The notes under the pieces: model-generated | The model's database searches: none | Told to the model about the DNA's origin: nothing | What the model saw: the letters and a program-made list of their open reading frames with translations, nothing else | Translations under genes and position numbers: made by a program | Origin: a virus | Virus record (IMG/VR): IMGVR_UViG_3300010885_042296 | Coordinates: 1 to 25,639 of that record | DNA length: 25,639 nt | Strand: one strand, 5' to 3' | Part shown: piece after piece, positions 1-25,639 of the stretch | How the letters are laid out: every line of letters begins with the position of its first letter | Position numbering within the stretch: position 1 is the stretch's first letter

Positions 1-1584
1 CTCGGTGATCAGGGTTTCGGTGCCAGACGATGACACCCATTTCACCAGCCCTGACCCCGACCACGGAAGCCAGCCGATCCACTTCTTGTCAGCGGAGACG
101 CGCCCAACCGCCAATGTCCCATTACTGTTGACGATGTAGATGTATTGCTCGGGGAACTGACCATCGCCCGACGCATAGGACATGCCGATCGGCGTCGTGA
201 TCAGGTGCTTGTGGTAATCCGTCAGGCTCTGGATCTGATACGGCTTGTTCGTTGCGCCGACCTGAATGATCGCCATGACTTTCGACAAGGCAGAATTTAG
301 AAAAACGATGCCGTCCCCGGTCGAGACAGGCTGCACCGCGCCGACACCATCAGGCGTGATGCGACGGAACGCGACGGACCCGGGCTTGAGCGGGTTCGAT
401 TCCGAAATCGGGATGTAGTAGACGCCGCCAGACGTGAACACGAACTGGTCGGCGCCACCGGTCATGTAGAGTACCCGGCGACGGCCCGGTACCAGTTCGA
501 ACATGGGCGCGGAAGCGTCAGATCCGACATAAAAATCGTCGTAGGCCGAGATCCCCGACCACAGGATCGCCTCTGGGGCGGCGGGGATATCGCAAAATGC
601 CAGTCGCGAGCGGTCGTTCAGGCAGGCTCGAGGCCAGCCCCGCAGATCGCTGATGGCCTGCTCATCCCATTGGACAGTGGCGCCAGTTGTGATCGTCGCG
701 ACCGCGGTAACGCCGGCCTTGGCATAGGGGCCGACACAGGTGTCCGACGTGGTGAACGCATAGGTCGTCGAGTTCAGCACCACGTCGATCGTCGTTGCCG
801 CCGTCGCAATGACCTCGCCGTATGACCCAGACGATGACCCGGCGACCACGTCCCCAACGTAGAACCCTGATGCGCTGGTGAATGTCAGGCGCTGCGTGAG
901 CGGCAGATCCTCAATGATCTGGGCATTGCAGAGGGTTGATGACGTGTACCCCGTGATCTGGATCGCATAGTTCTTGTAGCGCACATAGATGCCGACGTGG
1001 CTTGGCGTAAGGTAGGCGGCAGAGAACGTCAACGTCACCGCGCCGACGCGGTTCGAAGGCAGCATGGTGATGCCGGCGGTTTCGCTGAAACGGTAGTACG
1101 GCGCTCGAGGCTGGCTGCGAGAACCAGATTTGAATGCGAAGTCGGCAAACGACCACGTCCCGGTCGACGACAGGCGAACCAGCTTTGGCTTCTGCGCCGG
1201 GAAGCAGCAGATGATGTCGCGATTGATGACCGCGATCGAGATCTGCTGCACGGTCGCCAACGTCCAGGCGTAGCCGGTGTTCGTTGCAAGCGTGGTGCCG
1301 GATGAATCCCGAACCACAATCGTGCCAGTCCCGCCCGAATAGCCAAACGAGATTCGGTAGGTTGTCTCGCCGGGCATCAGGACGGTCTCGGTGCGGCCCT
1401 CCTGCTGGAACAGCGCGCTGCGCCCGGGGCGCTCGCGGATGTTGCCGGGGCCCTCAATCCTCCAGTTCGACATCTGCCGCGCAGCTGCGCGCACGATCTC
1501 CTGATCGTCACGACGCTTGGCGTCGGGGTCGACCTCACCGCCCGAGAAATCACGCTGCCGCAGAAGCTGGGATCGCAGGCCCAT
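1..1584 (-). CDS. Tail nozzle / tubular protein B-like virion protein (partial)
   Basis: Reading leftward from ATG 1584 the frame stays open for 528 codons to the window edge, so the C-terminus is missing. The N-terminus reads MGLRSQLLRQRDFSGGEVDP, followed by RQMSNWRIEGPGNIRERPGR. A 'tGGE(l/v)sP ... NW ... G...RRPG' opening is typical of phage nozzle or tubular-B-like proteins, which close the distal end of a short tail. The rest is Gly/Ser/Thr-rich beta-type sequence, as expected for a propeller-like nozzle. It starts 3 nt after the stop of the tubular A homologue, matching the T7 gp11-gp12 order. Family assignment comes from the N-terminal motif and gene order, not from a whole-length comparison. 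A P22-type stabilisation protein is the alternative. Confidence 0.7.
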   Translation of the reverse strand, partial: MGLRSQLLRQRDFSGGEVDPDAKRRDDQEIVRAAARQMSNWRIEGPGNIRERPGRSALFQQEGRTETVLMPGETTYRISFGYSGGTGTIVVRDSSGTTLATNTGYAWTLATVQQISIAVINRDIICCFPAQKPKLVRLSSTGTWSFADFAFKSGSRSQPRAPYYRFSETAGITMLPSNRVGAVTLTFSAAYLTPSHVGIYVRYKNYAIQITGYTSSTLCNAQIIEDLPLTQRLTFTSASGFYVGDVVAGSSSGSYGEVIATAATTIDVVLNSTTYAFTTSDTCVGPYAKAGVTAVATITTGATVQWDEQAISDLRGWPRACLNDRSRLAFCDIPAAPEAILWSGISAYDDFYVGSDASAPMFELVPGRRRVLYMTGGADQFVFTSGGVYYIPISESNPLKPGSVAFRRITPDGVGAVQPVSTGDGIVFLNSALSKVMAIIQVGATNKPYQIQSLTDYHKHLITTPIGMSYASGDGQFPEQYIYIVNSNGTLAVGRVSADKKWIGWLPWSGSGLVKWVSSSGTETLITE

Positions 1585-1587
1585 GGA

Positions 1588-2181
1588 TTACCTCGTCCAG
1601 CCCAGACGCCGGATCTTGCGGGCCGCGAGCAGACGGCTGTTCACGCGGTAGCGCGGGCTGTCCTCCTGGCTCATGCGCGACGAGGCAAGGGCCATGTGCT
1701 TCATGGCGCGGTCATAGAGCTTGTCAGCCTCGCCATTGTCCTCGTTTAGGCCGCGGTAGAGCGCCGCCATCACGAACAGCCGCAGCGTCTCAACGAACGT
1801 GTCAGGCCACTGGTCCGCACCAGGCGTGCGGATGTATTTTGCGGTCACCACTCCATTGTTGGCATTGACCAGCACCTGATTGTCCATGATCCGGTAGGGG
1901 CATGGCGTGTCGTTCAGCCACACAATCTGGACGTGGAAACAGCCATTTGGCTTGTAGTAGGCGTCCGTGTAGTCCGGATGCGTGCTGGCGCCAGACCGGT
2001 TCAATGTCGCGATCGTCGACGCGAACCCCCAGTCATGGTGCTGCAGCATGACGGGCAGCATCGTGTCATAGGCGTCGGACGCCGACATCCATTCGTCCGA
2101 CCCATCGCCCTCATAGGCGACCGGCGAATTGCCGGTGCGGATCAGTGCCGAATTGCAGATGCTGAGCTTGTCATAGGACAT
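1588..2181 (-). CDS. Tail tubular protein A-like head-tail adaptor
   Basis: This 197-aa protein begins MSYDKLSICNSALIRTGNSP, the usual opening of gp11-type adaptors ('N.AL...G...i'). An 'HHDWGFA' block at about residues 48-54 matches the hallmark '(h)pWnFA' segment of the T7 gp11/gp4 family. Such proteins form a ring between portal and nozzle. The length (about 195 aa) is normal and it lies just upstream of the nozzle gene. The ATG is preceded by a GGGGG ribosome-binding-like run, but that run is buried in the 3' arm of a large hairpin (2186-2232), so translation may be structure-controlled. Confidence 0.8.
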   Translation of the reverse strand: MSYDKLSICNSALIRTGNSPVAYEGDGSDEWMSASDAYDTMLPVMLQHHDWGFASTIATLNRSGASTHPDYTDAYYKPNGCFHVQIVWLNDTPCPYRIMDNQVLVNANNGVVTAKYIRTPGADQWPDTFVETLRLFVMAALYRGLNEDNGEADKLYDRAMKHMALASSRMSQEDSPRYRVNSRLLAARKIRRLGWTR

Positions 2182-2185
2182 TCTT

Positions 2186-2232
2186 GGCCCCCGGGCGCGG
2201 AAGGGATTCCGTGACCTTCCGGCCCGGGGGCC
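2186..2232 (-). promoter_or_regulatory. Long hairpin covering the tubular A ribosome binding site
   Basis: Arms GGCCCCCGGGC (2186-2196) and GCCCGGGGGCC (2222-2232) pair perfectly. CGGAAGG (2198-2204) and CCTTCCG (2215-2221) continue the stem with one bulged base, closing on a 10-nt loop. No U-run follows on the minus strand, so this is not a standard terminator. The 3' arm in the RNA carries the G-run that would serve as the RBS of the gene starting at 2181. The rest of the gap up to 2309 holds only a weaker CGCACC/GGTGCG hairpin. Confidence 0.65.
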
Positions 2233-2309
2233 TCAAGCGCAACGCACCGCCGCGGATGCGGAAGTGGTGCGCTATTCGATATTGAGAACCGGGTTTTTCA
2301 GCAGGCGCG

Positions 2310-3536
2310 TCATACCGTCCACCCTTGAATAACCGCGTCCGCTTGGCGCGTGGGGAGGTAGAAAATGCGGTGAACGAGGCCGTTCATTGGCCGAACACCG
2401 TCAAATCTGTTGCCAATGTGTAGGGTCGTGATTGTCGGCATAGTGTCGGCACTTACGAGTGCGGAAAACGCATTTCCATTTGCCGCTGACGTTACGCCAG
2501 AAGCATCAGCGCCATGTGCAAACTTGTTTATTGCGTTTACTGGTGTTTGACCGCCTATTCCGCCAGATGTTCTAGTAACCCCCGAAACAAGCTGGGCAAC
2601 TGTTGACGTGGTTGTTCCGTTAAAAATTAATTCATTAAGGTTAGCAGTGGTCCCGTTTGACGCTGAAAAAGGCCGCTGGCCAGCCGAAGTTCCGTCAAAA
2701 CTCAAAAATTCCGCATACCAAGACCCCGCACTTGCCGAATACCATCCCGTCGTGGGCAGGCTCAGAACGTCCGCGTTGCGGGGTACTGCGGCGGTCGTCG
2801 TGGCGACGTATGAGGTTGCGAATGAACCTTGTTCAACTTGAGCGCCCCACGCGAACACTGCTTCGCCGGTTGAAAATGTGCTCGCGCCACCAATCTGTGC
2901 CGAAATCAGCGTTGTTAACGCAGAAGTTGTTCGCGTGACTGTGAACCGCTGCCAAGACGTGGTTACGCTACACGATACATTCGTGTTGCCACTGCCGCCG
3001 CCACCGTCAATGATGAATAAACTAACCGTTTGCGGGCTTGCTGCTCGCATATACACTGAAAAAGTGTACGCAGTCGCAGCGGTCGCCGTTATATTCGGCT
3101 GCGTGCAATTGCTATCTGCGGCCAAGGCGGTCAAAAGATCTGCAGTAGCCGTCCCGTCCGGTGCAGTTGTCGCGCCCGTTGTAACCGTAACTGTTCCGCC
3201 CGAACCCCAGGGAGCAGTTGCAAATGCTTGTGACCGCAACGCTAAATTTGTCCGCGCTTCCTCTGCCAGATACCCTAGCCGCGTTGTCAGGCCGGGCACG
3301 GTCCCGATGCGCGGCACGCCGGCTGCGGCGGTCTGTAGCGTCCCCGCGCTGTCAAAGTACGTTGCAGACGTGGCGCGCGTGTAAGTGCCGCCGAGGGCCG
3401 CAACCAGCGCGGGGATTCCTGAATATGTGGAGGAATTGACCCCGTATGCGTTTGCGACAGCATTGAAATTAAAGGTCGCAGACCCAGAACGGCCCGACCG
3501 CCTGAACCCCGCGAACAGGCCCATCCCGCGCGTCAT
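2310..3536 (-). CDS. Virion spike/fiber-like protein with jelly-roll domains
   Basis: This 408-aa protein starts at ATG 3536, which overlaps the upstream stop (ATGA). An upstream in-frame extension exists but would run through the neighbouring gene. The middle contains a 'TYTRATSATYFDSAGTLQTA...VPRIG' segment and 'LGYLAEEARTN', the signature of phage head-spike or tail proteins with carbohydrate-binding-like beta-sandwich domains. Long Ser/Thr/Gly-rich stretches and a LamG-like C-terminal half (GLVHRIFYLPTRQ) follow. Codon use is clearly AT-richer than in neighbouring genes (for example around 2610-2720), suggesting recent acquisition. A role in surface decoration or receptor binding is inferred from the motif class. 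Confidence 0.6.
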   Translation of the reverse strand: MTRGMGLFAGFRRSGRSGSATFNFNAVANAYGVNSSTYSGIPALVAALGGTYTRATSATYFDSAGTLQTAAAGVPRIGTVPGLTTRLGYLAEEARTNLALRSQAFATAPWGSGGTVTVTTGATTAPDGTATADLLTALAADSNCTQPNITATAATAYTFSVYMRAASPQTVSLFIIDGGGGSGNTNVSCSVTTSWQRFTVTRTTSALTTLISAQIGGASTFSTGEAVFAWGAQVEQGSFATSYVATTTAAVPRNADVLSLPTTGWYSASAGSWYAEFLSFDGTSAGQRPFSASNGTTANLNELIFNGTTTSTVAQLVSGVTRTSGGIGGQTPVNAINKFAHGADASGVTSAANGNAFSALVSADTMPTITTLHIGNRFDGVRPMNGLVHRIFYLPTRQADAVIQGWTV

Positions 3537-3838
3537 GTCAGGGACCAGGCAACCTTGAGTCCTGCGCTCGCGGAGAACCAGCGCGTCAGTCCAGCCTTGA
3601 GCCGGCGACGCGGGTTCGCAGCAGCGTTCGGAGACGCTGCAATCGCAACCCACATGTCGACTTCGGCAGTCAGCGCCAGGATGTAGGTGCTTCCGTTGGA
3701 AACAGGAACGGAATTGGACGTTGTCCCTGCGACCGCAACCGTCTCAGACCACGCCAGCGAATTGGCGATCTCGGTCGGCATGTCGGTCCCGGTCTGAGAT
3801 CCAAGCCCGGCCTGGCCGCATTCAACATGGAGGCTCAT
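3533..3838 (-). CDS. Small conserved virion-region protein
   Basis: This 101-aa protein has a strong GGAGGAG ribosome site about 6 nt before ATG 3838 and ends in a 4-nt ATGA overlap with the spike-like gene. The sequence is rich in V, T, S and A, with 'VPVSNGSTYILALTAEVDMWVAIAA' resembling a beta-barrel or sandwich. It has no cysteine-rich, membrane or enzymatic motif. The position between capsid-region genes and the spike suggests a minor structural protein. I do not recognise a named family. Confidence 0.65.
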   Translation of the reverse strand: MSLHVECGQAGLGSQTGTDMPTEIANSLAWSETVAVAGTTSNSVPVSNGSTYILALTAEVDMWVAIAASPNAAANPRRRLKAGLTRWFSASAGLKVAWSLT

Positions 3839-3841
3839 GGT

Positions 3842-4441
3842 TCACTCCTCCGTCCATGTGCAGGAGAAATCGATGCCCACGCCGCCTGGCGTCGAGACCC
3901 CGTTGAAATTGACGGCGAGCCATTCGCTGGCCCCGCGGAGCACCACGGCCTTGTCGTTCTGCCACGAATACTGAAAAACAAGCCGGTCGATCGATCCGTT
4001 GGCCGCAGGCGCAAGGTTCAGACGGCCACCGTCGACCATCGTCCCGGCGCCAGGCGTGGGCACTGTGCCCGTGCCAAAATGACTGAGGACCATGTTGGCC
4101 GCGCCGTCCGTGCTGTCCTTCGGTGTCCGTGTCACTGCGGTCGGCGTGCCGCCCGTCTGGTTTGCGGTGCGCTTGTAGAGAATGACCGGAACGTTCACCG
4201 CGCTCGAGGCCGATCCGGACAAGATGATCGACTTGACGCGGATGACCTTGCCGGCCGCACCCTGCATCAGGAACAGGTCGGTGATCGTCGCGGAGGCCGG
4301 GGCAAGCCCATACAAAAAAGCGCCGAACGTGGCCCTTTCGGGTTCGTTGTCGGCGCCCATCACCCACGGGCCGGCACCCGTTCCGCTGATGTCGACGGCG
4401 CGCATCGCGTCGACACCCTTTTGGCCTGTGAGTGCCGGCAT
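3842..4441 (-). CDS. Putative virion structural protein
   Basis: This 199-aa protein is preceded by AGGAGG 9 nt before ATG 4441. It is soluble and beta-rich. An 'IRVKSIILSGSASSAVNVPVILYKR' stretch occurs near residues 67-91, and the C-terminus 'VVLRGASEWLAVNFNG' recurs in virion proteins of alphaproteobacterial phages as far as I recall. There are no transmembrane or catalytic motifs. It sits in the block after the major capsid gene, so a decoration or minor head protein is a reasonable inference. Function is otherwise unknown. Confidence 0.65.
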   Translation of the reverse strand: MPALTGQKGVDAMRAVDISGTGAGPWVMGADNEPERATFGAFLYGLAPASATITDLFLMQGAAGKVIRVKSIILSGSASSAVNVPVILYKRTANQTGGTPTAVTRTPKDSTDGAANMVLSHFGTGTVPTPGAGTMVDGGRLNLAPAANGSIDRLVFQYSWQNDKAVVLRGASEWLAVNFNGVSTPGGVGIDFSCTWTEE

Positions 4442-4467
4442 GGCTGTGCGCCTCCTGGGTCAGAATG

Positions 4468-4487
4468 AGGGCGGCGTCAGCCGCCCT
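4468..4487 (-). other. Hairpin with the stop codon in its loop
   Basis: AGGGCGGC (4468-4475) pairs with GCCGCCCT (4480-4487) around a 4-nt loop. On the minus strand the loop reads UGAC and contains the stop codon of the 75-aa gene (4477-4479). No U-tract follows, so it may be an mRNA-stability or partial termination element. Confidence 0.5.
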
Positions 4488-4704
4488 TCGAAGCCTTCCC
4501 GACAGGTGCAGGAACGGGATCCACGACGACCGGATCCGGGCCTGCCTTCTGCGCGGCGTAGGCCTTGATGGCTTCATCAGACCAGGCAGTGAGAGCCCAC
4601 TCGTTCGGGAACTGACCGCACGCAACAATGGCGTCGGTGCGGTACATGAACATCGGCCCCTGCTCGATGTGGTACGCGGTCGTGAACATGTCGTTGTCGG
4701 CCAT
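4477..4704 (-). CDS. Small hypothetical late protein
   Basis: This 75-aa protein has AAGGGA 6 nt before ATG 4704. The N-terminal half reads MADNDMFTTAYHIEQGPMFMYRTDAI, followed by 'NEWALTAWSDEAIKAYAAQ'. The tail is Pro/Val/Lys-rich and ends KASKGG. It has no recognisable domain. Its stop lies in the loop of a hairpin. It belongs to the head-gene operon by orientation and spacing. A small virion or assembly component is possible but not shown. Confidence 0.6.
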   Translation of the reverse strand: MADNDMFTTAYHIEQGPMFMYRTDAIVACGQFPNEWALTAWSDEAIKAYAAQKAGPDPVVVDPVPAPVGKASKGG

Positions 4705-4733
4705 GACTGGTCCCTTGTCTCAGGAGAGAACCC

Positions 4734-4749
4734 GACGCCCGAAGGCGTC
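4734..4749 (-). other. UUCG tetraloop hairpin at a gene junction
   Basis: GACGCC (4734-4739), CGAA, GGCGTC (4744-4749). In the minus-strand RNA this reads GACGCC-UUCG-GGCGUC, the extra-stable C(UUCG)G tetraloop. It overlaps the stop codon (4748-4750) of the upstream virion gene. No U-tract follows. Confidence 0.55.
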
Positions 4750-5257
4750 AGGCGAACTGCAGGTTCGGGGCGAGCCAGACCGACGCCGTGATTGACGGCG
4801 TGGTGCCGGCGGCCACCAGGTAGACCTGGAGGTAGCGGAACGTGAACGCGCCCATGAAGTTGGTCACCGGGATGACGAACTTGGTTGCCGCGCGACCGCT
4901 GCCGGTGACCGGAAGGGCGTAGGACGCCGGAACGATCGTGGCGACGAGGCGCCCCGCCGTGACCGCAGCGAAGTCACGAACTGCCAGGATCTCGATGTTT
5001 CCGCTGGTCCACCCGGAGTCGTTCGAGCCCATCAGGAAGATGCGGTACGTCTCGTCGGTGGACGAGAAGTCGATCGCCGAGATGTCGAGGACGAGGTAGC
5101 CGTCGAAGCGGCCGATGCCCACGTCGATCTGGGTCGCGGTCTGCGTGAAATAGCCGGTCGCCGTGAGCGTCTGGCTCTGGGCGAACACGAGGTTGCCGTC
5201 GTACGGGAGCGCGCGCTCCGGGAGGTTGAAGGGCAGGGTCGCATTGCTAAGGGGCAT
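4748..5257 (-). CDS. Putative capsid decoration/virion protein
   Basis: This 169-aa protein has GGAG about 8 nt before ATG 5257. It is entirely beta-type, with segments such as 'DGYLVLDISAIDFSSTDETYRIFLMGSNDSGWTS' split by polar turns and a C-terminal 'FRYLQVYLVAAGTTPSITASVWLAPNL'. It lies directly downstream of the major capsid gene, the usual place for a head decoration or stabilising protein in this phage type. There is no enzymatic motif. The role is inferred from position and composition only. Confidence 0.65.
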   Translation of the reverse strand: MPLSNATLPFNLPERALPYDGNLVFAQSQTLTATGYFTQTATQIDVGIGRFDGYLVLDISAIDFSSTDETYRIFLMGSNDSGWTSGNIEILAVRDFAAVTAGRLVATIVPASYALPVTGSGRAATKFVIPVTNFMGAFTFRYLQVYLVAAGTTPSITASVWLAPNLQFA

Positions 5258-5284
5258 GGTGCCGCTCCGATCTGTGTCTCATGG

Positions 5285-5309
5285 AGGGGGTCGGTCAGGC
5301 CGACCCCCT
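5285..5309 (-). other. Strong hairpin after the major capsid gene
   Basis: AGGGGGTCGG (5285-5294) and CCGACCCCCT (5300-5309) form a perfect 10-bp stem with a 5-nt loop in the 59-nt gap after the capsid stop. There is no U-run. It is likely a partial terminator or a 3'-end stabiliser that sets capsid mRNA level above that of downstream genes. Confidence 0.55.
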
Positions 5310-5316
5310 GGTTGCA

Positions 5317-6315
5317 TCAGGCGACGATCGTCGCGAGGGTGACGGAGGACAGGCGGGCAATCGCGCGCGGATGTTCGCGGGCGATGCCCCAGTCCCAGGA
5401 GATGCGGGTCGAGTCGAACGGAGCGCCGGGCACGTTGCCCTCGTCGATGACCGACAGCGGCGTCTGCTCGATCGCATACAGACCGCCGTCGCGCAGCGAC
5501 ATGCAGTAGATCGACGAGGTGACCGCACTGCCGCCGCCATAAGCGACTTCGGTGAAGGGCAACAGGTCGGGCGTGTCGTCGGGCTCGTAGCCGAACAGGA
5601 TCGGCAGGCCCTTGTAGGACATGACGCGCCGGCCGAAGTCGGTCTTCACGCCGTCCTGGATGTTGAAGGCCTGGTTGGTCAGCGTGTTCGACCGGGCCGC
5701 GATCTCGACGTAAGGCATGAGCGAACGCGGGAACAGCCAGTGGGTCGGCTTGTTTACCGACCACATCAGCTGGTCGAGGTTGGCGAGCGAGAGAGCCGCG
5801 CCGCCCGAAGACGTGCTGTTGGGGATCAGGTTGCCCGTCGTCAGCGAAGCCGACTGGTAGTTGGTGCAGCGGACCTGCAAGCCGTTGGGCTGGCGGGCGC
5901 CGGAGATCGAGTTGTCGCCCTTGACCAGGATCTGGCTGAAATACTGGCCCAGCGCGATGGTCTTCAGTTCCTGCTGACGGTACTTGTGCTCCGTCCCGAG
6001 GCGCGCCATCAGCGCACGGTCGGTGAAGATGTACTCGTCGATCGGGAAGGTGTCCTCTTCGCGAAGGTTGAACGTGCCGGCCGCCTGGTTGCCCGCGGCA
6101 TTGAAGGCACGGAAGCCCACGGTCGGCACCGAACCGATGTCCATGAAGGCACGCTTGCCGCCGGCATTGGCCGGCAGGAACGGGATCGCCGCCATCAGGT
6201 CAGAAGTCTTGACCATGTTCTCGACGAAGATGCGCGTGGCATCGGCCTCCTGGAACGTCTGCGCGTATTCGAGGAGGGTAATCGGGGTAGTGACGGCCGG
6301 GTTGATAGTGGGCAT
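5317..6315 (-). CDS. Major capsid protein
   Basis: This 332-aa protein has AGGAGA 9 nt before ATG 6315. The sequence fits phage major capsid proteins of the HK97-fold class: an N-terminal helical arm (TTPITLLEYAQTFQEADATRIFVENMVKTSDL, given here only as residues 9-40), a central 'FPIDEYIFTDRALMARLGTEH' block, 'ILVKGDN' around residue 150, and 'LPILFGYEPDD' in the C-terminal third. The gene follows the scaffold and precedes decoration-like genes, the canonical portal-scaffold-capsid order. No protease gene or obvious long N-terminal delta domain is present, so the separate scaffold probably does that job. Confidence 0.85.
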   Translation of the reverse strand: MPTINPAVTTPITLLEYAQTFQEADATRIFVENMVKTSDLMAAIPFLPANAGGKRAFMDIGSVPTVGFRAFNAAGNQAAGTFNLREEDTFPIDEYIFTDRALMARLGTEHKYRQQELKTIALGQYFSQILVKGDNSISGARQPNGLQVRCTNYQSASLTTGNLIPNSTSSGGAALSLANLDQLMWSVNKPTHWLFPRSLMPYVEIAARSNTLTNQAFNIQDGVKTDFGRRVMSYKGLPILFGYEPDDTPDLLPFTEVAYGGGSAVTSSIYCMSLRDGGLYAIEQTPLSVIDEGNVPGAPFDSTRISWDWGIAREHPRAIARLSSVTLATIVA

Positions 6316-6335
6316 GTGTCAGGTCTCCTGGAATG

Positions 6336-7091
6336 TTACCGAACGGCCGCTTGCTTTGCCGCATCGAGAGCCGCCATCCGCTGGCGGAACCCCATCTTGT
6401 CGAACCCGGGGATCGCCCCCTTCTGGGCCGACTCGCCGGCACGGCCACCAGCGTTGAACTGCGTCGTTGACCCGAAGGCCTGCTCGAAAGCCACGACCTG
6501 GTTGTCGGTCACCAGCATCGCGACCAGGTGCGGCGCGAGCTCCTTGCCCACGCGCGCCTCAATGGAAGCCTTCACCGCCTCGACGCGGGCCTGCCCGTTC
6601 GGGCCAAGCCGCTTGAACGCCTCGGCGCTCTGCTGCCGGACCCAGTCGGTCTCGGCCTGCTTGATCTTCGTGTCGAGAGCGACAAGGCCCTGGAACTCGG
6701 CCTGCGTCAGCTTGTTGGCATGCGCGAACTCGCGGGCCATTGCCACGCGCGGATCGTCAGGGTTCAGCTGGAACCCATCGGGCATCTTCTCGCCCTCGGG
6801 CAGCTTCAACTCGTAGGCGTCGGCCTTCTCCGGGACACCGGCCATGCGGGCCTTGGCCTGTTCGGCCTCGGTCTGCAGCGTTGCCAGATGCGCCTTCCAG
6901 TCGTCGGCCTTCAGGCCCTTCTCGGCATCCCAGTAGCTCTCGGGAAGCCAGTCGGGGCGATCACCGACCGGGCTGGTCGAACTCGGAGATGTCGGGGACG
7001 CGGCGGCGGGAGCCCCGGGAGCCTGGGGGCTCTGGCTGGGGTCTGACGACTGCAACGTCGGGGCTGTCTGTGGCTCGACCGCGGTTTCCAT
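6336..7091 (-). CDS. Capsid assembly scaffolding protein
   Basis: This 251-aa protein has a Pro/Ser/Thr/Ala-rich disordered N-terminus (residues 1-45). A conserved 'RPDWLPESYWDAEKGL' motif at about 45-60 follows, seen in many podoviral scaffolds. Long charged amphipathic helices run from about 65 to 215, and the C-terminal 'GFRQRMAALDAAKQAAVR' is basic, as expected for a capsid-docking segment. It sits immediately upstream of the capsid gene. The first about 130 nt overlap the 3' part of the small gene at 6961-7290 in another frame. Confidence 0.85.
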   Translation of the reverse strand: METAVEPQTAPTLQSSDPSQSPQAPGAPAAASPTSPSSTSPVGDRPDWLPESYWDAEKGLKADDWKAHLATLQTEAEQAKARMAGVPEKADAYELKLPEGEKMPDGFQLNPDDPRVAMAREFAHANKLTQAEFQGLVALDTKIKQAETDWVRQQSAEAFKRLGPNGQARVEAVKASIEARVGKELAPHLVAMLVTDNQVVAFEQAFGSTTQFNAGGRAGESAQKGAIPGFDKMGFRQRMAALDAAKQAAVR

Positions 7092-7290
7092 CCAATCCGT
7101 CCAACAGAGTGACGATTTCGGATGCCAGCCTCATGCGACCGACCTCTTCTCGCAACGCACCGTCCTGAAGGCCCGTTGGAATGCCTCTCATCAGCATTGC
7201 GGCGAACACCGCACGCACATGCTGGCCGTCGCGGGAATGCCCTATGCGGGCCCAGGCCTCGCGCACATCGTCTTCCATGAACGCGATCAT
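6961..7290 (-). CDS. Small gene overlapping the scaffold start
   Basis: This 109-aa frame begins at ATG 7290, which overlaps the portal stop as ATGA, a sign of translational coupling. The first about 65 residues (MEDDVREAWARIGHSRDGQHVRAVFAAMLMRG...ALREEVGRMRLASEIVTLLDG; cite as residues 5-65) look like a genuine helical protein lying outside the scaffold gene. The last about 44 residues are encoded inside the scaffold's disordered N-terminus in another frame and are Arg/Pro-rich, so they may simply reflect overlap. Function unknown. Confidence 0.55.
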   Translation of the reverse strand: MIAFMEDDVREAWARIGHSRDGQHVRAVFAAMLMRGIPTGLQDGALREEVGRMRLASEIVTLLDGLDGNRGRATDSPDVAVVRPQPEPPGSRGSRRRVPDISEFDQPGR

Positions 7291-8939
7291 TGCGGGGCAG
7301 GGCCTCCGATGGCGCCGGGCTGGATCGACGGAAACCGCGCCTGCCCTGCACCACTCAGTTGCGACAGCTGGTCGACCGCCTGGCCGATCGCCTTCGGGTC
7401 GCGCTTCACGAATACGTCCTGCACGTCGGCCAGTTCGATCATCCTGTCGATGGTCTTGCCCCCGTCGAACGCGACCTTGAACTCCTCGGGGAAGAACGAA
7501 GCCGCCAACTGCCCGACGCGCGCCGCGGTCGCGAGCTTCTGCTGGTTCTGCGCCCGCTGGGTGGGATTGTAGGGCTGCAGCGAGATCGGCGCCGCAAGGC
7601 CCGGGATCTCGATCGGCTCGATCAGGCCGCGCTTGCGGGCCAGGAAATAGAACCGCTTGAAGATCTCGCGCGGACCTTCATTCCAGAACTTCAGCCCTGG
7701 CGTCCCGATCTTGCGCTGGGCCATTGCCATCTCGTCGATCCACTGGGTAGCGGTCGGCGGGGTGTCCCCTCTTTGCTCCGGAAAGTCGTTGTAGAACATC
7801 TTCCGAATGCGGCGTTCGCGCTGCGTCTGGTCGAAATAGGCCGCGTCCAGCCGGTTCGGCTCGTACATCTTGCGAACCGCGCCCTCGGTGCCAGGGCGGA
7901 TCGGGTACCAGCCGCCAGGCTCCACGCCACCCTCGATCTGGGCAATCGAATCGTCGGGGAACGTCATCGGCGGGCGCAGGCTGAGATCCACGTTCTCCGT
8001 CTCACCCGCCGCCATGTCGTCCACATGCCGGAACTCCGGCAGCGCCTTGATGGCCGGGCCGATGCCGTAGGGCCATTCGGGGTAGCGGTTGAACGTCGGC
8101 GTGATCAGCGGACACGATCCATCGCCCGTCAGCATCTCATGATGCACGACCGTGTCGCGCACCATGATCACATGGCACCACACCACGTCGTCGTAGCGCG
8201 ACCAGTCCCGCCAGAACCCCCACCGCACGATCGTCTGCGCGTTGGGCTTCTCGCGGATTTCCGTCCTGATCGCCTCTGGCAGCTTGTCGGCCTTGCGGCC
8301 CAGCAGCGGCTCCACAAACCGGTTCTTCGTGTGGCGCACCATGAACCGATCGTCGATGTCGCCGTTCGGGCCGACATTGATCTCGAGCTCGCGCAGCGGC
8401 ACCGCGTTCACCCGCACGGGTTCATGCGGCATGCGGTCCTCGTCGATCCACACCGCAAACGTGCCGACCGCAGCATCCGGGTTCAGCGCAACACCAAGCT
8501 CCGCATAGAAGTTCGACTCGTTCATCACCCCGAAGGTCTTCTCGACGTGCTCCTTCGCACGTTCCGTGACCTCCTGCATGAAATCCTCCGGCACCCGCAC
8601 CGAGGCCTTCAGGTCGATCCAGGGCATGCCCTGCGGCATGAACGAGTTGATCAGCGTCGTCGCGAAATTCTCGCTCTCCTCGAATGCAATCGAGGTCTGC
8701 AGTTCACCCGCGAACTGGGGCTTGGACGAGGGAGCCTTGACGCTCGACGACACCACCTGCGCGCGGTGCGGAGCCGTGAAATAGTACGCCTCGCGAATGT
8801 CGGCATCGAACTTGCGCTTCTGGTCGCATGCATCGTCCAGGCGCTGCTTGGCTTCCTTGTGGATCTGGTCCGGGATCTCCCCGGTGGAACCGTCAGTAGC
8901 CAAGGATCGGCGCCTGCATCGAGCCGCCCGAGAACGCAT
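7287..8939 (-). CDS. T7-type portal (head-tail connector) protein
   Basis: The protein matches the T7 gp8 portal family (Head-tail connecting, PF12236). It has an N-terminal helix 'KEAKQRLDDACDQKRKFDADIREAYYFTAPHRA', here residues about 29-62. A 'GELQTSIAFEESENFATTLINSFMPQGMPWIDL' block, 'EVTERAKEHVEKTF' and 'FNRYPEWPYGIGPAIKALPEFRHVDDM' follow, all diagnostic of the stem and crown. The 550-aa frame from ATG 8939 is normal length. The first 12 residues are Arg/Cys-rich and read through the upstream gene, so TTG 8903 (ATDGSTGEIPDQ...) is an equally likely start. Its stop overlaps the next gene as ATGA. Confidence 0.88.
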   Translation of the reverse strand: MRSRAARCRRRSLATDGSTGEIPDQIHKEAKQRLDDACDQKRKFDADIREAYYFTAPHRAQVVSSSVKAPSSKPQFAGELQTSIAFEESENFATTLINSFMPQGMPWIDLKASVRVPEDFMQEVTERAKEHVEKTFGVMNESNFYAELGVALNPDAAVGTFAVWIDEDRMPHEPVRVNAVPLRELEINVGPNGDIDDRFMVRHTKNRFVEPLLGRKADKLPEAIRTEIREKPNAQTIVRWGFWRDWSRYDDVVWCHVIMVRDTVVHHEMLTGDGSCPLITPTFNRYPEWPYGIGPAIKALPEFRHVDDMAAGETENVDLSLRPPMTFPDDSIAQIEGGVEPGGWYPIRPGTEGAVRKMYEPNRLDAAYFDQTQRERRIRKMFYNDFPEQRGDTPPTATQWIDEMAMAQRKIGTPGLKFWNEGPREIFKRFYFLARKRGLIEPIEIPGLAAPISLQPYNPTQRAQNQQKLATAARVGQLAASFFPEEFKVAFDGGKTIDRMIELADVQDVFVKRDPKAIGQAVDQLSQLSGAGQARFPSIQPGAIGGPAPQ

Positions 8940-9090
8940 TGCGCGCGCCGAACAGCCTCACCAGCTGGTCCGTGTCAGCGCCCACCTGCTTCTGGATCTC
9001 GTCCATCTTCTGCTGCTGGGCCTGCTGCTGTTGCACGGCCAGCTGCGGATCCTGCTGGATCTGGGGAGACTTCGGCATTTTCATCGCCAT
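8893..9090 (-). CDS. Small Gln-rich protein upstream of the portal
   Basis: This 65-aa protein has GAAGAG 7 nt before ATG 9090; a TTG six codons further upstream is less likely. It reads MAMKMPKSPQIQQDPQLAVQ, then a run of Q/A residues, an amphipathic 'KMDEIQKQVGADTDQLVRLFG' helix and 'SGGSMQAPILGY'. Small Gln-rich genes in front of portals are common in these phages. The 5' half overlaps the 3' end of the previous gene in another frame by about 115 nt. Function unknown. Confidence 0.6.
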   Translation of the reverse strand: MAMKMPKSPQIQQDPQLAVQQQQAQQQKMDEIQKQVGADTDQLVRLFGARNAFSGGSMQAPILGY

Positions 9091-9508
9091 CGTCGATCTC
9101 TTCCGCAAGCACCTTGCCGCCGTTTCGCAGGCAGTCTCGCAGAAGGGCGTCCGGTCTCAACGCACCAGACCGCAGCCCGATCAACCGCGCCACCATCGGC
9201 ACGCACCACAACCCCGGCACAACCCCGCCCCCTGGCCCCGGAGGCATCGCCACGACCTTCGCGTCATCCACCCACTGGCCCAGCAGCGGGTTCACATCCG
9301 CTCCGTCAGGCACCACCCAGATCCGCGTCCGGTCCAGCGCAGGGTCGAACCCCACCCATACGCGCGAGCGCGCGCACATGCCGATCGCCGACACATGCTT
9401 GTAACGCCCGGGGATCGCCTTCACCCACCACGTCACCGCCCGAACATGGAAGCACACCAGCCACTCGACCGGGGCGTCGAACGCCGAGAAGTCAAACCTG
9501 GCGCTCAC
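8975..9508 (-). CDS. Conserved phage protein between terminase and portal
   Basis: The gene starts at GTG 9508, overlapping the TerL stop as GTGA. The 177-aa protein has a convincing conserved core: 'RFDFSAFDAPVEWLVCFHVR', 'RYKHVSAIG', 'VWVGFDPALDRTRIWVVPDG' and 'GLWCVPMVARLIGLRSGALRPDALLRDCL', cited as residues 4-145. This class of about 150-aa proteins is found next to terminase genes in many phages, often with conserved Cys residues. The last about 35 residues (Ala/Gly/Pro/Arg-rich) overlap the Gln-rich gene and are probably the less constrained part. Function unknown. Confidence 0.65.
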   Translation of the reverse strand: MSARFDFSAFDAPVEWLVCFHVRAVTWWVKAIPGRYKHVSAIGMCARSRVWVGFDPALDRTRIWVVPDGADVNPLLGQWVDDAKVVAMPPGPGGGVVPGLWCVPMVARLIGLRSGALRPDALLRDCLRNGGKVLAEEIDDGDENAEVSPDPAGSAAGRATAAGPAAEDGRDPEAGGR

Positions 9509-11106
9509 ACCAGCCGCCTCACCGACCCCCGCCGGGTCGCATGCACGATCGGCTGCACCCGCGTGCCAGGCCGGTCCTTGCCCACCAGAACCTTGCCCTC
9601 GCCCGCCCCCAGCAGCATGTACTGCAGCGCATCCGCAATATCCGAATACCGGTTCTTCTCAGGCTTGGGCTCGCCGATCTTCACGCTGTTGTCCGAGAAG
9701 TGATACCCGCCCCCCATCGCTGCCCGCAGCACCCGGCACGTCGGCGAAAGCAGGAACCGCGGCACACCGTCCCGCATCCCGTTCAGCACGAACGCCACCG
9801 CCTCAAGCCGCGTCTGGATGTGGTTCGTCGGCACCGGGGCAGGCGTCACCCGCATCCCGTTGTCAGCCCAGATCTGATACGCCGTCATCTCGTCCGACTG
9901 CGTCTTGTCCTGCCCCTTCGGGTCGCCATAGAACAGGATCGCGTCCCGCTCACGCCCCCCACCAAACCGCCGCAGATGGTCGGGGAAATGCCGCTTGAGA
10001 TGCCGCTTCACGATCGGCGCGAACACCGACGCGCCAATGTCATGCCCCGTCACTTCCGACAGCACCACCCACCGGTCGTTGATCAGCTGCCCCATCACCG
10101 CCGCCGGGCGGCGCCCGAAATCCAGCCCCACATACAGCGGCCAGGACGGGTTGGGCTCCAGCGCAACCTTCGCGACATGCGTCTCCTCGATGAACTCCTT
10201 CCACACCGGCTCGCCCAGCACAGGCGGGATGATCCGGTTCATGATCCGCGAGTCGATCCACCGCTTCGTCTTGCCCTTGATCGTCTCAAGATACAGCGGC
10301 CTCCCGTCGATCTTCGGAATCCACCGCAGGTTCTCCGCAGCCGGGTTGATCGCATAGCCCACAACCGTCCGACCGTCCGGGCCCTTCTCCTCGATCAGCC
10401 CCGGCGGCTGCACGAAATACTCCCACCCCTCCGGCCACCTATATTGCCACCGGTCCTCCTCCTTCATGCCCTCCGGGAACGGAACCTCCCCCGTCATCAG
10501 CGGCAACCAATGGTCCGACGACGGCGCGTTCAGATCCCCCAACGTCCCCGACCACGTCGCCCCGCCATCCTTGACCGGCGGGTAATACCCCGCCCGCGAC
10601 TCAGCCTCGTCAAAGAGCTCCTTCGGGGTGAACTCCATCTCGTTGAACCACCACCCCGTCACCTCCAGCGACTTCAGCTTCGACACATCGGTCGGGTCAT
10701 CCAGCGCCAGGAAAAACACCTCCGCGACCACATCCCCCTTCCGCAGCGTATGCGTCAGAGGCTTCCCCCACACAAACCGCCCAAAATCCCGCTCCGGGAA
10801 CCACTGCAGCCACGTCTTCACCGTCGTCTGCTGCAGGTCCGGGTAGGTGTTCCGCACCACCCCCCACCGCGTCCTCCGGATCCCGTCTGGCCCAGGCTGC
10901 TGCTCACACGCCCGCCGAAAAATCTCCATGCAGCACATCGACGACGTGCCCGATCGAATAGGCCCACGGATCACCCGAACCCGCGCCGAACTCTTCATGA
11001 ACCCACGCAACGTCGCGCCATCAGGCCGGTAAATCGGACGACCCTCAGCATCACGCTGAATCACCGTCCCCTCATCACGCTCCGTCGTCTTCGCCGCCAC
11101 ACCCAT
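9505..11106 (-). CDS. terL: Terminase large subunit
   Basis: This 533-aa DNA-packaging motor starts at ATG 11106, 5 nt after GGGAGGG; GTG 11109 is too close to that site. The ATPase domain has a deviant Walker A, R47-GPIRSGTSS, in which Thr replaces the usual Lys. The Walker B-like segment is VTGWWFNE (catalytic Glu about 156). The C-terminal RNase H-like nuclease shows D329 in 'VGLDFG', D395 in 'YGDPKG' and D489/D492 in 'YSDIADAL'. Length and architecture match podoviral-type TerL. It overlaps the genes on both sides by a few bases, indicating one transcript from terS onward. Confidence 0.92.
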   Translation of the reverse strand: MGVAAKTTERDEGTVIQRDAEGRPIYRPDGATLRGFMKSSARVRVIRGPIRSGTSSMCCMEIFRRACEQQPGPDGIRRTRWGVVRNTYPDLQQTTVKTWLQWFPERDFGRFVWGKPLTHTLRKGDVVAEVFFLALDDPTDVSKLKSLEVTGWWFNEMEFTPKELFDEAESRAGYYPPVKDGGATWSGTLGDLNAPSSDHWLPLMTGEVPFPEGMKEEDRWQYRWPEGWEYFVQPPGLIEEKGPDGRTVVGYAINPAAENLRWIPKIDGRPLYLETIKGKTKRWIDSRIMNRIIPPVLGEPVWKEFIEETHVAKVALEPNPSWPLYVGLDFGRRPAAVMGQLINDRWVVLSEVTGHDIGASVFAPIVKRHLKRHFPDHLRRFGGGRERDAILFYGDPKGQDKTQSDEMTAYQIWADNGMRVTPAPVPTNHIQTRLEAVAFVLNGMRDGVPRFLLSPTCRVLRAAMGGGYHFSDNSVKIGEPKPEKNRYSDIADALQYMLLGAGEGKVLVGKDRPGTRVQPIVHATRRGSVRRLV

Positions 11107-11266
11107 CACAACCCTCCCGCAGCAAATGAACCCGCCGCGCCAAAACCTCGTCCCTCACAGCCTTCGCCAACTCCATCAACCGCTCATCCGTGAAAAACCG
11201 GAACCGCTCGTCCAACCACCAATGCCCACCAGGAAACAACCGCGCATCGTCCCCAACATCAGCCAT
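11075..11266 (-). CDS. Small acidic protein upstream of terL
   Basis: The gene begins at ATG 11266, which shares bases with the nuclease stop (TGATG). An in-frame TTG at 11314 would extend it but lies inside the nuclease gene. The 63-aa product reads MADVGDDARLFPGGHWWLDERFRFFTDERL, then a helix 'ELAKAVRDEVLARRVHLLRE' and an acidic 'GCDGCGGEDDGA' tail with a CxxC pair. It overlaps the TerL start by 32 nt. The family is not recognised; the tight coupling suggests a packaging-related role. Confidence 0.5.
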   Translation of the reverse strand: MADVGDDARLFPGGHWWLDERFRFFTDERLMELAKAVRDEVLARRVHLLREGCDGCGGEDDGA

Positions 11267-11733
11267 CAGTCGAGCCCCCATCCGCGCATCAGGGAAGCCC
11301 ACGACATCTGACAACGGTCCTCAGTCATCTGCGACGAAGGCACCCACAAATGGTTCTTCGTCGGCATGCCATCAACCGGAACCCAAAGGATCAACCGCCG
11401 GTCCAATGCAACAAAAGCGAAAGCGTCTGCTCGCCCAGAATACCGGGCAACAAGACCTCCATCGCGGCTCGACCACAGATACCCAGGCGTTCCATCGCCA
11501 CGACCAGACGATCCAATCTGCCGCTTCGACTTCACCTGTATCCGCCGCAATCCGCCGATCTCGGCAATCAGGTCATACGCTAACCCCTCAGCCGCGATCG
11601 TCGCCGCATGACCACGCAACGCAAGATCAGCCGCAACAAGATGCTGAGCCGCTGCCCCCTGAAGGCCGTAGTCCACCAACCCCTCGTCAAGGAGCGGCGC
11701 ATCAGCCTCTTCAGGGAAAAACCCAAACTGCAC
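11266..11733 (-). CDS. PD-(D/E)XK-like nuclease next to terminase
   Basis: The core 'GLQGAAAQHLVAADLALRGHAATIAAEGLAYDLIAEIGG' (residues 24-61) followed by 'RRIQVKSKRQ' fits the PD-(D/E)XK fold. D54 and the variant Q66-V-K68 motif occupy the catalytic positions, much like the group I intron-associated PDDEXK_5 family. GTG 11733, 6 nt after GAGG, gives a 155-aa product. The open frame continues upstream to 11952 but becomes low-complexity and is unlikely to be translated. It lies between small and large terminase, so a role in packaging or in cutting concatemers is possible. Host-DNA degradation or a resolvase role are alternatives. Confidence 0.65.
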   Translation of the reverse strand: MQFGFFPEEADAPLLDEGLVDYGLQGAAAQHLVAADLALRGHAATIAAEGLAYDLIAEIGGLRRIQVKSKRQIGSSGRGDGTPGYLWSSRDGGLVARYSGRADAFAFVALDRRLILWVPVDGMPTKNHLWVPSSQMTEDRCQMSWASLMRGWGLD

Positions 11734-11982
11734 AGCAGACCTCAAATTCTGAACCCGGAAAAATTCTGGGACCCCCAGAAATTCGACAGGGCAATTGCGA
11801 GGGGGCGGTAGGACCCCAGGCGAGGCGGCGTTGGTTTTCGGCCCCGGGCCTCGTCCCCTCGAGCGCGCCCAGGCTTGCCCACCCCCACCCCCTCGCGCGT
11901 GTGCGTGTACGGGCGCGTGCTGAACCCTGTACTGAGCCCGATTCCGATGCACTCCAGATTGCTGATCTGCGGCACCGCCGGG
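11734..11982. other. Non-coding gap between terS and the nuclease
   Basis: No convincing gene is seen here. The stretch holds a perfect TTCTGGG-ACC-CCCAGAA hairpin (11764-11780), a repeated AAATTCTG word beside it, and a GC-rich tract with repeated GCGTG words around 11891-11920. A gap inside the terminase region could hold the packaging start site (cos or pac), but nothing in the sequence proves this. Confidence 0.35.
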
Positions 11983-12474
11983 CTAGTCGCTTGATATGTC
12001 GACGGCTTGTTCGTCGATGGTCGCGGGAACACGACCGATCCGGGCCGTTTCCGCATCGCCGGACAGGTCGATCACATAGCCTGGCGTGAAGTTGACGTTC
12101 ACGCTGACGCTCGCGCCCGCGGATCCACTCTCCGGATCGGTTGCCAGCACCCGCGCTGCTTCCAGCTGGATGCGTTCCGACTTGGCGTGGTCTCGCAGAT
12201 GCGCCAGTCGGTGAATGCTCGGCACTCGCTCGCTTTCGCGCAGCACGTCCATTTCATGCCGGTACCGTTGCCTGACCTTCGGATCGCGCAGGAGAGCTCG
12301 AGCGGTGTTCACCCTGATGCCTGCAGCCTTGCATGCGTCATGGAAGGGCATGCGGTCGTGCACCCATGCCTGGATGAGGTCGAACACCTTCGGCTGGTCT
12401 ACCGGTTCGCCTTGGTCGACCCGTGCCGCTTTGCGCTCTGCCCGTGTCGGGGGCGTTGGCTTTAACCGTCCCAT
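11983..12474 (-). CDS. terS: Terminase small subunit-like protein
   Basis: ATG 12474 gives a 163-aa product starting MGRLKPTPPTRAERKAARVD; longer in-frame starts run into the regulatory gap. Residues about 25-80 form a helix-turn-helix: 'VFDLIQAWVHDRMPFHDACKAAGIRVNTARALLRDPKVRQRY' (cite as 30-71). A helical oligomerisation region with 'SERIQLEAARVL' follows, then an acidic C-terminal tail, the usual TerS plan. As the first gene of the leftward late operon upstream of terL it fits the DNA-recognition subunit. The assignment rests on fold pattern plus position. Confidence 0.75.
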   Translation of the reverse strand: MGRLKPTPPTRAERKAARVDQGEPVDQPKVFDLIQAWVHDRMPFHDACKAAGIRVNTARALLRDPKVRQRYRHEMDVLRESERVPSIHRLAHLRDHAKSERIQLEAARVLATDPESGSAGASVSVNVNFTPGYVIDLSGDAETARIGRVPATIDEQAVDISSD

Positions 12475-12692
12475 GTGGTGGTTCCGCGCGAGGGGTCTTA
12501 AGAGGCTCTGTTTTTTTTGAAACGAGCTCAACGCACCGTGCTGGGACCGCCTACGCGAGGCTGGAAGATCAAGCGTTTGCAATGGCTTACGCCGCTACCC
12601 GCGAACGAGTCGCAACTCGGCCACACTTGACAGCTTTTGGTGATTCGCCCCGTTCGATACGGGTTAGTGGTCAAGCGATCACTAAGGCTTTG

Positions 12693-12761
12693 GACAAAAT
12701 GTCAGGGCTACCCTGACAATCTGACACCCCCCGCACATTCCCGCTTGCATGACAAAATGTC
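12693..12761. promoter_or_regulatory. Repeated operator-like sites
   Basis: GACAAAATGTC occurs twice, at 12693-12703 and 12751-12761. The first copy runs into the perfect 19-bp palindrome TGTCAGGGCTACCCTGACA (12700-12718). The second copy fills the start of the spacer of the promoter at 12745-12773. The arrangement looks like binding sites for a dimeric regulator, different from the CI operators near 20 kb. Confidence 0.55.
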
Positions 12762-12773
12762 CGGTGCTATACG
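12745..12773 (+). promoter_or_regulatory. Sigma-70-type promoter for the small rightward genes
   Basis: TTGCAT (-35, 12745-12750), a 17-nt spacer and TATACG (-10, 12768-12773). Transcription would start near 12780, leaving a leader of about 50 nt before ATG 12829. The GACAAAATGTC repeat at the beginning of the spacer suggests repression. Confidence 0.55.
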
Positions 12774-12828
12774 GTTGTTCGTCGGCGCCGATGGGGCGCC
12801 TGTCCAAGGGCCAAGCCCGGGAGACAAG

Positions 12829-13089
12829 ATGATGTCCAAACGTCCCACATTCGAGCAAGCAAAAGCACAATTCGTGCATCGCTACACGATGGAGCATGTC
12901 CCGGCTTGGGCTCTCCGCCAGCACTCGAATGGGTGCTACTACGCACCGCAGTTCCGCACCGACTCCGAGTGGTATGCAGCCACCCTGTTTCACGGTGAGC
13001 CGGGCCACATTGGCACCCGCAATGAGTGCTTCACCAATGGCCAGACTTGGCCGCTTGGGAAGTGGCTTAACGCGTCGTTCAAGCGCTGA
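12829..13089 (+). CDS. Small conserved phage protein (YAPQ/WPLG type)
   Basis: This 86-aa protein begins at ATG 12829 with GGGAG about 6 nt upstream. The open frame extends 5' to 12637, but that part crosses the promoter. The sequence has a 'AKAQFVHRYTMEHVPAWALR' helix, 'GCYYAPQFRTDSEWYAATLFHGE' and 'NGQTWPLGKWL'. Such short proteins recur in phages and prophages of alphaproteobacteria as far as I recall, without known function. It is the first of three tightly spaced genes. Confidence 0.7.
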   Translation: MMSKRPTFEQAKAQFVHRYTMEHVPAWALRQHSNGCYYAPQFRTDSEWYAATLFHGEPGHIGTRNECFTNGQTWPLGKWLNASFKR

Positions 13090-13102
13090 GGGGAGAACGA
13101 TC

Positions 13103-13309
13103 ATGAACCGTTCATTCCCCAATATCGACAAGTCCGGTTTTCGCCGCGGCGAATATGTCGGTTATGCGCGCGGTGTGTGGCGCATCCGGAAGGCTGATTA
13201 CGGATGGCAGGCTATCCACCGGGACGGTAGCGGCGCATTGACCGGCCGCACGTTGGCGGAGATTAGCGCGAAACTGTCGAAGCTGCGGAGTGATGACGAT
13301 GCGCGATAA
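13103..13309 (+). CDS. Small conserved protein
   Basis: This 68-aa protein has GAGGGGAGA just before ATG 13103, 13 nt after the previous stop. The sequence 'GFRRGEYVGYARGVWRIRKADYGWQAIHRDGSGALTGRTLAEISAKL' (residues 11-57) suggests a small alpha/beta fold: beta strands with conserved Trp/Tyr and one C-terminal helix. There is no named family. It overlaps the next gene by 11 nt. Confidence 0.65.
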   Translation: MNRSFPNIDKSGFRRGEYVGYARGVWRIRKADYGWQAIHRDGSGALTGRTLAEISAKLSKLRSDDDAR

Positions 13310-13529
13310 GCCCGAATACGTGCTGGGATCTGATCTCCGGATAGGCGACACGATCGAAGTATGGTGGCAGCCCAGACGTGACACGATCGTTTCGCTCTCA
13401 CCATACAGGGGCCCGCTTGCCTCTATCTTTCCGAGCGGCGCACAAATCGCGGCGTTTGCCATTGGCCCATCAATGACAATCGACAACGGGGGCCTGTACG
13501 AACGGCACAAGTTCAAGGCCGCTCTCTGA
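13299..13529 (+). CDS. Small conserved protein (GDTIEVWW type)
   Basis: ATG 13299 lies 8 nt after GGAG; GTG 13290 and ATG 13293 are in frame but too close to that site. The 76-aa product has 'LGSDLRIGDTIEVWWQPRRDTIVSLSPYRGPLASIFPSGAQIAAFA', cited as residues 9-54, a beta-barrel-like pattern with DxxxGD and PYxGPL motifs shared with other small phage proteins. Function unknown. A hairpin terminator follows 9 nt after the stop. Confidence 0.65.
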   Translation: MRDKPEYVLGSDLRIGDTIEVWWQPRRDTIVSLSPYRGPLASIFPSGAQIAAFAIGPSMTIDNGGLYERHKFKAAL

Positions 13530-13537
13530 ACCACCGC

Positions 13538-13574
13538 AGCCCGGGCCCGCATTGACGGTCCCGGGCTTTCCTCT
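13538..13574 (+). terminator. Rho-independent-like terminator of the three-gene operon
   Basis: AGCCCGGG (13538-13545) pairs with CCCGGGCT (13560-13567) around a 14-nt loop, followed by TTCCTCT. The stem is GC-rich and the U-tract is weak. It sits between the three small genes and the HTH gene. Confidence 0.6.
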
Positions 13575-13623
13575 ATCCTCACATCCCTTCACATGCGGGC
13601 GCATAGCCCAATGGGGTTGAACC

Positions 13624-13875
13624 ATGCCACCTGACGAGCTCCGGGCCATCCTGGCCCATTGGCAGATGACGATCCGCGCCTTCGGACAATGGTGCGGCAT
13701 CGAGGAACGGACCGCGCGGCGATGGACGCATCCCGAGGGTGAAGGCGCGCCAGCTGCCGTTGCCAAGCTGGTCCGCTACATGGTCGCGACAGGTGCCACG
13801 CCAGCAAAAGTCGACCGCGCCATCGCACGCTATGCGGCGACCGATGACGGGCCCGGCAAGCGCGATGCGGTCTAG
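13624..13875 (+). CDS. Small helix-turn-helix protein
   Basis: This 83-aa protein reads 'LRAILAHWQMTIRAFGQWCGIEERTARRWTHPEGEGAPAAVAKLVRYM' at residues 6-53, the spacing of an XRE-like HTH (scaffold helix, 'AFGQWCGIEERTARRW' HTH, then a packing helix). It is a single-domain DNA-binding protein and could be a regulator of the nearby repeated sites at 12693-12761 (inference). GGGG lies about 6 nt before the ATG. Two hairpins follow before the convergent leftward operon ends. Confidence 0.65.
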   Translation: MPPDELRAILAHWQMTIRAFGQWCGIEERTARRWTHPEGEGAPAAVAKLVRYMVATGATPAKVDRAIARYAATDDGPGKRDAV

Positions 13876-13911
13876 GACCACGCGACCACAGAACGCCCGC
13901 CACGGGCCTCC

Positions 13912-13965
13912 GGATGCCGGAATGACCCTCGTCCAGACCTAGGGTCATTTCCCCGTCTGGCATCC
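13912..13965 (+). terminator. Long imperfect hairpin downstream of the HTH gene
   Basis: A perfect inner stem AATGACCCT (13921-13929) / AGGGTCATT (13941-13949) has an 11-nt loop. It is extended by GGATGCC (13912-13918) / GGCATCC (13959-13965) with internal loops. A T then C-rich tail follows the inner stem. Probable transcription end or RNA-stability element. Confidence 0.5.
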
Positions 13966-13999
13966 ACCATCCGGGCCCTGCCCAGCCCCAAAAACGACC

Positions 14000-14034
14000 G
14001 CGCGCGCCGAGGCTGAAACCCTGGCGCGCGCTTT
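14000..14034. terminator. Bidirectional terminator candidate between convergent operons
   Basis: GCGCGCGCC (14000-14008) and GGCGCGCGC (14023-14031) form a perfect 9-bp stem with a 14-nt loop. TTT follows on the plus side and AAAAA precedes at 13990-13994. It lies between the end of the rightward HTH gene and the end of the leftward early operon, so it could serve both. Confidence 0.55.
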
Positions 14035-14104
14035 GGTATGGAAAGCGATCTGGAACCTGGACCCCGAGTCCCCGTTGCGGATCCCGATCTAGCGGCCGGC
14101 GAGA

Positions 14105-14467
14105 TCAGCCGTCAGCCTCCGGAACGAACAGGCACACAGGGCGCCCAAAAGGCTTGATGACGCCCGATCGCTGCCCACCCTCGTAGACATACCGGCACCA
14201 ATGGAACCGCCCGTCATGGCTGGGCCGGGCAACCGCGAACGGCACCCGCTCACCATCCGGGAGGATCCACACCTCAGCGTCACCATCGCGGCGCATCGTC
14301 AGCGCCTCCATGGGCTCGCAATCCTTCTCGCTGCAGCACTCCAGCGGATACCAGTCATGTGCGCGCGCTAGGCTCGAGGCGAATAGGACGAGGGCGAGCC
14401 CGACCCCCACCGCGCTTGCCACCATCAGCGACAGCCAGAACGCCGCGGCAGGGTCACGCCTCAGCAT
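14105..14467 (-). CDS. Small exported Cys-containing protein
   Basis: This 120-aa protein has GGAGG 6 nt before ATG 14467. It has a basic N-terminus, a hydrophobic segment at about 9-33 and a likely signal-peptidase site at ARA-HDWYP (about residue 36). The mature part carries 'HDWYPLECCSEKDCEP', 'SHDGRFHWCRY' and 'PVCLFVP', a pattern of five cysteines shared by a family of small periplasmic proteins in alphaproteobacteria and their phages. Function unknown; a lysogenic-conversion or envelope role is possible. It is the last gene of the leftward early operon. Confidence 0.7.
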   Translation of the reverse strand: MLRRDPAAAFWLSLMVASAVGVGLALVLFASSLARAHDWYPLECCSEKDCEPMEALTMRRDGDAEVWILPDGERVPFAVARPSHDGRFHWCRYVYEGGQRSGVIKPFGRPVCLFVPEADG

Positions 14468-14951
14468 GTGCCGCCTCCTGCGCCTTGCGTTCGCGCTCTG
14501 CCCGGCGAACAGCCCGCAGCCGCTCCTGGCGCTTCTCGGCCTTGTGCTTGTCCCACCGTGCCCGGCGAGCCTTGGTGATGGAACGAATCACCTGTTCGCG
14601 GGTTCTCGACTCGACCCACCGCTTTCCACCGGCAGAGCCCAACTTTCGCATTCTGTCACTGACCGACGAGGTGTTATCGATCTGATCCAGTTCAGTTTTT
14701 GTGCCTTGTGGAGCGGCGCTCCTCACCAGAACCATCTCGACATCGAGGGCCTGCAGAATGAGCCCAAGCGACATGCGGCCAAGCGTCTTTGCGTTCGCCT
14801 TGGTCGGGTCGGTGAACAGCTTCCCGGAGTACCCCAGCGGGAGCCCCGATCGCGCGTCGAGCTCCAGCATCGTCATGCCCAACTCGCGGCGCCTGGCATC
14901 GATTGCCAGCATCAGGTCGGCGTACTGTCTGAACCTCGCAATCGCCCTCAT
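14454..14951 (-). CDS. HTH-type phage regulatory protein
   Basis: ATG 14951 overlaps the previous stop (ATGA) and gives 165 aa. Residues about 10-70 read 'ADLMLAIDARRRELGMTMLELDARSGLPLGYSGKLFTDP' and 'LGRMSLGLILQALDVEMVLV'. This matches an XRE-like domain found in alphaproteobacterial phage proteins ('...LAGLPdGYt.KLL....k.lg..SLg.ll.aL...l...'). The C-terminal half is highly basic and helical (KARRARWDKHKAEKRQERLR), possibly binding nucleic acid. Promoter target unknown. Confidence 0.65.
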   Translation of the reverse strand: MRAIARFRQYADLMLAIDARRRELGMTMLELDARSGLPLGYSGKLFTDPTKANAKTLGRMSLGLILQALDVEMVLVRSAAPQGTKTELDQIDNTSSVSDRMRKLGSAGGKRWVESRTREQVIRSITKARRARWDKHKAEKRQERLRAVRRAERERKAQEAAHAEA

Positions 14952-15598
14952 AACACCCTCACCCTCTCGCTGATTTCGGCCGGACACGGCCCCCACAATC
15001 TCGTCGACCAATTGCCGCCCTCGAGCGCCATCCTGACCCGCTTCGCCTGCTCGTCCGGCGAGGCAGTGGGCGGCGGCGTTGGCTTGGGCGGATCGGTGCC
15101 GGGGAACATGGTCGGCTCGCGGCCCAAGCGCTCCGCAGCGCGGCTGCACCACGTTCGCCAGGTCGCATCCCAGTTCAGCTTCAGGCCGTCCTTGCCGGGC
15201 TTGGACACCCACCAGTCGCGGAACCGCTGTGCCTCTCGGCTAGCCTCGCCCTCTGACAGGCCTTCGCGCTTTGCCACGGCCAGATTGGCATCCGAGAGAG
15301 ACCAATCCTCCGGAAGCCTGGACCCTTTCTTTTGACCCCCTTTAGGGGGGTTTTCTTTGGGAGGAAGAGAGGGTGCAGGGAGAGAAGGAGGTTCCGCAGA
15401 ATTCCGCGGAATTTCCACAGAACGAAGTATTTTTCCCAGTTTCTTGCGCTCACGATCCGCAGCGCGACGACGCTCCGCAGCAGCATCGACAGGACGATCC
15501 GCCGGCATGGCATCGCTGACGGTCTTCAGCACGTCGAGGATGTCGTCGGATGACAGCCCCTTTTCCTGCAGCTTGTCGATGATGGAGGCGAGGTTCAT
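14948..15598 (-). CDS. DnaT-like replication protein / helicase loader candidate
   Basis: This 216-aa protein has GGAGG about 8 nt before ATG 15598, and the ATG overlaps the helicase stop (ATGA). Residues about 95-160, 'LPEDWSLSDANLAVAKREGLSEGEASREAQRFRDWWVSKPGKDGLKLNWDATWRTWC' (not quoted in full elsewhere), fit the DnaT/DnaD-like C-terminal DNA-binding domain: LPxDW, ExxRFRDWW, KxNWxATWRxW. The N-terminal part is a short helical domain followed by a basic Pro/Lys-rich linker. Coupling to dnaB suggests it recruits or loads the helicase at the origin; direct evidence is absent. Confidence 0.75.
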   Translation of the reverse strand: MNLASIIDKLQEKGLSSDDILDVLKTVSDAMPADRPVDAAAERRRAADRERKKLGKILRSVEIPRNSAEPPSLPAPSLPPKENPPKGGQKKGSRLPEDWSLSDANLAVAKREGLSEGEASREAQRFRDWWVSKPGKDGLKLNWDATWRTWCSRAAERLGREPTMFPGTDPPKPTPPPTASPDEQAKRVRMALEGGNWSTRLWGPCPAEISERVRVL

Positions 15599-17010
15599 TC
15601 CGCAGCCTCCGCAACCACGTTGGAACCGATCGCGCAGAACAGCCGCACCGTCCCGGTCTTGCCCTGCCGCAGCTTCAAGCTCTCCACGTCGAGGCGCTGC
15701 TGCGCGTTCAAAAGGCGCTCCTCCTCGACCTCCGTGCGGTCGCGCTTGCGCTCGAGGTAGTAGGCCTCCCGGAACAGGCCCAGCACGATGTCGGCGTCCT
15801 GCTCGATCGATCCCGAGTCGCGCAGATCGCCCAGGGTTGGCCGCTTGTCGTCACGGCCCTCGACGCCTCGGTTCAACTGCGACAGCGCCAGCACGGGAAC
15901 GCCAAGCTCCTTGGCAAGCACCTTGAGCCCGCCGGAGAGTTCGGAGACCTCCTGCACCCTGTTTCCTGCATAGCGGCTGGAGGGCCGCACAAGGCCCATG
16001 TGGTCGATGACGACCAGCCCGAGGGGTTGCCCCTTGCGCTCTGCGGAAACCGCCACCCTGCGCGCCCTCGCTGCGATCTGCGACAGCGTCAGCCCGGCCT
16101 GCTGCTCGATCTCGAAAGGCATCGCATCCATGCGCGAGCGCGCGCGACGAAGCCGCTCGACGGAGGCCTCAGCCATCCCGCGTGCATCCGCGATGTCGCG
16201 GTAGGTGATCACGTCCCCGCGCTCGCCGAAGACAAGGGCCGACAGCGCACGCTGGGCGAGTTCCTGGTCGACCATCTCGAGCGACACGAAATGGACCGCC
16301 CGGCCGCGCCTGGCGACGTTCAGGGCGATCTGCAGCCCGAAGGCCGTCTTGCCCATGCCGGGCCTGCCAGCAGCGACGATCAGCTGCCCGGGCTTCATCC
16401 CCTGCGTCATGCGGTCGAGCGATGGGATGCCCCACGCGACCCTGTCGACTTTCCCGCCGGCCCGCACCCGCTCCAGTTCGTCGATGACCCTGCCGGAGGC
16501 CTCTGCCAGCCCCGTGCGCGCCATCTGCCCGCCGCCGGAGGTCACCACCTCGTCGAGGGCCTCAATGGCCTTGGCAGCGACGGCATGGGGCTTGCCGACC
16601 GCCTCCTGATCAATCGACGCCAGGATGTCTCGCGCCACGTCCACGCAACGCCGCAGATCCGCGTGCCGGCGAACCTCCTTGGCGTAGGTCGTCACCAGCC
16701 CCGGGACGACGGCATTGGCGACGAGATTCGCGACGTATTCGTGCAGCGTGATGCCGCCGAGATCCCGGTCCCCAATCGCCTGGGTCACTAGCCGCGTGTC
16801 GATCGCGTTGTTCTCGTCGCGCGCCGCGATCATGCACTCCCAGATCGCGCGATGGATCGGCTCGCAGATGTCCTGCGCGTCCACGACAGCCCGGGCCCGG
16901 TCGATGAGTTCCGGCGACAGCAGCGCGGTGCCGATCAGCGCCTGCTCGGCCTGCACAGCCTGCAGCCGCAGATCCAGCGCAATGTCTTGTGGCGCCGTCA
17001 TCGCGGTCAC
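15595..17010 (-). CDS. dnaB: Replicative DNA helicase, DnaB family
   Basis: This 471-aa protein has the two-domain DnaB plan. The N-terminal domain (residues about 12-115) reads 'AEQALIGTALLSPELID' and 'IHRAIWECMIA'. The RecA-like ATPase has Walker A GRPGMGKT at 215-222, Walker B 'LGLVVIDHMGLV' near 330, and the H4 region 'ALSQLNRGVEGRDDKRPTLGDLRDSGSIEQDADIV' near 370-405. It unwinds DNA at the phage replication fork. GTG 17010 overlaps the methyltransferase stop (GTGA); ATG 17001 is the alternative and has a better spacing (11 nt) to GGAGG. Confidence 0.93.
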   Translation of the reverse strand: MTAMTAPQDIALDLRLQAVQAEQALIGTALLSPELIDRARAVVDAQDICEPIHRAIWECMIAARDENNAIDTRLVTQAIGDRDLGGITLHEYVANLVANAVVPGLVTTYAKEVRRHADLRRCVDVARDILASIDQEAVGKPHAVAAKAIEALDEVVTSGGGQMARTGLAEASGRVIDELERVRAGGKVDRVAWGIPSLDRMTQGMKPGQLIVAAGRPGMGKTAFGLQIALNVARRGRAVHFVSLEMVDQELAQRALSALVFGERGDVITYRDIADARGMAEASVERLRRARSRMDAMPFEIEQQAGLTLSQIAARARRVAVSAERKGQPLGLVVIDHMGLVRPSSRYAGNRVQEVSELSGGLKVLAKELGVPVLALSQLNRGVEGRDDKRPTLGDLRDSGSIEQDADIVLGLFREAYYLERKRDRTEVEEERLLNAQQRLDVESLKLRQGKTGTVRLFCAIGSNVVAEAAE

Positions 17011-18623
17011 GGCACGGCCTCCATGAATGCCGCGATCACTTCGGCCGCGACTTGCGGGACGATGGCATTGCCGAGGGCGCGCAATTTACCCACTCGGGCG
17101 GGTATCCCATGAGCCAGCAGACGAACTCCGGGTTCAGCGCGCCGCGCTTTCCCGTCCGCTCCGGTGAGCCAGACGTGGTCGGACCAGTGGGTTCCGTTGC
17201 GGCCACCTGTCGGGGAAGCTGATCGACCCTGTTGCGGATCGACCCGTCCGGGTTCACCCCGGTCGTCGCCATGCCCGGCCCGTCCTTCCAGTCGCGCGCC
17301 GAGGGTGTCACCCACGTCGACTGTGCGGCTTGAGCCGGCAACGGCGTCCCGCCCGCTCCGAACGCCATGTTCGGGCCGCCCTTCTCCCCGTCCGACGCCC
17401 GCGGCGTGCTCCACGTCGACGCCAGCGCATGCTCTCTGATCGCCACCAGCCCCGCCGAGTTCCCGGCCTCGTTGTTCCCGGCCTCGTTGTTCCCGTCCTT
17501 CGCGTGCGCCAGACTGGTCGGCGTCGGCCACGTCTGCAACGGCGATCCAGTAGAGACGGCTTCTGATGTGCGGGGCGTCGACGGAACATGCTGCCACACT
17601 TGCCGTCCGGCAGGAGTAACCCGCCGTTTCCAAGTCATCGACAACTCCGTCGAGCCAATTGCGCTCAGGCGAGTCATCAAGTTGGCCTCCCATTTGTCCA
17701 ACACCGTCGCCTCGGCCCGCTGCTTGGCCTGTAAAGCCTCCACCACCTCCAGCACCTTCTCCTCGCCCCATGAGTTCATCATCACGTTGAGCGAAAACAG
17801 AACCACCCTCACATTCTCGATCGTGTAGCCGTCCTCCGGATTGATCCTGTCCAGCGACGGGCTGTCCCACGTCTGCCCCCCGTCGAAATTGAACGGGATG
17901 CCTGTCATCTCGCAGACACCGTTCGCCACCCTCTGCTGGATGTGGTCCCGCCAATCGTCCAAGGCGAACGCCAGTCCGGCCTTGGTCGCCCGTGCCTTGG
18001 CCTCTTTGACCAAATAGTGTCCGCGCCTGTTGCTCCGGTATTTCGCTCGGTATTCCCGGTGCATTGCCAAGGTGCGCTCCCTCGACGCCGGATTTTCGCG
18101 GGCTAGCCTCTGTTCCGTCGAGCAACATGTCTTGCAACGAGAGTAACGGCCATCCTTCGCGCCTGACGCCCTTGAGAACATCGACAAGGGCAGAACGGCG
18201 CCGCATCCTCTGCACTGCTTCGTATCTCCTGAATTGTTCGGGGGTCGCCCGACCGGCCGCTGCGGCGACTTGCTCTCCCATGACGACAGTGGGCCGGCAG
18301 GCACGGATGAGGCGATGGAAGTGGGGCCACAGATGCCTTGCATCATCGACACCGGCTCCTTTGCCGGCGACCGAGAACGGCTGACACGGGCAGGAGCCGG
18401 TCCAGATCGGCCGGTCGTCGGGCCATCCGGCGAGGCGCAAGGCTGCACTCCATCCGCCAAGTCCGGCGAAGAAATGGGCTTGCGTGAAGCCGACAAGGTC
18501 GGAAGGTCGAAGATCGACAATTGACCGCTCGCAGACTTCGCCATCAGGGATCAGCCCTTCTCGGATGAGGTTTCGGAGCCATTGCGCGGCGTAGGGGTCG
18601 ATCTCGTTGTAAAAGGCGCTCAC
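17007..18623 (-). CDS. DNA cytosine-5 methyltransferase interrupted by an HNH insert
   Basis: GTG 18623, 4 nt after GGAGG and overlapping the previous stop, opens a 538-codon frame. It contains C5-MTase motif I 'FFAGLGG' (51-57), motif IV 'SCPCQPFS' (77-84, catalytic Cys80), motif VI-like 'GEQV' (116-119), motif VIII 'APHIRSRLYW' (about 350-359) and motif X 'LRALGNAIVPQ' near the C-terminus. Residues about 125-319 fit no MTase: this is the shadow of an HNH domain encoded in another frame. Without it the enzyme would be about 344 aa, the usual phage size. Whether the interrupted enzyme works is unclear. Confidence 0.8.
   Translation of the reverse strand: MSAFYNEIDPYAAQWLRNLIREGLIPDGEVCERSIVDLRPSDLVGFTQAHFFAGLGGWSAALRLAGWPDDRPIWTGSCPCQPFSVAGKGAGVDDARHLWPHFHRLIRACRPTVVMGEQVAAAAGRATPEQFRRYEAVQRMRRRSALVDVLKGVRREGWPLLSLQDMLLDGTEASPRKSGVEGAHLGNAPGIPSEIPEQQARTLFGQRGQGTGDQGRTGVRLGRLAGPHPAEGGERCLRDDRHPVQFRRGADVGQPVAGQDQSGGRLHDRECEGGSVFAQRDDELMGRGEGAGGGGGFTGQAAGRGDGVGQMGGQLDDSPERNWLDGVVDDLETAGYSCRTASVAACSVDAPHIRSRLYWIAVADVADADQSGAREGREQRGREQRGRELGGAGGDQRACAGVDVEHAAGVGRGEGRPEHGVRSGRDAVAGSSRTVDVGDTLGARLEGRAGHGDDRGEPGRVDPQQGRSASPTGGRNGTHWSDHVWLTGADGKARRAEPGVRLLAHGIPARVGKLRALGNAIVPQVAAEVIAAFMEAVP
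17036..18346 (-). CDS. HNH homing-endonuclease ORF in the second frame of the methyltransferase gene
   Basis: A second minus-strand frame stays open from 18544 to 17036. ATG 18346 is 9 nt after AAGGAG and is the best start, giving about 436 aa. Residues about 43-205 are an HNH-type domain: zinc-binding pairs CRGC (45-48) and CKTC (71-74), the helix 'KEAKARATKAGLAF', and the signature 'SPSLDRINPEDGYTIENVRVV' (about 162-182). After the insert the frame continues as 'STELSMTWKRRVTPAGR' and three W-x-TP-x-A/S repeats, ending 'LNPEFVCWLMGYPPEWVNCAPSA'. That tail is the second reading frame seen over many phage C5-methyltransferase genes. Confidence 0.6.
   Translation of the reverse strand: MMQGICGPTSIASSVPAGPLSSWESKSPQRPVGRPPNNSGDTKQCRGCGAVLPLSMFSRASGAKDGRYSRCKTCCSTEQRLARENPASRERTLAMHREYRAKYRSNRRGHYLVKEAKARATKAGLAFALDDWRDHIQQRVANGVCEMTGIPFNFDGGQTWDSPSLDRINPEDGYTIENVRVVLFSLNVMMNSWGEEKVLEVVEALQAKQRAEATVLDKWEANLMTRLSAIGSTELSMTWKRRVTPAGRQVWQHVPSTPRTSEAVSTGSPLQTWPTPTSLAHAKDGNNEAGNNEAGNSAGLVAIREHALASTWSTPRASDGEKGGPNMAFGAGGTPLPAQAAQSTWVTPSARDWKDGPGMATTGVNPDGSIRNRVDQLPRQVAATEPTGPTTSGSPERTGKRGALNPEFVCWLMGYPPEWVNCAPSAMPSSRKSRPK
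17460..17489. repeat. 15-bp tandem repeat inside the methyltransferase gene
   Basis: TTCCCGGCCTCGTTG occurs twice in tandem (17460-17474, 17475-17489), followed by a partial third copy. It encodes REQRG repeats in the methyltransferase frame and NNEAG repeats in the second frame. The 15-bp unit keeps both frames, so copy-number changes would not break either one. Confidence 0.7.
17667..18248 (-). mobile_element. HNH-coding insertion in the methyltransferase gene
   Basis: Comparing both frames with the usual C5-MTase pattern, foreign sequence starts just after 'GEQVAAAAGR' (about 18249) and the MTase resumes at 'ERNWLDGV' (about 17666). The interval is about 582 nt (194 codons) and preserves both reading frames. 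It carries the HNH domain and almost nothing else. There are no intein end motifs, and it is too small to hold a group I intron core besides the ORF. Boundaries are accurate to perhaps 15 nt. Confidence 0.6.
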
Positions 18624-18949
18624 GCGACCTCCAGCGAATCCGCCAGAACCGCAGCGTCCAGCAGCTGCACACCCGCGTCTGTCCGCACCAGCGTCAGGCC
18701 CAGCGGCTCGACCTTCTTCTTCACGCGCGACAGCAGGCTCGTCGGGTAATCGTGAGACCGCTTCATCCACTCCTTGCGCCACTCGCGCCGGAAGATGCGC
18801 TGCATCATCTCCTCGACGGTGAACGCTCGCGGGGAGAGGAACCACGCCAGTTCGAACACGGACATCTCAAAGGCATCGCTGAACTGGATGGTCACGCCAT
18901 CGCGCTCGACGCGGCCTGTCAGGGGGTTGATGCGGATCCCGGCGATCAT
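18620..18949 (-). CDS. Winged-helix DNA-binding protein
   Basis: This 109-aa protein has ATG 18949 overlapping the rusA stop (ATGA). The pattern resembles the OmpR/PhoB C-terminal winged helix without a receiver domain: beta strands 'IRINPLTGRVERDGVTIQF', helix 'SVFELAWFL', helix 'TVEEMMQRIF', recognition helix 'YPTSLLSRVKKKVEPLG' and wing 'LTLVRTDAGVQLL'. Its stop overlaps the methyltransferase GTG, so the two are translationally coupled. It may be a transcription factor of the phage or an accessory DNA-binding protein. Confidence 0.65.
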   Translation of the reverse strand: MIAGIRINPLTGRVERDGVTIQFSDAFEMSVFELAWFLSPRAFTVEEMMQRIFRREWRKEWMKRSHDYPTSLLSRVKKKVEPLGLTLVRTDAGVQLLDAAVLADSLEVA

Positions 18950-19350
18950 TGGGGCGCGATCTCAATGCGGACGCGGATCTCCTCGCGCTCGCCGTACCTT
19001 TTCGACAGCGACATCGCCGCGACCTGGCTGTCGTCCTGCCAGACCACCTGATTGCAACTGTCCTTGATGAGCTTGACGATGTTGTCGAGATCAGGCCGCG
19101 AGGTCTTCCAGCGAGCCACGTCGGCCTGCTTCTTCGACCACGATTTCGGCACCTGATAGTAGGCCTCGACGGACAACCAGATCGGGCCCTCGAGCGGCGC
19201 CCGGCCGTTCATGGCCCTCGACGCGAAGAGCTTCACCACGCCCATCGCATTGCGCTGCTTTGCCGGCGTGAACCGCGCCGTGGTCGCGCCTCCAGCCGTG
19301 CGCGCATACGGGACAGGGGTGCCAGGGACGATGAACGAGATCGCTGCCAC
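18946..19350 (-). CDS. rusA: RusA-family Holliday junction resolvase
   Basis: This 134-aa protein has GTG 19350, 7 nt after GAGG. It contains the RusA hallmarks: N-terminal 'ISFIVPGTPVPYAR', then 'SRPDLDNIVKLIKDSCN' with D87, D89 and K93, then 'VVWQDDSQV' with D106/D107. These correspond to the metal-binding aspartates known for RusA. The enzyme resolves branched recombination or replication intermediates before packaging. Length is normal. The winged-helix gene follows in a 4-nt overlap. Confidence 0.9.
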   Translation of the reverse strand: MAAISFIVPGTPVPYARTAGGATTARFTPAKQRNAMGVVKLFASRAMNGRAPLEGPIWLSVEAYYQVPKSWSKKQADVARWKTSRPDLDNIVKLIKDSCNQVVWQDDSQVAAMSLSKRYGEREEIRVRIEIAPQ

Positions 19351-19359
19351 GGCCCGACC

Positions 19360-19611
19360 TCACGACATGCCAAGCGCGGAGAGGTAGAGCTCCATGACGG
19401 CCTCCTCCTCCTTCCGCTCAGCGTGGTCCTTCGTCCGCAGCGCGATGATCTTGCGGATGATCTTGGTGTCGAACCCCGCGCCCTTGGCCTCGGCGTAGAT
19501 CTCGGATTTGTCGCTGTTGCGCTCCGCGATTTCGGCGTTCACCCGCTCCAGCCGCTCGACAAAAGCCCGCAGCTGGTCGGCCGCAATTCCGTTGTGTCCC
19601 GGCTCAGACAT
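19360..19611 (-). CDS. GapR/DUF2312-family DNA-binding protein
   Basis: This 83-aa protein reads 'NGIAADQLRAFVERLERVNAEIAERNSDKSEIYAEAKGAGFDTKIIRKIIALRTKD' at residues 7-62, the DUF2312 (GapR) core: a long coiled coil, 'KGAGFDxKIIRKII.LRK', then a helical tail. GapR in Caulobacter binds overtwisted DNA ahead of forks and helps topoisomerases. A phage copy at the head of the replication genes probably acts on replicating phage DNA. The ATG is 10 nt after GGAG. Confidence 0.88.
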   Translation of the reverse strand: MSEPGHNGIAADQLRAFVERLERVNAEIAERNSDKSEIYAEAKGAGFDTKIIRKIIALRTKDHAERKEEEAVMELYLSALGMS

Positions 19612-19632
19612 CGCTCAATCGCTCCAATTGAG

Positions 19633-19672
19633 AAAAAAGCCGCTGCGCTCCCGCATCTCTGAGCGCAGCGGC
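19633..19672 (-). terminator. Strong intrinsic terminator right after cro
   Basis: GCCGCTGCGCTC (19639-19650) and GAGCGCAGCGGC (19661-19672) form a perfect 12-bp stem with a 10-nt loop. In the minus-strand RNA six U's follow (A's at 19633-19638). It separates cro from the replication genes, the position of tR1 in lambda. Confidence 0.85.
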
Positions 19673-19678
19673 CAGTGT

Positions 19679-19706
19679 CCGGAGAGACAGAACGTCAACT
19701 CTCCGG
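19679..19706 (-). other. Hairpin between cro and its terminator
   Basis: CCGGAGAG (19679-19686) pairs with CTCTCCGG (19699-19706) around a 12-nt loop, a few bases before the terminator in the direction of transcription. It could be an RNA antitermination or processing element; no U-run follows. Confidence 0.4.
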
Positions 19707-19716
19707 GGGGAGGACT

Positions 19717-19932
19717 TCACGAACCAACCTCGAGAGATTGGATCGATAAAAAATCGTTCGGCGTAACCTGACCTTCAGTGATTTCTGCGATCTTCCGCAG
19801 CGCCTCAGGCCGTGGATGGCGAACACCGAACCGCCACTTCCGAACAGCCTCAGCCGAAAACAGCCCGCCGCTCTGGTCGGCAAACTGCTGCTCGTCCATT
19901 CCGTAGGTCTTCAGGTACTCAGCAATGGTCAT
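19717..19932 (-). CDS. cro: Cro-like repressor
   Basis: This 71-aa single-domain protein reads MTIAEYLKTYGMDEQQFADQ, then 'GLFSAEAVRKWRFGVRHPRPEALRKIAEITEGQVTPNDFL'. This is a Cro/XRE HTH with the recognition helix around 'AEAVRKWRFG' and the usual 'P.p.al..Ia..T.g.v...df' end. ATG 19932 lies only about 8 nt from the -10 box at 19940-19945, so the message is probably leaderless; the in-frame ATG at 19968 would lie inside the promoter. It is divergent from cI, and a terminator follows. Confidence 0.82.
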   Translation of the reverse strand: MTIAEYLKTYGMDEQQFADQSGGLFSAEAVRKWRFGVRHPRPEALRKIAEITEGQVTPNDFLSIQSLEVGS

Positions 19933-19939
19933 GTCTCGC

Positions 19940-19968
19940 ACTGTGCCCACGATGGGCACATTCGTCAA
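19940..19968 (-). promoter_or_regulatory. Leftward early (cro) promoter
   Basis: On the minus strand: TTGACG (-35, 19968-19963), a 17-nt spacer and CACAGT (-10, 19945-19940, keeping the conserved A2 and T6). The 19-bp CI operator fills the spacer and part of the -10. The predicted start is near 19933, next to the cro ATG. Confidence 0.65.
19942..19960. promoter_or_regulatory. CI operator 1
   Basis: TGTGCCC-ACGAT-GGGCACA: perfect 7-bp inverted arms with a 5-nt centre, 19 bp in total. It lies in the cro promoter spacer and is the same sequence type as the sites at 20000, 20639 and 20663. Confidence 0.8.
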
Positions 19969-19982
19969 GCGCCATCAGCCCA

Positions 19983-19996
19983 GTCTGTTCACAGAC
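19983..19996. promoter_or_regulatory. 14-bp palindrome in the cI-cro gap
   Basis: GTCTGT-TC-ACAGAC is a perfect palindrome lying midway between two CI operators. It differs from them in sequence. It could be a binding site for Cro or a host regulator. Confidence 0.35.
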
Positions 19997-19999
19997 TTT

Positions 20000-20018
20000 C
20001 GTGCCCGCGTGGGGCACA
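20000..20018. promoter_or_regulatory. CI operator 2
   Basis: CGTGCCC-GCGTG-GGGCACA matches the operator with one mismatch. It ends 8 nt before the cI ATG (20027), so occupancy would affect cI expression itself. Confidence 0.7.
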
Positions 20019-20026
20019 GGGTGACG

Positions 20027-20590
20027 ATGGGCAACAATCTTCGAGCGTTCAGGAAAGCGCGGGGCTGGTCACAGGAGCGGGCCGGTGAGGCGATGGGCAC
20101 CAGCCGCGACACCTACGTCAAACTTGAAAACGGCAGTCGGAAGCTCCATTCCGAATGGATCGCGAAAGCTGCCGCCGCATTTGAGGTGGACCCAGGCCAG
20201 ATCGTCAGCGACCGCGACCAAGTGCCGTTGATCGGCTATGTGGCCGCTGGGGCAGAGGCGCACTATTACGACGGCGATCATTTTGCAGATCAACTCGAGG
20301 CGCCCGAAGGCACGACCGAATCCACAGTTGCGGTTCAAATCCGGGGGGGTTCACTTGGAACATTTTTCGACGGCTGGATCATTTTTTACGACGACGTGCG
20401 TCGGCCGGTGACCGATGACTTGATCGGGCCACTTTGCATCGTTGGCCTTCCAGACGGCCGGGTTCTGGTCAAGAAAATCAAGCCCAGCCGCAATCGTGGG
20501 CTCTATCACCTCTACGGTCAGTTCGGCGATCCCATCCTGGACACCCCGGTGGAATGGGCCGCGCGCGTCAAGAGCATGGTGCCAAGGTGA
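20027..20590 (+). CDS. cI: CI-like prophage repressor (HTH plus S24-type domain)
   Basis: This 187-aa protein starts at ATG 20027, with AGGGTG about 5 nt upstream; the frame is open further 5' but through the operators. The N-terminal XRE HTH (residues 4-58) reads 'LRAFRKARGWSQERAGEAMGTSRDTYVKLENGSRKL', cited as 5-40. The C-terminal LexA/S24-like domain has a potential cleavage pair Ala74-Gly75 in 'GYVAAGAEA', a Ser109 nucleophile in 'RGGSLG' and Lys149 in 'DGRVLVKK'. This is the pattern of a self-cleaving, SOS-inducible repressor. It maintains lysogeny by binding the four TGTGCCC-N5-GGGCACA sites. Confidence 0.9.
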   Translation: MGNNLRAFRKARGWSQERAGEAMGTSRDTYVKLENGSRKLHSEWIAKAAAAFEVDPGQIVSDRDQVPLIGYVAAGAEAHYYDGDHFADQLEAPEGTTESTVAVQIRGGSLGTFFDGWIIFYDDVRRPVTDDLIGPLCIVGLPDGRVLVKKIKPSRNRGLYHLYGQFGDPILDTPVEWAARVKSMVPR

Positions 20591-20638
20591 CGAACTTGCG
20601 CGCACGCACATGTGAAGGCTACACACGGGCCTGAGGAT

Positions 20639-20657
20639 TGTGCCCAATATGGGCTTG
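20639..20657. promoter_or_regulatory. CI operator 3 (degenerate)
   Basis: TGTGCCC-AATAT-GGGCTTG: the left arm is intact and the right arm diverges in its last three bases because they form the -35 box of the rightward promoter. Spaced 24 bp from operator 4, allowing cooperative binding. Confidence 0.6.
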
Positions 20658-20683
20658 ACTGATGTGCCCGCATTGGGCACAGT
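20655..20683 (+). promoter_or_regulatory. Rightward early promoter
   Basis: TTGACT (-35, 20655-20660), a 17-nt spacer and CACAGT (-10, 20678-20683). The spacer carries CI operator 4. The layout is a mirror of the cro promoter, including the identical CACAGT. The start near 20690 leaves a short leader before ATG 20713. Confidence 0.65.
20663..20681. promoter_or_regulatory. CI operator 4
   Basis: TGTGCCC-GCATT-GGGCACA, perfect arms, positioned between the -35 and -10 boxes of the rightward early promoter. Confidence 0.8.
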
Positions 20684-20712
20684 ACGTTCCAGCACCACCG
20701 CTGGAGCACCCG

Positions 20713-21015
20713 ATGTTTCACCCTCCCTCACCACCGACTGACCGCGTCTCAGCGTTCTTCACACGCATCGACGCGCAGCTTGCCGCCACGCCCGACATCG
20801 GGATGCGCGGCGTGTTCCTCAACGGCCAGATCAGCCGATGGGAACGTCTGAACGAACTGCTGCTGAGGTGGGCGTCCGGTGAACTCTCCGGGCCAAACCC
20901 GGTCGGCAATGGCGCAACCGTGTGGGACGTGACCCAGACGCTTGGCGGGCTGTACCAGCGCCTGACAGACGTGCAGCAGGACGCGCGGAACCAGATCAAG
21001 GAGGCCGCGCTGTGA
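20713..21015 (+). CDS. First gene of the rightward early operon, unknown function
   Basis: This 100-aa protein has GGAG 6 nt before ATG 20713. It is helical and soluble: 'TDRVSAFFTRIDAQLAATPDIGMRG', 'ISRWERLNELLLRWASGEL', and 'TVWDVTQTLGGLYQRLTDVQQDARNQIKEAAL' as a C-terminal amphipathic helix. The family is not recognised. As the first gene transcribed after derepression it could be regulatory; an antiterminator is conceivable, but no Arg-rich motif is present. It overlaps the next gene as GTGA. Confidence 0.7.
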   Translation: MFHPPSPPTDRVSAFFTRIDAQLAATPDIGMRGVFLNGQISRWERLNELLLRWASGELSGPNPVGNGATVWDVTQTLGGLYQRLTDVQQDARNQIKEAAL

Positions 21016-21116
21016 GCGCCGACTTCGCCCGCTTCCTCGTCCTCGTCTGGCCCTACGCATTGGGCTTCATTCTCTGGATCGCGGCATGCGCCTACGCGGA
21101 GACAAACCGTGGTTGA
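21012..21116 (+). CDS. Tiny single-span membrane protein
   Basis: GTG 21012 overlaps the previous stop (GTGA). The 34-aa product MSADFARFLVLVWPYALGFI continues with LWIAACAYAETNRG and is mostly one hydrophobic helix (residues 6-28). Its 3' end overlaps the next tiny gene by 8 nt, so the start-stop coupling chain supports translation. Function unknown. Confidence 0.5.
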   Translation: MSADFARFLVLVWPYALGFILWIAACAYAETNRG

Positions 21117-21255
21117 GGCCGTGTTCCTGATCATGCTCACGCCGGTCTTCGCCGTCGCGGCCCTGTTCGCTGCGTGGCTCATCGCAGGTGTTGCGATTGA
21201 TCCCGAGGTCGAGGACGACCCGCACCAGGATCCAACCCATTGGGGACGTTCATGA
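21109..21255 (+). CDS. Tiny single-span membrane protein
   Basis: GTG 21109 begins a 48-aa frame: a hydrophobic segment 'VFLIMLTPVFAVAALFAAWLIAGVAI' (residues 5-30), then an acidic tail 'DPEVEDDPHQDPTHWGRS'. It overlaps the previous gene by 8 nt and ends in a 4-nt ATGA overlap with the exonuclease gene. Paired tiny membrane proteins in an early operon might act on the host envelope or exclude other phages (speculative). Confidence 0.55.
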   Translation: MVEAVFLIMLTPVFAVAALFAAWLIAGVAIDPEVEDDPHQDPTHWGRS

Positions 21256-22220
21256 CCCTTCAGACAGGTATCCATTTCGGCGTCCTTGAGGACGTGTACC
21301 ACGCGGACCCGGCGCCGGAGCCGTCGCTGTCGTCGTCTGTGGCAAAGATCCTCCTTGAGCAGTCGCCGCGCCACGCTTGGCATGCTCACCCGCGCCTCGG
21401 TGGCGGTCACGGGGACCGCGACAACACCCGTGCGATGGAGGTCGGCACCGTCGTCCACAAGCTGCTGCTGGGCTGCGGCGCTGAGGTCGTGCCGATTGAT
21501 GCGGAAGACTACCGCAGCAAGGCCGCGAAAGAGGCGCGTGACGCGGCCTATGCCGCCGCCAAGCAGCCAATCCTGCGCGCCGACATGAAGACCGCAGCCG
21601 ACACCGCAGCCGCCGTCAGCGACCAGCTGGACAAGGTTGACGACTGCGCTGGGTTCGGGGTCGACGGCGCGGCCGAGGTCGTCGGGATCTGGCGGGACGA
21701 GACGGGCCCGTATGGCCGGCTGATGGTCGATTGGCTGGAGGATCGCGGTGACTCGGCGATTTTGTGGGACATCAAGACATCGAGTGTGTCGGTCGCACCG
21801 CATGCCATTGCCCAGCGGATCGTATCCATGGGCTACGACGTGAGCGCAGCGCACTACGAGCGCGGCATCCTGGCGCTGCGGCCTGAACTCGCCGGGAAGT
21901 TGACGTTCCGGTGGATCTTCGTCGAAACCTCCGCGCCTCACCTGATTACGATCGCGGAACTCGACGCGGCCGGTCTCGCCATCGGGCGCAAGAAGGCTGC
22001 GGCGGCGTTCGGCCTCTGGGCCCGTTGCCTGCGCGACAACGTCTGGCCGGGCTACCCAAATCACATCATCCGTCCGGATTATCCCAACTGGGCCGAGAAC
22101 CAGTGGCTGGCGCGCGAAACGGCCGATGAGGATCTGCTGTCACTCGGCGCTGATCCGTTCTTGATGCTGTCGCCGTGGGTTCCTCCGCGGGTGCCGAAGA
22201 CCATTGTGGAGGCTGTGTGA
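21252..22220 (+). CDS. PD-(D/E)XK exonuclease, RecE/exo VIII-like
   Basis: This 322-aa protein starts at ATG 21252 (ATGA overlap). It resembles phage exodeoxyribonuclease VIII C-terminal-type proteins (DUF3799/YqaJ-like): 'LSSSVAKILLEQSPRHAWHAHP' near 26-47, 'AMEVGTVVHKLLLG' with His69, then the catalytic pair D160 in 'GRLMVDWLED' and D173-I-K175 in 'ILWDIKTS', and 'GYDVSAAHYERGI' as the helix following the core. It would resect double-strand ends for single-strand annealing or strand invasion, working with the RecA-fold ATPase two genes downstream. Confidence 0.85.
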   Translation: MTLQTGIHFGVLEDVYHADPAPEPSLSSSVAKILLEQSPRHAWHAHPRLGGGHGDRDNTRAMEVGTVVHKLLLGCGAEVVPIDAEDYRSKAAKEARDAAYAAAKQPILRADMKTAADTAAAVSDQLDKVDDCAGFGVDGAAEVVGIWRDETGPYGRLMVDWLEDRGDSAILWDIKTSSVSVAPHAIAQRIVSMGYDVSAAHYERGILALRPELAGKLTFRWIFVETSAPHLITIAELDAAGLAIGRKKAAAAFGLWARCLRDNVWPGYPNHIIRPDYPNWAENQWLARETADEDLLSLGADPFLMLSPWVPPRVPKTIVEAV

Positions 22221-22756
22221 TGGCACCAGGGTGCTGGGGGCGCAAACGGCTTCCTTTGCCGTCGCAGGAAGACCTGCGCGCCATGTTTGATTATGACCCG
22301 GATGTAGGCACCCTTCGATGGAAAGCCCGCTCTGGGATGAGACCACAATGGCTTCGGCGCTGGCCCGGAGCGTTGGCTGGAACCAGAGACTCTGCGGGAT
22401 ACGTCGAAGTCCGTATCGCGCGGCAATCTTACCTCGCGCATCGTCTGATTTGGAAATGGATGTTTGATGAAGAGCCATCGGACATTGACCATGTAGACCT
22501 TGACCGGTCGAACAATCGGCTTCGGAATTTGCGGCGCTGCGCGCACGTTGAGAACACTCGGAACAGCCCAGGGTGGAGAAAAAAGACCTTACCGAAAGGC
22601 GTATTTTACAGACCCTGCAGTGGCAGGTTCCGCGCGATCATTGGTGTTAATCGGAAGAACAAATCTCTTGGAACGTTTGACACAGTAGAGGAAGCGCAAG
22701 CGGCCTATAACTCTGCCGCCCGTGCATACTTCGGCAGTTTTGCGAGGGTATCATGA
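22220..22756 (+). CDS. HNH-AP2 homing endonuclease
   Basis: ATG 22220 shares a base with the exonuclease stop (TGATG). The 178-aa protein has an HNH_3-type nuclease: 'GTLRWKARSG', 'YVEVRIARQSYLAHRLIW' (His74), 'IDHVDLDRSNNRLRNLR' (D90-H91, N98/N99). An AP2-like DNA-binding domain at about 126-175 follows: 'KGVFYRP', 'FRAIIGV', 'LGTFDTVEEAQAAYNSAARAYFGSFA'. Such enzymes are selfish elements that spread between phages. It sits exactly between two functionally linked recombination genes, and the ATPase gene overlaps its end by 4 nt. Confidence 0.9.
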   Translation: MAPGCWGRKRLPLPSQEDLRAMFDYDPDVGTLRWKARSGMRPQWLRRWPGALAGTRDSAGYVEVRIARQSYLAHRLIWKWMFDEEPSDIDHVDLDRSNNRLRNLRRCAHVENTRNSPGWRKKTLPKGVFYRPCSGRFRAIIGVNRKNKSLGTFDTVEEAQAAYNSAARAYFGSFARVS

Positions 22757-23742
22757 ATTTCTCATTCAAACCGGCAGCAACCTACAATGAGCGATCTGGC
22801 TTGTTCATTTCTTTGACGGGTGGGACCAACAGTGGGAAGTCATTCAGTTCGCTTCGCCTTGCCCGCGGAATAGCAGGGCCAAAAGGCACGATTGCCGTCA
22901 TTGACACCGAGGGCGGCCGAATGCTGCACCTCAAGCGCGACTTTGACTTTGATATTTCGCTCATGGATCCGCCGTTCAGGCCGGATCGTTTTGCCGACGC
23001 CGCGAGATCGGCAGAGGACGCTGGCTATGCATGTCTTGTGATCGATTCGTTTAGCATGGAATGGGTCGGGCTTGGTGGCGTTCTTGACTGGCAAGCCGCC
23101 GAGCTTGAGCGCATGTCCGGAGGCGATTTTCGCAAAGCCGAGCGCATGAAGATGGCCTCATGGATCAAGCCAAAACAGGCGCACAAAAGCATGGTCTACA
23201 GCCTGCTTCAACGCCGGATCCCGATCATCTTTTCGATCCGCGGCGAGGAAACGGTAAAGCCAGGGGAGAGCTCCGGCGATAAGCCGACCAAGATCTTCAA
23301 ATCAGTCTGCAACTCTCACTTTCCCTATGAGGTCACCTTGTCGTTTCGCCTGGACATGGAGCGCAAAGGGATCATCGACCTGTCAGACCAGCGGTCCTTC
23401 AAGATGGAAGGGTCGCACCGGGAGATGTTCAAGCACGGCGAGCAGATCAGCGAGCGCCATGGCGAGATGCTCGCCGCATGGGCTCGAGGCGAGGCACCGA
23501 AGCCCGATGCGGATCAGCAGGAGTACATACTGCACGACGCGATGCAGCCCGCCGCCAACGCCGCGCACCTCCTTCACCTGGCGCAGGAGGGCCAGGATGC
23601 CGCCGACCGTGGCACCGCGGTGCTGAAGGCATTCTGGAGCCGTCTCACGAAGGACCAACGGCATGCACTGGCGGGGAACATCGACGCATGGAAGCTGCAA
23701 GCCCGCGAAATTGATGAACTGCCGCAGGAGGTCGAGCAATGA
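22753..23742 (+). CDS. RecA-fold ATPase (Sak4/AAA_24-like) recombination protein
   Basis: This 329-aa protein starts at ATG 22753 (ATGA overlap with the HNH gene). It has Walker A GGTNSGKS (23-30), 'TIAVIDTEGGRMLHL' (46-60), and Walker B 'YACLVIDSFSMEW' (D98), typical of phage single-domain RecA-like ATPases of the Sak4 type. 'RIPIIFSIRGEE' resembles the following sensor strand. Residues beyond about 250 form an extra helical domain. Together with the exonuclease it would form the phage's recombination system. The 5' third is AT-richer than its neighbours. Confidence 0.8.
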   Translation: MNFSFKPAATYNERSGLFISLTGGTNSGKSFSSLRLARGIAGPKGTIAVIDTEGGRMLHLKRDFDFDISLMDPPFRPDRFADAARSAEDAGYACLVIDSFSMEWVGLGGVLDWQAAELERMSGGDFRKAERMKMASWIKPKQAHKSMVYSLLQRRIPIIFSIRGEETVKPGESSGDKPTKIFKSVCNSHFPYEVTLSFRLDMERKGIIDLSDQRSFKMEGSHREMFKHGEQISERHGEMLAAWARGEAPKPDADQQEYILHDAMQPAANAAHLLHLAQEGQDAADRGTAVLKAFWSRLTKDQRHALAGNIDAWKLQAREIDELPQEVEQ

Positions 23743-23999
23743 ACGAGGATTGCCTGCACTGTCATCTGGTCCGCGCGATCCGCGACTGGTCCTCGACGCA
23801 TGCGACCGATCGCGGGTTGCCGGAGGGGCCGGTCGTTGATGCGTCTGAGATCCTGCGGGCTCTCGCACGGGTCACGGCGGCGCTCTGCCACGGTGGCGAC
23901 CAGACCCAGACCCTCGCGATGACGCTGATCTTCGCCCAGGCCATGCGCGATGAGGCGCGGCTGTTGAAGGACAACCCAATTCAGGAGCGCGTCCATTGA
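23739..23999 (+). CDS. Small conserved early protein
   Basis: This 86-aa protein starts at ATG 23739 in a 4-nt overlap. It opens MNEDCLHCHLVRAIRDWSST with a CxxC pair and continues 'VVDASEILRALARVTAALCHGGDQTQTLAMTLIFAQAMRDEARLL', largely helical. Similar short 'C..C..vRaIr.W' proteins occur beside phage recombination genes, as far as I recall. It may bind a metal through its Cys and His residues. Function unknown. Confidence 0.65.
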   Translation: MNEDCLHCHLVRAIRDWSSTHATDRGLPEGPVVDASEILRALARVTAALCHGGDQTQTLAMTLIFAQAMRDEARLLKDNPIQERVH

Positions 24000-24442
24000 T
24001 CACCCAGCTCAACCCCACGATTCCGCTCCGGTCCGACAAGGCTTCCGGCGAGTGCATCGCGATCATCGACTACAGCATCGAACACGATCTGATGTTTGTG
24101 ATCATCGACGACGATACCGGGCAGATCTGGACGGTGCCGAACCGCGATGTCAGGGCCTACGCGAACTATTCCGCCGGGCGGAACATCAAGCCGAAGTCGA
24201 TGAGTGAGATCTACCGCGACCTCTACCCACCAAAGCCGGCCGATGACAGCCATGATGTGTTGCTGGCCTTTGCCCGGCAGTGGATCGCGCAGCCGGGACC
24301 GACGCAACATCTGCTGGCCGCATGTCTCGACGAGGCGCAGTTGGTGGGAGCTCTCCGGATGATTGCCTCGTCAAAGCCAGGGTCGATGCCAGAAGGACCA
24401 TCATCGTGGATGCCCGACATGATGGCCGAGGCTGCGCCATGA
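23996..24442 (+). CDS. Conserved phage protein with IDYxxEHDLMxV core
   Basis: The frame begins at TTG 23996, which overlaps the previous stop (TTGA). The 148-aa product reads 'LNPTIPLRSDKASGECIAIIDYSIEHDLMFVIIDDDTGQIWTVPNRDVRAYANYSAGR', cited as residues 5-62, a compact beta-rich domain recurrent in phages of this group. The C-terminal half is a weakly conserved helical extension. Function unknown. The rare TTG start implies low-level, coupled translation. Confidence 0.65.
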   Translation: MITQLNPTIPLRSDKASGECIAIIDYSIEHDLMFVIIDDDTGQIWTVPNRDVRAYANYSAGRNIKPKSMSEIYRDLYPPKPADDSHDVLLAFARQWIAQPGPTQHLLAACLDEAQLVGALRMIASSKPGSMPEGPSSWMPDMMAEAAP

Positions 24443-24768
24443 ACGCGAACCGCCGAGGATTCCTATCCCTATTCGGCGCCGCCGCGCTTGCCGGCCCGGT
24501 CGAGGCCCGCCCGTCTGGCCTGCTGGTGCCGGTCCGGCAGCAGATCATCGACGACATTCTCGTTGTCGATGGCCTGACGCTGCGGGGGATCAAGATCATG
24601 AACTGCAAGATCGTCGCGGGAGGCGATGATCCAGGAGTCCATGCGGACTGTGTTGGGATGCTTTCAATGACGAATTGCATTGTTCAGACGCAAAACGGAG
24701 TTGGCGTCTCATTTATTCAACGAGACGCGCCAACTTGGCCCGTGATGACACTCGATCCGGAGGAATAA
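24439..24768 (+). CDS. Small protein with a twin-arginine-like signal
   Basis: This 109-aa protein (ATG 24439, ATGA overlap) starts MNANRRGFLSLFGAAALAGP with cleavage possible after VEA-RP (about residue 23). RRGFLSL matches the Tat consensus RRxFLK closely. The remainder, 'LTLRGIKIMNCKIVAGG' and 'VGMLSMTNCIVQTQNGVGVSF', has the strand-turn rhythm of a right-handed beta-helix, but is short. The last third is AT-richer. If exported, it would be an unusual envelope-acting early gene; a degraded transferred gene is the alternative. Confidence 0.6.
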   Translation: MNANRRGFLSLFGAAALAGPVEARPSGLLVPVRQQIIDDILVVDGLTLRGIKIMNCKIVAGGDDPGVHADCVGMLSMTNCIVQTQNGVGVSFIQRDAPTWPVMTLDPEE

Positions 24769-24770
24769 CG

Positions 24771-24959
24771 ATGAGCGACAGATTCGCTTTTGCATTGTTC
24801 TCGATCTGCGGTGGCTTCCTCGCCGGAATACCGCTTGGCGTCGGACTGATTGCGCTTTTCGGGCCTACTGACTTTGTGCTCGCCGCATTGGTTGGTGTTT
24901 GGCTTGCTGCTGCGGTCGCCGGCATCACGATTTTGGTGAAGTGGAAGGGCAAGCAATGA
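24771..24959 (+). CDS. Small two-helix membrane protein
   Basis: This 62-aa protein has GGAGGAATAACG directly before ATG 24771. Two hydrophobic segments (about 5-29 and 33-54: 'FAFALFSICGGFLAGIPLGVG', 'FVLAALVGVWLAAAVAGITIL') are followed by a basic KWKGKQ end, so an integral inner-membrane protein is predicted. It has a holin-like topology, but its place in an early operon and the absence of a neighbouring endolysin argue against that role. Function unknown. Confidence 0.6.
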   Translation: MSDRFAFALFSICGGFLAGIPLGVGLIALFGPTDFVLAALVGVWLAAAVAGITILVKWKGKQ

Positions 24960-25159
24960 ACAGATGGCACTCAATCAAAACCGCGCCGACCGATGGCACG
25001 CCGATCTTGGCCTATGAGTTAGGCGAGACGCCATGCGTGGTGCAAGCCCTTCAGTACAACGGGCATCTGGTCTGGCAGGCGTGTTGCTACGACATGGAAG
25101 GGCTGAACAATCCGACGCATTGGATGGCGCTGCCGCCGTTGCCGGAGGGCGACCAATGA
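24956..25159 (+). CDS. DUF551-like small protein
   Basis: This 67-aa protein begins at ATG 24956 in a 4-nt overlap. 'WHSIKTAPTDGTPILAYELGE' at the start and 'PTHWMALPPLPEGDQ' at the end match the DUF551 pattern 'W..I.taP.dG..iL.y....pTHWMpLPepP'. These proteins are frequent in phage early and accessory regions; their function is unknown. Confidence 0.8.
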   Translation: MNRWHSIKTAPTDGTPILAYELGETPCVVQALQYNGHLVWQACCYDMEGLNNPTHWMALPPLPEGDQ

Positions 25160-25419
25160 ACGACCGCGAAGGACTCCGGCAGGCTGTGACCACAGCAATA
25201 GCCGAGCAGATGCTGGGCGATGATTTCTTGCAAACCCTGCTGGAAAACGCCGCAGACGCCGCCATCGCCGCCTATGAAACGCACCGGCCACGGGCTGACG
25301 TGGTGCTGACGCAAGGGGAGTGGCATCAGGCAATACGGCGGTCGTATCCCATTCATCCAGACGCTACCGGACGTAATATCCGCGCAGCATTCCCGTTCAT
25401 CAAAGTGGAGAACGAGTGA
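25156..25419 (+). CDS. Small accessory early protein
   Basis: This 87-aa protein has ATG 25156 (overlap of 4 nt) and ends in a TGATG junction with the next gene. It is helical: 'REGLRQAVTTAIAEQMLGDDFLQTLLENAADAAIAAYETHRP', then 'EWHQAIRRSYPIHPDATGRNIRAAFPFI'. The family is not recognised. The organisation indicates an accessory cassette of small overlapping genes. Confidence 0.6.
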   Translation: MNDREGLRQAVTTAIAEQMLGDDFLQTLLENAADAAIAAYETHRPRADVVLTQGEWHQAIRRSYPIHPDATGRNIRAAFPFIKVENE

Positions 25420-25639
25420 TGGACCACGGAGACATGCCGCGCGCGCTGCGGCAAAAGCGTGATGGCGAAGTCAACAGCATTGGCGATCTGTGGGGCGATT
25501 GGATTCTCGGTAAAGCCGCCGACCTTATCGACCAGCAGGCCGCGCGGATCAAAGAACTTGAATACGAGATGCAGCGCATTGCTTGGCACGATCTCGACTG
25601 GAGACAAACGCAAAAGATCGCTCGCGCTGCATTGGAGGA
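25419..25639 (+). CDS. Small accessory early protein (partial)
   Basis: ATG 25419 overlaps the previous stop (TGATG); the frame is still open at the window end after 73 codons. It has 'IGDLWGDWILGKAADLIDQQAARIKELEYEMQRIAW', cited as residues 21-56, with a coiled-coil-like 'ADLIDQQAARIKELE' helix common in small phage accessory proteins. The C-terminus lies outside the window. Confidence 0.6.
   Translation, partial: MDHGDMPRALRQKRDGEVNSIGDLWGDWILGKAADLIDQQAARIKELEYEMQRIAWHDLDWRQTQKIARAALE

Follow-up and report, generated by a model that had tools for sequence, protein, structure and literature searches.

How can a foreign nuclease gene reside inside a methyltransferase gene that stays readable from end to end? 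The question is raised by a locus in a viral DNA stretch of 25,639 nucleotides (IMG/VR record IMGVR_UViG_3300010885_042296, positions 1 to 25,639), here called the window. The methyltransferase reading is referred to as frame A and the reading shifted by +1 relative to it as frame B; the features of both are listed in Table 1.

Table 1. Features of the interrupted methyltransferase locus. Motif numbers of frame A are those that we take its stretches to represent.
Feature	Position	Strand	Evidence
Frame A, C5-cytosine methyltransferase ORF, 538 aa, GTG start	17007..18623	-	open reading frame, PHROGs/Pfam, AlphaFold2
FAGLGG (A motif I)	18453..18470	-	sequence, invariant columns
PCQPFS (A motif IV)	18372..18389	-	sequence, invariant columns; full stretch SCPCQPFS
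GEQV (A motif VI-like), immediately 5' of the insert	18267..18278	-	sequence, invariant columns
APHIRSRLYW (A motif VIII), 3' of the insert	17547..17576	-	sequence, invariant columns
LRALGNAIVP (A motif X)	17055..17084	-	sequence, invariant columns
Insert of about 594 nt, a net gain of 588 nt over the empty site; keeps both A and B in frame	17658..18251	-	empty-site comparison; ends good to a few codons
HNH-type endonuclease coding region, frame B	17690..18256	-	PHROGs matches, sequence
Frame B, 502-aa ORF shifted by +1 from A: N-part, HNH-type domain, conserved core with C-terminus	17036..18544	-	PHROGs phrog_1008, phrog_3322, phrog_1035; alignment
N-terminal part of B, sharing its DNA with A motifs I, IV and VI; disorder predicted, constraint weak	18257..18544	-	alignment, entropy, AlphaFold2
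Conserved core of B (LxxRLxxxGST..TWK..TPAGR) with its C-terminus (WPTP repeats, LNPEFVCWLMGYPPEW); shares its DNA with A motifs VIII and X	17039..17689	-	alignment, entropy, PHROGs
AAAGGAG, Shine-Dalgarno-like, 9 nt upstream of the frame B ATG ATG at 18346	18356..18362	-	sequence; putative function

Frame A matched phrog_363 ('DNA methyltransferase', E 2.8e-67, residues 1-536) in PHROGs and PF00145 (E 5e-14) in Pfam. Its motifs all follow in order within this single frame, and its GTG is preceded at a distance of 4 nt by GGAGG (positions 18628-18632). PCQPFS presumably carries the catalytic Cys. The canonical motif VI of C5-methyltransferases is ENV, which is replaced by GEQV in frame A. Structure prediction of the 538-aa product had been proposed in the preliminary description of this locus; the AlphaFold2 model is partly confident (mean pLDDT 59) and predicts a core that folds around the insert. 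The pLDDT values reach 85-96 for residues 1-80, 101-120 and 521-538 and 70-93 for residues 321-360, while the loop 82-88 following PCQP stays below 50 and residues 163-319 have no predicted structure except a helix end. Foldseek comparison of the model with the PDB returned only weak matches to C5-methyltransferases, the best being M.HaeIII (3.5e-3).

The insert follows motif VI, and its nuclease is read in the +1 frame. The stretch that starts at GEQV and runs to the W of WLDG measures 207 codons in the window versus 11 in 13 hand-chosen relatives free of the insert, which gives a net gain of 196 codons (588 nt). This alignment with uninterrupted relatives, which had also been proposed beforehand, placed the ends to within a few codons. 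In the +1 frame the insert matched phrog_3322 ('endonuclease', 4.8e-28), phrog_1035 ('endonuclease VII', 2.5e-26) and phrog_3118 ('HNH endonuclease', 3.1e-11) in PHROGs. A Pfam scan of the insert gave no HNH match, and a weak profile match (E 0.01) was found to the restriction endonuclease PacI, an HNH enzyme (PMC11855218). We call the nuclease HNH-type because of the PHROGs names and the weak PacI match. The frame B product shows a zinc ribbon (CxxC...CxxC) followed by CEMTG..PSLDR....GY...N..VV. The first catalytic His of classical HNH enzymes is not evident in the window nuclease, which reads PSLDR; an alignment of 14 rows has invariant R, Y, N and N and likewise no clear first His. The preliminary description was borne out in placing a foreign HNH-type gene, in a different frame, inside a host gene that can be read through as 538 aa, and in placing it in dual-coding DNA. 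Both frames are open across the insert. Its insert of about 582 nt was rightly taken as in frame, with a net size now revised to 588 nt. The complete HNH domain that it saw in the other frame stands as an HNH-type match, but frame B extends past this domain as a 502-aa ORF with conserved overlapping flanks. It missed that the other frame already is a conserved ORF of the host gene, that the nuclease is fused to it in frame, and that the family has two insertion sites.

Relatives were taken from a search in which the best 80 of 189 matches were used and from a search with B alone (best 80 of at least 554). By comparison of the listings, eight of the 80 contigs from the latter were already among the best 80 of 189, three of these eight being part of the query alignment. 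In total, 15 inserts were found across 14 contigs; they belong to two nuclease families (HNH1, to which the window insert belongs, and HNH2) at two sites, all lie in the +1 frame, and all leave the host frame open. HNH2 inserts are located just before motif X, and one gene (L096) carries inserts at both sites. Searches with nuclease sequence only, in which the methyltransferase played no part, nevertheless led back to it. A profile made from a two-sequence HNH1 alignment (window and L096) found nine other loci, five of which have the nuclease at the same methyltransferase site as the window. With an HNH2 profile built from four inserts, four of nine other loci were inside methyltransferase genes; the four inserts, which match by construction, were left out of the nine. 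A single-protein HNH1 search of viral contigs found no relative, and an HNH2 search of genome contigs yielded no close copy and 11 distant loci, nine of which bear names that we take to be haloarchaeal. On a tree of 165 rows, in which many branches are weakly supported and 20 rows are repeats, the carriers are scattered, the seven with HNH1 requiring six changes and the six with HNH2 also six; L097 and L100 (N-terminal core missing or different) as well as short or N-terminally cut frames are excluded from it. The nuclease gene inside the methyltransferase gene is probably mobile.

Frame B is a conserved ORF overlapping the methyltransferase also in insert-free relatives. Each of the 80 loci found with B alone (best 80 of at least 554 matches) has frame A overlapping B. 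In the window, B residues 277-493 matched phrog_1008 (1.8e-18), the N-flank falling outside the reported best stretch, and the uninterrupted L015 and L040 matched this family from profile positions 12 and 14. The ATG of the N-part is not universal among relatives. The AlphaFold2 model of B (mean pLDDT 57.7; below 50 at residues 214-227, inside the nuclease) gave nothing significant in a Foldseek comparison with the PDB, and a sequence search of the PDB with the B profile gave no match. For the methyltransferase-family locus L004, one public record is annotated in the wrong frame.

It is conceivable that frame B yields no protein of its own, so that its conservation would be a by-product and the nuclease would use a frame open by chance. 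This fits the weakly constrained, predicted disordered N-part and the 35 of 77 loci with at least one +1 stop within the tested range. Nevertheless, these 77 loci together contain 46 +1 stops versus 260 expected. They were drawn from 85; four were left out for a frame below 700 nt (L009, L027 with an early stop, L031 with a frameshift, L079) and four for their HNH inserts (L010, L013, L035, L048). One further test sample comprised 47 loci with frame B open over the region. Third-base entropy at fourfold sites is 1.66 bits where codons serve A only and drops to 0.81 within codons 121-165, where seven fourfold columns are at entropy 0 and thus invariant (75 distinct rows, each 700 nt or longer; per column, rows with the commonest first two bases; relatedness uncorrected). 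Constraint on B peaks just past the insertion site. Moreover, each of the seven HNH1 carriers restores the B core after the nuclease with no intervening stop. By these sequence measures frame B behaves as coding, and we regard the by-product explanation as unlikely.

The host frame was examined by shuffling the nuclease codons synonymously. In the window insert no frame A stop is present versus 4.35 expected (P = 0.003). Pooled over the 15 inserts, host-frame stops number 0 where 81.4 are expected; for the third frame the observed and expected figures are 83 and 83.4. Fifteen nuclease relatives outside the gene have 148 stops versus 160.6 expected. All 15 frames inside the gene are open and all 15 outside are closed (Fisher P 1.3e-8, some inserts being near copies). 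Two outside relatives are likewise low in stops (L104, P 0.019; L103, P 0.06). Natural controls are provided by L207-L209, in which the same HNH family lies just downstream of an uninterrupted methyltransferase and the corresponding frame has 8, 18 and 2 stops. Six HNH1 relatives from named phage records are ORFs of their own beside other genes, with stops in their other frames close to expectation. Among three near-identical HNH2 copies, substitution counts revealed frame A identity no clearer than that of the third frame, which points to selection for openness only; no amino-acid-level selection in frame A was seen within the inserts. As judged from sequence, the relatives show that the arrangement recurs and is selected.

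These data also bear on the other readings offered in the preliminary description. The absence of host-frame stops from all 15 inserts speaks against a disabled enzyme, and the predicted core, in a partly confident model, folds around the insert. An ordinary variable methyltransferase region is refuted by L011, the row closest to the window (81% identical in flanking columns), which lacks the insert. Since 14 different contigs bear such inserts, a sequencing or assembly error is very unlikely.

We therefore favour, with good confidence, a homing-type HNH gene that sits in frame with the overlapping ORF B; the methyltransferase would be translated straight across it, with no splicing, the added residues forming a mostly disordered loop. 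In this view a mobile gene for an HNH-type endonuclease would have settled in a C5-methyltransferase gene that was already dual-coding, with an insert in frame for both readings. In frame B the endonuclease would be fused to the N-part on one side and to the conserved core on the other; in frame A the insert would be stop-free and add, after motif VI and ahead of the next helix, a loop of about 196 mostly disordered residues. As this loop is free of stops, full-length methyltransferase could be made without RNA or protein splicing. Translation of the nuclease may begin at a frame B start, either 18544 or 18346, of which the latter is a candidate start inside the ORF for making the HNH-type protein. 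The nuclease would then cut the empty allele and spread by homing, and the loop-bearing methyltransferase would stay active.

The nuclease might instead be made by ribosomal frameshifting, a +1 slip near GEQV from A into B yielding a methyltransferase-HNH fusion besides the full methyltransferase. Several HNH1 carriers indeed have no Met codon between the B N-part and the HNH similarity, with frame B continuous there, and the strongest constraint on B immediately after the insertion site would also suit a slip. By eye, however, no common slippery site is present in the 13 hand-chosen relatives, the window has its frame B ATG behind AAAGGAG, and the HNH2 copies looked at have an ATG or GTG of their own behind a purine-rich stretch, so that we consider frameshifting slightly less probable still than the by-product explanation. 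Removal of the insert, be it as an intron or intein that escaped recognition or as a translational bypass element, is highly improbable: a single site adjoining a conserved motif in seven carriers would fit, but Rfam at E ≤ 1 gave no intron in 16800-18900 (one spurious weak match) and Pfam up to E 1 gave PF00145 alone in frame A and no intein domain, as anticipated in the preliminary description (no intein motif, no group I core), and a removed RNA element or a bypassed stretch would not need the open host frame.

Returning to the homing gene in frame with B, a broader version has about even chances in our judgement. HNH genes would use the frame of the overprinted protein B as a niche, fused ahead of the B core at one site and placed after the B stop at the other, and kept stop-free in the methyltransferase frame. 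The B C-terminus would share homology with a stretch between motifs VIII and X of another phage C5 enzyme, in which that stretch is part of the enzyme's own reading frame. The active nuclease of site 1 would be a B-HNH-B fusion, and the whole would form a class living in frame with two overlapping genes. At site 2, the nuclease has its own start and stop within the insert in the five loci looked at (L010, L013, L035, L048, L096). What had recently been reported as a curiosity turns out to recur and to leave a signature that can be measured: in the copies examined, only a nuclease located within the gene is free of host-frame stops. Such an arrangement could offer a selfish nuclease a route into an expressed gene without splicing. 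It places three reading constraints on one DNA stretch and points to a conserved overlapping ORF in a phage C5-methyltransferase family.

Endonuclease genes inside host genes whose function is kept are known from Aeh1 nrdA/mobE and from fungal rps3. The former host gene is split and the latter is an in-frame fusion with a regenerated C-terminus; to our knowledge, neither is dual-coding across the insert. By sequence family, the inserted nucleases match the phage HNH endonucleases of phrog_1035, phrog_3322 and phrog_1271. In Pacc40 gp60 a hidden HNH-like ORF lies at another position in a methylase, the HNH annotation being called less certain by the authors (PMC11855218); it shares with our case the free-standing relatives beside uninterrupted methylases (here L207-L209) and differs in the methylase and in being a single described case. 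The closest counterpart is the ShiLan domain, a hidden HNH in an actinophage DNA methylase (Arsenault, Gosselin and Gogarten 2025, PMC11855218). As here, the insert lies in a phage methylase gene with a stop-free host frame and the HNH in another frame, no intron or intein was detected, the distribution is patchy, and the insert is predicted to loop out. The dual-coding residence that the preliminary description offered as a possible new mode stands as dual-coding, but its novelty has to be narrowed, as an out-of-frame HNH hidden in a phage methylase whose own frame stays open was described in 2025 (PMC11855218). The ShiLan HNH starts at a GTG and ends at a TAA of its own, and no ribosome-binding site is visible for it (PMC11855218). 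According to our computation its host is an N6/N4 methylase (PF01555), its HNH is in the +2 frame, and the stop-shuffle gave 0 host-frame stops versus 1.81 expected (P 0.037). In contrast, the present host is a C5 enzyme, the nuclease uses the +1 frame, which already was a conserved overlapping ORF, the site 1 HNH is fused to B without a stop of its own, and two sites exist, both occupied in L096. An arrangement of this general kind was thus already in print in 2025, in an unrelated actinophage methylase, and the present case is a distinct and better-tested variant.

The C5-methyltransferase gene of the window (a viral record 25,639 bases long) is followed by a DnaB-like helicase gene and preceded, going upstream, by a 109-aa ORF and a RusA resolvase gene. 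It can be read in two frames, the methyltransferase frame (frame A) and an overlapping frame (frame B), the latter harbouring an HNH-type domain.

Overlapping reading frames and HNH-type domain at the methyltransferase locus of the window
Feature	Position	Strand	Remarks
Frame A	17007-18623	minus	C5-methyltransferase; phrog_363 / PF00145 matches
Frame B	open 18544 to 17036	minus	+1 shift relative to frame A
HNH-type domain in frame B	residues ~97 to 285		zinc-ribbon/HNH-type endonuclease; phrog_3322, phrog_1035, phrog_3118 matches
Candidate frame-B ATG	18346	minus	AAAGGAG 9 nt before ATG

The preliminary description had proposed that an HNH-type domain is inserted in another frame while the methyltransferase frame stays open, and this is borne out by an empty-site comparison and by recurrence in 14 contigs. 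The distance from GEQV to WLDG is 207 codons in the window versus 11 in 13 insert-free relatives chosen for printing, a net gain of 196 codons over the empty site. The relative L011 shares 81% identity with the window over 160 flanking columns, yet has no insert.

A search of viral_contigs with frame A (best 80 of 189 loci retained) revealed four loci (L010, L013, L035, L048) in which a second nuclease family, HNH2, lies immediately ahead of motif X; it is read in frame B and leaves frame A open. A profile built from these four detected 13 loci, 8 of them within methyltransferase genes, namely its own sources (L095 = L013, L099 = L010, L101 = L035, L102 = L048) and the new loci L096, L097, L098 and L100; the flanking sequence examined for the other five gave no methyltransferase match. 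HNH1, the family of the window, was searched for with the window and L096 as query. Six of 10 loci carry it at the window's site (L204, which is L096, and the new L201, L202, L203, L205 and L206), three (L207-L209) just downstream of an uninterrupted methyltransferase gene, and L210 showed no match to a methyltransferase. Both families occur in a single gene, at two sites, in L096 (78-2192), with a host frame open over 704 aa. With the window included, 15 inserts are known from 14 contigs, three of which (L035, L097, L201) contain only a partial gene. The HNH2 insert of L048 (3001-4758) is located in a viral contig with IMG id 2579778678, which resembles an isolate-genome id, and because of this resemblance a cultured host may exist.

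With the HNH codons shuffled synonymously, so that every insert retains its codon use and its amino acids, 81.4 host-frame stops are expected in the 15 inserts together, while none was observed; the third frame contains 83 (83.4 expected). In 15 relatives outside the gene the corresponding frame has 148 stops versus 160.6 expected and the third frame 89 versus 86.1, two of these relatives also being low (L104, 4 vs. 8.1, P 0.019; L103, 1 vs. 3.6, P 0.06). The host frame is thus open in 15 of 15 inserts and in 0 of 15 outside relatives (Fisher P 1.3e-8). The stop counts do not represent independent events, since there are near copies among the inserts (L010, L035, L097, L098); without L035, L097 and L098 about 72.5 stops are still expected (by subtraction). 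The hidden-HNH arrangement is real, recurrent and selected.

In most insert-free relatives the +1 frame is open almost to the end of frame A. Over 77 uninterrupted loci 46 stops were observed in +1 versus 260 expected from synonymous shuffling of A codons, and 988 versus 948 in +2; 42 of the 77 have no +1 stop across the tested range. Third-base entropy at fourfold-degenerate A codons (75 sequences, kinship uncorrected) is 1.66 bits ahead of the B start (9 columns), 1.37, 1.55 and 1.16 bits in the next three stretches, and 0.81 bits in codons 121-165, with 7 invariant columns. According to this profile the constraint on B is strong directly past the insertion site and weak in its N-terminal part. 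A search with B only yielded frame A overlapping at -1 in all 80 retained loci (best 80 of at least 554), 8 contigs of this set being already present in the frame-A set. Past about codon 165, B-synonymous shuffles of 47 loci predict 172 stops in frame A versus 0 found, partly by construction, because A was chosen as the open frame. Judged from these sequence comparisons, frame B is the host gene's own second ORF.

The conserved +1 ORF (phrog_1008) covers nearly the whole methyltransferase gene in most loci examined (the window, L007-L086, L110-L189); Salmonella phage epsilon15 (L003) is among the loci with conserved frame B. In Cyanophage Cy-LDV1 (L004, 1748-2302) the public annotation labels part of frame B 'methyltransferase', and the gene table has no entry in the actual methyltransferase frame of this region. 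The methyltransferase frame is broken without an insert in L031 (3001-4231), where both readings shift one frame near 3430, and in L027 (from 2731), with a stop after 57 codons.

Frame B residues 277-493 of the window match phrog_1008, which bears the name 'DNA methyltransferase'; the B sequences of the window and of L012 and L015 had no hit in NCBIfam, nor the window's B flanks in Pfam. ShiLan gp70 (L109, 6344-7510) is an ordinary C5-methyltransferase to which the B profile can be aligned across WPTP...LNPxFxxWLMGxPxEW (hhalign probability 94, E 9e-8). Residues 196-388 of gp70 match phrog_1008 at 2e-61 and residues 1-385 match phrog_363, so a stretch lying in frame between motifs VIII and X in gp70 is in +1 in the window's family. 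By this alignment the C-terminus of B has its homologue in a part of gp70 that shares the frame of the catalytic motifs, and B may therefore be a displaced target-recognition region, moved into the overlapping frame.

At site 1, after GEQV, the HNH lacks its own stop and runs directly into a B core (LxxRLxxxGST, slightly varied) in 7/7 carriers; the B N-terminal part is also continuous with the HNH in six, the exception being L096 with stops in this part. At site 2 (L010, L013, L035, L048, L096) B terminates at a stop codon ahead of the HNH, which starts at an ATG or GTG of its own preceded by a purine-rich stretch. Both nucleases border the conserved core of B, and both are internal to A.

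The AlphaFold2 model of frame A (mean pLDDT 59, pTM 0.49) is confident (85-96) for residues 1-80, 101-120 and 521-538, fair (70-93) for 321-360, and low for 82-88, 163-319 and most of 372-480. In this model the insert starts with a helix (128-155, pLDDT about 60) and has nearly no secondary structure thereafter. The best Foldseek matches are C5-methyltransferases, all weak (M.HaeIII 3.5e-3; none under 0.001). For frame B (mean pLDDT 57.7, pTM 0.35) the N-terminal part is low, the HNH region mostly 57-87 with residues 214-227 under 50, and a hairpin at 301-322 is near 80.

On a quick tree of the flanking core (165 rows; strong support for only 22 of 142 inner branches) the 7 HNH1 carriers and the 6 HNH2 carriers each require 6 changes. 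When the comparison is restricted to carriers of the respective other kind, each requires 3 changes, a score equally low in many shuffles (119 and 99 of 500). The scattered carriers are consistent with repeated gain or loss, gain not being told from loss. In L209 (2662-3360) the HNH gene lies just downstream of an intact methyltransferase and continues in frame into a second motif-X-like stretch (GNAIVPQVAERFV), additional to the intact motif X of the methyltransferase gene. The pattern resembles a regeneration of that gene's 3′ end upstream of the HNH.

Nuclease function, B translation and an active interrupted methyltransferase are all putative. Among the titles and abstract openings covered by a literature search, no description of the overlapping ORF B, or of an HNH in frame with it, was found. 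The general kind, a hidden HNH in a phage methylase, is already in print: PMC11855218 describes the ShiLan domain as well as the Pacc40 insert, and PMC12613952 reports a further DNA methylase with an out-of-frame HNH. The ShiLan insert has 0 host-frame stops versus 1.81 expected in the same test (P 0.037). Its host enzyme is of the N6/N4 type and the HNH is read in +2, whereas the window's host is a C5 enzyme with the HNH in +1, a distinct variant of this kind.

Follow-up and report, generated by a model that had tools for sequence, protein, structure and literature searches.

A putative lambda-like immunity region with TGTGCCC operators in a virus record and in related phages and genomes

Genes and candidate operators of the locus

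The window analysed here is a linear virus record of 25.6 kb (25,639 nucleotides). The gene under study (20027..20590, plus strand) encodes a 187-aa CI-like repressor, in which a helix-turn-helix (HTH) domain (residues 1-63) is followed by a LexA/S24-like C-terminal domain. To its left, on the minus strand, lies an operon that runs through a 71-aa Cro-like HTH protein (19720..19932; HTH_3 and a phrog_35 repressor match), a GapR-like DNA-binding protein (19360..19611; Pfam GapR_DNA-bd, E 9e-28), a RusA resolvase (18946..19350), a DnaB-like replicative helicase (15595..17010) and a primosomal protein. To its right, on the plus strand, a second operon begins with a 100-aa protein that matches no known family (20713..21015) and continues with an exonuclease VIII-like recombination nuclease (21252..22220; phrog_412, E 9e-56), an HNH endonuclease with an AP2 domain, and an AAA-type ATPase of the recombination module (22753..23742; phrog_1366 and a weak AAA_24 match). 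The HNH-AP2 gene (22217-22753), situated between the exonuclease and AAA genes, is perhaps a homing-type insertion; Microcystis phage Mwe-JY08 has an annotated HNH gene at the equivalent place. Positions 1-11109 carry terminase, head-tail adaptor, major head and tail genes on the minus strand (that is, on the strand of the cro operon), and the gene families suggest that the phage is temperate and podovirus-like.

The two control regions flanking the repressor gene contain a 19-bp palindrome, TGTGCCC-N5-GGGCACA, against which all mismatches given below were counted. A preliminary description of this DNA had reported four copies, starting at 19942, 20000, 20639 and 20663, and these were recovered with 0, 1, 3 and 0 mismatches, respectively. 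On the left, O1 (19942..19960, TGTGCCCACGATGGGCACA) is located inside the predicted leftward early promoter, and O3 (20000..20018, CGTGCCCGCGTGGGGCACA) stops 8 nt short of the cI start codon. On the right, O4 (20639..20657, TGTGCCCAATATGGGCTTG) has all of its mismatches within its right arm, which also forms the start of a -35 box, and O5 (20663..20681, TGTGCCCGCATTGGGCACA) is located inside the rightward early promoter.

A fifth site, overlooked in that description, occurs between the two left operators at 19975..19993 (TCAGCCCAGTCTGTTCACA; 4 mismatches), 33 bp from O1 and 25 bp from O3. It was grouped with the same family by a de novo palindrome search, and relatives carry a site at this conserved middle position; hence, weak as it is on sequence alone, it is probably the middle left operator, O2. 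With the cI start placed at the ATG, the centre of O2 falls at about -43; lambda OR2 is at about -42 of PRM. Lying directly ahead of the cI start, O3 could serve as an autoregulation site.

Repressor, predicted early promoters and the lambda plan

The N-terminus of the repressor corresponds to Pfam HTH_31/HTH_3, with a phrog_4 repressor match, and an hhalign comparison with lambda CI (E 2e-8) covers both the HTH and the C-terminal domain. The Pfam family Peptidase_S24 yields no match for the window repressor; it does match a relative, P0014, above the cut-off. When an AlphaFold2 model (mean pLDDT 88) was compared with the PDB by Foldseek, the best matches were lambda repressor and LexA, with the C-terminal domain by itself agreeing better than the whole chains. 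By these comparisons together, the repressor has an N-terminal HTH joined to the S24-like fold of LexA/CI repressors. An A74-G75 cleavage-site motif and an S109/K149 dyad are aligned with those of lambda CI and are invariant in 16 related sequences, so that the residues for self-cleavage are kept and cleavage itself is predicted.

The leftward early promoter, equivalent to PR (19940..19968, minus strand), consists of a -35 box TTGACG (19968-19963), a 17-nt spacer and a -10 box CACAGT (19945-19940); the rightward one, equivalent to PL (20655..20683, plus strand), consists of TTGACT (20655-20660), 17 nt and CACAGT (20678-20683). Both predicted promoters therefore have the layout originally described for them, namely TTGAC(G/T), an operator within the 17-nt spacer, and CACAGT. 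The -10 box is the weakest part of this proposal, because CACAGT is a poor match to TATAAT (3 of 6 bases) and scanning with a sigma-70 consensus yielded no promoter. In most relatives TTGAC is found 3-5 nt outside O1. The cro start codon lies about 8 nt past the -10 box in the window, and at the same place and distance in relatives; the gap between O1 and this ATG is 8-13 nt in most relatives having a Cro-like gene. With the ATG this close to O1 and the -10 box, transcription starts would fall at or beside it, and the cro mRNA, judging from that distance, probably has no leader or almost none.

At lambda PL and PR, the GTTG of GTTGAC forms the end of the outer operator, the inner operator occupies the 17-nt spacer with its last GATA beginning the -10 box, and the operator starts are 24 bp apart. 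The right control region of the window follows this same plan in other letters (GGGCTTGAC, 17 nt, CACAGT, 24 bp), its inner operator likewise sharing four bases with the -10 box. As in lambda, cI is between two control regions, with Cro-like and replication genes on one side and recombination genes on the other, and there are three operators on the Cro side (in the window, two clear and one weak). Features of such a switch that are present thus include shared operators flanking cI and a divergent Cro-like HTH gene. The arrangement that the preliminary description had presented as unusual, with the repressor gene between the control regions and operators inside matching promoters, is therefore the lambda plan and no oddity.

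The window departs from lambda in several respects. Its operator is 19 bp long with TGTGCCC half-sites, instead of 17 bp; two operators were found on the PL side (as in other relatives), where lambda is annotated with three on each side, a number treated here as particular to lambda and not as a requirement for this type of switch; and on the Cro side O1 and O2 are separated by 33 bp instead of 24. Moreover, unlike lambda, it has a poor -10 box, a probably leaderless cro, no rex genes and a mirror orientation. Among relatives the O1-O2 spacing is either 32-35 or 23-24 bp, values about one helical turn apart. As far as can be predicted, then, the putative operators overlap the early promoters in PL/PR geometry, the left region differing in its O1-O2 spacing.

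This geometry bears on the copy at 20639, which had been called half-degenerate. Its right-arm mismatches are real, but they do not indicate decay: since the same fusion to the -35 box occurs both in relatives and in lambda PL/PR, this is a dual-use site. A fused outer site is found in ten relatives (L124, L129, L130, L133, L134, L147, L121, L125, L126 and L127) at a spacing of 23-25 bp, including some with TTCCCC operators; two of these read GGGCTTG without the AC. Relatives with short repressors have spacings of 31-44 bp and no fusion.

Relatives, recognition helices and stray copies

Relatives were gathered by an exact-pattern scan and by alignment searches of viral contigs and bacterial genomes. 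Among the matches listed from the scan, a homologous HTH adjoins the same sites at three loci (L095, L080 and L010). The whole repressor, used as a single query, matched nothing in the viral contigs, whereas an alignment query did find relatives. Among relatives, too, cI is found between two control regions. When the DNA upstream of cI was searched de novo for repeated palindromes, with no motif supplied, the TGTGCCC family emerged for most repressors with a GT[TS][RK][ND] recognition helix, either in the same register or shifted by one base.

Between positions -160 and +20, the 18 repressors of this class are accompanied by 41 sites with up to three mismatches, versus 0.26 in shuffles, where the class was drawn after the helices had been seen and leaves out L254 and L257 (GTTKN helix, AATACCC operator). 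The check proposed at the outset, i.e., a search of related prophages for the same 19-mer beside homologous repressors, accordingly succeeds for 17 of the 18, each of which has at least two operator sites; the remaining repressor, L200 (GTTRN), has one. No TGTGCCC-type site accompanies 18 of the 24 repressors of other classes, and five of the six exceptions fall in the closely similar TGTACCC class or have a mixed operator.

Other recognition helices go with other operators: GTTRS or GTSRS with TGTACCC, and G[VILM]S[RK][SG] mostly with [AG]TTCCCC. At base 4 of the O1 half-site, G occurs in 29 of 30 cases in which the repressor has T25 together with N or D at residue 28, and A occurs in all 8 with T25 and S28; L254 and L257, found after this count was made, oppose it. 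In the alignment with lambda CI, residue 28 falls on Ser45 (numbered without the first Met), which contacts bases in operator DNA. A tree from which the recognition helix was left out requires at least four changes at residue 28. Independent pairs relating it to base 4 number two on starred branches and four on the best tree; the sign test gives p 0.5. In the two starred-branch pairs base 4 follows in the same direction in 1.8 on average, so that the direction agrees in too few pairs for significance. Exceptions apart, the operator varies in step with the recognition helix.

Three cases illustrate the range of such combinations. Mesorhizobium phage vB_MseS-P1 (PP232116) has a LexA-like repressor that is 49-50% identical to that of the window over its full length, and it likewise has two flanking control regions and a fused outer site before TTGAC; its helix, however, is GVSRS and its operator [AG]TTCCCC. 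This phage is otherwise RcGTA-like (PMC11409702). Prophages of Methylobacterium tarhaniae and M. variabile (L133/L149 and L134/L150) have the window operator on both left and right, a Cro-like gene, the same fused site with 24 bp between it and the inner site, and an HTH 54-56% identical to that of the window; their repressors differ in being 254 aa long, with a more extensive S24 C-terminal domain. Mwe-JY08 (PP395640, L271) is the nearest sequenced phage by its terminase and AAA protein (63% identical). Its repressor, too, is between two control regions, yet is only 25% identical, and the repeated sequence there is ACGAAACGTACAGT; repressor and operators thus seem, from this comparison, to have been exchanged together as an immunity module.

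A single HTH class with its operator is combined with three kinds of C-terminal region: a long S24 domain (repressors of 254 aa in L133/L134), a short S24-like domain (187-aa repressor of the window) and a short tail without an S24 match (repressors of 116-120 aa in L135/L137).

In five bacterial loci (L141-L144 and L199) a repressor with TGTGCCC operators faces, to the left of O1 and in the place of cro, a short ORF similar to the C-terminal portion of GcrA; the Pfam GcrA match was obtained in all four such loci scanned. A Cro-like gene was not found in these five, nor were right-hand sites at the four loci searched for them (L141-L144), which speaks against a lambda-like switch. Possibly these are domesticated repressors controlling a cell-cycle-type regulator. 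They bear on the idea that the palindromes serve chiefly the Cro-like protein (19720-19932) as operators and that the CI-like protein acts elsewhere, which would accord with the Cro-like gene being the first gene under O1 and with the sharing of sites by lambda CI and Cro. Because the operators of those five relatives precede a repressor whose neighbour is the GcrA-like ORF only, and because operator class tracks the recognition helix of CI, this idea is very unlikely to be correct, and binding of the sites by the CI-like repressor is the preferred reading.

Less probable still is that the phage borrowed sites that serve a host regulator. The exact 19-mer does occur in many unrelated viral contigs, in some within coding sequence: at least 119 stretches contain it. 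Among the matches listed, just 2 of the 119 have two further sites at most 130 bp away, both of which are repressor loci, and most exact copies in viral contigs look like chance. The preliminary description had regarded copies throughout a host genome as evidence against its reading; in the genomes of two relatives, copies with at most one mismatch are confined to the repressor locus (2 of 2 in the 7.5-Mb genome of L142 and 3 of 3 in the 6.7-Mb genome of M. tarhaniae). L146 has a repressor of the TTCCCC class; three such copies occur in its genome, all away from the repressor locus, and these resemble isolated chance copies.

Five pairs 57 bp apart, among the matches listed, resemble O1-O3; these were rejected, as none adjoins a homologous repressor. 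In three of them (L035, L052 and L083) the near-exact 19-mers are inside one coding gene and apparently constitute an internal protein repeat, not operators. At L107 there are two exact copies, at 3836 and 4296, the second of which adjoins what by eye is an HTH-regulator-like gene; this is perhaps an unrelated repressor with the same operator.

As for chance within the window itself, the number of matches with up to three mismatches is unremarkable (5 versus 2.4 +/- 1.4 expected). In 200 dinucleotide shuffles of the window, by contrast, exact copies never occurred, copies with at most one mismatch averaged 0.025, and no shuffle had more than three sites per 745 bp, compared with four in the window; the near-perfect copies and their clustering are far from chance. 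Hence it is scarcely credible that these are chance or repeat-like palindromes without function, as the near-chance count might suggest, given that they are clustered and conserved in position beside homologues.

The proposed switch and its meaning

Very probably, then, the locus is a temperate phage's immunity region that functions in the manner of lambda's. This interpretation draws upon the sites, their clustering and conservation, helix-operator covariation and geometry; from there we infer binding, promoter activity, cooperative contact between neighbouring dimers, the part played by the Cro-like protein, autoregulation and self-cleavage. Dimers of the CI-like repressor would bind the 19-bp palindromes in both control regions flanking cI. 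At O1, O2 and O3 the repressor would shut the leftward promoter and, with it, the Cro-like, GapR-like and replication genes, and occupancy of O3 would permit autoregulation of cI; occupancy of O4 and O5 would close the rightward promoter and so silence the recombination genes. Upon DNA damage, self-cleavage of the repressor would be stimulated and both operons opened, and the Cro-like protein would compete with the repressor for the same sites. As far as sequence goes, the interpretation given in the preliminary description is supported.

Its description of the operator as new holds for the sequence, as far as the sources can be searched: a nucleotide search of the control region against phages gave no match, and a literature search found no report of a TGTGCCC-N5-GGGCACA operator. 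Relative to those sources, operator and repressor are both new; the mechanism is already known. What this adds is an operator specificity, along with its repressor, for phages of a bacterial group with few mapped switches, and it allows prediction of such operators on the basis of the repressor recognition helix.

That the lambda layout recurs with unrelated operator letters suggests either that the promoter and cooperative dimers constrain it or that it is very old, and natural repressor/operator pairs exist for testing such a constraint. More generally, the case is about evenly balanced for a repressor-operator family, mostly from phages and genomes of Hyphomicrobiales, that has kept the 'grammar' of lambda (i.e., 24-bp spacing, an outer operator fused to TTGAC and an inner operator sharing the -10 box) and in which the operator varies with a few helix residues. 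If so, this family, which would include the bacterial-contig copies facing a GcrA-like gene, is a natural series for reading how the specificity of phage repressors changes.
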